Source: Flavobacteriia bacterium (lineage in GTDB: Bacteria; Bacteroidota; Bacteroidia; Flavobacteriales; Weeksellaceae). From it: a stretch of DNA of 64,000 nt. A program made the position numbers and the translations under genes. Position 1 is the stretch's first letter, and the number at the start of each line of letters is the position of its first letter. The DNA lies in NCBI GenBank assembly GCA_015999765.1, contig JAECQR010000002.1:533716-597715 (forward strand). Reading direction: 5' to 3'. Positions 1-64,000 of this stretch are shown here, one piece after another. The notes under the pieces were generated by a model. The model saw only the letters and a list, made by a program, of their open reading frames with translations. It searched no databases and was not told the DNA's origin.

Positions 1-173
1 AATAAATTCGTGTTTTTTCCTTCCGTAACCATATCGCTTTCTACTTCCGATAGGATATATTTTTCAACATCCATGAGGTTTTCAACCATAGTTTCAAGGT
101 CTGTTTCCATATAGGTATTCCATGATTGTACAAGATCTGCTGGGGTATGAAAGGTAAGGCTCAGGATGCTCAT
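1..173 (-). CDS. DUF4286 family protein, N-terminal part (runs off window)
   Basis: The first 57 codons of a leftward gene are present; the rest lies outside the window. The start is the ATG whose complement is at 171-173, and the peptide begins MSILSLTFHT. A conserved-looking stretch MVENLMDVEKYILSEVES follows. From memory this resembles the short DUF4286 proteins of flavobacteria, whose function is unknown to me. It is divergent from gyrA and shares a roughly 150 bp AT-rich spacer with it. The family call is recognition by eye only. Confidence 0.7.
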   Translation of the reverse strand, partial: MSILSLTFHTPADLVQSWNTYMETDLETMVENLMDVEKYILSEVESDMVTEGKNTNL

Positions 174-322
174 TGTCTTGATGTATTTTAATGTTTTGTG
201 GATAAAATTATAGCGCAAAAATCGCTAAAATTTTCGTAAATTAGCACGTTCTTAAAATCAGAAAGAAAAGAATGATCATGCAGTAACGTAAGTGCTTGAT
301 TTTCATTTTATTAAAAAATATT

Positions 323-2986
323 ATGCATAAAGAAGGAGAAAGGTTAATTCCTATCAACATTGTTGATGAAATGAAATCCTCTTATATCGATTATTCGATG
401 TCGGTAATTGTTTCCAGAGCTTTACCCGATGTAAGAGATGGCTTGAAGCCGGTTCATAGAAGAGTTTTATACGGAATGTACAATCTGAATGTTTTTTCTA
501 ACAGAAAACATTTGAAATCTGCAAGGATTGTCGGTGATGTTCTTGGTAAATACCACCCGCACGGCGATTCCTCTGTTTATGATGCAATGGTACGTATGGC
601 CCAGCCGTGGAGTCTGCGGTATCCGCAGGTTGACGGGCAGGGTAACTTCGGTTCCATGGACGGTGATCCGCCTGCAGCAATGCGTTATACCGAAGCAAGA
701 CTCAAAAAGATTGCTGATGACGTTTTAGCTGACCTTGATAAAGAAACCGTAGATTTCCAGAATAACTTTGATGATTCATTGACGGAGCCTTCCGTAATGC
801 CTACTAAAATCCCGAATCTTCTAGTGAACGGTGCATCAGGTATTGCTGTGGGTATGGCGACGAATATGGCACCTCATAACCTTTCAGAGAGTATTGACGC
901 AATCGTTGCCTATATCGATAATAATGAAATTACCATTGATGAGCTCATGAAGCACATCATTGCTCCGGATTTCCCGACAGGTGGAATTATTTACGGTTAC
1001 GACGGAGTGCGCGATGCATTCCACACCGGAAAAGGCCGTATCGTTCTGCGTGCAAAAGTAAATTTCGAAGAGGTAGGAAACAGAAACGCAATTATTGTAA
1101 CTGAAATTCCTTACCAGGTCAATAAAGCAGAGATGATTGCCAGAACTGCCGAATTGGTGAAAGACGAAAAGATCCCGGGAATCTATGAAATCCGTGACGA
1201 ATCTGACAGACAGGGTCTTAGAATCGTTTATGAACTTAAAAACGACGCTATTCCGAACGTAGTTCTGAATATGCTTTACAAATATACCTCGCTTCAGACT
1301 TCTTTCAGTGTTAATAATATTGCGCTGGTAAAAGGAAGACCGGAGCAGCTGAACCTGAAAAACATCATTCATCATTTTGTGGATCACCGCCACGAAATCG
1401 TAGTGAGAAGAACCCAGTACGAGCTGAAGAAAGCCAAAGAGCGTGCTCATATTCTGGAAGGTTTCATGAAGGTGATCGGTACTCAGGATGATCTGGATAA
1501 AGCGATTGCCATTATCAGACACAGTTCTAATCCTGCTGAAGCGAAAGAAGGATTGATGAAAGAATTCGATCTTTCTGAGATTCAGGCACAGGCGATTCTG
1601 GATTTGAGGCTGGCAAGGCTTACCGGAATGGAACTCGACAAAATCCGTGCGGAGTATGACGAGATCATGAACTTGATTAAAAATTTCGAAGATATCCTTG
1701 CAAACGAATCAAGAAGATTCGAGATCATTAAAGAGGAACTTCTGGAAATGAAAGAGAAATACGGCGACGAAAGACGTTCGGAAATCGATTATTCAGGCGG
1801 TGAAATGTCGATTGAAGACTTAATTCCGGATGAAAAAGTAGTTCTTACCATTTCTCACGCGGGTTACATCAAAAGAACTTCGCTTTCCGAATATAAAGTA
1901 CAGAGCCGTGGCGGCGTAGGAAACCGTGCTGCGACAACAAGAGACGAAGATTTCTTAGAATATATTGTAGCTGCGACCAACCACCAGTACATGCTTTTCT
2001 TTACCGAAAAGGGAAAATGTTTCTGGCTGAGGGTATTCGAAATCCCGGAAGGTTCCAAAACTTCCAAAGGCAGAGCAGTTCAGAATCTGATCAATATTGA
2101 ACCTGACGATAAGATTAAAGCTTACATCAGAACAAATGATCTGAAAGACGCTGATTATGTGAACAAGATGAATGTGGTGATGATTACCAAGAACGGTACC
2201 ATCAAGAAAACTTCCCTTGAAGCGTATTCCAGACCAAGAACCAATGGGGTAAACGCGATTGAAATCCGTGATAACGACCAGCTCTTAGGCGCAAGATTAA
2301 CCAGCGGCGATTCAGAAATCATGATCGCAACTAAAAACGGTAAATGTATCCGTTTCCCTGAAGAAAAAGCCAGAGCAGTAGGCCGGGGATCGATTGGTGT
2401 GCGCGGAATATCACTGGAAGATAATGACGAAGTTATTGGCATGATTGTCGTAAATGATGTGCAGAATGAAACTGTTTTGGTAGTTTCAGAGAAAGGATAC
2501 GGTAAACGTACCGCGGTAGAAGATTACCGTATAACCAACCGTGGCGGAAAAGGTGTTATTACTTTAAATATTACAGAAAAAACAGGAAATCTGATCGCCA
2601 TTCAGAATGTAACCGATGAAGACGGATTGATGATCATCAACAAATCCGGAGTTGCCATCAGAATGGGAATGGATGAAATGCGTGTGATGGGTAGAAATAC
2701 CCAGGGCGTGAAGGTCATCAACCTTAAAAATAACGATTCCATTGCTGCCATTGCAAAAGTAGAAATGGATAAAGATGTGGAAGAAGTTGAAGATTCTGAA
2801 GAACCACTTCCGGGAGCCGTAGATTCTTTGATTCCTGAATTCAAGGATGCTCCGCAAACAGGCGATAATTCCATAAGCAACATGGGCGACGAAGCTGTTC
2901 TGAAGAAAATTGAAGAAGAAGAGGAAAAGCTGAACAGACAGATCGAGAAAGAAAAAGAGGGTGATAACACTGATGACGAAGAATAA
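323..2986 (+). CDS. gyrA: DNA gyrase subunit A
   Basis: GyrA cuts and rejoins DNA in the gyrase A2B2 complex, introducing negative supercoils. The 887-residue protein starts [17 protein letters not shown]; an upstream in-frame TTG at 296 would add nine residues not typical of the family, so the ATG at 323 is preferred. The catalytic tyrosine is Y122 in AMRYTEARL. The quinolone-resistance region reads [17 protein letters not shown], with Ser83 and Asp87 as in sensitive E. coli gyrase. The C-terminal beta-pinwheel carries a GyrA-box-like NRGGKG at residues 739-744, and the tail is acidic and Glu/Lys-rich. A TPR gene follows after 29 bp and may be co-transcribed. Confidence 0.98.
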
Positions 2987-3015
2987 AGTGAAACAAATTT
3001 TTTAAAATTAATATA

Positions 3016-4404
3016 ATGAAAAAAATATTTCTAAGCATCGCATTGGTTTCAGCAACTGTTGCGTTTGCACAAAAAAAAGAAGTCGCCGCGGCAGTGAAAG
3101 CTATTGATGCAGGTGATGTTGCTACTGCCAATTCGCAGGTTGCTGCTGCCGAAGCAGTAATGGGAGGCAAAACCTATCTGGTGGAACCTTCTGTTTTAGA
3201 GCAGTATTATTATGCTAAAGGTCTGGCACTTTTAAAATCCGGTAAAAATGCTGAAGGAGCAACTTATTTGGCTAAAATGAGCGAACTCGGAAAGGAAAAA
3301 ATCTATACCGGTAAAGACAGCAGCAAAAATAAAGTATACTACGTTGGCAAAGCAGCAGCAGACCAGTCAGGAGTTCAGGGACTGAAAGAAGATACCTATG
3401 CTCCGGTTTTAACCTCAAAAATTGGGAATACCATAAATCCCCTTATTGAGGCCGCAAATAAAACAGCAATGAATGCCTATACCGCTAAAAACTATGCAAC
3501 AGCAGCTCCTAAATTCAAGGAAGTGTATGATTTGCTTAAAGCAGGCGGACAGGATAACCAACAGTACCTGTATTATTCTGGTTTAAATTATGCTTTGGCA
3601 GACCAGAAAAATGAAGCGATAGATGTTTACAACCAACTGATCGATTCAGGATACACCGGTATCCAGACGACTTATTTTGCGAAGAATAAAAAATCCGGTG
3701 AGGTAGAACCTTTGGATAAAGTGACCTGGGATCTCAATAAAAAGATGGGGGCAACCTCAGAATACAGCGATTTCAAAACCGAAACCTCTACAAGTATCGA
3801 AAGAGAACTTTTTGAAACCAATGCTGCATTGCTTATCGAAGCCAACAGAAACGATGATGCTCTTGCTTTGATTGAAAAAGGTCTTAAAAAGTTCCCTTCC
3901 AGTGTGAAGCTTTCAGAACTGCAGGGTACCGCCTATTACAAGTCCGGTAAAATGGATCAGTTTATTGCGAACCTGAAAGTACAGACCGAAAAAAATCCTT
4001 CAGATGCCAATAACTGGTACAACCTGGGAGTTCTTCAGAGCAAAGATCCGGCGACTGAGGCTGATGCAGTGAAGTCGTATAAAAAGGCGGTAGAGTTGAA
4101 ACCTGATTTCGCGCAGGCATGGCAAAACCTTACCTATGTTACTATGGGTGACGATGCTAAAGCGATTGATGATTACAACGCTGCTAAAAAAGCAGGAAAA
4201 ACTGAAGCTGCGAATAAAATTATTGAAGCAAGAAGAGCCAGACTTGCAGATGCACTGCCGTATGCTGAAAAATGGTACGAAAGCGACCAGCAGAATATCG
4301 ACGCAGTATCGCTGTTAAAAGGTTTGTACATGTCTAATAAAAAGGAAGCGAAATTCCAGGAATTTAAAGCTAAAGAAGCTGAAATGAAAGCTTCAGGAAA
4401 ATAG
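3016..4404 (+). CDS. Secreted/periplasmic TPR-repeat protein
   Basis: The 462-residue protein starts with a signal peptide (MKKIFLSIALVSATVAFAQ, cleavage after AFA). The rest is Ala/Lys-rich helical repeat of TPR type; clear units lie around residues 155-215 and 320-380 (for example NWYNLGVLQS followed by KSYKKAVELKPDFAQAW). TPR domains are protein-binding scaffolds; the partner is not evident. It lies 29 bp downstream of gyrA in the same direction and ends at a strong terminator, so read-through from gyrA is likely. Similar gyrA-TPR pairs occur in flavobacteria, but that is recollection rather than something tested here. Confidence 0.85.
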   Translation: MKKIFLSIALVSATVAFAQKKEVAAAVKAIDAGDVATANSQVAAAEAVMGGKTYLVEPSVLEQYYYAKGLALLKSGKNAEGATYLAKMSELGKEKIYTGKDSSKNKVYYVGKAAADQSGVQGLKEDTYAPVLTSKIGNTINPLIEAANKTAMNAYTAKNYATAAPKFKEVYDLLKAGGQDNQQYLYYSGLNYALADQKNEAIDVYNQLIDSGYTGIQTTYFAKNKKSGEVEPLDKVTWDLNKKMGATSEYSDFKTETSTSIERELFETNAALLIEANRNDDALALIEKGLKKFPSSVKLSELQGTAYYKSGKMDQFIANLKVQTEKNPSDANNWYNLGVLQSKDPATEADAVKSYKKAVELKPDFAQAWQNLTYVTMGDDAKAIDDYNAAKKAGKTEAANKIIEARRARLADALPYAEKWYESDQQNIDAVSLLKGLYMSNKKEAKFQEFKAKEAEMKASGK

Positions 4405-4429
4405 CATTATCAAATAAGATTCAGTAATG

Positions 4430-4462
4430 ACCGTCTCAATTTAAATGGAGGCGGTTTTTTTT
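4430..4462 (+). terminator. Rho-independent terminator after gyrA-TPR
   Basis: The stem ACCGTCTC / GAGGCGGT (one G-T pair) with a 10-nt AT-rich loop is followed by eight T residues. It sits 25 bp past the TPR stop codon. Confidence 0.85.
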
Positions 4463-4545
4463 ATGGGAAGCGTGATGTTTTTATTGCTGAGTTCCTCGGG
4501 GGGACGTGAGCTGCTTTTAACACTCCTGTTCACTAAGATAGGCAT

Positions 4546-4572
4546 AAAAAAACCGTCCCACTTTTGGGACGG
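4546..4572 (-). terminator. Rho-independent terminator of the T9SS cargo gene
   Basis: The perfect 8-bp stem CCGTCCCA / TGGGACGG has a 4-nt loop. Read on the minus strand it is followed by a run of seven T, 11 bp beyond the stop codon of the leftward gene. Confidence 0.85.
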
Positions 4573-4583
4573 CTGGAAAGTGT

Positions 4584-5591
4584 TTATTTTTTAATGAGTT
4601 TCGTAGTTTTAACGACGCCTTCGGTATGTATTTTAAGCTGATACGTTCCCGGTGCCAGCATCCTGACGTCATAGCGGTCCGCGGCCTGATATTCTTTTAC
4701 AACCCTTCCGGACATATCGATTACGGAAATAGTGGTCTTTTTCGGGTTGCTTTCCGCTGGAAGATTAACGGTAAAATAATCTGCCGTAGGATTCGGATAG
4801 ACTTTTACGCGGTTGTCGTACTGCAGAACATCATCGGTTCCCAATATAGAATAGGTAATGATGAAAGGCAGATCCTGCGGATAATCAGGAGCTGATGCTG
4901 GGTTTCCGGCATCGAGTAGGGGTGCCCATGATCCTGTATTCTGTAACCCATTATCAGTGGGCAGTCCGCGTAATCCGACGGTCGTTACAGGAGGTGTCCA
5001 CACAGTAGCAACAGACGCAGCATCTTCCATTTGAAACTGCATCCAGTAAGTGCCTGCAGATAAAGTGACCGGTGTTGTGGTATTTACCCGCCATATTTTT
5101 CTGGTAGTTCCCACGGCGCTTCCCGGGGCAGGATATGATGAATTGAAAATACGGTACATCATTGCGTCAGCCGCACTCGCAAAACGGTCGGTGGTATCAT
5201 CACCGAATACCACTGTTGGTGTTCCTACGTTGGGAGCTCCGTTCATAATCTTTACACGTGCTTTCATTCCGGGGGGAGTGGAACCCGCATACCCTGTAAC
5301 ATAGCCGAAGAGAGCAATCGAAGTGATGCTCCACGACTGACCCGCGGGTATTACAAAATCATCAGCACAGAAATTATTGGTTGTAGTTCCTACTTTCTGG
5401 CAGCCAAATCCCGCGTTGGTATTGGATTCTGTTGTATTTCCGGTGTTGTTCTGCGCTTCAGACCATGTATAGCCTGCAGGAGCAGCCACACCTGATTTGG
5501 AAGTAGATCCAGTGCTCAGTGGGCCATTGTTGTACTGGCTCGATGCTAATACAGGAAGAAGCGTTAATAAATAAAGTAATTGTTTTTTCAT
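4584..5591 (-). CDS. Secreted protein with T9SS type A sorting domain
   Basis: The 335-residue protein has a signal peptide (MKKQLLYLLTLLPVLASSQ). A central domain of about 230 residues is rich in Gly, Thr and Asn and looks like a beta-sandwich surface domain; I do not recognise an enzyme motif. The last 75 residues form a type IX secretion C-terminal domain: VKVYPNPTADYFTVNLP, then VIDMSGRVV, then LAPGTYQLKI, ending TTKLIKK. The family signal sends proteins through the T9SS to the surface or medium. The gene is flanked by its own terminator and a TAACTTTG promoter element, so it is probably monocistronic. Confidence 0.88.
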   Translation of the reverse strand: MKKQLLYLLTLLPVLASSQYNNGPLSTGSTSKSGVAAPAGYTWSEAQNNTGNTTESNTNAGFGCQKVGTTTNNFCADDFVIPAGQSWSITSIALFGYVTGYAGSTPPGMKARVKIMNGAPNVGTPTVVFGDDTTDRFASAADAMMYRIFNSSYPAPGSAVGTTRKIWRVNTTTPVTLSAGTYWMQFQMEDAASVATVWTPPVTTVGLRGLPTDNGLQNTGSWAPLLDAGNPASAPDYPQDLPFIITYSILGTDDVLQYDNRVKVYPNPTADYFTVNLPAESNPKKTTISVIDMSGRVVKEYQAADRYDVRMLAPGTYQLKIHTEGVVKTTKLIKK

Positions 5592-5620
5592 AATATTGGT
5601 TTTTTTTGGTGTTATTATGT

Positions 5621-5628
5621 CAAAGTTA
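5621..5628 (-). promoter_or_regulatory. Bacteroidota -7 element for the T9SS cargo gene
   Basis: TAACTTTG on the minus strand matches TAnnTTTG, 30 nt upstream of the start codon. A TTG lies about 15 nt further upstream, slightly closer than the usual -33 spacing. The rest of the 227-bp gap to the aminopeptidase gene is AT-rich with nothing else recognised. Confidence 0.5.
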
Positions 5629-5818
5629 TAACAAAAAGCATAACAATATTTAAGTTTTTTACAGTAATTGTGAAATAATTTCCATTTACGGTGTCAGATA
5701 TTTGCTTTGTAGGATCTAATGGATCATTATAGGTGCTTCTCTCCGCTTATGTTTGGGGAAATCTTTTTAAAAAGGGTATGCTAATTTTTATGTAATTTTA
5801 TGCAATCAAAGCTAAGTT

Positions 5819-7591
5819 ATGACTTCAAAAGAAAAAATCGCACTGCTTCGGCAGGCTATGACCAAACAAAACATTGATGCATTTATCGTTTATTCCGCAG
5901 ATCCGCACATGAGCGAATACCTGCCCGAAGAATGGCAGGAACGCAGTTGGCTTTCAGGGTTCACGGGATCTGCGGGCTTCGTGGTAGTTACCGGCCAAAA
6001 GGCGGGATTGTGGACAGACGGACGGTATTTTGTGCAGGCACCCAAAGAACTTCATGGTTCGGGTATTGATCTGATGAAAGAAGGTGCGGAAGATACTCCA
6101 AACTACATCGACTGGATTATTTCAGAAATTCCGCAGAATGGTACTGTTGCAGTGAACAGTCTTGCCACCTCCAATACCAATTGGGAAGCGCTGGAACAGA
6201 AACTGGCTGCAAAAAACATCAAAGTGGTGGATCTACCGCTACTGAAAGACATTTGGGTAGAAAGAACTTTGCAGGGAAAGAAAAACCCTGTATTCGTACA
6301 TCCTGTAGAAAGAGCCGGAAAATCGGTGGCACAGAAACTTTCAGACATCCGCCAGAAAATGGAGGAGCTGAACGCGTCAGTTCACATTATATCGAGCCTC
6401 GATGATGTCGCATGGACCCTCAATCTTAGAGGAAGCGACGTACAGTCGAATCCCGTATTTTTAGGATATATTATTCTGACTAAAAATGAAACAAAACTGT
6501 TTGTAGATCTGGAAAAACTGGATGTGGATGCCAGAAAACAGATGGATGAATCTCTAGTGAAGATGATGCCTTACGAAGATTTCTTTACTGAGCTTGGTTC
6601 TCTTAAAAACCAAACAATATTAATCTCTCCCAACAGCAACCAGTCTATTTTTGAAACGCTGAAAGCAGCTAATATCTTTATCAAAGCACCGGTTCCGGGA
6701 AACCTGATGAAGGCGATCAAGAACGACACAGAACTCGAAGGTTTCAGAACGGTGATGCAGCGCGATGGAGTGGCCATGGTGAAGTTCCTTTACTGGCTTA
6801 CACATCAGGCAGGAAAAGAAGAAATGACTGAATATTCGATCGGTGAAAAACTCAGAGGGTTCCGGGCACAAGGCAAGAACTTCGTGGGAGAAAGTTTCGG
6901 CAGCATTGTCGGCTATGTTGAAAATGGTGCGATTATGCATTATTCAGCTCCGAAAGAAGGCAGCAAATCCGTTACCAATGACTCGAGCATTCTTGTAGAT
7001 TCAGGCGGACAGTATCTGGAAGGAACTACAGATATCACAAGAACTTTGGCTTTGGGCGCAGTATCCGATGATTTTAAACATAACTGTACACTGGCACTGA
7101 AAGGAATGATACAGCTTTCCATGGTGAAGTTTCCGAAGGGAACGAGAGGCGTACAGCTCGATGCGTTTGCGAGACTTGCACTCTGGAACGAGGCGAAAGA
7201 TTATAACCATGGAACTGGTCATGGCGTAGGAAGTTTTATGAATGTACATGAAGGCCCACAGAATATCCGCAAAGACATGAATTTCCAGGAACTCATTCCG
7301 GGAATGGTGGTGTCGAATGAACCCGGCTTCTACTGGGAAAACCATTACGGAATCCGTCACGAAAATCTTATTGCTGTAAAAGAAACGGCAACGACAGAAT
7401 TCGGAACCTTCTATGAATTTGAAACCCTAACCATCTGTCCGTTCGACAGAAATGTAATCGCGACCGAATTGTTGACCCAACCTGAAAAAGAATGGCTCAA
7501 CAGCTACCACGCGTGGTGTAAGGAAAAACTGGAAAACGACCTCGAAGGCGAAATCAAAGAATGGTTCCTTGAACAGGTGAAACCGCTTTAA
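5819..7591 (+). CDS. Aminopeptidase P family metallopeptidase (Xaa-Pro aminopeptidase)
   Basis: The family removes an N-terminal residue preceding proline using a dinuclear metal centre. The 590-residue protein has two creatinase-like N-terminal domains (about 1-300) and a pita-bread C-terminal catalytic domain. The five expected ligands can be placed: D394 (VDSGGQY), D405 (TTDITRT), H468 (HGTGHGVG), E501 (NEPGFY) and E535 (FETLTICPFD). Length fits the roughly 590-residue three-domain form. There is no signal peptide, so it is cytoplasmic. It stands alone, with a terminator 20 bp downstream. Confident of family; the preferred substrate is unknown. Confidence 0.95.
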   Translation: MTSKEKIALLRQAMTKQNIDAFIVYSADPHMSEYLPEEWQERSWLSGFTGSAGFVVVTGQKAGLWTDGRYFVQAPKELHGSGIDLMKEGAEDTPNYIDWIISEIPQNGTVAVNSLATSNTNWEALEQKLAAKNIKVVDLPLLKDIWVERTLQGKKNPVFVHPVERAGKSVAQKLSDIRQKMEELNASVHIISSLDDVAWTLNLRGSDVQSNPVFLGYIILTKNETKLFVDLEKLDVDARKQMDESLVKMMPYEDFFTELGSLKNQTILISPNSNQSIFETLKAANIFIKAPVPGNLMKAIKNDTELEGFRTVMQRDGVAMVKFLYWLTHQAGKEEMTEYSIGEKLRGFRAQGKNFVGESFGSIVGYVENGAIMHYSAPKEGSKSVTNDSSILVDSGGQYLEGTTDITRTLALGAVSDDFKHNCTLALKGMIQLSMVKFPKGTRGVQLDAFARLALWNEAKDYNHGTGHGVGSFMNVHEGPQNIRKDMNFQELIPGMVVSNEPGFYWENHYGIRHENLIAVKETATTEFGTFYEFETLTICPFDRNVIATELLTQPEKEWLNSYHAWCKEKLENDLEGEIKEWFLEQVKPL

Positions 7592-7611
7592 ATCCTCCTA
7601 AAATAGTTATT

Positions 7612-7638
7612 AGTGCAGCATGTTCTGCACTTTTTTTG
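7612..7638 (+). terminator. Rho-independent terminator after aminopeptidase P
   Basis: The perfect 7-bp stem AGTGCAG / CTGCACT with a 6-nt loop is followed by seven T. Confidence 0.85.
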
Positions 7639-7705
7639 TGGCTCTGGGCGAGAAGAGAAAAGATCTTGCGGGCCTACTACTGAAAAAGCCAAAGAAGCTT
7701 TGCTT

Positions 7706-7733
7706 TTGAAAACAGTAATTATGCGTAATTTTG
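7706..7733 (+). promoter_or_regulatory. Promoter of the sterol-desaturase-like gene
   Basis: TTG at 7706-7708 and TAATTTTG at 7726-7733 are separated by 17 nt, a good match to the Bacteroidota sigma factor consensus (TTG, 17-23 nt, TAnnTTTG). Transcription would start near 7740, leaving a leader of about 34 nt. Confidence 0.65.
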
Positions 7734-7773
7734 TAAGATGTTTAATGACACTGATCGCTCGTAAATTTAATAC

Positions 7774-8523
7774 ATGAAAAAAATCGCAGGTTTTGACTTT
7801 ACGGATCCGCTTACCTTTATCATCTCCCTGGTATTGCTGGTGGTGATTGTGTTTCTGCGCTATGTACTGCTGTCGGGTGCGTACCACTGGATGGTGTCTA
7901 AATTTGGCCCAACATTTCTGAAACACCGCCTGCTTTACACGCCCCTGAATCACAGCAAACAGATCAGAAGAGAGTTGGTGCTTTCCTCCTACAGCGCCCT
8001 GATTTTCGGAGTTGTGGGTATGGTGGTTCTGGTGATGTACCAACTGGGATTGACGAAGGTGTACACCGATCTTAACGATTATCCGCTTTGGTATATTCCC
8101 CTGAGTGTCATTATTTATCTGTTGATTCATGATTTTTATTATTACTGGCTGCATAAGTACATGCACATTTCTCCTTGGTTGAGACGGTACCATATGGCTC
8201 ATCACAAAAGCGTTCGCACCACTGCTTTTACCTCTTTTTCTTTTCATCCGGTAGAATCGGTTTTGCAGGCGGTCATTTTGCCGGTTATTGTGATGATTTT
8301 GCCAATGAGTCTCGTGGCGGTTTTTATCACTTTGTTTTTAATGACGCTGTCGGCGATTATCAATCATGCGGGGGTAGAAGTGTATCCGATTGGTAAAAGG
8401 GCAGGTTTCATCCGCAGGCATTTTATCGGTGCCACGCATCACGATCACCACCACAGAAACATGAAAAAGAATTACGGACTGTATTTTACATTCTGGGACC
8501 GCTGGATGAAAACCGAAAAGTAA
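7774..8523 (+). CDS. Sterol desaturase / fatty acid hydroxylase family membrane protein
   Basis: This 249-residue integral membrane protein has hydrophobic helices near residues 13-34, 72-91, 105-125 and 160-190. Its histidine clusters form the di-iron centre of the fatty acid hydroxylase superfamily: H119-x7-H127-x3-H131, H140-x2-H143-H144, and HHDHHH near the C terminus. Family members hydroxylate or desaturate lipids, using oxygen and an electron donor. The substrate cannot be read from the sequence. It has its own promoter and stands alone. No gap or frameshift is seen. Confidence 0.9.
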   Translation: MKKIAGFDFTDPLTFIISLVLLVVIVFLRYVLLSGAYHWMVSKFGPTFLKHRLLYTPLNHSKQIRRELVLSSYSALIFGVVGMVVLVMYQLGLTKVYTDLNDYPLWYIPLSVIIYLLIHDFYYYWLHKYMHISPWLRRYHMAHHKSVRTTAFTSFSFHPVESVLQAVILPVIVMILPMSLVAVFITLFLMTLSAIINHAGVEVYPIGKRAGFIRRHFIGATHHDHHHRNMKKNYGLYFTFWDRWMKTEK

Positions 8524-8757
8524 TCCATCATCATTTCATGTCGAAAGACGGATGACGGCAACATGATCCCAAGGTGTTTTCATGCAATTCCTTTTAATAT
8601 TCATAAGAAAAATCCTGCCTTTGTTTTTTAGCCCCGATGGAAGCGGCATCCTTTTTATGGCGTGGTTTCGGTGCTGCGTAAAAAGATAAAGCGGACAGCG
8701 GGACGGGTCGTGGAAGCACACCCAAATTCCATGCTCCCAAAAACAGGAATTATTCCG

Positions 8758-8765
8758 TATTTTTG
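8758..8765 (+). promoter_or_regulatory. -7 element immediately before mnmE
   Basis: TATTTTTG fits TAnnTTTG exactly and ends only four bases before the mnmE ATG, so the transcript would begin at or almost at the start codon. No TTG is seen at the -33 position. The 246-bp gap upstream holds nothing else I recognise. Confidence 0.5.
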
Positions 8766-8769
8766 CAGC

Positions 8770-10152
8770 ATGTACAACGACACCATCTGTGCTTTAGCCA
8801 CAGCCAACGGAATTGGAGCGCTCGGGATCATCCGCCTTTCGGGTGATGATGCGGTAGCTATTGTGAATAAAGTTTTCGAAGGCAAAAACCTCGAAAAAGC
8901 CAAATCGCACACCGTTCATTACGGATTCATTAAAGACGGAGCTGAAACCGTGGACGAAGTAATGATTTCGGTATTTCTGGCACCAAAGACTTTTACCACT
9001 GAAAATTCTGTAGAAATTTCTTTCCACGGTTCACCGTATATCGGGAAGAAAATCCTGGAAGTGATGCTGAAAAACGGCGCAAGAATGGCCAAAGCAGGGG
9101 AATTTACGATGCGGGCATTCATGAACGGACGAATTGACCTTTCTCAGGCCGAATCTATTGCCGACCTTATCGCGTCTGAAAATGAAGCTTCGCGAAAAGT
9201 GGCGCTGAATCAGCTGAAAGGCGGTATTACCAACGAAATTTCAGTGCTCCGAACTGATCTCCTTAATTTTGTATCCCTCATTGAACTGGAACTGGACTTT
9301 GCTGAGGAAGATGTGGAGTTTGCCGACAGAACGGCTTTAACAGCACTTCTCCGTAAAATTGAAGACAAATTAAACGCGCTGATCGAAAGTTTCCAGTACG
9401 GCAATGCGGTGAAGAATGGAGTAGCAGTAGCTATTCTCGGGAAACCGAACGCCGGGAAATCGACCCTGCTCAATGCGCTGCTGAAAGAAGACCGCGCCAT
9501 TGTAAGCGATATCGCAGGAACTACGCGGGACACCATAGAAGAAGTGATTCACATTAAAGGAAATGCCTTCCGCCTCATCGATACTGCAGGTCTGCGCGAA
9601 ACAACCGACGAAATTGAGAAAATAGGTGTGGAAAAAGCGAAGGAAAAATCAGACAAAGCCGATGTGCTGATTTATCTGATCGATGTTGCTTCCAAAGATA
9701 TTACAGCGGATGTTGCAATTCTGAAAGAACTTTTACGCGCAGATCTGGAGACCATCATCTGCTTTACAAAGATTGATGAACATTCAGTTTTAGAACACTC
9801 GCTCTTTGAAGATATTAAAACCCTGACAGGAATCGACAACCTCAAAACGCTGAATATTTCAGCCAAAGAAAACCAGAATCTTGATGAGCTCAAAAATCTT
9901 CTCACTGCTTATGTAGACCAGCTGAAGACCGATGAAAATGTGGTGATCACCAACCAGCGGCATTACGAAGCCTTACAGAAATCCCTTTCAGCCGTAAAAG
10001 CCGTAGACGAAGCGGTGACTGCTAAAATAACCACGGAACTTCTGGCCTATGAACTGCGCAATGCGCTGGAATACCTGGGTGAAATCTCTGGTGAGTTCAC
10101 CAACGATGAAGTACTGGGTAATATTTTTTCGAAGTTCTGTATCGGCAAATAA
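8770..10152 (+). CDS. mnmE: tRNA modification GTPase MnmE (TrmE)
   Basis: MnmE with MnmG installs the 5-aminomethyl-type modification on U34 of certain tRNAs. The 460-residue protein begins MYNDTICALATANGIGA, the conserved folate-binding N domain; a longer reading from a GTG at 8662 crosses the promoter element and is rejected. The G domain sits inside a helical domain: G1 GKPNAGKS at 224-231, switch and DTAG from 271, G4 TKID at 333-336. It ends FCIGK, the expected Cys and C-terminal (I/L)GK. The G4 motif has Thr in place of the usual Asn of NKxD. It is followed by a bidirectional terminator. Confidence 0.97.
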   Translation: MYNDTICALATANGIGALGIIRLSGDDAVAIVNKVFEGKNLEKAKSHTVHYGFIKDGAETVDEVMISVFLAPKTFTTENSVEISFHGSPYIGKKILEVMLKNGARMAKAGEFTMRAFMNGRIDLSQAESIADLIASENEASRKVALNQLKGGITNEISVLRTDLLNFVSLIELELDFAEEDVEFADRTALTALLRKIEDKLNALIESFQYGNAVKNGVAVAILGKPNAGKSTLLNALLKEDRAIVSDIAGTTRDTIEEVIHIKGNAFRLIDTAGLRETTDEIEKIGVEKAKEKSDKADVLIYLIDVASKDITADVAILKELLRADLETIICFTKIDEHSVLEHSLFEDIKTLTGIDNLKTLNISAKENQNLDELKNLLTAYVDQLKTDENVVITNQRHYEALQKSLSAVKAVDEAVTAKITTELLAYELRNALEYLGEISGEFTNDEVLGNIFSKFCIGK

Positions 10153-10197
10153 GCATTATTGATATCCTATATACTTCTTTGATAAGATAAAACACAA

Positions 10198-10227
10198 ACT
10201 CCGGGAGGTACCATCCCGGAGTTTTTT
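10198..10227 (+). terminator. Terminator between convergent mnmE and uraH-like genes
   Basis: The perfect 9-bp stem ACTCCGGGA / TCCCGGAGT with a 7-nt loop is followed by six T on the plus strand. The minus-strand tail (TTTGTGTTTT) is weaker but may also serve the convergent gene. Confidence 0.85.
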
Positions 10228-10245
10228 ATGTTTTAATGCCTGAAT

Positions 10246-10653
10246 TTAGTTTCCTCTATAGGTCGAATACCCGTAAGCAGAAAGGGTAATCGGAACGTGG
10301 TAATGGCTGCTGTCTTTAATCTGGAACACCACTTCGATAAAAGGGTAAAAACTTTCGGTGTTGGTCTTCCTGAAATAACCTTCCGTGTAATACGTTAATT
10401 TGTAGATGCCCCTGTTTTGGCTATCATTACTCAGAAAATCGGTAATCCTGCCGTTCTGGTCGGTCACTTTCTCATCCACAAAGAACCAAACTTTAGTCGC
10501 TTCATTGTATTTTTCCAACTTAATGGTTACGCCTGCAGCGGGCATCCCTTTAGAAACGTCCAGGATATGGCTCGAGAGCTGATAGGTCTTGTTCTGTGCA
10601 AAAGTCATTGCGGACAGCATCACAAACAGGACTGCAAAAAGTGTTTTTTTCAT
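10246..10653 (-). CDS. uraH: 5-hydroxyisourate hydrolase (transthyretin-related), exported
   Basis: The family hydrolyses 5-hydroxyisourate in urate breakdown. The 135-residue protein has a signal peptide (MKKTLFAVLFVMLSAMTFAQ), then SSHILDVSKGMPAAGV with the family's N-terminal His, a central TDQNGRITDF segment, HYHVPITLS near the end, and C-terminal YSTYRGN, close to the diagnostic YRGS. The Ser-to-Asn change at the very end is a small departure. Export suggests periplasmic activity. It is the last gene of a leftward group with the HbpS-like gene 30 bp upstream. No other urate genes are in the window. Confidence 0.88.
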   Translation of the reverse strand: MKKTLFAVLFVMLSAMTFAQNKTYQLSSHILDVSKGMPAAGVTIKLEKYNEATKVWFFVDEKVTDQNGRITDFLSNDSQNRGIYKLTYYTEGYFRKTNTESFYPFIEVVFQIKDSSHYHVPITLSAYGYSTYRGN

Positions 10654-10683
10654 TTTTGATATTTTAAGTTATTATTTAAATCG

Positions 10684-11205
10684 CTATTTTGTCGTGCTAA
10701 TGCCGAGTTCCGGTAGCGCTGCCACTCTTGCCAGCAGATCATCATTTTCGGGACTGCCGCCACCGGCTACACCCACACTGCCGATGATTTCACCTTTAAA
10801 AAATATCGGAGTTCCGCCGCTCAGCAAAAGCAATTCCGGAAGGGTATTAAGATTGGCGGTATCGGGATTCTGCGCGGCATTTCTTAAAAGGACGAGGGTA
10901 GAAGTCCTGGTCGATAAAGCCGTAAATGCTTTTCTGCGTGCCGCCTCCGTATTGTGTGGGCCTACACCGTCGCCACGCGTAAGTACAATCACCGAGCCGG
11001 AAGCATCCAGCACCGCGATTGAAATTTTTTTGTCCATTGACGCGGCTTTGGCGCCCACCCGGTTGGTGAGTTCCATCGCAGCCTTAAGTGTCAGATTATT
11101 GACAGACTTCACATATTGATCCACAGGTAACGGTTGCGTTCCCGAAGTTTGCTGACCGAAGCACAGGGCCGACACCATGGTAAAAATTAAGACTGCTGAT
11201 TTCAT
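10684..11205 (-). CDS. GlcG/HbpS family heme-binding-like protein, exported
   Basis: The start chosen is the ATG giving the signal peptide MKSAVLIFTMVSALCFGQ; a longer reading adds 14 unlikely residues. The mature part is a GlcG/HbpS (formerly DUF336) domain: LTLKAAMELTNRVGAKA, ISIAVLDASGSVIVLTRGDG, EAARRKAFTAL, then GGTPIFFKGEIIGSVGVAGG. Known members bind heme or act as extracellular sensors, but many have no assigned role. It lies between a Crp-type regulator (66 bp upstream) and the uraH gene, and may be part of that regulator's target operon. Confidence 0.87.
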   Translation of the reverse strand: MKSAVLIFTMVSALCFGQQTSGTQPLPVDQYVKSVNNLTLKAAMELTNRVGAKAASMDKKISIAVLDASGSVIVLTRGDGVGPHNTEAARRKAFTALSTRTSTLVLLRNAAQNPDTANLNTLPELLLLSGGTPIFFKGEIIGSVGVAGGGSPENDDLLARVAALPELGISTTK

Positions 11206-11271
11206 TTTGCTATTTATTTTCTGCAAAATTAGGAGGTATAAAAACAAAAAACGTTGATCTGGGTCAACGTT

Positions 11272-11841
11272 TTATAATTTCGATTTGATGCGGCTCAGCG
11301 TGGAAGGCGAGAGACCGAGGTAAGATGCCGCCATTCTGTTCGAGATGCGCGGCAGGAGGTGAGGCTGGTATTTCATGATCCATTTCACTTTCTCCAGCGC
11401 GTCAAAACCCTGGAAACCGTAGATTCTTTTCTGCGCGACCATAAATCCCAGTTCCAGAATTTCGGTATAAATTTGTGAGAACTGAGGAATAGTTTCCGTA
11501 AGGCGGTAAAAGTCTGTTCGTGAAATAGCCAGCAATTCAGATTTCTCGATGGTCTGCAGGTATTCTTCGGCAGGCAACTGGTCTATGAAACTCGGCAGCG
11601 CAGTTGCGAAATTCCCTTCAAACGCGAAGTACCTGGAGGTTTCATTCCCCTCGCGGTTTACAGTAAAAAGTCGGATGCAGCCTTTGTTAATAAAGTAATA
11701 ATGTCTGCAGATCTGGTTCGGGTTCAAAAGAATTTCATTTCTCTTTGTACTGACAGGGTTAAAACACGACACGATCAACTGTAGAGCATCGTCCCCAATG
11801 TCCGTTCTGGATTTTATAAATCTTTCAAGGATTGTGTACAT
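11272..11841 (-). CDS. Crp/Fnr family transcriptional regulator
   Basis: The 189-residue protein has an N-terminal cyclic-nucleotide-binding-type beta-barrel (around NPNQICRHYYFINKGCIRLF and FEGNFATALPSF) and a C-terminal winged helix (ISNRMAASYLGLSPSTLSRI). The arginine-containing phosphate-binding motif of true cAMP-binding Crp is not obvious, as is common in Bacteroidota members, so the ligand is unknown. An ATG ten codons further upstream (11871) is possible; the one used gives the usual family N terminus MYTILERF. It is first in a leftward set with the HbpS-like and uraH genes and plausibly controls them. Confidence 0.85.
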   Translation of the reverse strand: MYTILERFIKSRTDIGDDALQLIVSCFNPVSTKRNEILLNPNQICRHYYFINKGCIRLFTVNREGNETSRYFAFEGNFATALPSFIDQLPAEEYLQTIEKSELLAISRTDFYRLTETIPQFSQIYTEILELGFMVAQKRIYGFQGFDALEKVKWIMKYQPHLLPRISNRMAASYLGLSPSTLSRIKSKL

Positions 11842-12156
11842 GAGCTGTTTTTTTAGAGCAAAAAATTTCATTCGATAAAAAAAGAGGAGCTGGGATTTAA
11901 TTTGACGAAGGTAAACAAATATTATTCCGGTAACTGGATTTGTAAGCTTTAAAGGAGGGCAGATCTGTCGTTTTCTGCCCTGCGTAAAAATTATAGTTCT
12001 CCGGCTCTATCAGAATTTTGGCACAAACCGTAATTTCTATGGTGAAGGCCCTCCACAAAAAAAAGTCAATGTGGTTTTGGAAAGAAAAATGTTCTTATTT
12101 TTCGGTCATACCTATTAGAATATCCCGTACTTAGACGATATTTCAGATAAAAATGT

Positions 12157-12164
12157 TATTTTTG
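12157..12164 (+). promoter_or_regulatory. -7 element upstream of the TPR-LuxR-type regulator
   Basis: TATTTTTG matches TAnnTTTG, about 138 nt before the start codon. The rest of the 460-bp gap from 11842 to 12301 is AT-rich, with no ORF or repeat that I could support. Confidence 0.45.
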
Positions 12165-12301
12165 TGCTATAAAACACAATATTTAATGAAAAAAAACTAT
12201 TTCCTATGATTTTTTTCCCTTCGGTATGCCATAATGTGGCGTTGTGGGTTTTAAGTCTTTCACGTTTTTTCGATTCTCCACTTAATTTTCCAAATAGGAG
12301 A

Positions 12302-13780
12302 ATGAAAACGACACTCACTGTATTTTTTATTTTCATTACGGTTTCTCTTATATCTTCTCAGAAGCCAGTCTCACATTCCAGGATAGACAGTCTTACCAAT
12401 GCGGTAATGAAAACTGATATGTTTAATGATGAAGGACTTTATAAGGCAAAAGAACTTTATTACCGGGCAAAAGAAGCTGACTATAAAAACGGACAAATAA
12501 GGCTGCTCCTGCGGATTGTGGATCTTCAGGTCGGGAGTGTCGATCTGGTTGGAGCATTGGAGCATATAAAGATTCTTAAGCCTCTTGCTTTATCGGTAGA
12601 CGATTATGAAAGTTATATATCAGCATGTGGTTTAGAAGCAAAGATATTTTTCTTGGATAAAAATTTTTCTCAGGCAAAAAGCATTTTACATGCCGCGGAA
12701 AACTATCTTCCCCAAATAGATGATCCTGAAAAAAGAAGAAAAGCGAAAATAGAAATCAATATTTATAAGTGGTACACTATTGAAAATGCGAAGTTTCCCC
12801 AGGATTCTTATATGGACTCCCTGGTAAGCATATCGAAAGGCATTTATAATGAATCTGTGCAGATCATCAACCCTGATCAGAGAGCAAAAAGGATTTTACT
12901 TTCAGCCAATTTGCTTACCACTTCCCTTACCCAGTTAAAGAGGTATAAAGAGGCTTACCACTTTATGAAAATTGCCGAAAAGCAGGTCAGATTTTTAGGA
13001 GACCAGTCTTTTTTAGGGGTAGATTTTTATGCCGCTAAAGGTGATCTTGAATACAGTTATAAACCCGATGGAAAACACGCTGCAGACAGTGCTCTGGCTT
13101 CATACAATAAGGCCATTGCGATAGGAGAGCAACTCAATTACTCAGCACAGACCAAGAAACTGTATGCCAAGGTGGCTAAAATATACCAGGCTAAAAAAGA
13201 TTTCGAAAAGCAGATGGTTTTTATGGACAAGTACATGAACCTGAAAGACAGTTTAGAAATTAAAAAAGGAATTGCCCTGGGCGATTTAAAGAGCAAGGTT
13301 TATGAGGTAAAAGATTACCCGAATGAGGGCAGGGCATTTTTAGGAGGTTCAAAGAATATTTATACCGCAGTGGGAATGGCTTTTCTGATCTTTGCTTCAG
13401 TTTTAGGTTTTAAAAAAATCGGAACGCTTAAGAAAAAGGGTGTTGGTGAAAAATTATCAACCGAAAAGAATATTCCGGACAGTTCCGCAAAAAGCATCGC
13501 CCATCTTATTGCGTTGGCAGAAAAGAGTGACAAATCTTTTTATCATTCCTTCTTAGAGATCTTTCCCGATTTCGCTGAAAAACTTCTCGCCATCAACGCA
13601 ACGATGAAATCTACAGATATAGAGTTCTGTGCCTACATCAAACTTAACTTCGAGACCAAGAAAATTGCCGTTCTCAAGAACATGTCGGTAAGGGCAGTAG
13701 AAGGCAAAAAGTACAGGATCCGTAAGAAGCTCAATATTTCTGCAGATGAAAATATGTACCTGCGGCTTTCAAAACTGTAA
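12302..13780 (+). CDS. Membrane-anchored TPR protein with C-terminal HTH (LuxR-type)
   Basis: The start ATG follows AGGAG by a few bases and gives a signal peptide (MKTTLTVFFIFITVSLISS). A longer reading from 12206 adds 32 residues with no export signal at its start. Residues of about 20-360 are helical TPR-like repeats, presumably periplasmic. One membrane helix follows (TAVGMAFLIFASVLGF). The cytoplasmic C terminus is a helix-turn-helix: FETKKIAVLKNMSVRAVEGK then YRIRKKLNI. This architecture is common in flavobacteria as a one-component sensor-regulator. Targets are unknown; the surface-protein genes downstream are candidates. Confidence 0.85.
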   Translation: MKTTLTVFFIFITVSLISSQKPVSHSRIDSLTNAVMKTDMFNDEGLYKAKELYYRAKEADYKNGQIRLLLRIVDLQVGSVDLVGALEHIKILKPLALSVDDYESYISACGLEAKIFFLDKNFSQAKSILHAAENYLPQIDDPEKRRKAKIEINIYKWYTIENAKFPQDSYMDSLVSISKGIYNESVQIINPDQRAKRILLSANLLTTSLTQLKRYKEAYHFMKIAEKQVRFLGDQSFLGVDFYAAKGDLEYSYKPDGKHAADSALASYNKAIAIGEQLNYSAQTKKLYAKVAKIYQAKKDFEKQMVFMDKYMNLKDSLEIKKGIALGDLKSKVYEVKDYPNEGRAFLGGSKNIYTAVGMAFLIFASVLGFKKIGTLKKKGVGEKLSTEKNIPDSSAKSIAHLIALAEKSDKSFYHSFLEIFPDFAEKLLAINATMKSTDIEFCAYIKLNFETKKIAVLKNMSVRAVEGKKYRIRKKLNISADENMYLRLSKL

Positions 13781-14551
13781 AAACATGATATTTCCTCACT
13801 TTTCAAGGTATTGCTAATCAGCAGGTTCCGCTTTTCGTGTATTTTCGTGTATTTTTCGTGTGTTTTCGGTAACCGCTAAAAAACTGCCCGTAAAAGCAGA
13901 TTTATATATTTGCCGCGATGAAGTAGAAGGACGGTATAATAATAATGATTAAAGCGTTTTTGCATAGAAGTATAGGCATACGCAATTCATTGCAGTTTTC
14001 TCTAACCCCCCGTTTTTTTAAGGTTGGTTTATGAAAATTCTGATTATTGACCATCATCCTTTATACCGTTTTTCGACATAAAAAGATGTTGATAGGCCTG
14101 TAAGTTCTCCGGAACTGCAATAGGCCTATATCCAGTCGAAAACTATTCAGCAGGTAACCGATAACGACCGTTTCATTTTTAGGGGTAAAAACAAAGACGG
14201 TTTCGGAATCCAGAAAGTCTGGCAACAGACACAATAATGAAGATTCTCTTTTCGCACAAATGAAGAGGATTCTTTAAACACAAATTTAAGACATAACGCA
14301 GACCGAATATTTGAGTAAAATATTTTGAATGCCTTATGTAAACACAATGATGAAAAAAATTCCAACAGCACATCGATTGCAGTTGCCCAAAAAGCAGCTG
14401 TTATCCTTGTGCTTTTTCATTTTGGGAATAGCCTGACACTGTATATGTTTTTATGCTGCCGCCGGTAAAACCTGTCAGCGGTAAGGTAAAAACATTTGGT
14501 GAAGGGGTGAAGTTATTGTGGATCCAGAAGGATAACTTTAAACATGAATAT
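13781..14551 (+). other. Degenerate intergenic region with gene remnants
   Basis: No intact gene is seen over about 770 bp. A direct repeat TTTTCGTGTATTTTCGTGTA opens the region near 13835. A 29-codon reading from 13945 overlaps, by ATGA, the response-regulator remnant at 14031. The rest, including translations of both strands around 14147-14373, shows no recognisable protein. Confidence 0.6.
14031..14081 (+). pseudogene. N-terminal remnant of a response regulator
   Basis: The reading MKILIIDHHPLYRFST then stop matches the beginning of NarL/FixJ-type receiver domains (typically KILIIDDHPLYRDG), including the acidic pocket position and the HPLYR loop. Nothing after the stop continues the domain in any frame that I could follow. 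It is best explained as the 5' end of a decayed or truncated regulator gene. Confidence 0.5.
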
Positions 14552-16984
14552 ATGAGAAATTTCCGCAAAATGAATCCTAAAACGGGTTTTCTGGACAAAC
14601 AGAGTTTCAGAAAACTTAGCAGATTAGTGGCCCTTCTATTCTTTTTAATGTTCGCTCATCAGTACTCGGCACAAAGTATCGATTCTGATGGAGACGGGAT
14701 AGCAGACTCCATTGATCTGGATGATGATAATGATGGGATTCCGGATATTTTAGAAAACGGCGCGTGTGGAGTTCCACCTCCAACCATAATACCGGGCAAC
14801 GGTTTTTTAACCCACTATTTATTTAACGAGACTTTCGGAACTATGAGTACTGTAACGGGCACCAGGAGTGTCAACATGACTACTCTGGGTACCGGTGCCA
14901 ATACGACCTACAATTATTATGAAGCGGTACTGGGAACCACTCCTTCCAGTTCTAACGACGGTAGCGGACCTCCGAATTCACTGCAGGACGGTAGATATAC
15001 GATTTTTAATAACATAAGAAACACTGCACAATGGTCATCTTCACTCTGGCAGAATATCGGTGATCATACCAATGGCGGAACCACCCCTACGGCGGGCAGA
15101 ATGCTTATCGTCAATGCCAGTGCTGCCCCCGGTGAATTTTATAGAAAAACACTCACCAATGTCATTCAGGGAGCGCCCATCAGCGCATCTTTATGGGTGA
15201 TGAATCTGGACCTGAATACCAGCTCTAATAATAACAGACGTCTTCCGGATATCACGGTAAGGTTTATTCAGGGAGGAGTTACCATTTACAGTTATAATAC
15301 AGGTGAAATCCCCAGGTACAGTGCAGGAGATGTAAATGCATGGAGATTTTTCAAGAATCCTTCCGTCTTTTTTCCGTCTTCCGGTCAGCCTATTGATGTA
15401 GTTTTTGTGAACAATTCACCCGGTGGTGAAGGAAATGATTTGGCGATAGACGATATTATTATTTATCAGAGTTTATGTGATTACGATAATGATGGAATCC
15501 CGAATTATCTGGATCTCGATTCCGACAACGATGGCTGTCCGGACGCGCTGGAAGGGGCAGGTAATTTTAACCCATCTGCTACCGCTTCCGGAACTTTAAG
15601 CACTCAAACGCCGAATATTAATTTTGGAACTGCAGTAGATGCCAATGGGGTACCCACGGTGGTTGCAGCTGGCGGACAGGGTCTGGGCCAGTCTCTTGAT
15701 CCATCGAAAAACGACTGTCTGGATTATGACGGAGACGGGTATCCCGACTGGCAGGATTTAGACGATGACAATGATGGGATTCCGGATAAGGATGAATGTA
15801 TCGGTTTTGTTTCAAGCAACACCAATGGGGTGTGGAAGGGTAGAACTGCCTCTAATATTACCATTGCGGCCAACCCTGCGACTACTTCCAGCGGCATCAA
15901 TCAGTTTCTGACTACAGATCCCGAAGTGAATTTCAGTGCCAATACCAATGGCGGTACTCCACGGTTTACGACTGCCAGTTCGTCCACCTCCTATACCATT
16001 ACCTTCAGCAATGCTGTTCCTGCCAACGAAATTGGATTAATGATTCATGATGTAAACGTAAGGTCAGCACTGTCACCAAATGCGGCGTTTAAAATTGAGG
16101 TCAATTTTGGATCCGGATTTGTGAATCCTTCCGGTGCATTCGTTAAAACGCTCGCAGGGAGACAGGAAGGAGTTGGCTATGACGTGAATATGGGCGTGCC
16201 CACTTTTCAGGACCTCCCAAACCCTGCAGATACGAATGGAGGAGAAGATCTCTTACTTAAAGGAGTAGGTACAAGATTAATTAAAGCGGTAAGAATCTCG
16301 GGCAGTAATGTAAGTACTGCTGTGCCCGGTTCAGATACGGTATCATATTCCTTTTTCGCTTTTGTAAACTGCGATCTGGATGGTGATGGTCTTCCCAATC
16401 ATTTAGACTTAGACAGCGATGGCGACGGGTGTTCTGATGTTTTGGAAGGGGGCGCAACATTCACAACAGCCCATCTGCAGGATTCTGCTTTGCCAGGCGG
16501 AAATTCCGGTCCCGGATATACAGGTACTGCAGCTCCGGTTATTCAAAACCTTGGAAATACGGTAGGCAGTACAGCAACAACTTTTGGAATTCCTACCCTT
16601 GCAGGAACCGGGCAGGGTATAGGCGACTCCCAGAATGCAGGGATCAACTTACAGTGTGCACCTTTCTGCTTTAAGCCGGCTGTTATAGATGCAGGAAATA
16701 CCTATCCTGCGAAACACGGTATTACCGCATTAGGAAGAGCGGGTGCAGACAACGGAAACTGGCCGATGGTAAGACAAAGCGCCTGGACGGTTTTAGAGTC
16801 TAAGGAAAAGGGATTTGTCGTGAACAGGGTAGCTACAACTGCTGCTTTAGTTAATATCACGAACCCGGTAGCAGGAATGATGGTTTACGACGAACAGGCA
16901 GACTGCCTTAAAATCTATTCCCTGAAATCCGGTGATCCTGCCATGGCCTGGCATTGTTTCTTAACACCCGCATGTCCTGATTAA
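14552..16984 (+). CDS. Secreted surface protein with thrombospondin type 3 calcium repeats
   Basis: The 810-residue protein has a signal peptide (start MRNFRKMNPKTG; hydrophobic LVALLFFLMFAHQYSA). Four pairs of Asp-rich TSP3-like calcium-binding repeats (for example DSDGDGIADSIDLDDD, DYDNDGIPNYLDLDSD) alternate with beta-rich adhesin-like domains of 150-300 residues. The C terminus does not look like a T9SS sorting domain; it ends with NPVAGMMVYDEQADCLKIYS, a motif repeated in the next gene. A likely role is an adhesin or matrix component, which is inference. A longer start at 14453 is possible but lacks a leading signal sequence. Confidence 0.82.
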   Translation: MRNFRKMNPKTGFLDKQSFRKLSRLVALLFFLMFAHQYSAQSIDSDGDGIADSIDLDDDNDGIPDILENGACGVPPPTIIPGNGFLTHYLFNETFGTMSTVTGTRSVNMTTLGTGANTTYNYYEAVLGTTPSSSNDGSGPPNSLQDGRYTIFNNIRNTAQWSSSLWQNIGDHTNGGTTPTAGRMLIVNASAAPGEFYRKTLTNVIQGAPISASLWVMNLDLNTSSNNNRRLPDITVRFIQGGVTIYSYNTGEIPRYSAGDVNAWRFFKNPSVFFPSSGQPIDVVFVNNSPGGEGNDLAIDDIIIYQSLCDYDNDGIPNYLDLDSDNDGCPDALEGAGNFNPSATASGTLSTQTPNINFGTAVDANGVPTVVAAGGQGLGQSLDPSKNDCLDYDGDGYPDWQDLDDDNDGIPDKDECIGFVSSNTNGVWKGRTASNITIAANPATTSSGINQFLTTDPEVNFSANTNGGTPRFTTASSSTSYTITFSNAVPANEIGLMIHDVNVRSALSPNAAFKIEVNFGSGFVNPSGAFVKTLAGRQEGVGYDVNMGVPTFQDLPNPADTNGGEDLLLKGVGTRLIKAVRISGSNVSTAVPGSDTVSYSFFAFVNCDLDGDGLPNHLDLDSDGDGCSDVLEGGATFTTAHLQDSALPGGNSGPGYTGTAAPVIQNLGNTVGSTATTFGIPTLAGTGQGIGDSQNAGINLQCAPFCFKPAVIDAGNTYPAKHGITALGRAGADNGNWPMVRQSAWTVLESKEKGFVVNRVATTAALVNITNPVAGMMVYDEQADCLKIYSLKSGDPAMAWHCFLTPACPD

Positions 16985-17072
16985 TCATTTTAAAATAGGA
17001 ATAAAGGCGGTGGGAGTTCCCAACCGGTATCCCCTCAATATTTTAAAAACTAAAGACTTAAATACACAAAAC

Positions 17073-17708
17073 ATGAAAAAAATACTATTTACAATAACCC
17101 TGTTCAGTTCTTTAACGGCAATGGCACAGGTTGCCATCGGAAAAACCGAATTAAGCAAAGTACCGCCGCTCAATACGGTAACCAATCAAAGTATTTCCCT
17201 CGAATTTTATGACGGTGCAGATAACGCCAAAGGTTTGGTGTTGCCCTGGACCTCAACAGTGAGTAACCAACCTACAACCTACAACGCCTCCACAGGAGCG
17301 GGGTACAGAGGGATGCAGGGAACGGTGGCAGATGGTACCATTATTTTAGACCTTTCAGACAGCAAAGTAAAATACAGGAGAAATGGAGCCTGGTCATCTT
17401 TAACAGGAGCGCTGCCCCTTTTATCAAACGGAACCCGGTTAAATTCTTTCTTCCCGATAGACAGTTCTTTACAGGACGGCAAAGCAGAGGGAGCACAAGT
17501 AAAAACAGCCATAGGAGCAAACGCAGCTGCAGATACTACCGCAGGAATTCTGGTACTTACCGATACCGATAAAGCAATGGTTTTACCGAAAATGCCAAGC
17601 CCGCATCTTACCATCAAAAACCCGGCACCCGGAATGATGGCTTATGACACTGCTACACATCAGCTGGCGGTTTTTAACGGAACTGTGTGGAGTTTCTGGA
17701 AACCGTAG
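17073..17708 (+). CDS. Small secreted protein paired with the TSP3 surface protein
   Basis: The 211-residue protein has a clear signal peptide (MKKILFTITLFSSLTAMAQ). The mature protein is Thr/Ala/Gly-rich and presumably beta-structured; I do not recognise a family. Its tail, NPAPGMMAYDTATHQLAVFNG followed by WSFWKP, mirrors the tail of the preceding 810-residue protein (NPVAGMMVYD). The shared tail, the 88-bp spacing and the terminator after this gene suggest a two-gene unit exported and perhaps assembled together. A longer start at 17010 would precede the signal peptide and is rejected. Confidence 0.75.
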   Translation: MKKILFTITLFSSLTAMAQVAIGKTELSKVPPLNTVTNQSISLEFYDGADNAKGLVLPWTSTVSNQPTTYNASTGAGYRGMQGTVADGTIILDLSDSKVKYRRNGAWSSLTGALPLLSNGTRLNSFFPIDSSLQDGKAEGAQVKTAIGANAAADTTAGILVLTDTDKAMVLPKMPSPHLTIKNPAPGMMAYDTATHQLAVFNGTVWSFWKP

Positions 17709-17731
17709 TGTTTTTTGTGGTAGGTGGGATT

Positions 17732-17761
17732 GCGGGACTTTACGGTCCCGCTTTCCTTTTT
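17732..17761 (+). terminator. Terminator after the surface-protein pair
   Basis: The 7-bp stem GCGGGAC / GTCCCGC with a 6-nt loop is followed by TTTCCTTTTT. Confidence 0.75.
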
Positions 17762-18053
17762 GTCATCAACGCAGTGCGCTGCAGGATGTTTTAATCCTGT
17801 TAAACTGTTTTTATTCAATGCTCTACTCTAAAAGATCCGAACTCAACAATCTCCTTCTCAGTTGCCCCCCGACAAAAGGTCGGGTTTCAGAGAACTGAGG
17901 CTGTTTAACATTTAATGATACCGACAGTGCCCTGATTGGCAAACCTTTGGCAGAGGTGATCATAATTCTGAAACGGATCAGCAGAAATTTTACCGCCAGA
18001 GTGAAGAGGTAGCTGGAGACTCCTCCTACGGCGGCAAGCACAGCGGTTTTTAA
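17762..18053 (+). other. Intergenic region, degenerate
   Basis: No supported gene is present. A small hairpin CCCGAC / GTCGGG lies at 17867-17883. Short translations such as IGKPLAEVIIILKRISRNF near 17935-18010 hint at a decayed gene but match nothing I can name. Confidence 0.4.
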
Positions 18054-18278
18054 AAGCTCAATGGAGTTGGTTTATGGCAACAAAGTTTGGGCGGAACAAA
18101 ACTCCAACATTGGGAATTTTTAAAGCAAACGGACAACACTTATTTAATCCGACTAAAAGAAACTGAATTGTATATTACCGCAAGTTCTGACGAAACAGAC
18201 AGCCCAATCATTTTAATGCCCAAATCAGACAACAAAAAACAACTTTGGAAAAAAGTCAGACAGACGCCTTGGATATAA
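18054..18278 (+). pseudogene. Possible remnant of a ricin-type (beta-trefoil) lectin domain
   Basis: The open frame has no ATG and contains QHWEFLKQTDNTYLIRLKE, then LYITASS and KKQLWKKV. The spacing of QxW-like and YxI segments resembles one repeat of a RICIN-type carbohydrate-binding domain. It is too short for a functional trefoil and has no signal peptide, so it is probably a fragment. Low certainty. Confidence 0.35.
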
Positions 18279-18326
18279 AAATGATCATAAAGATTTTCGC
18301 GCATTGTTCAATTTGTTATATTTACA

Positions 18327-18848
18327 ATGACCTGTAGTAACAATCCCCGCCAACAGCAAGACCTAACCTTAAGAGAATTTTTAAAACATGATATGGAATT
18401 ACTTCAACTGGATAAAAATGACAACAGCCATCACAAAATATCAAATGCTGTCGAACAATTTAATAATTTAATCAGATTGCTTCATGATAGAGAGCTTCCA
18501 ACCGATATTGCTGAAAAAATTAATGGTGACATTACCGCATTAAATTCGTCACCATTCCTTGGCCGTTCATTTTTACATTTATTAAAAAAGAAGCAAAATA
18601 AAATTATTACCCTCCTTGAAAAAGAATTAAAACTTGTTCCAAAAAATTACTATAGAAATTTGTGGATGATTCTGGGAATGTCTGCTTTTGGATTACCGTT
18701 AGGGGTCGCATTCGGCTTAAGTTTGGGAAATATCGGTTTACTGGCCATTGGATTACCGATCGGAATGGCTATAGGATTGGTCGTTGGTTCCCAATTAGAT
18801 AAGAAAGCAATGGCAAACGGAAAACAACTGGATATCGAACTGAAATAG
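18327..18848 (+). CDS. Hypothetical membrane protein with two Gly-rich helices
   Basis: The 173-residue protein has a soluble, Lys/Leu-rich helical N-terminal half (about 1-110) followed by two Gly-rich hydrophobic segments (LGMSAFGLPLGVAFGLSLG and LLAIGLPIGMAIGLVVGSQ), like a transmembrane hairpin with glycine-zipper packing. No enzyme motif is seen. It stands alone in a gene-poor area. Real coding is likely from its length and well-formed membrane segments; the function is unknown. Confidence 0.65.
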   Translation: MTCSNNPRQQQDLTLREFLKHDMELLQLDKNDNSHHKISNAVEQFNNLIRLLHDRELPTDIAEKINGDITALNSSPFLGRSFLHLLKKKQNKIITLLEKELKLVPKNYYRNLWMILGMSAFGLPLGVAFGLSLGNIGLLAIGLPIGMAIGLVVGSQLDKKAMANGKQLDIELK

Positions 18849-18913
18849 AAAAACCTTCTGCCACAGTTACATCTTATGCTCATTCCTTTTGGTGAAAGCT
18901 GATGTGTAAATGG

Positions 18914-19117
18914 TCAGTATCTCATGATATCCCGCATGGATTCATAGGGAATTCCCATATAAGTGCAGAACTCCTGTACAGTGATCACCTGATGTTTTTC
19001 TTTATTTAAGACACTTTTGATTTTCAGGATCAGATAGCGGCTGTAGCGCTCGCTTTTTCCGGTGACGCGCTGGATGTCTTTGGGGTAAATGCAGATTCTG
19101 GTGATCCCGGGTTTCAT
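18914..19117 (-). CDS. Small hypothetical protein, intact copy of a duplicated element
   Basis: The 67-residue basic protein begins MKPGITRICIYPKDIQR and contains VTGKSERYSRYLILKIK and a C-terminal VQEFCTYMGIPYESM. The layout suggests a small helical DNA- or protein-binding fold but I recognise no domain. A second copy at 35523-35802 has lost the start codon and is frameshifted. Similarity between the copies continues upstream of the gene through a CGGTAGTACCG palindrome near 19186, so the repeated unit includes a probable control region. A TTG start eight codons upstream is possible. Confidence 0.6.
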   Translation of the reverse strand: MKPGITRICIYPKDIQRVTGKSERYSRYLILKIKSVLNKEKHQVITVQEFCTYMGIPYESMRDIMRY

Positions 19118-19276
19118 GGTTTCGTGTTCTTTGCTGAACAAAGTTTGGAAATCTCCATGGATATCTTTCGGTAGGAGGGCGGTAGTACCGTGATTTTTAT
19201 CTCATTAAAAAGCAGGGAAATGTCTGAAGCCACACGGTAAAAGCGCCCCGGGATCCGGGACTGCAGGTAGCAGAGA

Positions 19277-19519
19277 TCAGGAAAGTGGTGGCTTTGCGAC
19301 TAATCTTTTGAATTCACGACACGCGACGTGGTGCCATTTGGTGCTTTCGCCGGGAAGATCCTGTCCTTTCAGGGCATAGATTTCGTTTTCTTCGGTCTCA
19401 GCGTCCCGGATCTGCTGTTTTCTTAAAAATTTCTGTTTAAAAATCAGGTAGCCTTTATTCTTTAAAGCTTCCAAAACTTCGTCTCTGTGATATTCAAAAC
19501 CATTAATATTGATTTCCAT
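19277..19519 (-). CDS. Small hypothetical protein
   Basis: The 80-residue protein starts MEININGFEYHRDEVLEALKN; it is charged, with a probable beta-hairpin then helix, and no membrane segment. It lies 159 bp upstream of the other small leftward gene. No family is recognised. The organised, polar composition and ATG start favour a real gene over chance. Confidence 0.55.
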   Translation of the reverse strand: MEININGFEYHRDEVLEALKNKGYLIFKQKFLRKQQIRDAETEENEIYALKGQDLPGESTKWHHVACREFKRLVAKPPLS

Positions 19520-19612
19520 GGTGCTGTTGTTAAAAGTTAGCTGTAAAAAGATAAATGGCTGTGCAGCCTGTTTAAATCTGCACTAAAAACCGTTCCAAAG
19601 TTGATGGGGTAA

Positions 19613-19940
19613 GATACTTTTCATGACGTATATAACTTTGGCAAAGTTTGAGGTATTCTGCCAAAGTTATAAGAATGGCAGTTACCGCATCCTGCTGGCA
19701 AAAGTTCAGGTGAACTTTGCCAAAGTACTTTCACGACGTATAGAACTTTGGCAAAGTGGAGTTGTTTTGACACAGATTTCAGGATATCTTACGGAAAATT
19801 AACGATATATGGTAGACTTATTCCCCATTTAAAGAACTTTGGCAAAGTAAATTCATGGCGTATAAAACCTGGCAAAGTTTGAGGCATTCTGGCAACGCTA
19901 TAACAATGGCAGTTACCGCGTCCTGCTGAGTAAAGTTCAC
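19613..19940. repeat. Cluster of AACTTTGGCAAAGTT palindromic repeats
   Basis: At least five copies of AACTTTGGCAAAGT or its complement occur here, in larger units that share the flank CATGRCGTATA before and GGCAGTTACCGC then TCCTGCTG after. Copies start near 19626, 19713 (inverted), 19744 and 19834, with a decayed one near 19866. Within one unit TAACTTTGGC and GCCAAAGTTA form a 10-bp inverted repeat 17 bp apart. A further unit is at 26286. There is no gene from 19520 to 20176. Confidence 0.8.
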
Positions 19941-20102
19941 TTTCAGCATCAACGCAGGAAAATACTTTCCGACAGCGATAGCGTATCCGTGATTTTATGG
20001 TCAAAAAAACATTGCACTAAAAATGCTCAATTCCAGTTCTCTTCATAAAATTTCAAGAGGATTGAAGGTGAAATATGCGCTCATGGTGCCATTTGCCCTA
20101 AG

Positions 20103-20160
20103 ATATACCACGACCAAAACAGTTCTTACCATTCTTTCTCTGTGGTATATTTTACTTTTG
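20103..20160 (+). promoter_or_regulatory. Promoter and operator of the Usp-GNAT-racemase operon
   Basis: ATATACCAC (20103-20111) and GTGGTATAT (20142-20150) form a perfect 9-bp inverted repeat 30 bp apart. The inner arm abuts a -7 element TACTTTTG (20153-20160), about 17 nt before the start codon. The same arrangement precedes the AraC-family gene at 22771. Confidence 0.7.
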
Positions 20161-20176
20161 CAAGGTAAAAATAATA

Positions 20177-21085
20177 ATGATGACGAATGAAATAAAAAAT
20201 ATTGTAATTCCAGTAGACTTTAGTAAAAATAATGTAAATTTTCTAAAAGCTGCCATAGCAATCGCGAAAAGACATTCAGCGAATATTCACTTAATCAATG
20301 TGGTGAAATCCAGTTTACTGGGTACAGGAAGTGCCGGAATCGGCAAGTTTTATTATCACGATAATACGCTGCTGACCAATTCTGAAAATCTTTTGGATCA
20401 GGTAAAGAAAAAGTTGGAACATGCTGGTTGCACGCAGGTAGAAACATACGCTGCGGCGGGCTCGGTTGCCCGCAGTATAACGGAATATGCCGTTGAAAAA
20501 TCGGCAGATCTTATAGTTCTTGGAGTAGATTATCCTAAAAAACGTCCGGGATTTATCAGTTCCAACGCCTACGAGATTATTACCAATACTTTTGTTCCTG
20601 TAATTTCCGTACCGTATCACTGTACGAAACATGAATTTCAGCACATGCTGTTTCCTGTGAGGGATACTGAGGGTGTAATTTCCAAACTGCAACCTGTTTT
20701 GCCTATTGCAAAGCGGAACAAATCAAAGATCAGCCTCCTCGGTATTGCTTCAGATAAAATCCACAACTCTTTGCTCTCGGTTAGCAATACCATTGAATTC
20801 TTAAAAGTAAAACTCGCCAGGCAGAAGGTGGATTATGCCCTGCAGGAAGTGTCGATTGCCGCCAATGCCGAAGACCGGATTCTTCAGGCCTGTAAAAGCT
20901 GTAACGCAGATTTGGTGGCGGTAAATGTAACGACCGAAAAACCGCTGGCAAAAATCTTCCAGAACAACTTCACCGAAAATATCATTTATAAATCTGATAT
21001 CCCGGTTTTATTCTACAGAAAGAAAAAGCCAGAAGATGCCCTGGCACAATTTGTTACCATTCCTTATCCAATGTTCCCGGTTTAA
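20177..21085 (+). CDS. Universal stress protein, two tandem Usp domains
   Basis: The 302-residue protein has two UspA domains (about 5-150 and 155-290). Domain 1 starts KNIVIPVDFSKNNVNFL and has LIVLGVDYPKKRPGF where ATP-binding Usp proteins carry GxxG-9x-G(S/T); the motif is incomplete, so nucleotide binding is uncertain. Domain 2 ends NIIYKSDIPVLFYR. It is first of three genes (14 bp to the GNAT gene, then 4 bp to the racemase-like gene), all behind the inverted-repeat promoter, so they are co-regulated. Confidence 0.9.
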   Translation: MMTNEIKNIVIPVDFSKNNVNFLKAAIAIAKRHSANIHLINVVKSSLLGTGSAGIGKFYYHDNTLLTNSENLLDQVKKKLEHAGCTQVETYAAAGSVARSITEYAVEKSADLIVLGVDYPKKRPGFISSNAYEIITNTFVPVISVPYHCTKHEFQHMLFPVRDTEGVISKLQPVLPIAKRNKSKISLLGIASDKIHNSLLSVSNTIEFLKVKLARQKVDYALQEVSIAANAEDRILQACKSCNADLVAVNVTTEKPLAKIFQNNFTENIIYKSDIPVLFYRKKKPEDALAQFVTIPYPMFPV

Positions 21086-21099
21086 TTTAAAAATACACA

Positions 21100-21534
21100 A
21101 TGCAAATTATAAAATTTTCAAACACCCTGATCCCTCAATCCTACAGAAATGAAATTGCTTTATTTCTGGAGGAGCACCTGCAGCAGTACGGCGATTCTTA
21201 TGAGGATATTTCGCTTGCTCTGGATTATGTTTCAGATACGTCCGGGAGCAAAGGCGGGTATCTTCTGGTGGCACAGCAGGATGATGTGGTCACCGGTGCT
21301 GTGGTCGTTAACAAAACCGGAATGTCCGGATACATCCCCGAAAATATTCTGGTGTATATTGCCACCCATCATGAGTACCGGGGAATGGGCATCGGCAAAA
21401 GACTGATGGAAGAAACGGTGAAAGTTTGCGACGGCAGTATCGCACTGCACTGCGAACCGGATAATCCTGCGAAGAAACTTTACGAAAAACTGGGCTTCAG
21501 TTCAAAATATCTGGAGATGAGGCTTGTAAAATAA
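21100..21534 (+). CDS. GNAT family N-acetyltransferase
   Basis: The 144-residue protein has a single GNAT domain. The acetyl-CoA pyrophosphate loop is in EYRGMGIGKRLMEE (R/QxxGxG/A type), followed by IALHCEPDNPAKKLYEKLGF, a typical motif B. The substrate is unknown. Its position between a Usp gene and a PLP racemase-like gene suggests an amino-acid or small amine substrate, which is inference only. Confidence 0.88.
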   Translation: MQIIKFSNTLIPQSYRNEIALFLEEHLQQYGDSYEDISLALDYVSDTSGSKGGYLLVAQQDDVVTGAVVVNKTGMSGYIPENILVYIATHHEYRGMGIGKRLMEETVKVCDGSIALHCEPDNPAKKLYEKLGFSSKYLEMRLVK

Positions 21535-21538
21535 TGTC

Positions 21539-22639
21539 ATGTCAATTGTCACCTTAAATAAAGATAAACTTACACACAATTTCAATTTTCTGCAGAAACT
21601 TTTTTCAGAAAAAAATATCGAATGGAGCGTTGTTACCAAGGTACTCTGCGGTAACGAAACCTTTCTTCAGGAAGTGCTGTCGCTCCCGATCGAAGAATTT
21701 TGCGATTCCCGGATTTCCAACCTTAAAAAGATTAAAGCGCTTTCCCCGGAAGCGCAGACTGTTTATATAAAACCTGTACCTTTTACGTTCGTGGAGGATG
21801 TACTCAGTTATGCTGACGTAAGTTTTAATACCGAAATCAATACCCTCACGCTTTTGTCCCGTAAAGCTGCTGCGCTTAATACCGTACATAAAACAGTGAT
21901 CATGATCGAAATGGGCGAGTTGCGGGAAGGTGTCGTAAGGGAGCGGCTTCTGGATTTTTTCGCAAAAGTAAAAGACCTTCCCCATATTGAAATTGTAGGG
22001 ATCGGGACCAATTTAACCTGTATGAACGGGGTGTTGCCCGATGATGAAAAAATGCGGGAACTCTATGAATGCAGGCAGGAGCTTGAAGAGATGTTCGGGA
22101 TCAGAATTCCCTATATTTCCGGTGGTGCCTCGGTCGCCATTCCCCTGATCATGAGTGGGGAAATGCCGGAATATATCAACCATTTCCGGGTGGGCGAAAC
22201 GTTGTTTTTTGGAACCAATGTTTATGATCATTCTGATATTGAGGGAATGTGCCAGGACGTATTTAAACTTCATGCTGAAATTATTGAGATTAAAGAAAAA
22301 CCCAATATTCCGGAAGGGAAGTTAGGCTATAACCTTACCGGTGAAAAGAAAGACTTCAGCGTTGAGCCGAAAAATTCCACCAGCAAACGGGCTATTATTG
22401 ATGTAGGGCTTCTTGAAATGAATCTTAAGGATTTGAAGCCCATAGATGAATCCCTGAAAATTGTAGGCGGCAGTTCGGATATGCTGGTGCTGGATATTGA
22501 AGATGCCCACCGGAATTATAAGGTGGGGGATTTTATAACGTTCAATATCAATTATATGGGTTTGCTGAGTCTGATGAATTCCGACTATGTAGAAAAGAAA
22601 ACCGTAAAAACCGGTCGTGAGCAATTAAATCCTGCCTAA
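21539..22639 (+). CDS. PLP-dependent alanine/ornithine racemase-like protein
   Basis: The 366-residue protein has an alanine-racemase N-terminal-type TIM barrel. The PLP lysine is probably K34 in SVVTKVLCGN; CDSRISNLKKI, GIGTNLTCMNGVLPDD, SGGASVAIPL and NHFRVGETLFFG follow the pattern of the ornithine racemase (Orr) / YhfX group rather than classical Alr. A C-terminal beta domain (about 255-355) follows. It probably racemises a free amino acid; which one cannot be told. It is third in the operon, so stress response plus amino-acid modification is suggested. Confidence 0.82.
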   Translation: MSIVTLNKDKLTHNFNFLQKLFSEKNIEWSVVTKVLCGNETFLQEVLSLPIEEFCDSRISNLKKIKALSPEAQTVYIKPVPFTFVEDVLSYADVSFNTEINTLTLLSRKAAALNTVHKTVIMIEMGELREGVVRERLLDFFAKVKDLPHIEIVGIGTNLTCMNGVLPDDEKMRELYECRQELEEMFGIRIPYISGGASVAIPLIMSGEMPEYINHFRVGETLFFGTNVYDHSDIEGMCQDVFKLHAEIIEIKEKPNIPEGKLGYNLTGEKKDFSVEPKNSTSKRAIIDVGLLEMNLKDLKPIDESLKIVGGSSDMLVLDIEDAHRNYKVGDFITFNINYMGLLSLMNSDYVEKKTVKTGREQLNPA

Positions 22640-22708
22640 ATCCAATAAAAACATCTCCGATCTTCATATTTTTTCATCATATTAAATAAATCATCACACG
22701 GTAGCGGT

Positions 22709-22749
22709 AAAATATACCATTATTTATTTTATGGTATATTTTATCTTTG
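22709..22749 (+). promoter_or_regulatory. Promoter and palindromic operator of the AraC-family gene
   Basis: AAAATATACCAT (22709-22720) and ATGGTATATTTT (22731-22742) form a perfect 12-bp inverted repeat with a 10-bp spacer. It runs directly into a -7 element TATCTTTG (22742-22749). The GGTATATTTTA half next to the -7 box is identical to that before the Usp operon, so one regulator probably acts on both, most likely the AraC protein encoded here. Confidence 0.75.
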
Positions 22750-22770
22750 CATCCTAAGTGTATGATACCG

Positions 22771-23655
22771 ATGAAAAACACCAGTCCTCCAAGGAAATAC
22801 TCCATAAAGAACATCAAGAAGACTCCCCAGCATGTGGTAGATTTCAATTTTTACTCCTTTGAACAGTTTCTGAAGGATGCGGAACATCTTACAAAATCAC
22901 ACCGGCACGACTTTTATACCTTTGTGCTCACCATTGATGGCGTGGGTTCGCATATTATAGATTTTGAAGAGTACGAAATCAAACCCAGGCGGCTGTTCTT
23001 CATCAATTATGACCAGATTCATTCCTGGAAGTTAGACGGGCCAATCCACGGGAAAATTATTCTGTTTTCAAAGTCGTTTTATAACCTTATTTATACCGGT
23101 AACAGTGACATTAGGAGTGACACGGCGCTGGAAATCCTGCCTACCTACGTTGATATAGAGGAAGAAGATTTCTCTTCCTGGCTCTCCGTCTGCGGGCATA
23201 TTGAACATGAGTTTAAAAAATCTGAAAAGTTTTCGGAAGAGGTGATCTGTCTTTTGCTGAAGACCTGTGTTTTAAAAATGGAGCGCATAGCGGAAAATTC
23301 CAACCCGGCAAGCAGCAGGACCGACCACAAAAGTATGCTGGTTGATGCGTTCAAGAAACTGGTGAATGTGAATTTCCGGGAACTTAAAACAACAAGTGAT
23401 TACGCCCACGAGCTGTCGATAACGGCAAATTACCTGAATGCCCTTGTAAAGGAGTCACTTGGGAAACCTGCAGGGACTGTCATTCGAAACCGGGTCATAC
23501 TCGAAGCAAAAAGACTCCTGTTGCATTCGGATCTCTCGGTACGACAGATCTCTCTGGAACTGGGATTTACAGACAATTCGCACTTCGGAAAGTATTTTAA
23601 GAAAAGTACCGGTCTTACGCCAGATACGTACAGAAAAAATTCGATTAATAATTAA
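22771..23655 (+). CDS. AraC family transcriptional regulator
   Basis: The start at MKNTSPPRKYS is chosen because the longer reading begins inside the promoter -7 box; an ATG at 22762 is a close alternative. The N-terminal half is an AraC-type cupin sensing domain (HRHDFYTFVLTIDGVGSHII, RRLFFINYDQIHSW). The C-terminal HTH has both helix-turn-helices: YAHELSITANYLNALVKE and VRQISLELGFTDNSHFGKYF. The gene follows the Usp-GNAT-racemase operon and shares its operator, so it is the likely regulator of that operon and of itself. Confidence 0.92.
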   Translation: MKNTSPPRKYSIKNIKKTPQHVVDFNFYSFEQFLKDAEHLTKSHRHDFYTFVLTIDGVGSHIIDFEEYEIKPRRLFFINYDQIHSWKLDGPIHGKIILFSKSFYNLIYTGNSDIRSDTALEILPTYVDIEEEDFSSWLSVCGHIEHEFKKSEKFSEEVICLLLKTCVLKMERIAENSNPASSRTDHKSMLVDAFKKLVNVNFRELKTTSDYAHELSITANYLNALVKESLGKPAGTVIRNRVILEAKRLLLHSDLSVRQISLELGFTDNSHFGKYFKKSTGLTPDTYRKNSINN

Positions 23656-23666
23656 TATCAATATTT

Positions 23667-23873
23667 ATGAAAAATAACAGTTCAACACACCATTCAAAAA
23701 GCAGAACAGACCTGTTTTACCGACAAAAGCCCGAAAGTCTGAAATTAAGACATACGGGGATTTCAACGAAAGTGGATTCAAATTTTGATTCCTTTGGACT
23801 TATTACCCTAACCCATATCGAAGCGGAAAAACCAAAGGAACACAATGTAAGAAACGGGAAGGTACGTCCATAA
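23667..23873 (+). CDS. Small hypothetical protein downstream of the AraC regulator
   Basis: The 68-residue protein starts MKNNSSTHHSKSRTDLFYR and contains FDSFGLITLTHIEAEKP and VRNGKVRP. It is polar and basic, and begins 11 bp after the regulator's stop in the same direction, so co-transcription is likely. No domain is recognised. The ordered alternation in the middle favours a real small protein. Confidence 0.5.
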   Translation: MKNNSSTHHSKSRTDLFYRQKPESLKLRHTGISTKVDSNFDSFGLITLTHIEAEKPKEHNVRNGKVRP

Positions 23874-24075
23874 AAAAGTGACCGGACCGGGGGCTGCCGG
23901 AGCTGATGAATTGACTTCAGGTCCAGTGGCCTCCGGATGCCTGCATTCACCATGAAGTATGGCAGGCAGTTTGCGTAGGTTTGGCGCGGGAGTAATCATG
24001 TGACAGAAACCATCAGTTCTTCAAGGGCATGGTATCACTGATTAATCCCTGCATTGCGGTACGATAAAAAGAAAT

Positions 24076-24921
24076 ATGGAAACCAACAAACTTTTACAAT
24101 CCTTTCAGGAAAGCTGGAACAGTTTTATAGACCGGGTGCCCGAAATCCTGATGGCCATACTCATCATTGCCATTGGAACTTTCGTAGCCAATAAAATATC
24201 AGATATTGCCCGTAACACGATCAGAGGTAAATCCAGAGACCCACTGATGACCAATTTTCTGGTGAAAGCCATTAAACTTGTTTTTATAACGGTCGTTATT
24301 ATGTTTGCCCTAAGAATTGCAGGACTGGACGGTATCGCCACCGGACTTTTAACGGCGGCAGGGGCTTCTGCGGTAATTCTGGGTTTCGCCTTTAAAGATG
24401 TTGGCGAGAATTTTATATCAGGGATCATCCTTTCCTTTAACCGGCCTTTTAATCTGGATGATACGGTAAGCATCGGTGATATTTTCGGTAAGGTGAAAGC
24501 AATGGAATTCCGATACACCAAACTTAAAACTTTCGACGGTAAAGTGGTGTATATCCCGAACAGTGATGTCATCCGAAAGCCCGTATTCAATTTCACCGAA
24601 GACGGCTTTTTCCGTATGGAGTTTATGGTGGGTATTGCCTATGAAAATGATATCGACAGCGCTAAAAATATTATTTTAGAGACCATTAAAAAACACCGTC
24701 TGGCTTTGCGGGACCCCGACCATGAGCCTTTCGTGCTTACCGACGAGCTTGCCACCAATGCAGTCAACATCAAAGTGTTTTTTTGGGTAGACGCGGAAGA
24801 TTACCGCCGGGATGCCCTGATGATCCGCAGCGAAATGATCGATCAGGTAAAAATCAATCTGCTCTCCACTGGCATCTCTATGCCTGCAAATATTCAGGAA
24901 CTCAAATGGTATAAAGAATAA
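24076..24921 (+). CDS. Small-conductance mechanosensitive ion channel (MscS family)
   Basis: MscS channels open under membrane tension to release solutes during osmotic downshock. The 281-residue protein has an N-terminal amphipathic helix, three membrane helices (about 18-40, 60-85, 90-112) with the Gly/Ala-rich pore helix GLLTAAGASAVILGFAFKD, then the cytoplasmic beta domain (FNRPFNLDDTVSIGDIFGKV, VVYIPNSDVI). Length matches MscS. A DUF389 membrane protein gene follows after 32 bp and is probably in the same operon. Confidence 0.93.
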   Translation: METNKLLQSFQESWNSFIDRVPEILMAILIIAIGTFVANKISDIARNTIRGKSRDPLMTNFLVKAIKLVFITVVIMFALRIAGLDGIATGLLTAAGASAVILGFAFKDVGENFISGIILSFNRPFNLDDTVSIGDIFGKVKAMEFRYTKLKTFDGKVVYIPNSDVIRKPVFNFTEDGFFRMEFMVGIAYENDIDSAKNIILETIKKHRLALRDPDHEPFVLTDELATNAVNIKVFFWVDAEDYRRDALMIRSEMIDQVKINLLSTGISMPANIQELKWYKE

Positions 24922-24953
24922 TGAATTAAATTTGCGGATATTTCACTGTTGAT

Positions 24954-26237
24954 ATGAACAAACTTTTTAACCTCCACAACGGCGAAGAGCGCAAAGAAAA
25001 AGTCCTGGAAAATGTACGCAACAGCATTTCTTTTTCGGGTTCCAATTTCTGGATTCTCGCGTGTGCCATCATGGTGGCTTCCATTGGGCTTAATGTAAAT
25101 TCCACCGCTGTTGTCATTGGTGCGATGTTGATTTCTCCGCTGATGGGACCTATTGTAGGGGCGGGCTTTGCATTAGGCATCTATGACTCCGCGCTCCTGA
25201 GGAAATCGCTGAAAAACCTGCTTATTTCTACGCTGGTAGGTCTGTTGGTGTCCTCGCTCTATTTTCTGCTGACGCCTTTCAAAGAAGCCCAGTCTGAAAT
25301 TCTGGCCAGGACGGCGCCGAATATCTACGATGTGCTCATTGCTTTCTTTGGCGGTCTGGTGGGAGTGATCGCTGTAACCAGGGTTGAAAAGGGAAACCCG
25401 ATTCCCGGAGTGGCCATTGCGACCGCTTTGATGCCACCACTCTGCACTGCAGGATATGGTCTGGCAACCGGTGAATTGTCTTATTTTGCCGGCGCCATGT
25501 TTCTATATGCCATTAACTGTGTTTTTATCTGTATTGCCACCTTCATTATTGTAAAATATTTAAAATACCCGGCTGCAGAATTTGTAGATAAAAAAAAGGA
25601 ATCCAGGGTCCGCACCTGGATTACCGTTGTCACGCTATTAATGATTATTCCCAGCGTTTATTTTGCCTACCGTTTCTTAGAGCAGCAAAGATTTTATGAA
25701 CAGGTCTCCACTTTCATCACCAAAGAGTTTGAGGATAAGGGAAATACCATTGTGTACCGCAAGACTTTCTATAACACCAGTCCCAGGCGTATAGAACTTG
25801 CTTTTCTTACCCGTAAATTTACCTCTGAGCAGATCAGGCAGGAAGAAAGAAAACTGGCTGCATTCGGAATTACCGATACCCGCCTCGTGATCCGGCAGGA
25901 CAGCGCTTTTCTTGCCCAGGCTTCGAAAATCCAGAATAATGAAGTGGCAAACGATGTCTCGAAAGTCGCAGCAGAACTCAATGCGAAAGTGGATAAATAC
26001 GTTTTTAAGACCGATAATCTTTACAGAGAAGCCAAAGCCATCATTCCGGAGCTTCAATCACTTTCCGCATCAAAGCAGGAAATTCTTTCTGACAGCGACA
26101 GCGCATCCTTGATTCCCGTGGCCATGTATGAAAGCGGGAATGCACTCAGTGATGAGCAGACCAAAACGCTGCAGAACTGGTTGAAAGCCAGGCTGAAAGT
26201 TGATACGATTGAAATTTATAAGAGACCGTCGAAGTGA
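24954..26237 (+). CDS. DUF389 / TIGR00341 family membrane protein
   Basis: The 427-residue protein has an N-terminal DUF389 domain with about six membrane helices. Landmarks are SGSNFWILACAIMVASIGLN, STAVVIGAMLISPLMGPIVG and VAIATALMPPLCTAGYGLATG. A hydrophobic anchor (TWITVVTLLMIIPSVYFAYR) and a soluble C-terminal region of about 190 residues follow. The family function is not established to my knowledge. Location next to mscS suggests an envelope or osmotic role. Confidence 0.9.
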   Translation: MNKLFNLHNGEERKEKVLENVRNSISFSGSNFWILACAIMVASIGLNVNSTAVVIGAMLISPLMGPIVGAGFALGIYDSALLRKSLKNLLISTLVGLLVSSLYFLLTPFKEAQSEILARTAPNIYDVLIAFFGGLVGVIAVTRVEKGNPIPGVAIATALMPPLCTAGYGLATGELSYFAGAMFLYAINCVFICIATFIIVKYLKYPAAEFVDKKKESRVRTWITVVTLLMIIPSVYFAYRFLEQQRFYEQVSTFITKEFEDKGNTIVYRKTFYNTSPRRIELAFLTRKFTSEQIRQEERKLAAFGITDTRLVIRQDSAFLAQASKIQNNEVANDVSKVAAELNAKVDKYVFKTDNLYREAKAIIPELQSLSASKQEILSDSDSASLIPVAMYESGNALSDEQTKTLQNWLKARLKVDTIEIYKRPSK

Positions 26238-26285
26238 TGGGTGATGGATGCCGGAAGGAGGGGTATCCTGTAGACTCACTCCCAT

Positions 26286-26405
26286 TTTAGGAACTTTTCC
26301 AAAGAACTTTCATGGCGTATCGAACTTTGGCAAGTGAGAGCATTTTGCCAAACTTATAATGGCAGTTCCCGCATCCTGCTGACTGGAAGCAGACAGGTAA
26401 AGTCC
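26286..26405. repeat. Further unit of the AACTTTGGCAAAGTT repeat family
   Basis: CATGGCGTATCGAACTTTGG near 26311, then TTTTGCCAAACTTATAATGG and CCGCATCCTGCTG repeat the unit found at 19613-19940 with several changes, so the copy is decayed. Confidence 0.75.
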
Positions 26406-26499
26406 GCATCAACTGCGAGAGATCACTGGATAGAGGTCTGTATAAGATTTAAACACCTCGGTTCGGGACCCTGTGTCGGAATATTTCTGGGGGTATATT

Positions 26500-26670
26500 A
26501 CCCACCAATTACCTCGAATCTCCGTTCAGAATGACGTATTTCAGACTCAATACCCCACATTGTTCTCCTAAAGCCAGCACATTGTCACTGACCAGGTCGA
26601 AACTCCGATTTCTGAAAGGAATGGAGCAGGGCAGAATTCAGTGAAGAATCTCTAAAATCCACGGTTTTTA
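26500..26670. repeat. Decayed copy of a GTGAAGAATCTCT intergenic repeat
   Basis: CGATTTCTGAAAGGAATGGA and CAGTGAAGAATCTCTA match the repeat at 37224-37609 (CGATTTCTGAACGGAGCATA and ACAGTGAAGAATCTCTA). This stretch and the palindromic repeat fill the 498-bp gap before the LuxR gene; no ORF there is credible. Confidence 0.6.
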
Positions 26671-26735
26671 TTTGGTTAAGCACGGAGGAAACGTTTTAAA
26701 CTGCACAGAGCAAGCGTACGGAACAGGAATAACTT

Positions 26736-27527
26736 TCACACGTAACCCTGCTCAAAAGCCAGGCAAATCAACTCTGAACTATTTTTGCACTGGGTTTTAG
26801 ACAGTATGTTTTTCCGGTGGGTTTTAACCGTGTGCTGGGAAATGTACAGTTTTTCCGAAATGGACCTGGTATTAAGACCTTTAGCAAGAAGCGCAACGAT
26901 TTCAAGCTCTCTTTTCGAAAGTGGCTGCGTTTCTGCCATGTCGTTATGTCGCTTTGCCCAACGCATCTGGTGGAAATCATTCCTTCCGCCGATTCCGGAA
27001 ACCAAAACATGATAGTTGTTCCTGGGTGCGAGATGATTGATATTCGTATGGATATTTACCGCCTCAAGCAGATGTCCTGATTCGGATTTAAGGGTATGCA
27101 CCGACTGGTGATGGAACATTTCGTAAGCTCCGGAAGCCATCCGCAACCTAAAGCAATAGCTCGATTTAAGCTGCATCATATGTTCGAAGCCGATTTCCCT
27201 GATTTTTTCTACCGTCATGAGCTCGGCTTCCTCTACAAACGTCATATCATCTGGATGAATCAGTCCTATAATGTCGCCAAGATGAGTGGGCGGATTTGCA
27301 AATCCATGCATTTTCAGAAGGTTCGGATGATGACTGCTGATGCTGCTGTCGGTCATGTGCAGCGTATAATAATAATGTTCGCCGACTGAGAAAATCTCTG
27401 CAATAATTTTCTCAATGGAAGGCGCCCGGTAGATTTCGGTTTTACTCTGGAGAAAACCGGGATGACGGTTCCAGACCTTCAAAAGCGGATGTTCCGTTTC
27501 ATCAGCATACTCAGTATTTTTCGCCAT
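26736..27527 (-). CDS. LuxR family transcriptional regulator with PAS-like N terminus
   Basis: The 263-residue protein has an N-terminal region (about 40-165) whose pattern, LHPNDM-like GLIHPDDMTFVEEAE with an LRMASGAYEMFHHQSV segment, resembles a PAS sensory domain. The C-terminal LuxR HTH reads LSKRELEIVALLAKGL then ISEKLYISQHTVKTHRKNIL. There is no signal peptide or membrane segment. The ligand and targets are unknown; the divergent secreted-protein gene 160 bp away is a possible target. Confidence 0.87.
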   Translation of the reverse strand: MAKNTEYADETEHPLLKVWNRHPGFLQSKTEIYRAPSIEKIIAEIFSVGEHYYYTLHMTDSSISSHHPNLLKMHGFANPPTHLGDIIGLIHPDDMTFVEEAELMTVEKIREIGFEHMMQLKSSYCFRLRMASGAYEMFHHQSVHTLKSESGHLLEAVNIHTNINHLAPRNNYHVLVSGIGGRNDFHQMRWAKRHNDMAETQPLSKRELEIVALLAKGLNTRSISEKLYISQHTVKTHRKNILSKTQCKNSSELICLAFEQGYV

Positions 27528-27688
27528 ATCTTATCAGTTATGCAGTAAATATAATATTTTTTAGTCATTTTACCCCTAAAGCGGTATTTTATGAACATCC
27601 TAATTTTCAGAGTTTTGTAACATTCCCGGGAAAGAAATTTACACCATCCCACTATTCGAAAAGTTTAAAAACTGAAATGCTACATATT

Positions 27689-29326
27689 ATGAGAACACTT
27701 CAACTATTTTTGGTTATTCTGCTGCTTCAGACAACTCCGGTATCCGGACAGCGGTATATGGTCACTATTCCCGTTACTCAGCAGGATCCCCGTATACACG
27801 TTACGCTGATGTATCAGGAGAAGAACAGCGCGTTCGGTGCCATGACCCAGGATTACCGGATCACCGTAAAAAACAATACCTCCGACAAGCTGAAAGTTCA
27901 TCTGGAGTATGAGGCAGTGCTGACCTGTGGAACTCAGAAAAAACATCCACTCGGCCCCCTCGGTGACGGAATAACGATAGCACCTTCCCAAACCGTAGGA
28001 AAACCTTATGCTACCGACGGCATTGGGTCTGCGGTACGTCTTACAGAAAGTGCGTGTGCAAAAGAGAGTTGGCGGGTGATGGGTAAAGAAGAGTCGGGAA
28101 GTACGCTCTACAGTATGATTTCTTCGGTAAGCTACCGGATTATAAGCATTGAGAATCTCTCAGAAAAAGACCGTGCAGCTGCTGAACTGAAAAGAAAGAA
28201 ACAGGAGGAGCTCCTGCAGAAAAAAAAGCAGGATGATGAACTGACGCAGCAAAGAAATGCGGAAGGGGAGCATACAGTGGGGACTCAGAAAAATGTCACG
28301 TCAAGTACTGGCGTTAAGTCTGAAAATGCTGCTTCAGCCGGTTTGCCACAGAGCGATAACGCTTCCCAGGACGCAGTATCCGGAAAAGTGAAGGTTAACG
28401 GCGAATATGTACAGGTATTCCGCAGCAACGGTATTCCGTTTATTAAAAGAGCCGACGGAAGTGTACATCAGACGACAGAAACAGGCTTTACTCAGATTTC
28501 ACAGGCAGCAGGTCCGGTTTCCGGCAGCGGAACCACTTCCCCGCAGGAAGAATCCCGACAGGTACCGGACGAACAACTGAAGCGGGAAGAAACAGAGCGT
28601 GTACTGGCCCAGCTGGAAAGGGACAGGCTGCAGCAGCAGGCCGCGAACAGACAGTTAGAGGAGGCGGTGACCGGGGTGACTAACCAGTTTGCACAGGCCA
28701 TGATGAACGATGCCAGAGAAAAAGAACGCAGATATGAGCGTGACCAGCTACGCAGGGAGCAGAGAGATGCCGAAGCCTATAAAATTGTACGCCAATACGA
28801 AAAATGGGCTGACCAGGGGGATGAGACCGCGATTGCCCACATGATTCAGGCACAGTATTTACTGTCCTCCGGTAACCCCGTAGAATACATGAAAAATAAA
28901 AGGGTAACCTTCGGAAGTCAGGCCGCCACTGACGGGCTGATCAATCATTTTCAACAGATTATCACGACAACAGACCATGAACGTGCAGGAAATTTTTTAA
29001 GCAGTATCCTTTATATTGCGGGAGGAGCCGGAGCTTATTTCCTCCTGAACTCCCTCTCCGCAGATGAGCCGGAAGCGGAAGGTACAGATCTCGGTATGAA
29101 GGATGTATACCTTGCGGGCGCATATGGGGTAGGAGGTACATTGGGACTTGTCGGAATCATCTCTGCAGCACGGGGATTTACCGCAAGAGGAAGAGACTAC
29201 AGGAATGCGGTAAAGGAACTCAGTCTGATTAAGTCCAATACGGACCTCACATTCGGTTTTACCCCTGCAGTATTCAGGCACCAGCAGACCAATGCCGTTG
29301 GATTCGCATTTAAAGTGAATTTCTGA
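27689..29326 (+). CDS. Exported coiled-coil protein with C-terminal membrane segments
   Basis: The 545-residue protein has a signal peptide (MRTLQLFLVILLLQTTPVSG); an ATG four codons upstream is equally possible. Residues of about 20-150 are a beta-rich domain with two cysteines. Residues of about 160-200 and 290-380 are Lys/Glu/Gln-rich coiled coil (for example RERRYERDQLRREQRDAE-like runs). Two hydrophobic segments lie near residues 430-450 and 465-490. No known family is recognised. It may be an envelope structural protein. Confidence 0.65.
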   Translation: MRTLQLFLVILLLQTTPVSGQRYMVTIPVTQQDPRIHVTLMYQEKNSAFGAMTQDYRITVKNNTSDKLKVHLEYEAVLTCGTQKKHPLGPLGDGITIAPSQTVGKPYATDGIGSAVRLTESACAKESWRVMGKEESGSTLYSMISSVSYRIISIENLSEKDRAAAELKRKKQEELLQKKKQDDELTQQRNAEGEHTVGTQKNVTSSTGVKSENAASAGLPQSDNASQDAVSGKVKVNGEYVQVFRSNGIPFIKRADGSVHQTTETGFTQISQAAGPVSGSGTTSPQEESRQVPDEQLKREETERVLAQLERDRLQQQAANRQLEEAVTGVTNQFAQAMMNDAREKERRYERDQLRREQRDAEAYKIVRQYEKWADQGDETAIAHMIQAQYLLSSGNPVEYMKNKRVTFGSQAATDGLINHFQQIITTTDHERAGNFLSSILYIAGGAGAYFLLNSLSADEPEAEGTDLGMKDVYLAGAYGVGGTLGLVGIISAARGFTARGRDYRNAVKELSLIKSNTDLTFGFTPAVFRHQQTNAVGFAFKVNF

Positions 29327-29561
29327 CGGAGTATTTCCGGAAGCGGACAGGCCGTGAGACCGCGGCGGTACTATGGATAGTTCGGCCCGGCAGCAGGGCG
29401 GGTTAATCACAATCAGCGGAAATGATGACCGTACAGTTTGCAGACCAATAGCTGACATCCTCGGGACCACTGAATTCCCTTACGGTATTAGCGCGCACGG
29501 ACGGGACCACAATCAAGCTGACCAGGCAAAGAAAAAGTATCATCTTTCAATTAAAATAAAC

Positions 29562-30200
29562 ATGAAAATATCTTCCCCTTTCAAAACACTGCTCTTCGCT
29601 GTCCTCATAGGTTTTGGTACAGCGGCAGATGCACAGGAAAACGAAAAACGGCTGTTCTATTACGGAAACGGAATGGTAGAGCGCGAAACCTATTTTAATG
29701 ACCGCAACGAACCGACAGGCGTCTGGAAAGAGTATTATGAAAATGGAAAACTCCGAAGCGAAGGACGGGTGCAGAAGGGAACATTCGGCAAACCCGTATT
29801 TCAGACAGGACTCTGGAAAACGTTTTATGATAATGGCCAAATGCAGTCGGAGGGTAACTATCAGACCGGATCGCAGACCGGCCTGTGGAAATATTACCAC
29901 GAGAATGGCAAGCTGGGGGCAAAAGGTTTTTACGGGGGCATGGGAGGAGATAAACAGGGGGTATGGGAGTTCTTTCATCCCAATGGCAACCGCTCCCAAA
30001 CCGGCAGTTTATCCGACGGAAAACAGGATGGGGAATGGAAATACTATGACGAATACGGCGTTATTCAAACGGTCATGAATTACGTAATGGGACCGGACCG
30101 CAACCCGGTTCCCGACGGTGAAATAGAGCATTATGACGGAAAAGGGAATCTGGTAGCTGTAGAACGTTATAAAATGGGAGTTCCTGTCATCACCGAATAA
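29562..30200 (+). CDS. Exported MORN-variant (YwqK-type) repeat protein
   Basis: The 212-residue protein has a signal peptide (MKISSPFKTLLFAVLIGFG). Five or more repeats of the form GxWKxYYxNGxLxxEGxY follow, for example TGVWKEYYENGKLRSEGR and TGLWKYYHENGKLGAKGFY. This is the MORN-variant repeat of proteins often labelled YwqK family antitoxins. The export signal argues against a cytoplasmic antitoxin role here. A longer start at 29373 would bury the signal peptide and is rejected. Confidence 0.85.
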   Translation: MKISSPFKTLLFAVLIGFGTAADAQENEKRLFYYGNGMVERETYFNDRNEPTGVWKEYYENGKLRSEGRVQKGTFGKPVFQTGLWKTFYDNGQMQSEGNYQTGSQTGLWKYYHENGKLGAKGFYGGMGGDKQGVWEFFHPNGNRSQTGSLSDGKQDGEWKYYDEYGVIQTVMNYVMGPDRNPVPDGEIEHYDGKGNLVAVERYKMGVPVITE

Positions 30201-30443
30201 GCCGCACAGAACCTCCCCGGCAAAACCACGGAATTTCCGGATTTCAGGTACCGCATGCTGCATTATGTCCCCATCTGTCCCGTCTGCCGGCGCCGGTTTT
30301 TCATGCGCATGGCTTTAAAAGACTGCCGATAAATGACCTGTTTTGTAAATAATGATTACGGTGCAGATATTTGAGTATTAAAAGGACTTTAGCACGGTTA
30401 TTGCGTGAGAGCAGCTATGAAAATCAATGTACCATTACTTATT

Positions 30444-30863
30444 ATGAAGAAACAGCTTTTATTACTCCTTGGGGTCCTTTTGTTATTTTTAATTTCCTGC
30501 AGTACGAATATCGCGAAGGATCAGACGTTATATGCCAATGCCTGGGAACTCGAATACATCACAGGACCAAGAATTACTTTCCAGGGATTGTTTCCCGATA
30601 TGAAACCTAAAATTCAGTTCACCGCCGGTTCGGATATGATCACCGGAAACAGTGGCTGCAACGGGTATTCTACACGATTTACCCTTCAGGGGAATATGAT
30701 CTCTTTTGCTGATCCTGAACTCTCAACAATGATGTATTGTGGAGATGGGGAAGCTGTTTTCCGCAAAACAATGAAACAGATTGACCGTTACAGACTCACT
30801 GACGGAAAACTGGAATTTTTAATGGGAGACGTCGTGATGATGAGATTTAAACCGGCGCTGTAA
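30444..30863 (+). CDS. META domain (HslJ-like) lipoprotein
   Basis: The 139-residue protein has a lipobox in LLLFLISCSTN (Cys near residue 19), so it is a lipoprotein. The META/HslJ fold follows: WELEYITGP, ITGNSGCNGYSTRFTLQGN, STMMYCGDGEAVFRKTM and KLEFLMGDVVMMRFK. Members are outer-envelope proteins of unclear function, linked in E. coli to novobiocin tolerance. It has its own terminator 18 bp downstream. The start at MKKQLLLLLG is preferred over one 13 codons upstream. Confidence 0.88.
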   Translation: MKKQLLLLLGVLLLFLISCSTNIAKDQTLYANAWELEYITGPRITFQGLFPDMKPKIQFTAGSDMITGNSGCNGYSTRFTLQGNMISFADPELSTMMYCGDGEAVFRKTMKQIDRYRLTDGKLEFLMGDVVMMRFKPAL

Positions 30864-30881
30864 CAGAAGACCACATTTTAT

Positions 30882-30914
30882 AAGAGCAGGAAAATTATTC
30901 CTGCTCTTTTTTTT
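30882..30914 (+). terminator. Terminator after the META lipoprotein gene
   Basis: The perfect 11-bp stem AAGAGCAGGAA / TTCCTGCTCTT with a 5-nt loop is followed by eight or more T. Confidence 0.9.
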
Positions 30915-30965
30915 TGGAGGTTACTGAACTCCACCTGTGATCAGAACAGGGCTTTAAACATCTTG

Positions 30966-31393
30966 GGTTTTTTCCCGTGCTAAAACCACCCCGTCCTCCG
31001 TCAGAGCGGATGACACCCCTCCAGCGGAGGGGAATATGCGGTTCTTCTGTAGGAGGGAGGGATAATGAGAAGCTTGGGTTTTTTCCCGTGCTTAAACCAC
31101 CCCGTCCTCCGCCAGGGCGGATGACACCCCTCCGGAGGAGGGGAATACGCGGTTCTTCTGTTGGAGGGAGGGATATAAACTTTAGGTTTTCTTCCGGCGA
31201 AAAACCACCCCGACCTTACAGCAAAGCCGTAAGGTCACCCCTTGGTTGCTTCGTCATGCTTCCTCGCAATGACAGGGGGAATATGCGGTTCTTCTGTAGG
31301 AGGTAGGGATACAAAGAACTTTAGGTTTTCTCTGGCGAAAAACCACCCCGTCCTCCGCCAGGGCGGATGACACCCCTCTGGAGGAGGGGAATG
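30966..31393. repeat. Four tandem copies of a 110-130 bp intergenic repeat
   Basis: Each unit runs roughly TTTTCCCGTGCTAAAACCACCCC-like head, GTCCTCCGCCAGGGCGGATG, ACACCCCTCCGGAGGAGGGG, AATATGCGGTTCTTCTGTAG and GAGGGAGGGAT. Copies begin near 30966, 31079, 31188 and 31325. The third differs inside, carrying a CCTTACAGCAAAGCCGTAAGG hairpin and a TTCGTCATGCTTCCTCGCAA segment. Each has a GC-rich hairpin of the CCCCTCC / GGAGGGG type. There is no coding potential, although short Pro/Arg-rich readings cross it. Its right end may help terminate kup. Confidence 0.85.
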
Positions 31394-31403
31394 GTTATTA
31401 TAT

Positions 31404-33398
31404 TCAGTCGTGTCGGATTTTACGAATCAGACTGAACTCCCTGACCGGCTGGTAAACTAACGGAATATGTTCCACCAAAACATCGTTTCTGTCCAAACCA
31501 AAAGCTTCTTCGTCTTTTTGTGCGAACTGCTTCAGGAAAAAGTAGGATTTTAAAGTTACACTTTCTTTAACGGTAAATTCGTTGTCTACAGAAAGATATG
31601 CCTGGAGCACAATAAATTTAAAATCGATGGAAAGGTTATATTTCGTACTTCCATTATTACGCAAATGGAGATTCAGCTCTTTGTTGGCTATTAAATCGTC
31701 TATAATTTTTTCAAAATATAATTCCGTTTTCGGCTGGATTCTAAATCCGATATTCAGTACAATCTTAATTACTTTATCATCTACCAACTCAGATACTTCA
31801 TAATCCAAAGTGTAGGGATGACTTGTCCGGTTAATATGGAAAAACCAATATACATCTGCTCTTTTGGGTTTTTTATCAAAGACAGACTTAATAATTCTTG
31901 ATTCTATCTGGTCGCGCCTGTCCGCTTTGGTCAGATAAATCAGGTGGGTGGTAAATTTAGGAATGCTTTCGTCGTTGCTCAGTTCAGCAATTTTATGGGC
32001 ATATCTGCCGAGGTCTTCAAATTTGGTGTATGTATTATTTATTTTTCTTGCAAAATAGCTTACATACATCACAAAGAAAATTATTCCACCCGCAATAACG
32101 GTAATGTAACCGCCTTCCTGAAACTTAACAATATTTGCAACAAAGAATGAAAGCTCAATCATGAGAAATACAGCCAGAAAAATAAAAACCAACGTTTTAT
32201 TCCATTTCAGTTTAAACAACAGAAAATATGACAGCAGAACGGTTGTGGTGATCATTGCCAGCGTAATCGCCAGTCCGTAGGCTGCTTCCATCCGGGATGA
32301 ATCCTGAAAATAGAGAATCATCAGTACACACCCGATCCACAACAGACTGTTGACACTGGGGATGTAAATCTGACCTTTGGTCTCTGAGGGTTGCTTCACT
32401 CCCACACGCTGCCAGAAATTGAGGTTAATGGCTTCATTTATTAAAGTAAATGATCCGCTGATCAGCGCCTGAGAAGCAACAATGGCGGCCATCGTGGCAA
32501 TTAATATCCCCGGCAGGAGGAACCATTCCGGCATCATTTCAAAGAACGGGTTCCGCCCGTCCAGGTTTTTACCAGCGTGATTTAAGAGCCAGGAAGCCTG
32601 TCCTAAATAATTCACGATTAAGCATATTTTTACGAATCCCCATGTAATGCGGATATTATTTCTGCCGCAATGTCCTAAATCGGAGTATAGCGCTTCTGCT
32701 CCTGTTGTACATAAAAATACAGCACCCAAAATCCAGAATCCATGAGGATACTGTGTTAACAGTTCATAAGCATAGTAGGGGTTTAATGCACGCACTACCG
32801 ATGGAGCCTGTGCGATCTGATATACTCCTATGACCAGCAGTACAGCAAACCATACCGTCATAACGGGGCCAAATGCTTTACCTACGGTATGGGTACCAAA
32901 GCGCTGTACAAAAAATATTACTGAAATTACGCCAATTACAATGGTCACTACCGGGATGTGCTCCAGGCCTTCAATCTTTTCCAGGCCTTCTATCGCTGAG
33001 GTTACAGAAATGGCGGGGGTAATCATCCCGTCTGCCAATAATGCAGCCGCCCCTATCATTGTGGGGATAACCAGTTTTTTTCCGTATCTCCTGACGAGGG
33101 AATACAGTGAAAATATGCCGCCTTCACCCTGGTTATCTGCTTTAAGTGTAAGCCAGACATATTTCACGGAGGTTTGCAGCACCAGTGTCCAGAACACACA
33201 GGATACGCCACCCAATACCAATGCATCCGATATTTCTCTTTTGCCAATAATAGCTTTGAAGGTATACAGCGGACTGGTACCGATATCGCCATAGATAATA
33301 CCCAGTGCAACCAGTAAGGTAGCGAATGTTACGGTATTGTGGTTATTTATTACGGTGCGGTTGCTGACTGATGTAACTGAATTTTTCTGTATAGACAT
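31404..33398 (-). CDS. kup: Low-affinity potassium uptake transporter Kup
   Basis: Kup proteins import K+ with H+. The 664-residue protein has about 12 membrane helices in residues 20-460 and a soluble C-terminal domain. The family signature GIIYGDIGTSPLYTFKAI lies near residue 30, with ADNQGEGGIFSLYSLVRR and TTGAEALYSDLGHCGR further on. The ATG at 33398 is used; a start ten codons upstream is unlikely. It lies 156 bp downstream of a kdpE-like gene in the same direction, suggesting that the KdpDE pair controls this transporter. Confidence 0.95.
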   Translation of the reverse strand: MSIQKNSVTSVSNRTVINNHNTVTFATLLVALGIIYGDIGTSPLYTFKAIIGKREISDALVLGGVSCVFWTLVLQTSVKYVWLTLKADNQGEGGIFSLYSLVRRYGKKLVIPTMIGAAALLADGMITPAISVTSAIEGLEKIEGLEHIPVVTIVIGVISVIFFVQRFGTHTVGKAFGPVMTVWFAVLLVIGVYQIAQAPSVVRALNPYYAYELLTQYPHGFWILGAVFLCTTGAEALYSDLGHCGRNNIRITWGFVKICLIVNYLGQASWLLNHAGKNLDGRNPFFEMMPEWFLLPGILIATMAAIVASQALISGSFTLINEAINLNFWQRVGVKQPSETKGQIYIPSVNSLLWIGCVLMILYFQDSSRMEAAYGLAITLAMITTTVLLSYFLLFKLKWNKTLVFIFLAVFLMIELSFFVANIVKFQEGGYITVIAGGIIFFVMYVSYFARKINNTYTKFEDLGRYAHKIAELSNDESIPKFTTHLIYLTKADRRDQIESRIIKSVFDKKPKRADVYWFFHINRTSHPYTLDYEVSELVDDKVIKIVLNIGFRIQPKTELYFEKIIDDLIANKELNLHLRNNGSTKYNLSIDFKFIVLQAYLSVDNEFTVKESVTLKSYFFLKQFAQKDEEAFGLDRNDVLVEHIPLVYQPVREFSLIRKIRHD

Positions 33399-33554
33399 TA
33401 TCTTCTGATTTTCTATACAAAGTTGCACTACATCCCGTTAAGAAAATATAAAGTTTGCCTGCCGGGGTATAAAGAAAATATAAAGACTGCCTATAATGAA
33501 CTGTTAAGGAACAGCCTTCCTGCTTTCGGTGTAAGCGCGCGAAATGCAGGCGTG

Positions 33555-34235
33555 TTACTGAAACCTGTAACCCACCCCATTTTCTGTTATAATATGTTTG
33601 GGTTGGTTAGGATGATCTTCGATCTTTTTCCTCAATGTACCTACAAAAACCCTTAAATATTGGGTTTCTGTCTGGTTGCCGATTCCCCATATTTCTTTGA
33701 GAATATACTGGTGAGTTAAAACGCTGCCTGCATGTTTTGCGAACAGGATCAGCAGGTTATATTCTGTGGAAGTCAGTCTCACGATTTCACCGTTTTTCTT
33801 TAATATTCTGGCGGTAAGGTCTATTTCTAATTCTCCGACCGTAATTACACTCTCATTGTTTTCAATTGTCTGATGTCTCAGGATGGCAGAGCGCATCCGG
33901 GCCAACAGTTCTGCAGTACGGAATGGCTTGGTTAAATAATCCGTAGCACCGTTGTCGAGTGCATTTACAATGTCGGTTTCGTTATCCTGTACGGATAAAA
34001 TAATGATGGCTTTATTGTACCACTGTCTCAGTTCCTTCAGAACTTCGTGTCCGCTTCTGTCAGGCAGTCCCAAGTCCAGCAGTATCAGGTCGGGCGGGTG
34101 ACTGGCTGCCATCAGAATCCCCTGCTTACCGGTTTCTGAATGATATGTTCTGTAATTATTACTTTCTAAGGTAATCTCCAGAAGTTTACGGATCTGAGGT
34201 TCATCATCAATAATTAATATTTCACTTCTATTCAT
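33555..34235 (-). CDS. kdpE: KdpE-like response regulator
   Basis: The 226-residue protein belongs to the OmpR/PhoB class. The receiver has the acidic pair in IIDDEP, phosphoacceptor D54 in ILLDLGLPDRSG and K103 in DYLTKPF. The C-terminal winged helix includes VRLTSTEYNLLILFAKHAG and LRVFVGTLRKKIE, ending VGYRFQ. KdpE controls K+ transport genes. Its start overlaps the kinase gene end by 8 bp. No kdpFABC is in the window; kup is the adjacent transporter. Confidence 0.92.
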   Translation of the reverse strand: MNRSEILIIDDEPQIRKLLEITLESNNYRTYHSETGKQGILMAASHPPDLILLDLGLPDRSGHEVLKELRQWYNKAIIILSVQDNETDIVNALDNGATDYLTKPFRTAELLARMRSAILRHQTIENNESVITVGELEIDLTARILKKNGEIVRLTSTEYNLLILFAKHAGSVLTHQYILKEIWGIGNQTETQYLRVFVGTLRKKIEDHPNQPKHIITENGVGYRFQ

Positions 34236-35298
34236 TTTTCAAATTGTTTAAATAGGAGGTTTCGGCAGGTATTTTTAGGGTAAATGCAGCTCCATCCCCT
34301 GAATTTTCTTCTACTATCAGGGTGCCGTTCTGTGCTTCGGCAAATCCTTTTGCTATAGAGAGCCCTAATCCGCTGCCCCCGGGTCTGGTATGCGGAACTC
34401 TGTAAAATTTATTAAAAATCAAGAGCTGTTCTTCTGGCGGAATTCCCGGTCCGCTGTCTTTTACTGTAATCATACAGTTTTGGGATTGGGGGGTAACTTC
34501 TATTGTTATGCCTGTAGCGGTAGGGGTGTACTGCACCGCATTGTGGAGAAGGTTCATCAGAATCTGTTCGGTAAAACCGATGTCCAGTTTAAAAAGGGGT
34601 AAGGATTCCGGCAGTTTAAATGTGATGTGATGGGTACTGTTTGAATTGGCTTTCTGAATAATACTGTTAATCAGTTCCTCCATATCGCACCAGTCAAGTT
34701 TTGGTTTCAGAGTGCCACTTTCCAGCCTGCTCATATTGAGGATATTTTCTACCTGGCGGTTCAGGCGGATGGCTGCAATATCAATTTCATTGAGTAAATC
34801 AATCTGCTGTGCCCTGCTTAATTTATCCAGATTATCTTTGAGGGTATCTACCGTTCCCAGAATGGCAGCGATGGGTGTCCTTAATTCATGAGAGAGGGAA
34901 TTAAGCAATGTATTGTACAGTCTGATTGTTTTTTCCTTTTCCTCTCTGTCCCTGGCTTTTTTCTCTGCCTGCTTTATCTTATAACTCAGTACAGCGTTAA
35001 GCAGTGCTACAAAAAAGTAGGAAAGAAACATCAGCAGGTCTTCTGTACTGCTGATATGGATTGTGAATATTGGAGGAATAAAACAATAGTTCCAGATCAG
35101 TGCGCTGAGCAATGCAGCCAGAAGTACAGGTAAAATATCGAACAGCATCGCAATTACCGAAACAGTCAGTAAAAGAATGAGTGCTACTGTTCTGTAATTG
35201 ACTTCTTCTTTTACTGAAAAGCACAGTACCGACACCATCATCACTATGGCAATGCTTATAAGATATTGTTTTCTGTTTTTCGTTAACACCTGATGCAT
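34228..35298 (-). CDS. KdpD-type sensor histidine kinase lacking the N-terminal KdpD domain
   Basis: The 356-residue protein has four membrane helices (about 12-110), matching the DUF4118 part of KdpD, then HisKA with H137 in LLNSLSHELRTPIAAIL, and a HATPase_c domain (NLLHNAVQYTPTA, KDSGPGIPPEE, GSGLGLSIAKG). Full KdpD is about 900 residues with a cytoplasmic KdpD/Usp sensor region at the N terminus; all of it is absent here and the gene starts cleanly at the membrane part. It is presumably a short K+ or turgor sensor partnered with the overlapping KdpE gene. Confidence 0.88.
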   Translation of the reverse strand: MHQVLTKNRKQYLISIAIVMMVSVLCFSVKEEVNYRTVALILLLTVSVIAMLFDILPVLLAALLSALIWNYCFIPPIFTIHISSTEDLLMFLSYFFVALLNAVLSYKIKQAEKKARDREEKEKTIRLYNTLLNSLSHELRTPIAAILGTVDTLKDNLDKLSRAQQIDLLNEIDIAAIRLNRQVENILNMSRLESGTLKPKLDWCDMEELINSIIQKANSNSTHHITFKLPESLPLFKLDIGFTEQILMNLLHNAVQYTPTATGITIEVTPQSQNCMITVKDSGPGIPPEEQLLIFNKFYRVPHTRPGGSGLGLSIAKGFAEAQNGTLIVEENSGDGAAFTLKIPAETSYLNNLKNE

Positions 35299-35522
35299 CT
35301 GATTGAAATTTCAAGGCGTTAAAGTTAATCATACTCTTATAAAGAAATTATAAAAAAAATAAGTGGAGGATTGGTGAGGGCTGCAATAGCACCGTTACGG
35401 CTTCGCCGCGGTGAGGCTCCTCCGGAGTGACAAGGGTGTGTGTTGAGCGTGTAGGATCTGCTCAAAGGTTTGCTTCGTCATTCTGCTGTGCTGCATCCCC
35501 CGCAATGATGGGAGGAGTTTGT

Positions 35523-35802
35523 TCAGTCTATGATGAGTTCCTGGACGGATTCGTAGGGGAGGCCCATGTAGGTGCAGAATTCCTGGACGGTGAGGACCTG
35601 ATGTCCGGGTTTGTGAAGGGCGGTTTTTATTTTCAGAATCAGATTACGGCTGTAGTGTTCACTTTTTCCGGTGACGCGCTGGATCTTTGGGGTATATGCA
35701 GACTCCCGTGATCCAGGATTTTATGATTTACGTTTGTTTACTGAAAAAAGTTTTGAAATTCCAATCGATATCTTTCGGTAGGAGGACTGTAGTACCGTGA
35801 TT
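35523..35802 (-). pseudogene. Decayed copy of the small gene at 18914-19117 with its upstream region
   Basis: Read leftward, CIYPKD, VTGKSEHYSRNLILKIK and VQEFCTYMGLPYES match the intact protein. A 2-bp deletion after CIYPKD breaks the frame and the ATG is now ATA. Upstream similarity continues to the AGTACCGTGATTTTT block near 35802, as in the intact copy. The remaining 35299-35522 stretch holds short GC-rich repeat-like pieces (TTCGTCATTCTGCTGTGCTG) and no gene. Confidence 0.8.
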
Positions 35803-35824
35803 TTTTTGAAAGATGTTTCCTGTA

Positions 35825-37123
35825 TTACAATTTATACCTTTTTAAGGTGTTTTCAAAAGCAGCAGCTTTTATAAAGTTTTGTTTCTGCTTGTTTACTTGG
35901 ATGATTTCTAAAAAACCTAATTCCACTAATGATTTTAAGTCGGTTCTTGCCGTATAATTTGATATATTAAATCTTGCTTCCATTTCTTTAGTGTTCAGAA
36001 TTCTATCCTGATCATCGTGAATAATTTTTAATATTTGTGCCATTCTGTCATTCACTCCCGGTATTTTCATAAACTTCGCGGCCTGAAACACTTCTTTCTG
36101 CTTATGACTGATATACTCTTTTAATGCGACAAATGATCTGTCCATTGTCTTAAGATGATAGGTTATGAAATAAGTCAGATCATTTTCATCAGTTTCTGTG
36201 TATAAGTACGCTTTCTCATATTGGGATTTGGTATCTTTGATAATTCTGGAGATCGACAGATATTCCGTTAACCAATACCCTTTTTTAAGCATATACCAAT
36301 AAAATACAGCCCTCGCAGTGCGCCCATTTCCATCTGTAAAAGGATGTATCCAGCCAATCATAAAATGAATAATGCAGCCTTTAATTATGGGATGGATAAA
36401 CTCTTCACCATCCGTATTAAAAAATAGGCATAAATCATTGATGAGTATTCTAAGATCAGATTGTAAAGGTGGGGTATGTACAATTTCACTGTCAATATGA
36501 TTTACTACATGTACATCATCATTTTCTCTGAAGGCACCCTCATCTTCAGAATCTTCTAAGGTCTTATTTGTAATGAGATGATGAATATATAATAAATTTT
36601 CTACTGTTAAATCTTCACTTTTGTGCTGAACAATATATTTCATGGTCATAAAATTGTTCAAAATCATCTGTTCAGATTTGTTTCTCGGCTTTTTCTCCTG
36701 CTGAATCATTTCTTTAGCCTTTTTTCTCGTTGTGCTGGCGCCTTCCATTTGGCTGCTGGAAATAGCTTCTTCCATGATAGAGCTGATCATGAACTTAGTC
36801 TTGTCAGTTTCTGCAATACCAATGTTGCTTCCCAGTGTTCCACCGATATGCATGTCAAACTGATGTAATGATTTTTGAATATAATCTGTTATAACATAAT
36901 GAAAGGGATACGAATGAAATTTCACGGTTTTACTTTTTAACAATCTGTCTAACTTTATTGCACTCCAAAGTTCCAAAGGGGTGCAGTCTTTGGCTTTATA
37001 TTTTATTTTATCCCAGTATAAATAATCATCCTGTATTTTCTGCAGACTTCCATTCATCTGAAACTTAACCATAAGCGGTATTGTCTGGTCCGTTTTTTCT
37101 ATCTGAGGTGCCGGTTCAATCAT
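35825..37123 (-). CDS. Fic family protein (probable AMP transferase)
   Basis: Fic enzymes usually transfer AMP from ATP to target hydroxyl groups. The 432-residue protein has a Fic_N-type N-terminal region, an inhibitory helix motif SSSQMEG (S/T-x3-E-G, near residue 124-128) and the catalytic HPFTDGNGR at 260-268. A C-terminal winged helix (MEARFNISNYTARTDLKSLVELG) follows, as in many class II Fic-DNA-binding proteins. A longer reading from 37201 would run through the hairpin and the promoter, so the ATG at 37123 is preferred. It sits at the edge of the restriction-modification island; a toxin or regulatory role is possible. Confidence 0.9.
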   Translation of the reverse strand: MIEPAPQIEKTDQTIPLMVKFQMNGSLQKIQDDYLYWDKIKYKAKDCTPLELWSAIKLDRLLKSKTVKFHSYPFHYVITDYIQKSLHQFDMHIGGTLGSNIGIAETDKTKFMISSIMEEAISSSQMEGASTTRKKAKEMIQQEKKPRNKSEQMILNNFMTMKYIVQHKSEDLTVENLLYIHHLITNKTLEDSEDEGAFRENDDVHVVNHIDSEIVHTPPLQSDLRILINDLCLFFNTDGEEFIHPIIKGCIIHFMIGWIHPFTDGNGRTARAVFYWYMLKKGYWLTEYLSISRIIKDTKSQYEKAYLYTETDENDLTYFITYHLKTMDRSFVALKEYISHKQKEVFQAAKFMKIPGVNDRMAQILKIIHDDQDRILNTKEMEARFNISNYTARTDLKSLVELGFLEIIQVNKQKQNFIKAAAFENTLKRYKL

Positions 37124-37147
37124 TATTTTTGTAATAGCTATAGAATT

Positions 37148-37155
37148 CAAAGATA
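37148..37155 (-). promoter_or_regulatory. -7 promoter element of the fic gene
   Basis: TATCTTTG on the minus strand is a perfect TAnnTTTG, 24 nt before the chosen ATG. It supports the shorter fic start. Confidence 0.65.
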
Positions 37156-37158
37156 AGT

Positions 37159-37195
37159 AAAAACCTCGAGATTTTTTTAAAATCTCGAGGTTTTT
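37159..37195. promoter_or_regulatory. 17-bp perfect inverted repeat next to the fic promoter
   Basis: AAAAACCTCGAGATTTT and its exact complement are separated by only three bases. The A/T ends make it terminator-like in both directions, but it lies three bases from the -7 box, so it also covers the -20 to -55 region of the fic promoter and could be an operator. No gene upstream obviously needs a terminator here. Confidence 0.7.
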
Positions 37196-37223
37196 ACTCA
37201 TTGTGGGTTTTTACACCGAAGGT

Positions 37224-37391
37224 GGTCAATGACAGATTTCAGATATCCTTGTTATTGACTACGTCGAATCTTCGATTTCTGAACGCAGCACAGCACAGTG
37301 AAGAATCTCTATAATTTAAAACCGATGACTTCCAGATGTTCAACTGAATAGTCTTTTAAAATTTCATTCAGCAGCTCTTTGGTCAGGTCAG
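37224..37391. repeat. Direct repeat, copy A
   Basis: It starts GGTCAATGACAGATTTCAG and continues through CGATTTCTGAACGCAGCA, GTGAAGAATCTCTA and the 3' end of a small leftward gene. It matches copy B, 213 bp to the right, with a few changes and a 5-bp deletion. Confidence 0.85.
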
Positions 37392-37436
37392 CTTTTCACT
37401 CCATTGTATCCCATTCCGAAACCGAATAGGCGATAT

Positions 37437-37609
37437 GGTCAATGACAGATTTCAGACTGGATATCCCTGTCATTGACTACGTCAAATCTTCGATTTCTGA
37501 ACGGAGCATAGCACAGTGAAGAATCTCTATGATTTAAAACCGATGACTTCCAGATGTTCAACCGAATAATCTTTTAAAATTTCATTCAGCAGCTCTTTCG
37601 TCAGATCAG
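37437..37609. repeat. Direct repeat, copy B
   Basis: Near-identical to copy A; its right part is the C-terminal coding region of the broken small gene at 37527-37742. The duplication therefore copied the end of that gene with about 90 bp beyond it. Confidence 0.85.
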
Positions 37610-37742
37610 AACTTCCCAGTAATACCGTTCTGAAAATCTCAATTCTGTCATCGGGTGTCAGCTGATTGAGTTTTTCTGTATCTCGGAAAACTGCATAAAG
37701 GCTTCAGGGGTTATGTGTTCAGTGGTTTGCATATTATAAGGC
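37527..37742 (-). pseudogene. Frameshifted small hypothetical gene
   Basis: From the ATG at 37742 the reading MQTTEHITPEAFMQFSEIQK soon stops. A one-base shift at that point restores EKLNQLTPDDRIEIFRTVLL and then SSDLTKELLNEILKDYSVEH to a stop at 37527. The restored product would be about 70 residues, helical, with no known domain. Only its 3' end is repeated in copy A. A sequencing error is the alternative to true decay. Confidence 0.65.
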
Positions 37743-37876
37743 GTTAATTTTGGTGTTCATTATATTGCAAATCTGGTGAATATTTCTTATATTTGAGATA
37801 TAAAACACTGATAACCTGAAATTTATCAGTACTGTTGTTAAATACTGAATTCAATAACCAATACAATAGTTAAGTC

Positions 37877-38119
37877 ATGAATACCTATCTGAGTGAACAG
37901 CAGAAACTGAGTCATCCTTACTACAGGATCATGGAACTGAAAGGTGATGAACTGCATAACCAACTGAACTCATGGTCAAGGTCTGAACTGATCGACTGGC
38001 TGTGCTGGAACGACCGCAATGGCGTATACACCGACGAAGATTCTTTACGGGAGTTTGGAACTATTTTGAGTAAGAATAAAGCAGTGGAGATTATTGCTGA
38101 GATGATTAATGAATTTTAA
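37877..38119 (+). CDS. Small hypothetical protein before the methyltransferase
   Basis: The 80-residue acidic, helical protein starts MNTYLSEQQKLSHPYYRIME and has WLCWNDRNGVYTDEDSLREFG near the middle. No membrane segment or known domain is seen. It lies 160 bp before the Dcm-like gene in the same direction. It could be a control protein of the cluster but has no visible HTH. Confidence 0.6.
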   Translation: MNTYLSEQQKLSHPYYRIMELKGDELHNQLNSWSRSELIDWLCWNDRNGVYTDEDSLREFGTILSKNKAVEIIAEMINEF

Positions 38120-38279
38120 TTTATCGTAAAAGGAACAGATATCAAGGCATGTTATATTAAAGTCTACCTTCCGGTATTATATGTGATTGGAAAGGGATAT
38201 TTTAGAGATTGCCAACATAACTGTTAAAAGTTAAACCGTAGTCGGGAATGTAAAAAATTATTCGGAAATTGCGTGCAGT

Positions 38280-39473
38280 ATGAGCAAAAAATATTCGAAG
38301 ATAAAAGAGAACCTGAAATTTGAGGTTTTAAAGGATACTGAAAACAGTCTGGCGTATCTCACGCATTATTTTCATAATCATAAGAACGGAGTTACGCCGT
38401 ATTATAAGCCATTCGCTGAAAAGCAGCTGTATAAAATTCATGATAAATTAAATTTGATTGCGGAACCCGACTTTCAGACCTATCTTCCGATTCAGTGGGA
38501 CATCCCGTTTCCTCCTGTCAAAAATCCTAAGTTCAGTTTTATTGATCTCTTTGCCGGTATCGGAGGCATAAGGCTTGCTTTTCAGAATTTGGGAGGCAAA
38601 TGCGTCTTCACGAGTGAGTGGGATAAATTTTCAAAGGTGACCTATGATGCCAATTTTGGAAAAGTTCCGTTTGGTGATATTACGCAGATATCAGAAGAAA
38701 ATATTCCGGATCACGATATCCTTCTGGCCGGTTTTCCGTGTCAGCCGTTCTCAATCGCAGGAGTTTCAAAGAAAAATGCGCTGGGCAGAGCACACGGTTT
38801 TTTGGACGAAACACAGGGTACATTATTTTTTGATGTAGCAAGAATAATAAAGCAGAAACGGCCTAAAGCATTTTTACTCGAAAATGTAAAAAATCTTGTC
38901 TCTCATGATAAGGGAAATACATTCAAAGTAATAAAAGAGACATTGAGGGAAATAGGGTATAATATCCACTTCAAAATTCTTGATGGCAAACACTTTGTCC
39001 CTCAGCACAGAGAACGTATCTTCATTGTCGGTTTTGACAGAAATGTATATGATGGCAGGGAAGACTTTGAATTCCCCCAAATGCCGGATATAAAGTTTAA
39101 AATCAGAGATATTCTGGAAGAAGAGGTAGATCCTAAATACACATTATCCGATAAACTGTGGAATTACCTCCAGGAATATGCAAAAAAGCATAAAGCCAAA
39201 GGAAACGGTTTCGGTTTCGGGCTGACTGATCTGGACGGGATATCACGTACCATGAGCGCCAGGTATTATAAGGACGGTGCAGAAATTTTAATTCCTCAGG
39301 AAGGAAAGAATCCCAGAAGACTTACTCCCAGAGAATGTGCCAGGCTTCAGGGGTTTCCTGACAGTTTCATCATACCTGTTTCAGACAATCAGGCGTACAG
39401 GCAGTTTGGTAATTCGGTGGTAACCCCACTGATGCAGGCGGTAGGAAAAGAGATCATCAATGTTATCCTTTAA
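38280..39473 (+). CDS. DNA (cytosine-5) methyltransferase, Dcm-like, of a type II R-M system
   Basis: The enzyme methylates C5 of cytosine in a short site. The 397-residue protein has an extension of about 85 residues, then motif [11 protein letters not shown] (87-96), catalytic motif [13 protein letters not shown] with Cys154, motif VI ENV (201-203), motif VIII QHRER (242-246) and motif [10 protein letters not shown] near the end. The extended N terminus is typical of Dcm/M.EcoRII-type enzymes. It is 3 bp from an MvaI/BcnI-type endonuclease gene and then vsr, so the likely site is CCWGG or a close CCNGG variant (inference). Confidence 0.95.
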
Positions 39474-39476
39474 AAT

Positions 39477-40787
39477 ATGAATCTGCAGAATTTAAAAGCG
39501 GTTTTTGCAGACTCCGGCTGCGAAAAGATCTATATAAAACATCTGTCAGCCAATGACAATTCCAAAAATCAGGTTTATCTTGGGGGCAGTTTTGAAATTC
39601 TGAATATTTTACCCATCACTGAAATTATAAATGAAGAGGCTGGTGACTGGAACAAGGAAAGGTTTAAAGCTAAAATAGATTTTTCCTGGATCAGTGAAGA
39701 CGGTAATATATTTCCCGCACCCAAATCACAATTGATTCTCTATCCTAAATATCCGGAAGTCAGATTTTCCGGCTTTCTGGCAGGGGCCCAAAATGCGCCT
39801 TCCGGATTAATGACGCAGCGTCTTCCGGACAGACTGCTGTTCATTTCAGTAACAGGCGACGGAAAAATACTGGGATATGTGGCAGCTCCGGATTCACTGA
39901 TTGCGGCTGAATTAAGTTCAGAAAAAATCGCCGCTCAGCATGGGGTCTTTAAGGTTATCGAACTTCCGGCAGTTAAGAACAGCAGAATCCGCCTTATAAA
40001 TGAACTGCTCCGCATCCATGAAAAGGGCTGGATCAGGTCAAAGAGGCTGGACAGAAACGGCAATATTCTGCCGTGCGAATCTTCCAACTGCGGTGGATAT
40101 ACTCTGGAGGCAGAACTTGGAATCACACCGAACGGATATTCCGAACCGGACTTTCTGGGCTGGGAAATAAAACAGTTTGGAGTGACAAACTTTTCCAGGG
40201 TAAACTCGGCGGTAATCACCCTGATGACCCCAGAGCCTACAGCAGGTGTTTATAAGTCTGAAGGTGCAGAAGTATTCCTGAGAAAATACGGATATGCAGA
40301 CAGAACCGGCCGGGAAGACAGAATAAATTTTGGAGGCGTTCACAAAGCGGGAGTCCGCCACAGTTTAACGGATCTTGAGATGCAGTTGATAGGATTCGAC
40401 AGCGAATCAGGTAAAATCCGTAATACTGACGGCCGAATTGCTCTGGTAGACCGTGCCGGAAATGAAACGGCTTCCTGGAGTTTCTCATCAATGCTGCTGC
40501 ACTGGACCAGGAAACACAGTCAGGCATGCTATGTGCCGTCTCTATCTGTAAAGGAGCCGGAAAGGCAGTATCAGTACGGAAGTAATATTATGCTCGGCAG
40601 CGGAACAGATTTTCAACTGTTCCTGCAGCAGATGGATGCCGGGAACATTTATTATGATCCGGGCATCAAAATGGAAAATGCATCATCGAGGCCGGTCATC
40701 AAAAAAAGAAGTCAGTTCAGAATAAAATCCGGATTTCTTAAGAATCTGTATAAGGAAAACACAGTTCTGGATATGCTTAATCTATAG
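39477..40787 (+). CDS. MvaI/BcnI-type restriction endonuclease
   Basis: The 436-residue protein has a C-terminal half (about 180-430) with the MvaI/BcnI endonuclease pattern: GGYTLEAELGI, then SEPDFLGWEIKQF, giving a D225-x4-E230-x-K232 catalytic triad. MvaI cuts CC^WGG and BcnI CC^SGG as monomers. The N-terminal half has no recognised domain, so it is longer than MvaI (about 250 residues); the extra region may recognise DNA or regulate. The start is 3 bp after the methyltransferase stop, so the two are in one operon. Confidence 0.88.
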   Translation: MNLQNLKAVFADSGCEKIYIKHLSANDNSKNQVYLGGSFEILNILPITEIINEEAGDWNKERFKAKIDFSWISEDGNIFPAPKSQLILYPKYPEVRFSGFLAGAQNAPSGLMTQRLPDRLLFISVTGDGKILGYVAAPDSLIAAELSSEKIAAQHGVFKVIELPAVKNSRIRLINELLRIHEKGWIRSKRLDRNGNILPCESSNCGGYTLEAELGITPNGYSEPDFLGWEIKQFGVTNFSRVNSAVITLMTPEPTAGVYKSEGAEVFLRKYGYADRTGREDRINFGGVHKAGVRHSLTDLEMQLIGFDSESGKIRNTDGRIALVDRAGNETASWSFSSMLLHWTRKHSQACYVPSLSVKEPERQYQYGSNIMLGSGTDFQLFLQQMDAGNIYYDPGIKMENASSRPVIKKRSQFRIKSGFLKNLYKENTVLDMLNL

Positions 40788-40804
40788 AATACCGTTATTG
40801 CTTC

Positions 40805-41218
40805 ATGGCAGACAGACATACGGAAGAACAGAGAAGTTACAACATGAGCAGAATCAAAGGTGCCAATACAAAACCGGAGATTCTGCTCAGAAAAAGACTG
40901 TTTGCGGAAGGCTTCCGGTACCGGATCAATGATAAAAAACTACCCGGTAAGCCGGATATCGTTTTAAAAAAGTACAGAACCGTCATTTTTGTTAACGGCT
41001 GTTTCTGGCACGGGCATCAAAACTGTAAATATTTTGTTATTCCCAAAACCCGTACGGAATTCTGGATGAATAAAATAAACAGTAATATTGAGCGGGATTT
41101 AAAAAATGAAGAGGCACTGATCAAACTCGGCTGGAAGGTGATTACCGTGTGGGAATGCGATCTTAAGAAAATAATGCTGGAAGATACCGTTCACAGAGTA
41201 AAATCAAAGATTTTGTAA
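40805..41218 (+). CDS. vsr: Very short patch repair (Vsr) endonuclease
   Basis: Vsr nicks next to T in T-G mismatches made when 5-methylcytosine deaminates in a Dcm-type site. The 137-residue protein has RSYNMSRIKGANTKPE, LPGKPDIVLKKYR with D51 (matching E. coli D51), NGCFWHGH with H69 and H71, and VWECDL near the end. Position directly after methyltransferase and endonuclease fits its job of limiting C-to-T mutation at that site. Confidence 0.95.
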   Translation: MADRHTEEQRSYNMSRIKGANTKPEILLRKRLFAEGFRYRINDKKLPGKPDIVLKKYRTVIFVNGCFWHGHQNCKYFVIPKTRTEFWMNKINSNIERDLKNEEALIKLGWKVITVWECDLKKIMLEDTVHRVKSKIL

Positions 41219-41477
41219 CCGTTCGATATGTTGCTATTATTTTGCTTTAATTTTCGACAAGATTCCTCTTTTTGTAAATAAGTTTTAATCCCATAAAGCC
41301 ATGTACCCTATTATCAGAAATGTTATTTAGTAATCATAAAATTAGACAACAGTTTAATTTATTAAAACATATTAAAATTTAAATATTATGTCTTGTTTTT
41401 CTAATTTAGTGCGTTGTGATTGTTCTTTAAAATTAAATGTTGTATTTTGCTGCGGAAAATTGCGCATTTAAATAATA

Positions 41478-41504
41478 ATGGCTAGTTTACCTTATTACCC
41501 ATGA
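41478..41504 (+). CDS. Possible leader peptide overlapping the ATPase start
   Basis: ATG at 41478 encodes MASLPYYP; its TGA stop overlaps the ATPase ATG as ATGA. This layout would couple translation of the ATPase to the leader. Eight codons are too few to exclude chance. The 282-bp gap after vsr is strikingly AT-rich, with a weak promoter-like TTGTTC...TATTTTG upstream. Confidence 0.3.
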   Translation: MASLPYYP

Positions 41505-44152
41505 AATTTACGTTTAACCCAAGAATCCTAAGGCATTTAGGTTATGAATTAATCACGTCCGATGAAATCGCTATTACAGAACTGATTAAAAATTCGTATG
41601 ATGCAGGGGCTGAAAATGTATATATTCAGTTCCTTTCTAGTTTAGATGAATTTGATCAAAAGCGAAGTAAAGCGTTGCTTTCGGAAAATTTATTGAAAAA
41701 AATTAAGAGCTTAAATCCATACGGAATTGTAGTTATCGAAGATGATGGTAAAGGAATGTCTTATGATATTCTGAAAAAAGGCTTTTTTGAAGTAGGGTCA
41801 ACTCTTAAAAAAGAAGAAAAACGAGATTCAAATCTTGACGACGAAAACGTAATTTTAGGAGACAAGGGTATAGGGCGCTTAGCAGCACAAAGGATTGCAC
41901 CTACTTTAATTGTGGAAACTTTGGAGGAAGACAAAAATACAGTCCACATGGTTGAGGTTAATTGGGCGGAATTTATTAACAGTAATGAGTTCGAAGCACC
42001 AGAATGGGAGGAAAAGACTCTTAGCAAGAAAGGCTATACGCGGCTATGGTTAATTGGCGATGCAACCTCTGAGATCATTTTCGAAAAATATGCTGAAAAC
42101 AAAGAAATATTTGAGATTGATTTGTTCGGGAATAAGGGAGAAAGTCTAGGCAATAAGCTTATTGTCAAAAGTGATCTGCAGACAGCATTAGGATTTCTTT
42201 ACTCACCCTTCGAAGAGAGCAGAAGCGTTATAAATATCGATATATCAGTAAATGGTGAAGGTGTTCTGCTTGATTTCAATTACCAGGCACTTGGTGTTGC
42301 TGAGTCCATCCATTCCTTTAAATCCCTATTAATTTTCGATGAAGAAGGTAATCCGGCTGATCTGAAATTTGACTTAAAAATGGTGATTCGCCCTTGGTTT
42401 CTGGAGAGAATTCACCATAGAGAACTTGGGAATGTATTATATCAAGATTGGAAAAGGTCTCCAGCCGAATACCAAAAGCTGTATGATAAATATCAGGATG
42501 AATATAACATGAACCTTTCACAAAGTTTTCTATTGTCGGAAGCAGTGAGGAAATGGAAAAAAAAGAGTCCTGATCTTAATACTAAAAACTTTATCGATTC
42601 CTTGCTGAAGTTGGCTCCCATAGAGGGGAAAATTTATTCATTTAAGCGTGATAATACTTTAATGAGCATGGCCAGAAAGTCGGCTGTGGAAAACGGATAT
42701 ATCGATTCTCAAATTAGAGTTAATTACGACATACGACCATTTCTTGACACAAATAATGGTATAAAATTGTACAGAAATTCTTTTAGAATTGCCACAATTG
42801 GTAACAGAGATAACGATTGGTTAGAGTTACAACAGAAACGAACTTCCGGACAGCAGTTTTATAGGTTTGAGCTCGGGAACGTAGTGGGATTTATAAAAAT
42901 AAATGACAAAAAACAGGAGTTTATTTATGAGACGAGTTCTAGAGAGCATTTGACCCAAAATGTTTACGCTGAATCATTACGAATTACACTGAATGAAATT
43001 CTTGAAATTTTTTCTCCCAACTTTTCAAAACTTGCTGTAGAATTGACAAAACGTTTCCTTAGCTTGGAACCTGGTTGGATACCTGAAAATACGGATGAAG
43101 AAATACAGCATGAAGTTGACAAAGCTAAAGAGATTTTCGAATCTGCTAAGCGCAATATCGCCGCTATACATGCAGCTATTACAGCAGTAAAAGATAACAT
43201 TGATCTTGATTCAGAAGAAAAGATTGCTTCCGTAAAAAGGGTATTTGAAAAATTGGTGCCTATCACACTCAATTTTGAGCAGAATATTGACGATACCACA
43301 AGGTCTTTACGAAGCGCCAATCAATTGCTGGAAGTAGCAAAACAGGAACAGGTAAGAATAAAAACGGAGGCTTATAATAATTACAAGCTAATGGCCAACG
43401 GTTTGGTTACTGAAATTATAACCCACGAGCTGCATTCGCTGTTAAGCAGTTCGGAGGAAGAAGAAAGAAAATACGATGAACATTTCCGTTTTCTTGAAAA
43501 ATATTTTCTTGAAAACGAACTTTACGAAATCAATAAAGAGCATTTTTTACCGGTTAAGAAGAAATTCGAGCACTTATTTAAAAAAATGGGTGATTTGGAT
43601 AAGTTCTATTCTTTCCTCGATAAAACATTTATTAAGAGTGAAGGTAATAGGGCTTTAGTTCCTACAGATGTGAAAGATGAACTGGATGTTATTATTGATA
43701 GATTTAAATTCAGGCTAAAAAGACACAAAGTTAATGTTGATGTTTCCTCAGTCACTAATATTTGGGAAGTTCCTAAAGGAGCTCTACTACATGTATTTTA
43801 TAATCTAATTGACAATTCGATCTACTGGATCAGACAGCGTCAAAAGATTTCGAAATCAAACAACAAGTATTTAAGGAGTCAGCCAGATTCTATTGTGATC
43901 CGGTCGACGTCTCCAAACACATTGCAGTTTTATGATTCTGGCACCGGAATCTTAGATAAATATCAGCATGTTTTGTTCAACGAATTAGTTTCGGGAAAGG
44001 AAGACGGCCGGGGAATGGGTTTGTATATTGTGAGGCAGTTCCTGAAATCTTTTGGAGGTGATATCGAATTATTGCCAATGAGAAATGAATATGGAAATCG
44101 CTATATATTTGAAATACGTTTAAACCAACAACATACCGAGGATAATGAATAA
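41501..44152 (+). CDS. Dual GHKL ATPase protein with histidine-kinase-like C terminus
   Basis: The 883-residue protein has an N-terminal Hsp90/MutL-like ATPase: N box ELIKNSYDAG (27-36), G1 DDGKGM (81-86), G2 GDKGIGRLA (120-128). A long middle region with helical coiled coil (about 540-640) follows. The C terminus looks like a histidine kinase: THELHSLL with H642 as a possible phospho-histidine, N box NLIDNS (768-773), G1 DSGTGI (812-817), G2 GRGMGLYIV (836-844). The conserved Pro after the usual H-box is missing. No membrane helix. It overlaps the next gene by 8 bp, so the two are coupled. GHKL ATPases of MutL/MORC type are known in restriction-modification contexts. Confidence 0.85.
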   Translation: MKFTFNPRILRHLGYELITSDEIAITELIKNSYDAGAENVYIQFLSSLDEFDQKRSKALLSENLLKKIKSLNPYGIVVIEDDGKGMSYDILKKGFFEVGSTLKKEEKRDSNLDDENVILGDKGIGRLAAQRIAPTLIVETLEEDKNTVHMVEVNWAEFINSNEFEAPEWEEKTLSKKGYTRLWLIGDATSEIIFEKYAENKEIFEIDLFGNKGESLGNKLIVKSDLQTALGFLYSPFEESRSVINIDISVNGEGVLLDFNYQALGVAESIHSFKSLLIFDEEGNPADLKFDLKMVIRPWFLERIHHRELGNVLYQDWKRSPAEYQKLYDKYQDEYNMNLSQSFLLSEAVRKWKKKSPDLNTKNFIDSLLKLAPIEGKIYSFKRDNTLMSMARKSAVENGYIDSQIRVNYDIRPFLDTNNGIKLYRNSFRIATIGNRDNDWLELQQKRTSGQQFYRFELGNVVGFIKINDKKQEFIYETSSREHLTQNVYAESLRITLNEILEIFSPNFSKLAVELTKRFLSLEPGWIPENTDEEIQHEVDKAKEIFESAKRNIAAIHAAITAVKDNIDLDSEEKIASVKRVFEKLVPITLNFEQNIDDTTRSLRSANQLLEVAKQEQVRIKTEAYNNYKLMANGLVTEIITHELHSLLSSSEEEERKYDEHFRFLEKYFLENELYEINKEHFLPVKKKFEHLFKKMGDLDKFYSFLDKTFIKSEGNRALVPTDVKDELDVIIDRFKFRLKRHKVNVDVSSVTNIWEVPKGALLHVFYNLIDNSIYWIRQRQKISKSNNKYLRSQPDSIVIRSTSPNTLQFYDSGTGILDKYQHVLFNELVSGKEDGRGMGLYIVRQFLKSFGGDIELLPMRNEYGNRYIFEIRLNQQHTEDNE

Positions 44153-46409
44153 ACTAAAGGAGATAATTAAGACTCTAAAAGCTTATACTATTCTTATTGT
44201 TGAGAATGAATTCACTTATATTGAGGATTCAAAACTGATTTTAGGTAGGTTTTGCATGCTAACTCCAATTAACAGAGAGAGATTAATAAACGAACTGGCG
44301 ACCAAGAATCTATTAATTTCTGAGTCTCTGAAAGTTTTTAATGAGAAATGGCAGGATATTGCTAACCATGATATGCTTAGATTTGAAAGAATGGGAGCAG
44401 ATTATCCTGATAGATATTTACAAGAAATAGGGCATCGGGAAATTATTGAAGAACCTATATCATTACTTAAACTTCAAATTGATGAAGATGAAGAAAATAT
44501 ACTTAAATCAATTTTTCTTAAGCACGGAATTTTTGAAGATGAAACAGTGCCTAAATACAAAGAAATATTAGAATGCGTACAATCAATACCAGAGTGTCGC
44601 TTAATAATTAAAAATGAACAGCCAACTTCAGCCCAGTGGGATGATTTTAAAACTGAAATTGAAAGCTCCATTTTGGAAACTCATAGCCACTTTTGTTTGT
44701 CAATTATTGACAAAAGTCTAGGCGGTGGTATGCAGGAGGGAAAAGTGTTAATAAAGGATTTAATTAAAAGTCATAAAAATGACGAGAGGTACAATCATAT
44801 ATGCTGTTTATATACTAGTACAGCAGTAGGGGGGGTTCTTATTAACTACGAAGATTACTTCATACAAGAGATTTCGAAGAATAGTCATGATTGTCTCTCG
44901 GATATTGTCGCCGCTTTGGCTCAATCGGCTTATGCCGAAGTTTTTAATTCCTTACGTGTAAAAACTATTGAGAGCGCTGAGCAAACTTTAAGAATTGTAC
45001 TTAAAAATCAAAAAAACATTAAACACATAGTCGATAAATCATTGGTAGAAGGAATACCTGCGTATGATGCCATTAAATATTGGAATGAGCTTTCGGTACA
45101 GAATGAGTTCACCGATCGAGAAGTAAAGGATTTCAAATTTATTGCAAGCCTTACAAGTTTCTTTAATAATGATTTTTTAAATGATCACCCAAGTTCCTCT
45201 GACATTAGTATCGAGCTAAAAAAGCTTAATTCTTACGAACTTTTTGACTATAATGTCAATAAAAAGCATTTATCAATAGCCCCTGGCGATATATGGAGAG
45301 CAGATAATGGAGATTACTATATTCTCGTTGGACAATTGTGCGATATGATGCTGAGAAAGGAATCAAACAAAAGAAATGCTAGAATAGGTGAATTATTCAA
45401 AATTGTATTCGGAACATCTCAGAAAACAAAATTTGATATTATTGTTAGCAGTGGCAAGAAATCTGTGTATGTGGATAATTTTTATGACGATGTTGAAGAA
45501 GATTACAAAACCATACGTGTAGATATAACGTCACCAAATATCTTCTTAGCAAATTTAAAGATTTTAGATTTGGCAATGTACAATGATAAGGGATTATGTT
45601 CTATTAGTATTAATTCAGAGTTAGAGGAAACGGTGAGACAAATATTACCTACTAGTAGAGATTCATATCATGAAATTCTTAAAGAAGAATATAAAAAAAT
45701 TCTAGAACTCGACGAACTTCTTTTAGCAGCAACTTTAGAGGCAGACCCTATTGACTTTTCAAGACTAAAATTTTATAGTGAAGATAATACGATATCTCAC
45801 GGGTTGCGACGTATTTGTCGATTAAAGGGTAGATACTTTGATTCTTTATATAATCAATATCTCAATAATAAGGGAAGGATTGATTTAAATCTTATCGATA
45901 ATAGCGCGGAGATTGGAGAAGCTAAAACACTTTACTTGCAATATGGGAATGAGAGCAGCTCAAAAAAAAGTATTTCAATAACTCTATATACGAGCAGACA
46001 TACTAGTTATTTTTCTAAGAAAGAATTACTCTCTCTATTACCAGATGAATTTCAGGAGCTAGCTAATTATTTTGATGATGAGATCAAACTGACGGATAAA
46101 AAAATAGCTGAGTTTATCATAAATGACGATGATGATTCAATTCTTGCAAAATTTAGATATAGAATCAGTGAGACGAAATTAGCGGAAATAACCGAAACAG
46201 AATTTGATTATAGATCTTTATTTAAATCGCACCAAAATCGCTACAAAGATAAATCGTTTCGGGATAATTCGGAAACAGCTGAACAAAAGCGTTTTTCGAA
46301 CAATAAGATAAGCTTGCAAGAGCTTCTTTCTGGTATTATTATACAGGATACTAATGAAAAAGTAATCTTCGTAAATGGAGTATTAAAAATTGAGCAAATT
46401 GAACAATAA
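44145..46409 (+). CDS. Receiver-like domain protein, partner of the dual ATPase
   Basis: The 754-residue, AT-rich protein has an N-terminal segment with the layout of an atypical receiver: acidic E20/E22 in YTILIVENEF, then after a long insert CLSIIDKSLGGG with D189 as the likely phosphoacceptor, HICCLYTSTA with T224/S225, and K245 in QEISKNS. The remaining 500 residues are helical with no catalytic motif I know. It overlaps the ATPase upstream by 8 bp and the methyltransferase downstream by 20 bp, so the three are translationally coupled. I infer an unusual two-component relay; an unseen nuclease fold cannot be excluded. Confidence 0.7.
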   Translation: MNKLKEIIKTLKAYTILIVENEFTYIEDSKLILGRFCMLTPINRERLINELATKNLLISESLKVFNEKWQDIANHDMLRFERMGADYPDRYLQEIGHREIIEEPISLLKLQIDEDEENILKSIFLKHGIFEDETVPKYKEILECVQSIPECRLIIKNEQPTSAQWDDFKTEIESSILETHSHFCLSIIDKSLGGGMQEGKVLIKDLIKSHKNDERYNHICCLYTSTAVGGVLINYEDYFIQEISKNSHDCLSDIVAALAQSAYAEVFNSLRVKTIESAEQTLRIVLKNQKNIKHIVDKSLVEGIPAYDAIKYWNELSVQNEFTDREVKDFKFIASLTSFFNNDFLNDHPSSSDISIELKKLNSYELFDYNVNKKHLSIAPGDIWRADNGDYYILVGQLCDMMLRKESNKRNARIGELFKIVFGTSQKTKFDIIVSSGKKSVYVDNFYDDVEEDYKTIRVDITSPNIFLANLKILDLAMYNDKGLCSISINSELEETVRQILPTSRDSYHEILKEEYKKILELDELLLAATLEADPIDFSRLKFYSEDNTISHGLRRICRLKGRYFDSLYNQYLNNKGRIDLNLIDNSAEIGEAKTLYLQYGNESSSKKSISITLYTSRHTSYFSKKELLSLLPDEFQELANYFDDEIKLTDKKIAEFIINDDDDSILAKFRYRISETKLAEITETEFDYRSLFKSHQNRYKDKSFRDNSETAEQKRFSNNKISLQELLSGIIIQDTNEKVIFVNGVLKIEQIEQ

Positions 46410-47562
46410 AACATTTGATATATTGTCTCTCTTTTCGGGCGGGGGATTTTTAGATATCGGATTCATCAATAATGGATTCCAAGTTGTAGAGGCTGTAGAG
46501 ATTCAGCCATATTTTATCAAAGCATATAATGGAGGGCTTAAAAGTTACTTTAAGGATTCTGACAACTACTATGTAAGACAGAGCTTAGTAAGTCACACTG
46601 AGATAGTTCAACAAACTGATGCATCCTGCCCGAAAGAACAAGAAAGGCTTCAAAAAAGCTACACTGATTTATCGGGCATCATCGGAGGTCCGCCATGCCA
46701 GGACTATTCCGTGGGTGGAAAGAATGGAGGAATAGAGGGAGAAAGGGGACGTTTGATATACAGCTATTTTACAATTATAAAAAATAATAAGCCAGATTTT
46801 TTGTTTTTCGAAAATGTTAAAGGCCTTTACAACACTAAAAAACATAGGATTTCATTTGACGCTTTTGTCAAAGACATCGAAAGTGAAGGCTATTATGTAT
46901 GGCATGATCTGCTAAATGTGTTGGAATATGGATATCCGCAAGACCGTCCAAGGATTGCTTTAGTAGCGTTTAAAAAAACGATATGTCACGTACTTCAGGC
47001 AGGAGGGTATACACTGGAATTTGATAACAATATTTTAAAATTTGAACATTCTGATGACTTGTTATTTAGATGGCCCGAGCCGCTTTTTAAAAACCCAAAG
47101 AATCTAAATTGGCCCGCAAAATGGAAGTTTGGTAATGATGTTACTGAATTCAACGCCACTCATGTACCTCAGCTATGTGCAGAATCTGTATTAGGAGATC
47201 TAACAGACCAAGACCCAAACCAGTGCGAATTCTTTGTCCCCAAATCTGCACGTTTTACTCAGGTTGAAGAAGGTGACACAAACAGAAAATCTTTTAAACG
47301 TCTTCATAGATTCAGATATAGCCCTACGGTGGCCTATGGAAACAATGAAGTTCATCTGCATCCGACAAAAGCTAGGCGTCTCAGTGTTCGGGAGGGCTTA
47401 AGATTACAGACAGTACCTGATGAATATGTTTTACCGACAAATATTCCCTTAACTCACAAATTTAAGTTAATCAGCAATGGTGTTCCTACTGCCAAAGCGG
47501 AACTAATTGCTAAAGAGATTCGACGTACACTTATAAATTATCACAGCTGTATGGAAAAGTAA
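46390..47562 (+). CDS. DNA (cytosine-5) methyltransferase of the ATPase-receiver module
   Basis: The 390-residue protein has motif I ILSLFSGGGFLDIG, catalytic motif IV GGPPCQDYSVGG with Cys103, motif VI FFENVKGL (E141), motif VIII QDRPR (184-188) and motif X SNGVPTAKAELIA. A Glu/Lys-rich insert separates motifs I and IV. No ATG precedes motif I, so it starts at TTG (46390, or 46399), inside the end of the receiver gene. It differs from the Dcm-like enzyme and is in a much more AT-rich setting, so it was probably acquired separately. No dedicated endonuclease gene is beside it. Confidence 0.93.
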   Translation: MSKLNNKTFDILSLFSGGGFLDIGFINNGFQVVEAVEIQPYFIKAYNGGLKSYFKDSDNYYVRQSLVSHTEIVQQTDASCPKEQERLQKSYTDLSGIIGGPPCQDYSVGGKNGGIEGERGRLIYSYFTIIKNNKPDFLFFENVKGLYNTKKHRISFDAFVKDIESEGYYVWHDLLNVLEYGYPQDRPRIALVAFKKTICHVLQAGGYTLEFDNNILKFEHSDDLLFRWPEPLFKNPKNLNWPAKWKFGNDVTEFNATHVPQLCAESVLGDLTDQDPNQCEFFVPKSARFTQVEEGDTNRKSFKRLHRFRYSPTVAYGNNEVHLHPTKARRLSVREGLRLQTVPDEYVLPTNIPLTHKFKLISNGVPTAKAELIAKEIRRTLINYHSCMEK

Positions 47563-47643
47563 TATACCCGGCGGGCCAGCAAAAAAAGGTCTCCAACATA
47601 GTGTGAGATGTAAAAATTTTAAACAGTAACATTTAAAAATATC

Positions 47644-47735
47644 AATGCGAGAATCTGCCCAGAACAGATTAAGATTTTTATATTGTACACATGGATGGAC
47701 CATATGGATATGATACTAATTTAAATTCTCGCATT
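47644..47735. other. Structured intergenic element 1 after the methyltransferase
   Basis: AATGCGAGAAT (47644-47654) and ATTCTCGCATT (47725-47735) are a perfect 11-bp inverted repeat. Inside, AATCTG and CAGATT form a second hairpin. Candidate folded RNA or small mobile-element remnant. The gap from 47563 to 48113 has no credible gene. Confidence 0.5.
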
Positions 47736-47905
47736 ATTGGTCTTAGCTTGAAAACTATATGTAATTACAATAAATAACAAATAGCAGCTAACAAAAAGTC
47801 ATCGGTCAGTAGACAATGGAGATAGAACTGCGCCACAATTATCGTGAATACCGATTAAAATATCGAGAAAAGCAATTTTTAAAAAAGCCTAGTCATGAAA
47901 CAGTT

Positions 47906-48015
47906 CTGTGGGGCCTGTAAAGCTCATATTGTCTAGGCCGCTGTTAGCGTTAAGAGACAATGCAAAGTGTTGCAGATTTCCCGCAGCTTCCGTTATTATA
48001 GGAAAGGCCCCACAG
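47906..48015. other. Structured intergenic element 2
   Basis: CTGTGGGGCC (47906-47915) and GGCCCCACAG (48006-48015) pair perfectly, enclosing ATTGTCT / AGACAAT (47928-47934, 47955-47961) and an inner CGCT-GTT-AGCG hairpin. The GC-rich arms stand out in AT-rich DNA. A 60-codon reading exists on the minus strand but matches nothing I know. Confidence 0.5.
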
Positions 48016-48113
48016 TCGGCAAATAGATCGATGTATAGGTTGTTGGCGTGCATTGTCATAAAGATAACCAATATACAAAATTATTATAATGTAAAAATAT
48101 TTTAACTTATATC

Positions 48114-48977
48114 CTATTTTCTGTATTGATTGTAATCTGAATCTTCAAAAACACGGCCTTCATATTTTGAAATTAGATTGTCGATTTCGTGTATTTTACG
48201 TTGATATTCAGTAATATTATCTGATTCTTTTTCAAGCTTTAAAAATGCCATTGTTTGCACAGAAAGTAGAGTATTATAGCTTAACACATCACTTAAGATT
48301 CTTAAATAGTGTCCCTGCTCAGCCTTTAAATTTTCTTCTGCTTCTCTGTTTCTTCTTTCATTAATAATTCCTATTCCAGTTTCATCACCATGGATGATGT
48401 GGCTCCCCATTCTATAGTTGAAAGTAAGTAGCATTATATAATCTCTCATGATGTTATTTTTATTAGCGGACAGCTCTAAAACCATTTGACTAAATGACCA
48501 TTTTTGTTCTAATTTACTCCTCTCTTTTTTTGGCCATTTTAACTTTAATCTTTTCTCCTCTTCTTCGGAAAGAACTAATGGTAAAAATGCAATCTTCGAA
48601 AAATCATTATCGTCCAAGAGTTCTAAATTTAATTTTGCTTGGGAAGACATTTTAAGAGATTGAATCTCTGCTAGGGATTTCCAGTATTCGTCTATTTTGA
48701 TGTCGACATCAGGTTGTTCACCATCTAGCATATAAAGGTATTTAACAAAAGTCTCCTGAGTAGATCTTAAAATAATTTCGCAATCCCATAAAAGGCCATT
48801 AATACACAAAGTAATAACAGTCTCAAACCGCTCCATTATAAATTCCGCTAATGGAAAAACCATTTTTAGGCGATCAAAATTTTCCTTTACGATAAACAAG
48901 AAATGGTAATTTATAGCATTTATAATTTCTAAATACGTCTCCGTTATCACTTCCTTATCTTGAATCCAGTCATCCAT
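48114..48977 (-). CDS. DUF5677-like helical protein of the defence island
   Basis: The 287-residue all-helical, charged protein starts MDDWIQDKEVITETYLEIIN. The segment CINGLLWDCEIILRSTQETF then VKYLYML resembles the core of DUF5677-type proteins, often seen near defence genes; their function is unknown to me. FNYRMGSHIIHGDETGIGI is a conserved-looking His-rich stretch. It points opposite to the methyltransferase trio. A TAATTTTG element lies near 49052-49059 on its strand, about 75 nt upstream of the start. Confidence 0.6.
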   Translation of the reverse strand: MDDWIQDKEVITETYLEIINAINYHFLFIVKENFDRLKMVFPLAEFIMERFETVITLCINGLLWDCEIILRSTQETFVKYLYMLDGEQPDVDIKIDEYWKSLAEIQSLKMSSQAKLNLELLDDNDFSKIAFLPLVLSEEEEKRLKLKWPKKERSKLEQKWSFSQMVLELSANKNNIMRDYIMLLTFNYRMGSHIIHGDETGIGIINERRNREAEENLKAEQGHYLRILSDVLSYNTLLSVQTMAFLKLEKESDNITEYQRKIHEIDNLISKYEGRVFEDSDYNQYRK

Positions 48978-49373
48978 TTATTTTACATTCTAATGCGTGA
49001 TTTAAAACCAATTATGATAATTTTCGAGAAGTAGGTGCAGACTATTACATTCAAAATTAATATTAATCCTGTCGCAGTTTTTTTTAAGCTCTAGTGGCAA
49101 GTCGCAACTAATCTTTATTCTGTTAAAGTAAAAATTCAAATAAAATTTCAAAATTTTTCTAAAGTTAAAAACTGTAAATTCTCACTGGTTTTTCACTCTA
49201 GAAATATACTGAGTCTTTACATTCAATAAATGGAATTGAAGTCGAATTTTGCTTGTGGCCTAGCCTAAATGCATCAATAGTTTTCATATCATAATTTCTA
49301 GCAAAAGGTAAAAGAAAGCTTACAGTTAAAATTACGGTTTCCCGTAAAAGCAAAAAATACCAGCTCTCATTGT
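48978..49373. other. AT-rich spacer without genes
   Basis: About 400 bp between two leftward genes. Apart from the -7-like TAATTTTG (minus strand, 49052-49059) I see no ORF, hairpin or repeat worth naming. Confidence 0.5.
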
Positions 49374-49883
49374 TTATTCCGCCCTCATATACACATTCTT
49401 CCTCCCATCCTTTTCACCCACTTTAACAATATTATCGCTTACAAGATTTCTCATCACCCCGGCAATATTCGATGAACTTACTTGTGTAGCATTTATCATT
49501 TTTAATCTAGCAAGCTCGTCTCTTATATCTGCGACTGTTTTACCATTTTTTAAGAAATTACCCTCAATAATATATTGCTTTATTTTAGCAGTTAGTTTAG
49601 TTGCCTCTAGCATTTTGGAAGATAACTTAGTGATGGGTCCTAGTTTGATGTTGAAATCATTGAATGTGGCAAAAGGATATTCCACCGAAACTGAATAATT
49701 AATATAAGAATCAATAGTCTTTGCATCGCCGCTTTCTACTTTCGTCACTGTGCTTTTCGATAACCCAGTCATATAGATAATATCGGGAATGGAGTAACCT
49801 TTCTTAATTCTTATTTTTCGTAATGTTTCACCAAGTTTCTTTCTGTATAAAGTTGCTGTAGTATTATTAAAATCAATATCCAT
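49374..49883 (-). CDS. XRE family helix-turn-helix regulator with winged C terminus
   Basis: The 169-residue protein has an XRE HTH in about 13-60 (LGETLRKIRIKKGYSIPDII, GLSKSTVTKVESGDA). The C-terminal half (about 95-168) looks like a second winged helix: DIRDELARLKMIN, then SSNIAGVMRNLVSDNIVKV and GRKNVYMRAE. It is divergent from a promoter that drives the tandem RNA candidates at 49961, and could control them and itself. It may also be the controller of the defence genes. Confidence 0.82.
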   Translation of the reverse strand: MDIDFNNTTATLYRKKLGETLRKIRIKKGYSIPDIIYMTGLSKSTVTKVESGDAKTIDSYINYSVSVEYPFATFNDFNIKLGPITKLSSKMLEATKLTAKIKQYIIEGNFLKNGKTVADIRDELARLKMINATQVSSSNIAGVMRNLVSDNIVKVGEKDGRKNVYMRAE

Positions 49884-49925
49884 TATAATTATATTAATGT
49901 TAAAAGGATTTATTTTTGAAACTTA

Positions 49926-49957
49926 TTTGCATGTAATAAATATTTGTTTTATATTTG
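49926..49957 (+). promoter_or_regulatory. Promoter for structured RNA candidate 1
   Basis: TTTG at 49926-49929 and TATATTTG at 49950-49957 are 20 nt apart, close to the Bacteroidota consensus. The predicted start (about 49961-49965) coincides with the first base of the paired region. Confidence 0.6.
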
Positions 49958-49960
49958 TGA

Positions 49961-50064
49961 AGCGATATGATAATTAAGGTGTTATACACCATGATTAACG
50001 ATGTTTTCTCGAACTAGAACGACCAATTTCACCATCGAGAACACCGTGAAATCGCTCCATGCTT
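49961..50064 (+). ncRNA. Candidate structured small RNA 1
   Basis: The outer pair AGCGAT (49961-49966) / ATCGCT (50051-50056) encloses hairpin GGTGT-TAT-ACACC (49978-49990) and a long stem GTTTTCTCGA (50003-50012) / TCGAGAACAC (50035-50044, one mismatch). The loop carries CGACCAA, the exact complement of TTGGTCG in candidate 2. The 3' end GAAATCGCTCC then TGCTT is nearly repeated in candidate 2. No known RNA family is recognised. Confidence 0.5.
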
Positions 50065-50089
50065 AAAAAGTTTCTTACTTTTGTATTTG

Positions 50090-50191
50090 CATGGGGGCGG
50101 TTTTCACGTAAGCTTTAGATGGTAACTCCTTTCGGGGAGTAGGGTTTGGTCGCCCTTAGTTCTAAAGTGTGAAACCGCTCCTTGCTTTTTT
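50090..50191 (+). ncRNA. Candidate structured small RNA 2
   Basis: Behind a -7-like TACTTTTG (50076-50083), GCGGTTTTCAC (50097-50107) pairs with GTGAAACCGC (50169-50178, one bulge), CTTTAGA (50113-50119) with TCTAAAG (50161-50167), and an inner ACTCC / GGAGT hairpin lies at 50125-50140. It ends in a T tract at 50186-50191 like a terminator. It shares its 3' end and overall form with candidate 1. Confidence 0.5.
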
Positions 50192-50830
50192 CAGGGATCT
50201 TCCGCTTACCCGAAACCATCGTTCCATAACCCCAAAACACATTTTATGAGAACGACATTTACCTACTTTCCTCCTTAAAATCAGAAGAACCTGAAGGTTC
50301 TAACCACCAGTCTCCCGATACCATTGGGATATAAAGAACGCCAACGCTCCTCATTACCGTGAGAGGGTAAGGTTTTGTGCAGCCCAATGCCACACAGAAT
50401 CTCTTAAATATTATCGCCCTAATCACACAAAAGCCCTTTGCAAGAGCCTGAGTGCAGGAGTAATAACATTTTAAAACTGGTACGTTAAAAATAGGTTGTT
50501 TATTCCGATTATACAAATGAAGAGGAAAGGTGGGTGAAGTGGGAGAGTGTTGGTTTATTAAGGTTGAGGTTGAGGATGAGGTTAAGCTTTCTTTTGCTGC
50601 GCAAAAGAGATTCCTCGCAGGCTCGGAATGACAGAGGAGATTCCTCGCTTTGCTCGGAATAACAGTCAAGCTGTTAAGAATGACATGAACAATGGCTAAG
50701 CGCCATTGCGGCCCCGGGGCTTATAAGGATTTACGTTTTTCTTCACCTATAGTATAACAGTTATGAATTATTCATTCACTTTTAGTGATACCTCTTAAGA
50801 GCTCCTCACATTCATATCAATGCTCTTTTA
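50192..50830. other. Gene-free repeat-rich spacer
   Basis: It contains an AGAACCT-GA-AGGTTCT hairpin near 50287 and two copies of GAGATTCCTCGC..GCTCGGAAT near 50610 and 50640, a common intergenic repeat style. A 136-codon leftward reading crosses it but is made of repeat sequence and is not a gene. Confidence 0.55.
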
Positions 50831-51150
50831 AAGGATTTGTTCTTAGCGGGAGAGCGTCCCTCTCTTCATAGGTTTCTACACCGCTTTCCCCTAAGGCAAT
50901 CCGAGAGGTTTTAAGTTCTTTTGCCTTGATGCAAAAGAACGAAAAAATCAAGACCTGGATCTTTTTGCTGGAAAAATCCAATTTCTTCAAAGAAAATTTC
51001 CAAACTCGGGCGGAAACTCAACGGGTTTGTAAAATAAAATTTCTAGCCGCCACTCGAACAAAGGAAATTTTTATGTAGTAATGATTGACAAGGCGGGTTG
51101 GGAAGAAATCGAATTTTTTCTTAACGCAAAAATCTCCTAAGTCAAAAGTC
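50831..51150. repeat. Long flavobacterial repeat, copy 1
   Basis: The unit begins AAGGATTTGTTCTTAGCGGG, contains CGCTTTCCCCTAAGGCAATC, the hairpin TTCTTTTGC / GCAAAAGAA, GGATCTTTTTGCTGGAAAAA, and ends CGCAAAAATCTCCTAAGTC. CTTAGCGGGAGAGCG and CGCTTTCCCCTAAG are near-complementary, so its left end also folds. Confidence 0.85.
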
Positions 51151-51221
51151 TTTAAGAATTGAGAGATCAACGGAAATTAAAATCATGGAAATTATACCAT
51201 ACGACAACTCTTCATGAAAAA

Positions 51222-51600
51222 ACAAAGGATCTGTCTTTAGCGGGGAGCGTCACTCTTCATAGGGTTATGCACCTTACGGTGGCTGAGCCTGTCGAAGCCT
51301 CCCCTAAGGCAATCCGAGGGTTTTAAGTTCTTTTGTCTTGATACAAAAAGTAAACAAAAAAATCAAGACTGGATCTTTTTGCTGAAAAAATCCAATTTCT
51401 TCAAAGAAAATTTGACTCTCTGCGTTCGTCGAACCACTGCGTTAGGTTTCCAGAACTCGGGCGGAAAGATAATGGGTTCTTTTGTATTTAATTCATTGCC
51501 GCCACTCAAACAATAGGGATTTTTATTCGTGATCAGTTGAAGATTAGTTCAGGAAATAATTTCAATTTTTTTTTACGCAAAAATCTCCTAGGTCGTGGTT
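51222..51600. repeat. Long flavobacterial repeat, copy 2
   Basis: Same order of blocks as copy 1, with a longer left loop and an insertion CTGCGTTCGTCGAACCACTG. Its left neighbour ATCATGGAAATTATACC, then ACAACTCTTCAT recurs before the short repeat at 52668. Confidence 0.85.
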
Positions 51601-51683
51601 TTAGAACAATTGAAAGTAGATAATTTAATGAAACTACAATTATGAATACTAGAAATCAAGGATATAAAAATTCTTCATAACAG

Positions 51684-51762
51684 ATAAAGGATTAGTCTTT
51701 AGCGGGAAAGTGTTTGTTTTTTTTCATCATTTGTGTTTGCTTTCCCCTAAGACAATCCGGAT
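51684..51762. repeat. Long flavobacterial repeat, copy 3 (left end only)
   Basis: Only the TTTAGCGGGAAAG to CTTTCCCCTAAGACAATCC hairpin part is present. The rest is replaced by unrelated sequence. Confidence 0.75.
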
Positions 51763-51940
51763 CTGATTGAAGAATTTGAAAATAAGATCATCTGAAAGTG
51801 GGTAAGGCTGAATGTCGGAAATCGAAATGTGTAGCACCCAGACCCCAACACTGTACACCGTACATATGTCTTGTTCTGAAATTGTCTTGTCCTGAAATAG
51901 CGATACACAAAAAGCAGCTCCACAGATCCTCCATGCTTAC

Positions 51941-51990
51941 TTCATGGATACTTCATGGATACTTCATGGATAGTTCATGGATAGTTCATG
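51941..51990. repeat. 11-bp tandem repeat, 4.5 units
   Basis: TTCATGGATAC twice, TTCATGGATAG twice, then TTCATG, head to tail. This could vary in copy number by slippage. Confidence 0.9.
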
Positions 51991-52060
51991 AAAACAGAAC
52001 TGAAATTTTAAACCCAAAAACCAAAAATTCAAATCCGGAATCGAAAGTAAAAAGAGCCAG

Positions 52061-52106
52061 GTAAAATGTAAAATGTAAAAAGTAAAAAGTAAAAAGTAAA
52101 AAGTAA
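52061..52106. repeat. 7-bp GTAAAAA/T microsatellite
   Basis: GTAAAAT twice is followed by GTAAAAA several times, about six units. Confidence 0.85.
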
Positions 52107-52151
52107 GGGAGGGATCTCAGACAACAGACCTCTGGGATTTTGAATTTAAAA

Positions 52152-52190
52152 ATCCAGCATCCAACATCTGACACCCCTCATCCAGCAACA
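52152..52190. repeat. 39-bp direct repeat, first copy
   Basis: ATCCAGCATCCAACATCTGA then CACCCCTCATCCAGCAACA is identical to 52721-52759 and lies immediately left of a long repeat unit. Confidence 0.9.
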
Positions 52191-52576
52191 GCAAAGGATC
52201 TGTCTTCAGCGGGAAAGCGCGCCCTCTTCATAGGTTTCTACACCGCTTTCCCCTAAGGCAATTCGAGAGGTTTTAAGTTCTTTTGCTTCATTCTGATCTA
52301 TTACTTTTAATGGAATCAGCGAATCACTTTCAGTGATTTGTCCTTGATGCAAAATGAACCAAAAAATCAAGACTGGATCCTTTTAGCTAAAAAAGTTTCC
52401 ATTACGCTAAAAGATTTAAAACTGACTCCCTATGGTCGTCGAACCATTTCATTAGGTTTCGCGCAGATACAGGATGAGTTTGTTTAATGAAAAGATTGCC
52501 GCGCTCAAACAGAAAATCTTTTTTAACGCTTCATTCCAACTTTTTATTAACGCAAAAGGCTCCTAGGTCAAAGTTA
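52191..52576. repeat. Long flavobacterial repeat, copy 4
   Basis: Full-length unit with the same block order (TCTTCAGCGGGAAAGCG, CCCCTAAGGCAATTCGAGAG, TCCTTGATGCAAAA, GGCTCCTAGGTCAAAG). A further left-end scrap (AGGTGTTCTTAGCAGG) lies at about 52676-52691. Confidence 0.85.
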
Positions 52577-52720
52577 TTATAAATTAAAAATTGAGAATAG
52601 AAAGAACTTCATATAATTTAACATCATGGAAATTGAAAACCGATCATACAACAACTCTTCATAATAAAGAAAGGAGGTGTTCTTAGCAGGTGATGTGATA
52701 TACAGGATCAAACTTCCATC

Positions 52721-52759
52721 ATCCAGCATCCAACATCTGACACCCCTCATCCAGCAACA
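52721..52759. repeat. 39-bp direct repeat, second copy
   Basis: Identical to 52152-52190. To its right a CCTTTCC / GGAAAG hairpin with A-run on the left looks like a minus-strand terminator. Confidence 0.9.
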
Positions 52760-52840
52760 AAAAAGCCCTTTCCCTAAAGTTGCAGCCGCAGGAAAGAGCG
52801 TGGAATTAATTAATGTATAACTAAAAACCAAAACAAAACT

Positions 52841-54139
52841 ATGAAAAAAATGTTTTGCAGGGAAATCCTTTCCCTGGCATTTACGGCAATGCTGGTTCTG
52901 CAGGCTCCTGCACAGCAAAAAGCCCTGAAAATCGGCGATGTTATTCCCGAAGAGATTTGGACGACGCCATTGCCGATGGTCAACAGTCCCAATAAAACAA
53001 CCACTCTGGCTAAAGACCGTGACAAACTGATCCTAGTGGATTTCTGGGCGACCTGGTGCAGTGCGTGCCTGAAAGGATTTCCGAAAATGGAAGAGCTTCA
53101 GCGGCAATTCGGTGACCGCCTGAAGATCATCCCCGTCACCAGTCAGGACCGGGAAACGCTGGAAAAATTCTTTACTTCAAAAAACGGACAGCGGTTCGCT
53201 TCGCTACAGTCGGTTGTTGGTGATCAGCATTTGAAAAAACTCTTTCCGCATGTGGGCGTGCCCTTTATCGTCTGGATTAAAGACGGGAAACTCCTGAACA
53301 CCACGGATTCTGAACAGGTGCTCTCCGGAAATATCACCAAAGTATTGGAAGGGCAAGGCAGTACTTTACAGACCGTTATCCAGATGGAAAGAACGAGACC
53401 GCTGATGCTGGATGATAGTTTCGACCGGCAGAGAAATGTGTCTTTAATTAATTATTCCATTTTTATCAAAGGCCATATACCCGATATCGGTTCCGGCGGT
53501 AAGCTCAGATACACTCCAGACAAAAGGGTGAAAGGGCGGCAGTTTACCAATCTGCCGTTGATGGACCTGTACTATGCGGTAGGATCCAATCTCTTTAAGT
53601 CAATGAAAGTCCGGGAAAACTTCAGTAAGAAGAGAATGATTGTAGAAGTGAAAAACAGAGCGGATCTGGATGGCGTTCTGCTTGCGGACGGAACCTTTGA
53701 TACCCGGTATATCTACAGCTATGAACTAAATGTTCCGGAAGACAGAGCAGACTCCCTATACCGCGACATGCTAAACGACCTTAACCGTTACAGCCCATTT
53801 AACGTAACCGTTGAAAGGAGACCTGTAAAATGCCTTGTCCTTAAAAGAACTTCGGGAAGGGATAAGCTTGCGACCAATGGAGGGGAGGCATTATCAACTT
53901 TTCCCCGCACCCCTTCAGTCGTCAGAAATCTGCCTCTCGGGGTGATGGTGAACATGCTGAACGGCAACAGCGGTATTGATCTGCCTGTGATTGATGAAAC
54001 AGGATATACGGGAAATGTCGACCTGAAGATCTCCGGAGTCAGAAACCCTGATCAGTTGAGAAAAGAACTTGCGGATTATGATCTGGAACTGATAGAGTCT
54101 GTCAAAGAACTGGACATGATGATCATTAGAGACCGCTGA
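52841..54139 (+). CDS. TlpA-type thioredoxin-fold protein with C-terminal DUF3738-like region
   Basis: The 432-residue protein has a signal peptide (cleavage near APAQ), then a periplasmic thioredoxin/redoxin domain with FWATWCSACLKGFP (Cys73 and Cys76 as CxxC) and a cis-Pro region GVPFIVWI. The C-terminal 230 residues resemble the TIGR03435/DUF3738 layout (LPVIDETGYTGNVDLKISGV; FNVTVERRPVKCLVL). It probably reduces disulfides in the periplasm. It is first of a TlpA-SusC-SusD operon; such fusions beside SusCD pairs are frequent in Chryseobacterium. Confidence 0.88.
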   Translation: MKKMFCREILSLAFTAMLVLQAPAQQKALKIGDVIPEEIWTTPLPMVNSPNKTTTLAKDRDKLILVDFWATWCSACLKGFPKMEELQRQFGDRLKIIPVTSQDRETLEKFFTSKNGQRFASLQSVVGDQHLKKLFPHVGVPFIVWIKDGKLLNTTDSEQVLSGNITKVLEGQGSTLQTVIQMERTRPLMLDDSFDRQRNVSLINYSIFIKGHIPDIGSGGKLRYTPDKRVKGRQFTNLPLMDLYYAVGSNLFKSMKVRENFSKKRMIVEVKNRADLDGVLLADGTFDTRYIYSYELNVPEDRADSLYRDMLNDLNRYSPFNVTVERRPVKCLVLKRTSGRDKLATNGGEALSTFPRTPSVVRNLPLGVMVNMLNGNSGIDLPVIDETGYTGNVDLKISGVRNPDQLRKELADYDLELIESVKELDMMIIRDR

Positions 54140-54189
54140 ACCTCCCTAATAATACAACAGGTGCCCAGTGCATCTTAAAAACAATAAAA

Positions 54190-57100
54190 ATGAATAAAAT
54201 TTTACTTTCGGCGGCATTATGCTGCGGTATAGGCGCAGCTGCGCAATATACCGTAAAAGGCCGTATTACCGATGAACTTACATCGTCCCCACTGCAGCAT
54301 GTGGTCGTGGGCATACAGAACACAGGTATCGTGACGACGACGGATATAAACGGCACTTTTGAACTGACCTCTGCAGAAAAGAACGCCACACTGATATTTT
54401 CACGTGCCGATTTCGAACAGAAAATCATTGCTGTAAAACTTCCGCTTACCCAATCTTTAGCGCTTACGCTCACAGGAAAAATTGCTGAAGTGGAAGGGGT
54501 CGTATTAACAACCGGCTATCAGAAACTTCCGAAAGAGAGAGCAACGGGTTCTTTCTCTACGGTAAGCAGTCAGATGCTTGGCAAACAGGTTTCAGTAAAT
54601 ATTCTGGAGAGGCTGCCGACGGCTGCCAACGGAATTGTACTGAATAAAGGACTGAAAGAGGGTCCCGGACAAATCATGGTCCGCGGGCTCAGTACCATTA
54701 AAGGTCCTACTTCACCATTGATTGTGCTGGATAATTTTCCTTACGAAGGGGATTTCAATAATATTAATCCGAATACCGTGGAAAGCATTACGGTCCTGAA
54801 AGACGCAGCCGCATCGAGCATCTGGGGTGCCAGAGCAGCCAATGGGGTTATTGTCATCACCACCAAAACCGGAAAATTCAATCAGCCAATTGCTCTGGAT
54901 TTTAATACGTCGCTGACCCTGAGTGATAAACCGGATCTCTCAAAGCTGCCTGTAATGAATACGTCAGATTTTATTGATGTAGAGACTGTATTATTCGGTA
55001 AAGGATATTACAACAGTGCGATCAATTCAACGCAACATCCGGTGATATCCCCTGTGGTAAATCTGCTGAATAAGGCAAAACTCGGAACGATTACTCAGGA
55101 AGAGGCTACAGCACAGATCAATGCGATGAGAACAGTGGATGTGCGGGACCAATATCTGAAGTACATGTACCGGCCAATGGAAAACAGGCAGTATGCTTTA
55201 AATATTTCCGGAGGATATCCCACCTTTTCATGGGTTTCTTCGCTCGGGTATGATGAAAACTCCGGCAATCTGGAAGAAAAGTACCGACGGATGAACCTGA
55301 AATTTCAGAATACCTGGAAACCCCTCTCCCGATTAACGTTGGGAACAGGAGTTTCCTTTAACCAAAGCAAAAGCCAAAGCGGGCGCAGTGCGTACGGAAC
55401 CGTAACCGTAAAAAACGCCGGTCTACCTTATCTGAAATTCGCTGATGAATCAGGCAACGCCCTTGCGGTTCCGAAGCAGTATAATCAGGATTATATCAAT
55501 AATCTGGGAGGGGGAAAGCTGCTGGACTGGAATTATTATCCTTTAACGGATTGGCAGCATTCCAGATCCACGGGCGAAAATACAGAGTTAATCCTCAATG
55601 CATCCCTCAACTACCGGATCATAAAAGGTCTGGAGGCAGAGGTGAGATACCAGCATCACCGGCAGAACGGCATGTCGGAAAGCTTTTCGGACATGGAGAG
55701 CTATTACACCCGGAATTACATCAATCTTTTTACGGTAATAAGTCCGACCGGGTCGGTAACCTATAACATTCCTAAAGGTGATATCTTCGGAAGATCCACT
55801 TCTCTCATAAAAGTCGACAACTTCAGGGGGCAGCTGAATTATAACCGAAACTGGAACAGACATCAGGTTTCCGCAATTCTGGGTGGGGAAAGCCGTTCTG
55901 CCAATACGCAGTATATAAGCAACCTGTATTATGGCTATAATCCTGAGAGCCTGTCTTTCGGTACGGTAAATTTCAGTCAGGCTTTTCCGGTGATGACCGG
56001 CGGAACCCGTTTTATTGATAAGGGAACTTCCCTCAATGAATTCAATAATAATTTTGTTTCCACTTTTGCCAATGCGTCCTACACTTTCGACAGCCGGTAT
56101 ACGGTTTCTGCGAGTGCAAGAAGGGATGCCAGTAATCTGTTTGGCCTTTCGACCAATGACCTGTGGAATCCATTCTGGTCTGCCGGTCTGGGTTGGGAAG
56201 TCTCTAAAGAACCCCTGTACAGACTTAAGTGGCTCCCTTATCTGAAACTCAGAGGCTCTCTGGGATATAACGGCAATATTGATCCATCCATGGTCGCGGT
56301 GACAACGGTTAAATATTCTGCCAACAATTCTCAGTTTACCAACAGTCCTATGGCGCAGTTCAATAATTATTACAATCCAAGACTCCGCTGGGAATCTTTG
56401 CGGATGCTGAATATCGCCGCTGATTTTGAAACGGCCAATAAACGGATAGGAGGATATGTTGAATTTTTCAGGAAGAAAGGGGAGAACCTTTTCGGAACCG
56501 CTCCTATGGATTACACCACCGGCATCACCTCGCTGACGTGGAATGTAGCAGGGATGCAGGGACAGGGAGTAGATGTACAGTTAAGGTCTGTGAACATTGA
56601 CCGGGCTTTCCGCTGGAACACGCTGATCAACTTCAGTACGTATCATGATAAAGTAACAAAATATTATCTGGCCAATACGTTCGGAAGACAGTTTCTGTTG
56701 CCTACGGTGCCGATTTCGGGAGTGGAGGGATTACCTGTTTATTCGGTGTTTGCATATAAATGGGCAGGGCTGGATCCCGTCACCGGTGATCCGCAGGGAT
56801 ACCTGAACGGTGAACTCAGTAAAGACTACGCAAAGATAACGGGTACAGGGACCGACGTGAAAGACCTGGAATATTTCGGTTCGGCAATTCCCACCGTATA
56901 CGGAAATTTCACGAACACATTTTCGTACAGGCAATTCAGTTTGGATATCGGGCTTACCTATAAACTGGGCTACTGGTTCAGAAGACCCTCTATTAATTAC
57001 ACCAATCTTTTCACGGAATGGATCGGTCACAGCGACTATTCCCAGAGATGGCAAAAACCCGGAGATGAAGCATTCACCAATGTACCGTCCAATCTTTACC

Positions 57101-57378
57101 AAACCAACACCAACAGGGACGCTTTTTATGCCGGATCAAGTGTACTGGTAGAAAAGGGTGACCACATCCGGTTACAGTATATTAATCTAACCTACCGTAT
57201 TGACCGGAATTTATGGAGAAACGCACCCTTCAAAGCCATAGAACTCTACGCGAATGCCGGTAATCTCGGGATGATTTGGCAGGCCTCTAAAAGCGGCGTT
57301 GATCCGGATTATAATTTGGGTAACAACACTGTAATTCCGGGAGCATCTTATACCCTTGGTCTTAAAGCTAATTTTTAA
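54190..57378 (+). CDS. SusC/RagA family TonB-dependent outer membrane transporter
   Basis: The 1062-residue protein has a signal peptide, a carboxypeptidase-like beta-sandwich (YTVKGRITDE to LTLTGKI), a TonB-box-like VEGVVLTTGYQ, the plug with GLSTIKGPTSPLIVLDNFPY (SusC/RagA signature) and VLKDAAASSIWGARAANGVI, and a C-terminal 22-strand barrel ending LGLKANF. With SusD it forms a lidded importer of large nutrients such as glycans or peptides. The substrate is not evident; no glycoside hydrolase lies beside it, and the TlpA protein upstream hints at disulfide-containing peptides. Confidence 0.95.
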   Translation: MNKILLSAALCCGIGAAAQYTVKGRITDELTSSPLQHVVVGIQNTGIVTTTDINGTFELTSAEKNATLIFSRADFEQKIIAVKLPLTQSLALTLTGKIAEVEGVVLTTGYQKLPKERATGSFSTVSSQMLGKQVSVNILERLPTAANGIVLNKGLKEGPGQIMVRGLSTIKGPTSPLIVLDNFPYEGDFNNINPNTVESITVLKDAAASSIWGARAANGVIVITTKTGKFNQPIALDFNTSLTLSDKPDLSKLPVMNTSDFIDVETVLFGKGYYNSAINSTQHPVISPVVNLLNKAKLGTITQEEATAQINAMRTVDVRDQYLKYMYRPMENRQYALNISGGYPTFSWVSSLGYDENSGNLEEKYRRMNLKFQNTWKPLSRLTLGTGVSFNQSKSQSGRSAYGTVTVKNAGLPYLKFADESGNALAVPKQYNQDYINNLGGGKLLDWNYYPLTDWQHSRSTGENTELILNASLNYRIIKGLEAEVRYQHHRQNGMSESFSDMESYYTRNYINLFTVISPTGSVTYNIPKGDIFGRSTSLIKVDNFRGQLNYNRNWNRHQVSAILGGESRSANTQYISNLYYGYNPESLSFGTVNFSQAFPVMTGGTRFIDKGTSLNEFNNNFVSTFANASYTFDSRYTVSASARRDASNLFGLSTNDLWNPFWSAGLGWEVSKEPLYRLKWLPYLKLRGSLGYNGNIDPSMVAVTTVKYSANNSQFTNSPMAQFNNYYNPRLRWESLRMLNIAADFETANKRIGGYVEFFRKKGENLFGTAPMDYTTGITSLTWNVAGMQGQGVDVQLRSVNIDRAFRWNTLINFSTYHDKVTKYYLANTFGRQFLLPTVPISGVEGLPVYSVFAYKWAGLDPVTGDPQGYLNGELSKDYAKITGTGTDVKDLEYFGSAIPTVYGNFTNTFSYRQFSLDIGLTYKLGYWFRRPSINYTNLFTEWIGHSDYSQRWQKPGDEAFTNVPSNLYQTNTNRDAFYAGSSVLVEKGDHIRLQYINLTYRIDRNLWRNAPFKAIELYANAGNLGMIWQASKSGVDPDYNLGNNTVIPGASYTLGLKANF

Positions 57379-57389
57379 AAACAATTATT

Positions 57390-58739
57390 ATGAAAAAAAT
57401 GTCACTATTCACACTTGCCATAGTCCTGCTGCTGATCGCTGTCTCCTGCAGGGAATTACTGAGCGAAAAATCGGACCTGAAACTGGCTACCCCTGCAACA
57501 GTGGAAGACAATCAGGCACTTATTGACCAGTTCGGATTTATGAATGTGGACTTTGCGAGCGTTGGCGAAACCAGTGCAGACGATTTTTATATGACGGATG
57601 CAGATTATGACGGATTATATTATGAGCAGGATAAACGGCTCTATACGTGGATGCCTGATCATGTCACAAGGCCTTCATCTGCCGGAAATGCCTGGTCGAG
57701 ATGTTACCGGGCTATCTATATCAGCAATGCTGTTTTGCATAATCTAGAGACGTACGGTCTCACCGGTGCAAAAGCCGATCATATACGGGGGCAGGCCTTG
57801 GCTTTAAGAGCAGCACGGTATCTGGATGCCTCCCAAATCTGGTGCCCCGCCTACCGCCAGAGTTCTGCATCAGGTGACTTAGGCTTGCCTCTAAGACTGG
57901 ACCCTGATATGAATACGCCCACGGTAAGGTCGACCGTGCAGCAGACTTATGACCAGATCCTGACTGATCTGCACGCTGCACTTCCGCTGCTCCCTGATCA
58001 GCAGCTGGCGAAAACCAGAATGTCGAAGACTGCGGTGCATGGTCTGCTGGCCCGTACTTATCTATTTATGGGGAATTATGATAAGGCACTGTTTCATTCC
58101 AAACAGGCTTTACTGTTACAGCCGGGACTTATGGATTTTAATACGGTTAACCCCAATGCCGAGTATCCCATTGCGAACCTCAACAAAGAAATCACTTTCT
58201 GGTCGGGAATGAGTTATGAATATCATCTTATTCCTGCAAAAATTCCTCAGGGTATTTACAGTTCGTATGCTGTAAATGATTTGCGCAGGACGGTATATTT
58301 TACCACCGACGCAGGTAATCAGATTCTGTTCAAAGGATATTATAATAATGAAAACGGCCCGTCCACGGGAGTGGCTGTAGATGAACTTTACCTGATGGCA
58401 GCAGAGTGCTATGCACGGCTTAACCAGATTTCGGAAGCGATGAGTCATCTGAATCAACTGCTCGTTACCCGCTGGAAAACGGGAACCTATATTCCTTTTA
58501 CCGCTGCGAATAAAGAAGAGGCACTGGCCATTGTTCTTGCGGAAAGGAGAAAGGAGTTGCTGATCCGGGGTCTGCGGTGGGCTGACCTGAAAAGGTACAA
58601 CCGTGATGGTGCCAATATCACCCTGACGAGAACGGTAAATGGAAAGCAATTTGTGCTGCCACCCAATGATCCGAGGTATGCTATTGCCCTTCCTGAAGAG
58701 ATTGTAGAAATTACAGGAATTCCTCAGAATCCAAGATAA
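57390..58739 (+). CDS. RagB/SusD family surface lipoprotein
   Basis: The 449-residue protein has a lipobox LLLIAVSCRELL (Cys near residue 20), then an all-helical SusD fold with TPR-like pairs (HIRGQALALRAARYLDASQI, VHGLLARTYLFMGNYDKAL) and the C-terminal RKELLIRGLRWADLKRYNRDG typical of SusD. It caps the SusC pore and binds substrate. It starts 11 bp after susC. Its C terminus YAIALPEEIVEITGIPQNP is the usual family end. Confidence 0.95.
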   Translation: MKKMSLFTLAIVLLLIAVSCRELLSEKSDLKLATPATVEDNQALIDQFGFMNVDFASVGETSADDFYMTDADYDGLYYEQDKRLYTWMPDHVTRPSSAGNAWSRCYRAIYISNAVLHNLETYGLTGAKADHIRGQALALRAARYLDASQIWCPAYRQSSASGDLGLPLRLDPDMNTPTVRSTVQQTYDQILTDLHAALPLLPDQQLAKTRMSKTAVHGLLARTYLFMGNYDKALFHSKQALLLQPGLMDFNTVNPNAEYPIANLNKEITFWSGMSYEYHLIPAKIPQGIYSSYAVNDLRRTVYFTTDAGNQILFKGYYNNENGPSTGVAVDELYLMAAECYARLNQISEAMSHLNQLLVTRWKTGTYIPFTAANKEEALAIVLAERRKELLIRGLRWADLKRYNRDGANITLTRTVNGKQFVLPPNDPRYAIALPEEIVEITGIPQNPR

Positions 58740-58759
58740 TCCCACATCCTAAAATAAAA

Positions 58760-58784
58760 GAAGCTGACCAATCCGGTCAGCTTC
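58760..58784 (-). terminator. Terminator between the SusD and DUF6520 genes
   Basis: The 10-bp perfect stem GAAGCTGACC / GGTCAGCTTC has a 5-nt loop. On the minus strand it is followed by TTTTATTTT; on the plus strand only by CTCTTT, so it is stronger for the leftward gene. Confidence 0.75.
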
Positions 58785-58800
58785 CTCTTTAGGTTTCACA

Positions 58801-59115
58801 TTACGGACGTCTCTCATCCGGATGAATATCCAAAACCTCGTCATTGGTTTTACCTCCAATCTGATCACTTAACGAAGTGCCGTCAGGAACCGTCATTTTA
58901 CACGGTCTGTTACCTGAGGTGAGACATGAAGGGCTGATGGAACTGCTCCAATTGCCTACGGTAGCGAATGCTCCTTCGGAAACATCATTGCTGTTGTAGT
59001 AATAAACAGTTTCTGCTGCTTTTTCCTCTGCCACTTTAAAGGACATCGTAACACCTGCTGTCAGCAGGGCTGCTGCCAACATAAAGTGGGTTTTTATCAA
59101 TTGTAAATGTTTCAT
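58801..59115 (-). CDS. DUF6520-like small exported protein
   Basis: The 104-residue protein has a signal peptide (MKHLQLIKTHFMLAAALLTAG). The mature part has VYYYNSNDVSEGAF, VGNWSSS and a Cys pair in PSCLTSGNRPCKMTVPDG, the pattern of DUF6520 proteins that occur in many copies in Chryseobacterium. Their function is unknown. It is last in a leftward set with a MauE/DoxX membrane protein, facing a TlpA-SusC-SusD operon. The two cysteines are about 10 residues apart and could form a disulfide. Confidence 0.75.
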   Translation of the reverse strand: MKHLQLIKTHFMLAAALLTAGVTMSFKVAEEKAAETVYYYNSNDVSEGAFATVGNWSSSISPSCLTSGNRPCKMTVPDGTSLSDQIGGKTNDEVLDIHPDERRP

Positions 59116-59328
59116 TTTTCCGGTCTTTTTTAGATAAAAAAGATTACCATAAAAACTCAAAGTTTAAAATTAAATGGGTAATCTGTCATTTTTGGACAGA
59201 CGTTTTTTCTCCGGTGCTTCGCGGTTCCTCAACCGTTATGCATCCGTACAGCAGACGGGGAGCCGTCTGCACCATTCAGGGAATGCCCGGGCATTCCGGT
59301 TCAGGAAGCGTGCACACTTCCTGTGTTT

Positions 59329-59754
59329 TCAGTTCTTATCAACAGTCTTCTGCTCAGTTATCATTCCGCCAATTGCGGTGATCATCAGTCCCATATTCAA
59401 AATTAAATTTCCTTTACAGATCACCTTTTCAAAAAATCCGATGCAGGTGCAGGGGAGGTTCTTACCGTAGTGAAGGAGATAACCGATATATCCGGTAAAA
59501 AAGGTGAGCATTCCCAGGGTAAGCCATAAACCCGGTAGAGGTTTACTTCTGAAACAGAGAAGAACGATGATGAGAATCTGCCCTGCAATAATGATAAGGG
59601 CTGTCGTTTTCCCCCATCCTTCCAAGCCGGGTGCCATTTCCAGCTGTGAGCTGAAGCTTTTGAAATGGAAGACCTTAACTGTTACGGCATAGGAGAAGAG
59701 GACCGTAAAGAAAAGGCTTACGGTGCCGGGAATTGTCTTTACTGCTGTTTTCAT
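59329..59754 (-). CDS. MauE/DoxX family redox-associated membrane protein
   Basis: The 141-residue protein has four membrane helices (about 12-30, 48-68, 76-95, 112-130). Between helices 3 and 4 it has GKNLPCTCIGFFEKVICKGN, a CxC plus Cys loop typical of this group. MauE-type proteins pair with periplasmic thiol proteins in disulfide handling. It starts 12 bp after the stop of the 54-residue gene, so they form an operon. This supports a redox theme for the whole locus. Confidence 0.85.
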   Translation of the reverse strand: MKTAVKTIPGTVSLFFTVLFSYAVTVKVFHFKSFSSQLEMAPGLEGWGKTTALIIIAGQILIIVLLCFRSKPLPGLWLTLGMLTFFTGYIGYLLHYGKNLPCTCIGFFEKVICKGNLILNMGLMITAIGGMITEQKTVDKN

Positions 59755-59766
59755 AACGTTTATTGT

Positions 59767-59931
59767 TTAGCAGGGATAAAGCAACTGCCATTTTACTTTT
59801 TTGCCGCAGTAGAGGGGCATCGGATCGCCTCTTGCAACGGGTTGGGTGGTGGTGAGGTTTCCAAGGACTTTCCATATGCCGCTCACCGGACATTTTTTTT
59901 CCGAGGCAGCGCTGGTCGCAGGACTTTCCAT
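59767..59931 (-). CDS. 54-residue Cys-containing small protein
   Basis: This short gene encodes MESPATSAASEKKCPVSGIW, then TTTQPVARGDPMPLYCGKKV, ending KWQLLYPC. Cys are at 14, 42 and 54. The CPxSGxW...RGDxMPxxxGKxVxW pattern is similar to small proteins I recall from other bacteria (zinc-ribbon-like or YjzC-like), whose role is unclear. It begins 8 bp after the upstream lipoprotein stop and ends 12 bp before the MauE gene, tight operon spacing that supports real coding. No signal peptide, so it is probably cytoplasmic. Confidence 0.65.
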   Translation of the reverse strand: MESPATSAASEKKCPVSGIWKVLGNLTTTQPVARGDPMPLYCGKKVKWQLLYPC

Positions 59932-59939
59932 GAGTCCTG

Positions 59940-60167
59940 TTATTTAGTATTTCCCATCCTCCAGTCATCATAATCTTTCGGCACATCCTTCGGAGGGGTC
60001 GGGGGCACGGTAGGCGGCGGCGTTACAGGACCTCCGGTGAAGGAAGTCGTCGGATCATTACTGATCGGATCAGTTGAGTTGCTCATCTGTTCATCACCGG
60101 CTCTGCACGAGCAGAGAAAAAATACGGTGAGTATTGCGGTTCCTTTAAATAATCTTGATAATTTCAT
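59940..60167 (-). CDS. Small Pro-rich lipoprotein
   Basis: The 75-residue protein has a signal with lipobox LTVFFLCSCRAGD. The mature peptide is low complexity: Ser/Asp/Thr, then GGPVTPPPTVPPTPP, and DYDDWRMGNTK. It is first of the leftward set lipoprotein - 54-residue protein - MauE - DUF6520. Function unknown; the Pro-rich part may be an envelope spacer. Confidence 0.7.
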   Translation of the reverse strand: MKLSRLFKGTAILTVFFLCSCRAGDEQMSNSTDPISNDPTTSFTGGPVTPPPTVPPTPPKDVPKDYDDWRMGNTK

Positions 60168-60471
60168 GTTAGGATTGTTAAGGTTATTAATAATCCCGGC
60201 CGGTTAATTTTAATAGAATTCTGTAAGCGAATTTATACGGCGTTGGAGGACACCGCAAGAGCACCATGCCCATATTGGGGAATAGCGGTGTGGTTATTTT
60301 CCAATATCACCAAAGGATATGGTTTTAATTCGCTGATAACCAGCAGGGATGAGTGTTGGGTTCACTTTGTTAGGCAATGCATCTTAATCCTGCATTTTTC
60401 TCCCGTATTTTTTATTTAATTTTGAGTATCTCCCAACGAACTGATCATTGTTTTTTTTACCGGTTTATACA
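60168..60471 (+). promoter_or_regulatory. Divergent spacer with a -7 element at 60417-60424
   Basis: TAATTTTG (60417-60424) fits TAnnTTTG, 48 nt before the TPR-AraC start. No TTG at -33 is seen. The rest of the 300-bp spacer holds no gene; a short near-repeat (CATATTGGGGAATAGC; TTTTCCAATATCACC) may fold around 60272-60312. Confidence 0.4.
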
Positions 60472-62130
60472 ATGAAAGGATTTTTAGCCCTGTTAATAAG
60501 CGCAACCGCATTACTGAGTGGTCAGGAATTTTCTGAATACCGGCTTCGTTATGACCAGTTTGGAGAAAGTGACGTACGGGCCGTTCCGCACGTGCAGCAA
60601 TATATAGCGCACGCAAAGAATGCCCACAATTACAGAGAACTGTTTCAGGCGTATAAAGATGCGGTGCATTTTATTCCCGGGTACAAACTGGCCTACGCCG
60701 ACAGTTCAGTCTGGGCGGCATCGCAAACGGGAGACCGGCAGCTTGCCGCAACAGCGTATCTCACCAGGGGCACGGTCTATTATTTTAACTACAGAAAATT
60801 TCAGCCTGCGCTGGACGAGTATATAAAAGCCTGGGAGTTTTCCAGAGATTCCCCGGATTCCTACCTGCACCACAAAAACCTTTACCATATCGGCGTAGTA
60901 AAGAGTTATCTGGGATATGATGAAGAGGCACTTGAAATTTTTGAAAAGTGCCGCAGCTATTTTGGTCAACCCGGGCAGGTGCCTGAAGCTGCAAACAGGA
61001 GGCATAACAGAAAGAAGGGATATCTGAATGCCCTTCACCAGCTTGGAAACAGCCTGCTGAAAGTCTCCCGAACCAAAGAGGCCGAAGCGGTGATTGAAGA
61101 AGGGCTGAGAGAGAGCGGTGCGCAGGGCGACTTTTTTCTGGAACGGAGCTTTTTCCTCAAACTTAAAGGAATGACGGCCTACCGACAGGGAAATGATAAA
61201 GCTGCCATTGAGGCGATGAGGACTGCACTGCTGGGATTTGAGAAGAAAAATGACTTTACAAGCGCCTCCCTTATTTACCACTATACCGGTAAAAGCCAGT
61301 GGCGGGCGGGCCTGGATATAGATGCGGTAAAGAGTTTTGCCAAAGTGGATTCGGTTTTTACAAAATATGCTTTTCTGTTGCCGGAAGTACGGGAAGCCTA
61401 CGAAATTTTAATCGGCTATTATCAGAAAAAGAACGACAGGGAACGTGAGCATTATTATACTTTACAGCTGCTGAAAGCTGACCGCGTCCTGAACACCGAT
61501 TTCAAGTACCTCTCGGGGAAGATTCACAGAGCATATGATACGGAGGAACTAATGGCCTCAAAAAAAAGACTGGAACGCTCAGTTTCCACGCTGTATACGG
61601 TCATCTGGTCAGTCACTGTAATACTTGTCACCGCGGGAACGGTCATTCTTTATCCGAAAGAAAGGAGAAAGCGCCTCCGTGCACTGGTCCGGAAACAGAA
61701 GCGGCAGGCAGGTGGCAGTGAAGCAGGTAAGGCAACGAACAACCGCAGCCAAATAGTGCCTGCCGCCATTGCCGCGATAGTGATTGAAAAACTGGAGGTT
61801 CTGGAGCATAACAGTTTTTTCCTTGAACAGGGTATGACCCTCCAGAAACTGGCACCGCTGCTGAATACCAATCCCTATTACCTCGGCCTGATTATTAAGG
61901 AACACCGGGGTTGCCCTTACCCAGTGTATATTAAAGAGCTTCGCCTGCGGTACGCCGCCAAAATGCTGGGTGAAAGTAAAAAGTGGAGGAGCATGACGAT
62001 TGAGCATCTGGCAAACGCATCAGGCTTTAAGGACCGTACCCATTTTTCTGAGGCCTTCCTGGATTACCATAAGGTAAAACCATTGGAATTTATACAGCAG
62101 ATCAGAGCAAAGCAACAGGAAGAATCGTAG
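60472..62130 (+). CDS. Membrane-anchored TPR protein with C-terminal AraC-type HTH
   Basis: The 552-residue protein has a signal peptide (MKGFLALLISATALLSG), TPR-type helical repeats to about residue 360, one membrane helix (TVIWSVTVILVTAGTVIL, about 383-400), then a cytoplasmic AraC HTH: LQKLAPLLNTNPYYLGLIIK and IEHLANASGFKDRTHFSEAF. This is a one-component regulator reporting from the periplasm. It lies next to the DUF6520/SusCD locus, divergent from its lipoprotein gene, and could regulate it. Confidence 0.88.
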   Translation: MKGFLALLISATALLSGQEFSEYRLRYDQFGESDVRAVPHVQQYIAHAKNAHNYRELFQAYKDAVHFIPGYKLAYADSSVWAASQTGDRQLAATAYLTRGTVYYFNYRKFQPALDEYIKAWEFSRDSPDSYLHHKNLYHIGVVKSYLGYDEEALEIFEKCRSYFGQPGQVPEAANRRHNRKKGYLNALHQLGNSLLKVSRTKEAEAVIEEGLRESGAQGDFFLERSFFLKLKGMTAYRQGNDKAAIEAMRTALLGFEKKNDFTSASLIYHYTGKSQWRAGLDIDAVKSFAKVDSVFTKYAFLLPEVREAYEILIGYYQKKNDREREHYYTLQLLKADRVLNTDFKYLSGKIHRAYDTEELMASKKRLERSVSTLYTVIWSVTVILVTAGTVILYPKERRKRLRALVRKQKRQAGGSEAGKATNNRSQIVPAAIAAIVIEKLEVLEHNSFFLEQGMTLQKLAPLLNTNPYYLGLIIKEHRGCPYPVYIKELRLRYAAKMLGESKKWRSMTIEHLANASGFKDRTHFSEAFLDYHKVKPLEFIQQIRAKQQEES

Positions 62131-62180
62131 GTTTATTAATTTTTCGGACAAACCATTATAACGTAATTTATTTCTAGAAA

Positions 62181-63035
62181 ATGATGAATGCAAAACTATG
62201 TTTCAGGAAAACGGAAAACAGATATACTGCTTTGTTGCGGGCCCTGGAGAACATTGAAACAGATGAGGCGGCAGGTGTGATTGAAAGCTACGAAAAGTCA
62301 CTCATGGAAACCGATCTGGCCATAAGGGAGGTGAAAATGTTCGTCGCCGAAACAGTCTTCACTTCCGCTGCTGAAGAGGTGCATTTTTTCAAACACCTGA
62401 AACCGCTGTTCATCTCCCAGTTTATCTACTGTTCGAAAGTTCTGGAGATCGAGGCGGCAAAACCCAATGCGGGCCAGCACATGCTGAAAGACTACTACGA
62501 GGCGGAACTTCAGCAGCTTAAAAATTTTGTGGATGAGTACAGCGATTTTTATGAATATTACCGGCGCAAAGCCACGTATCTGGATCATAAGTATTTCGTG
62601 AGGGGACAGTTTGATTTTAAGATGAGCGTCGATGCCCACCTTTACAGTTTTGATGAGAACTTTACCACTTCGCATGACCATCTTATCGCACAGATCATCG
62701 CAAATGACAGGCTTGAAAAGTACCTGCTGCAGTCTGTTTACCGCATCGAAGGGTACTTCTATGAAAAGTTTTCAGACAAATCGCCTCTAACATGGTCGGG
62801 TTCAAAATCCGGATTGATAGAACTGCTTTATGCCCTTCATGTCATGCGGTGTTTCAATGCCGGCAGCGGAGATTTCAGTGAGACTGTGAAATTTGTGGCA
62901 AAGTCTTTCAATATTGATCCCGGAAACATCTACAAGACCCTCCACGAAATTAAAAACAGAAAGACGGGCAGAACAAAGTTTCTCAATAGCCTCGCAGAAA
63001 GCCTTGATCACCATTTCGAAAGTATAATGGATTAA
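62181..63035 (+). CDS. RteC family protein
   Basis: The 284-residue helical protein resembles RteC, the regulator of tetracycline-induced transfer of Bacteroides conjugative transposons: FFKHLKPLFISQFIYCSKVL, TYLDHKYFVRGQFDF, SPLTWSGSKSGLIELLYALH and IDPGNIYKTLHEIKNRKTGR. No RteA/B, tetQ or transfer genes are in the window, so it is either an orphan or a domesticated relative; such orphans are common in Chryseobacterium. It follows the TPR-AraC gene by 50 bp. Confidence 0.88.
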   Translation: MMNAKLCFRKTENRYTALLRALENIETDEAAGVIESYEKSLMETDLAIREVKMFVAETVFTSAAEEVHFFKHLKPLFISQFIYCSKVLEIEAAKPNAGQHMLKDYYEAELQQLKNFVDEYSDFYEYYRRKATYLDHKYFVRGQFDFKMSVDAHLYSFDENFTTSHDHLIAQIIANDRLEKYLLQSVYRIEGYFYEKFSDKSPLTWSGSKSGLIELLYALHVMRCFNAGSGDFSETVKFVAKSFNIDPGNIYKTLHEIKNRKTGRTKFLNSLAESLDHHFESIMD

Positions 63036-63385
63036 ATGAGGATGCGGACTGCTGATCGGGTTTGTAATCCCGGATCTCACCTCTGCATCATATACGTCAG
63101 TTGAAGGAAACTTATTTAATAAACCACCGTATTTTAGCCATTTTCTGCGGTGGGCCAGAAAAAATCCCCGGCAATTGCAGGGGATCAAAAGAACAGGTAT
63201 ATTCAGTATGTCAATACAAAAAATCTGAAGCATGCAAAAGTCCGTTTTGATGATTTATAAAGAAAAAAAATATATCTTAGGAGACAGAAATAAGTCTTAC
63301 GACTTTCAGACTAATCCCTACAAAGTTTGTGGTATTTGTCTGACGAAGTAGGACATATATAAAAGTTAGCGGTAATATCAAAAAG
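63036..63385. other. Intergenic region with a hairpin and cassette-like boundary
   Basis: ATCCCC / GGGGAT around GCAATTGC at 63164-63185 with six T on the minus strand looks like a leftward terminator with no gene feeding it. Further right, CCCTAC / GTAGG around 63317-63351, then GTTAGCGGTA at 63365, 11 bp before the next ATG, mark a change to very AT-rich DNA. Confidence 0.5.
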
Positions 63386-63931
63386 ATGAGCATTTATAGA
63401 AAATTAAGTTTTTTATTATTTTTAGGAATTAATTCATTTTATTTCTCACAAATAAAACTAAATAAAGAAAAAGGTGTTGACATAATACTTGAAGATGGTC
63501 ATTTAGTAATTGGTCAAAATGATACAGCTATTAATTATAAGATTAGCAATAATTCAGATGTTACATATATTATTGATCCAATGGGATTCTACGGAACAAC
63601 ATATGTCACTGAGAATAACAAAATTTTGACACCGAACGTAATAATTCGTTCTAACCATTATAACAGAGATAATATCGAAGTTTGCAAAGAAGACATAATA
63701 ATATTATATCCTAAAAAAACTATTTATAAAATAATAATGCTTGACCAAAATAATAGAAATGTGTATAAATACAGTCGCCCAAACACCTATTTAGAAATCA
63801 TAAAGTCAGTTCATAATGATGCTAATGCAAAAAGATTAGGATGCGAAAATTATATAGAAGAACTGAAGAATAAAGGATATGTAGTTCTGAACGATGAAAT
63901 CAATGCACAGATTCCGTTAAAATTTAAATAA
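63386..63931 (+). CDS. AT-rich hypothetical exported protein
   Basis: The 181-residue protein starts MSIYRKLSFLLFLGINSFYF, a signal peptide ending near FYFSQ. The mature protein is Asn/Ile/Lys-rich with many beta segments; no domain is recognised. Its base composition is clearly more AT-rich than the upstream genes. GTTAGCGGTA precedes it and TACCGCTAATAAC follows it, so it may be a recently gained gene cassette. Confidence 0.7.
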   Translation: MSIYRKLSFLLFLGINSFYFSQIKLNKEKGVDIILEDGHLVIGQNDTAINYKISNNSDVTYIIDPMGFYGTTYVTENNKILTPNVIIRSNHYNRDNIEVCKEDIIILYPKKTIYKIIMLDQNNRNVYKYSRPNTYLEIIKSVHNDANAKRLGCENYIEELKNKGYVVLNDEINAQIPLKFK

Positions 63932-63941
63932 AATAAGATAC

Positions 63942-64000
63942 TACCGCTAATAACTAAGCTTTCGTTTTGTCTGCAAGACAAGAAATGAAAGCCCGTTGAA
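63942..64000. other. Left half of an attC-like or cassette-end site (runs off window)
   Basis: TACCGCTAATAAC is followed by a strong hairpin: GCTTTC (63958-63963) / GAAAGC (63987-63992) around TTGTCT-GCA-AGACAA (63967-63981). The leading arm is the complement of the GTTAGCGGTA that precedes the gene. The right arm of the site, if present, is beyond the window. Confidence 0.45.

What the first reader, a model, noticed from the sequence alone, without database searches (positions are those of the whole stretch)
41501..47562. Coupled trio: dual GHKL ATPase, receiver-like protein and C5-methyltransferase without a visible nuclease
Three genes overlap in series (8 bp, then 20 bp), so they are made together. 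Gene 1 has two separate GHKL ATPase domains, an Hsp90/MutL type and a histidine-kinase type with a possible H642. Gene 2 has receiver-like landmarks (D189, T224, K245). Gene 3 is a cytosine methyltransferase. MutL/MORC-type ATPases in restriction-modification contexts are established; a phosphorelay-like pair tied to a methyltransferase is what looks new. One idea is that methylation marks self and the pair senses unmethylated or invading DNA.
Basis: partly seen in the sequence, partly recalled or inferred. Interest (0 to 1): 0.85.

Follow-up and report, generated by a model that had tools for sequence, protein, structure and literature searches.

The report
Methylation-linked phosphorelay with MazF-fold output
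Three overlapping bacterial genes encode a DNA methyltransferase, a protein with two ATPase domains, and a partner with a receiver-like half and a half predicted to fold like the toxins MazF and CcdB; together they would likely form an alarm against foreign DNA, a diverged variant of a gene set described in 2021 whose function is still untested.

The parts
41501..44152 (+). Gene 1: dual-GHKL ATPase with kinase-like C-terminus, 883 aa
   Evidence: HATPase_c_3 61.1 bits, HATPase_c 44.8 bits; motif residues of both ATPase domains invariant in 52 of 52 aligned relatives
41558..42001 (+). N-terminal MORC/Hsp90-type ATPase domain (residues 20-167)
   Evidence: PF13589 match
42755..42787 (+). S5-like motif NGIKLYRNSFR (residues 419-429)
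   Evidence: aligned stretch across 15 dual-GHKL proteins; resemblance to the MORC S5 motif GhXhhpXXRhl quoted in PMC2292703 judged by eye and off by one position
43424..43426 (+). H642, predicted phospho-accepting histidine
   Evidence: invariant in 52 of 52; H followed by E or D in 15 of 15 chosen dual-GHKL proteins of several operon types
43781..44122 (+). C-terminal histidine-kinase-type ATPase domain (residues 761-874)
   Evidence: PF02518 match
44145..46409 (+). Gene 2: receiver-like protein with MazF/CcdB-fold output domain, 754 aa
   Evidence: AlphaFold2 models and structure comparison
44160..44936 (+). Receiver-like region (residues 6-264), with E20, D189, T224, K245
44709..44711 (+). 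D189, predicted phospho-accepting aspartate
   Evidence: invariant in 34 of 34
45270..45881 (+). MazF/CcdB-fold domain (residues 376-579)
45921..46406 (+). Fast-changing C-terminal tail of gene 2 (residues 593-754)
46390..47562 (+). Gene 3: C5-cytosine DNA methyltransferase, 390 aa
   Evidence: PF00145 177.6 bits
38280..41218 (+). Neighbouring, separate R-M set: Dcm-type methyltransferase, MvaI_BcnI endonuclease, Vsr
   Evidence: PF00145 332.5, PF15515 162.3, PF03852 117 bits; not beside the trio in six other loci; endonuclease matched in 0 of 6 trio genomes and in the own genome

Best explanation
The trio is a conserved set of a C5-cytosine methyltransferase that likely marks the cell's own DNA and a dual-ATPase kinase-like protein plus receiver-like partner that are predicted to act as the restriction arm, which would be switched on by His-to-Asp phosphotransfer when unmarked DNA is met. 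Inferred steps: the N-terminal MORC-like ATPase of gene 1 engages DNA; its state is passed through the S5-like and helical region to H642; H642 phosphorylates D189 of gene 2; this frees the MazF/CcdB-fold domain of gene 2, which acts on nucleic acid or on a host target, alone or with a partner such as the HNH nuclease found beside some relatives. Shown by calls: gene order, conservation of the relay residues and of both ATPase motif sets, and sequence homology of the output domain across methyltransferase classes. Predicted only: the folds of gene 2. Untested: phosphotransfer, DNA sensing, effector activity, defence.
For: Order kept in 8 of 8 complete loci. H642 52 of 52, D189 and K245 34 of 34. 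A sister operon (L101) has a Pfam-recognised Response_reg, 32.6 bits over a cut-off of 30.2, in the gene after the dual-GHKL gene. Output domain found by profile in five operons with N6/N4-type methyltransferases (methyltransferases), MazF/CcdB fold predicted. Gene 1 and gene 2 identities correlate at 0.92 over 28 pairs of loci. HNH genes directly follow gene 3 in L028 and L031 and lie in the L099 operon. Low G+C, 33-36% over most of the trio, fits horizontal gain.
Against: No experiment. Gene 2 shows no sequence similarity to MazF and Foldseek alone gives no match at E<=0.001 for either model. Receiver rows are not well separated from unrelated folds. The Pfam-recognised receivers of L101 and L097 do not match gene 2's N-terminus by profile (prob 0.5). 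No DNA-sensing step is visible in sequence. One relative (L028) has a shorter gene 1 whose database copy lacks the HATPase_c_3 match. Two of 15 chosen dual-GHKL proteins have a degenerate G1 box.
Confidence: 0.5

Rival explanations
1. The pair is a regulatory two-component system that tunes linked R-M genes or the methyltransferase rather than being an effector arm, as Bellieny-Rabelo et al. speculated for the Response_reg_2 class.
For: Proposed in PMC8011034; His-Asp residues are conserved.
Against: Gene 2 matches no DNA-binding family in Pfam, NCBIfam or PADLOC at E<=1; the pair occurs with several methyltransferase classes and in some operons with an HNH gene; the predicted output fold is that of toxins, not of a transcription factor.
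Confidence: 0.25
2. The MazF/CcdB-fold domain is not an effector but a non-catalytic barrel that binds nucleic acid or recruits a separate nuclease (HNH, McrBC-like or an unlinked enzyme).
For: No MazF sequence signature; HNH genes beside some relatives; an AAA_5 gene in the L097 operon.
Against: HNH directly follows gene 3 in only 2 of 8 complete trio loci; ten residues of the domain, eight of them other than Gly or Leu, are invariant in 40 of 40 sequences across operon types, as expected of an active site, though binding would also conserve residues.
Confidence: 0.15
3. The trio belongs to the adjacent MvaI/BcnI R-M set, as an accessory to an ordinary type II system.
For: Same strand and directly adjacent; MvaI_BcnI is listed among nucleases near Response_reg_2 genes in PMC8011034.
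Against: 282-bp gap; neither the MvaI_BcnI gene nor the upstream methyltransferase lies beside the trio in six other loci; the endonuclease is matched in 0 of 6 of those genomes while the same search finds it in the own genome.
Confidence: 0.05

Closest known systems
Response_reg_2 (PF19192) / HEF_HK (PF19191) two-component-like pair with C5-methylases (Bellieny-Rabelo et al. 2021, PMC8011034; parts 1-5 of 7 read)
   Same: Receiver-like protein adjacent to a soluble protein with HATPase_c_3, a His helix and HATPase_c; C5-methylase, Vsr and R-M nucleases nearby; conserved His followed by an acidic residue; conserved Asp, Thr, Lys.
   Different: Neither Pfam model matches the window's proteins; methyltransferase gene last instead of first (8 of 8 PF19192 loci have it first); gene 2 is longer (754 against about 525-575 aa); homology only by profile through intermediates (prob 81).
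paraMORC GHKL ATPases of R-M operons (Iyer et al. 2008, PMC2292703; parts 1-2 of 4 read)
   Same: N-terminal GHKL ATPase and S5-like region, R-M context with C5-methylases and Vsr.
   Different: The paper's paraMORC text that I read describes no histidine-kinase half and no receiver partner; here there is no helicase gene beside the trio.
MazF/CcdB toxin superfamily
   Same: Predicted fold of gene 2 residues 376-579.
   Different: No sequence similarity; different invariant residues (the MazF active site is recalled, from no call); fused to a receiver-like region; no antitoxin gene recognised beside it.
Detocs, defensive two-component system (glossary passage in PMC11249213)
   Same: Three-gene system built on a two-component relay.
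   Different: Its best-described effector degrades ATP; the passage names no methyltransferase; here the sensor has a MORC-like ATPase.
VcSduA, a Shedu protein with GHKL N-terminus (PMC12137116, passages)
   Same: GHKL ATPase that its authors hypothesise controls an effector domain in anti-phage defence.
   Different: Single protein with a PD-(D/E)xK nuclease; no kinase, receiver or methyltransferase described in the passages.

Membership tests
Response_reg_2/HEF_HK system | Receiver protein matches PF19192 | tested here: not met
   No match for gene 2 at E<=1, none listed for its 34 relatives (25 of 26 families shown), none in the own genome
Response_reg_2/HEF_HK system | ATPase protein matches PF19191 | tested here: not met
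   Five families for gene 1 at E<=1, HEF_HK not among them
Response_reg_2/HEF_HK system | Remote full-length homology of the receiver protein | tested here: met
   prob 81, E 1.2e-5, 431 colinear columns when N6/N4-operon proteins are included; without them only prob 8-34
Response_reg_2/HEF_HK system | HATPase_c_3 plus HATPase_c, His followed by acidic residue | tested here: met
Response_reg_2/HEF_HK system | Adjacent C5-methylase | tested here: met
   gene 3 overlaps gene 2, but downstream instead of upstream
MORC/paraMORC ATPases | N-terminal GHKL domain followed by S5 domain | tested here: inconclusive
   GHKL domain met; S5 motif judged by eye only, no gene 1 structure
MazF/CcdB superfamily | SH3-like barrel fold | tested here: met
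MazF/CcdB superfamily | Sequence match to PemK_toxin family | tested here: not met
   No Pfam match; profile comparison with 25 PemK proteins prob below 1
MazF/CcdB superfamily | RNase or gyrase-poison activity | not testable with these tools
   Needs assay
Classical type II R-M | Recognisable endonuclease in the unit | tested here: not met
   No nuclease family matched over a curated cut-off in genes 1-3; gene 1 matches models of BbrUII/HgiDII-type GHKL restriction enzymes far below the cut-off and mainly through the ATPase domain (57.9 bits against 550; 27 bits)
Two-component signal transduction | His-to-Asp phosphotransfer | not testable with these tools
   Residues conserved; transfer needs assay
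Detocs | Kinase, receiver and ATP-degrading effector genes | not tested
   PADLOC scan gave no Detocs-named hit for genes 1-2, but it was not checked that the 2023 library holds such models

The most novel reading that the evidence does not exclude
A restriction system run by a His-Asp phosphorelay: a MORC-like sensor kinase detects DNA that lacks the partner methyltransferase's mark and phosphorylates a receiver whose MazF/CcdB-fold domain is the effector; one ATPase-receiver pair design serves C5, N6/N4 and Eco57I-type methyltransferases alike.
Probability: 0.33. Interest if true: 0.85.

Novelty: new variant of a known kind. Interest (0 to 1): 0.62.

Why it matters
Self/non-self discrimination by methylation normally uses an enzyme that reads and cuts in one step. 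If the pair is the restriction arm, bacteria also have a version with a separate, reversible phosphorylation switch between DNA sensing and effector, which could amplify, delay or cancel the response. The class has been known by sequence since 2021; the parts of that paper that I read assign no known domain to the rest of the receiver protein. A predicted MazF/CcdB-fold domain shared across methyltransferase classes gives a concrete output to test.

Tried and rejected
Sequence homology of the output domain to MazF was tested and not found. A first MazF set was read partly on the wrong strand; it was redone.

Direct profile comparison of gene 2 with Response_reg_2 was weak: prob 22; full length prob 8, N-terminal halves prob 34, C-terminal halves prob 15 with E 0.0018, not clear of a mismatched control at E 0.0036. 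A first run used a wrong (global) option and was dropped. The comparison became convincing only after the N6/N4-operon proteins were added as intermediates. The iterated HMM of the output domain never reached Response_reg_2 proteins significantly (best E 0.39).

The apparent independence of gene 3 within the C5 clade (r 0.20 with gene 1) vanishes without L095 (r 0.81); it is told as one exchange.

No relative of gene 2 was found in IMG/VR; phage records gave two partial gene 1 matches. An empty-site comparison within the genus was begun and dropped. No Bacteroidota-type promoter pattern was found in the gap before gene 1.
Full report
OBSERVATION. Gene 1 carries HATPase_c_3 (61.1 bits) and HATPase_c (44.8 bits); gene 3 is a C5-methylase (177.6 bits); gene 2 matches no Pfam, NCBIfam or PADLOC family at E<=1. 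G+C is 33-36% in three of the four 2-kb bins over the trio (39% in the first); outside 36-52 kb, 18 of 24 bins lie at 41-47%.

CONSERVATION. A protein search with gene 2 found 34 proteins covering 87-100% of it; those that bear organism names are Bacteroidota. D189 and K245 are invariant in 34 of 34, T224 is T in 33 and S in 1, position 20 is E or D in 34. Gene 1 has 425 relatives at E<=0.001; 120 were listed and I chose 52 for alignment. H642, E643 and the 16 motif residues checked in the two ATPase domains are invariant in 52 of 52. Seven loci with gene 2 relatives were found in named genomes: six hold genes 1-2-3 in order, the seventh begins inside gene 2 and goes on with gene 3. In 395 genomes of the order gene 2 was matched in 3: the window's own, L095 (a complete trio) and L094 (C-terminal domain only). 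So 8 of 8 complete loci, the window included, keep the order; genes 1-2 overlap in 7 of 8 and genes 2-3 in 8 of 8. In L028 gene 1 is shorter at its N-terminus, and its database copy has no HATPase_c_3 match.

SEPARATE FROM THE NEIGHBOURING R-M SET. None of the six named complete loci has the MvaI_BcnI gene or the upstream methyltransferase beside the trio. The MvaI_BcnI protein is matched in 0 of those 6 whole genomes; the same search finds it in the window's own genome. Vsr lies downstream of the trio in L028 and L032, upstream in the window. HNH genes directly follow gene 3 in L028 (26.9 bits) and L031 (20.9 bits, just under the cut-off of 21.4).

WHAT IS ALREADY KNOWN. Bellieny-Rabelo et al. 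2021 (PMC8011034; parts 1-5 of 7 read) described Response_reg_2 (PF19192) receiver-like proteins, 91.6% linked to GHKL proteins, most of them with HATPase_c_3, HEF_HK (PF19191) and HATPase_c, near C5-methylases, Vsr and R-M nucleases including MvaI_BcnI, and suggested a two-component system that controls R-M. Iyer et al. 2008 (PMC2292703; parts 1-2 of 4 read) described paraMORC GHKL ATPases in R-M operons. Neither Pfam model matches the window's proteins. In 395 genomes of the phylum PF19192 is matched in 16, in 8 over its cut-off. I fetched those 8: the order is methyltransferase, a gene of about 970-1000 aa, Response_reg_2 gene in 8 of 8. The middle gene was checked by Pfam in two (HATPase_c_3, HEF_HK, HATPase_c in both); in L022 it was placed by size and position only. 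The window's trio is thus a diverged branch with another gene order. The legend of one figure of DefensePredictor (PMC13092281; passages only) lists HATPase and REC among domains of predicted defence systems; I could not see which operons.

THE DOMAIN CROSSES METHYLTRANSFERASE CLASSES. A profile of residues 366-590 from the 34 gene 2 relatives finds the same domain in the gene after the dual-GHKL gene in L064 (Hymenobacter monticola plasmid, 67.9 bits), L096 (52.9), L065 (Rhizobium etli plasmid, 35.9), L094 (27.2) and, only in round two, L104; the best reversed decoy has E 20 in round one and none is listed later. L064 and L065 are 2 of 94 plasmid records with a gene 1-type match. The methyltransferase gene of these five operons is of the N6_N4_Mtase type: over the Pfam cut-off in L064, L096 and L065, below it in L094 and L104, which are tied to L064 and L096 at 186-339 bits. 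A search with the single L064 protein in 296 genomes of the phylum matched 2, one being the window's own gene 2 (33% identity, E 2.9e-8). Profile comparison: N6/N4-operon receivers against gene 2, prob 99.5, E 7.5e-23, 513 columns; all of these against Response_reg_2, prob 81, E 1.2e-5, 431 colinear columns; a mismatched control (output domain against the Response_reg_2 N-terminus) prob 3.

Six more dual-GHKL loci were chosen from the top of a long list (where 363 of 395 genomes match, many with partial matches of HATPase regions only). L101: Vsr, C5-methylase by profile, dual GHKL, then a protein with PF00072 at 32.6 bits. L097: C5-methylase, a second C5-methylase-like gene by profile, two further genes, one AAA_5, then dual GHKL and a weak PF00072 (E 0.001). 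L098: N6_N4 methyltransferase (93.3 bits), dual GHKL and a receiver-like gene, by eye, cut by the contig end. L099: dual GHKL, receiver-like gene by eye, HNH (30.8 bits) and an M.Eco57I-type methyltransferase (137.3 bits). L100: no methyltransferase found. The receivers of L101 and L097 do match the output domain weakly (prob 35, E 4e-4) but not gene 2's N-terminus (prob 0.5). In 15 of 15 dual-GHKL proteins chosen across these types the H-box His is followed by E or D; 2 of the 15 (L024, L026) have a degenerate G1 box; in 11 of 11 chosen receivers of the gene 2 and N6/N4 types D and K are present. The ATPase-receiver pair is thus the constant part and the methyltransferase the exchangeable one.

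RATES. Over the 28 pairs of 8 trio loci, gene 1 and gene 2 identities correlate at 0.92 (Mantel p 5e-5), gene 1 and gene 3 at 0.20 (p 0.25), gene 2 and gene 3 at 0.29 (p 0.20). Without L095 the values are 0.87, 0.81 and 0.63, all with p below 1e-3. L095 pairs a methyltransferase 70% identical to the window's with gene 1 at 41% and gene 2 at 27%, which looks like one exchange.

MECHANISM. Most likely, methylation marks self, the MORC-like ATPase of gene 1 engages DNA, its state sets kinase activity at H642, phosphate passes to D189, and the MazF/CcdB-fold domain is freed as effector or recruits a nuclease. Anatomy and conservation are shown, folds are predicted, every functional step is inferred. 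The main rivals are a regulatory role and a purely recruiting role of the output domain.

LITERATURE LIMITS. Searches that combine MazF with receiver, GHKL or R-M terms, two-component or GHKL with R-M and defence terms and the Pfam names showed no description of this output domain or of the methyltransferase exchange in what I saw of their results. Only open-licence papers are held, and 10 of 28 papers and 15 of 127 were listed.

VERDICT. Real and conserved; its kind is already published; the branch, the predicted MazF/CcdB-fold output and the coupling to several methyltransferase classes are what is new.

Noticed in passing
38280-41218: Complete MvaI/BcnI-type R-M set with Vsr directly upstream of the trio, absent by search from six other trio genomes.
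   Followed up: partly
L099 9031-14355: Dual GHKL, receiver-like gene, HNH nuclease and M.Eco57I-type methyltransferase in one run: a sister operon with an evident nuclease.
   Followed up: partly
L097 1937-12147: Two C5-methylase-like genes, a 222-aa gene, an AAA_5 (McrB-like by my reading) gene and a 558-aa gene precede the dual-GHKL/receiver pair.
   Followed up: no
L100 5253-13102: Dual GHKL followed by a 687-aa receiver-like protein with the G-D ... C-D motif, by eye, but no methyltransferase found.
   Followed up: no
L064 10563-12359: The receiver-like protein of the Hymenobacter plasmid operon is annotated 'cytochrome P450', which its sequence does not support.
   Followed up: no
L095 6287-12435: Trio whose methyltransferase is 70% identical to the window's while gene 1 is 41% and gene 2 27%: a likely methyltransferase exchange.
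   Followed up: yes
L028 6549-9014: Gene 1 of this trio is shorter at the N-terminus; its database copy P0055 has only the HATPase_c match. Truncation, start choice or assembly not resolved.
   Followed up: no
45921-46406: Gene 2's C-terminal 160 residues change fastest (24-28% identity in 6 of 7 other complete trio loci) and the N6/N4-operon proteins end before them.
   Followed up: partly
31404-37201: Sensor kinase with DUF4118 and OmpR-type regulator beside a K+ transporter gene, and a Fic/DOC gene, all on the minus strand left of the R-M genes.
   Followed up: no
48114-49883: DUF5677 gene and a weak HTH gene on the minus strand right of the trio, in the lowest-G+C bin of the window (31%).
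   Followed up: no
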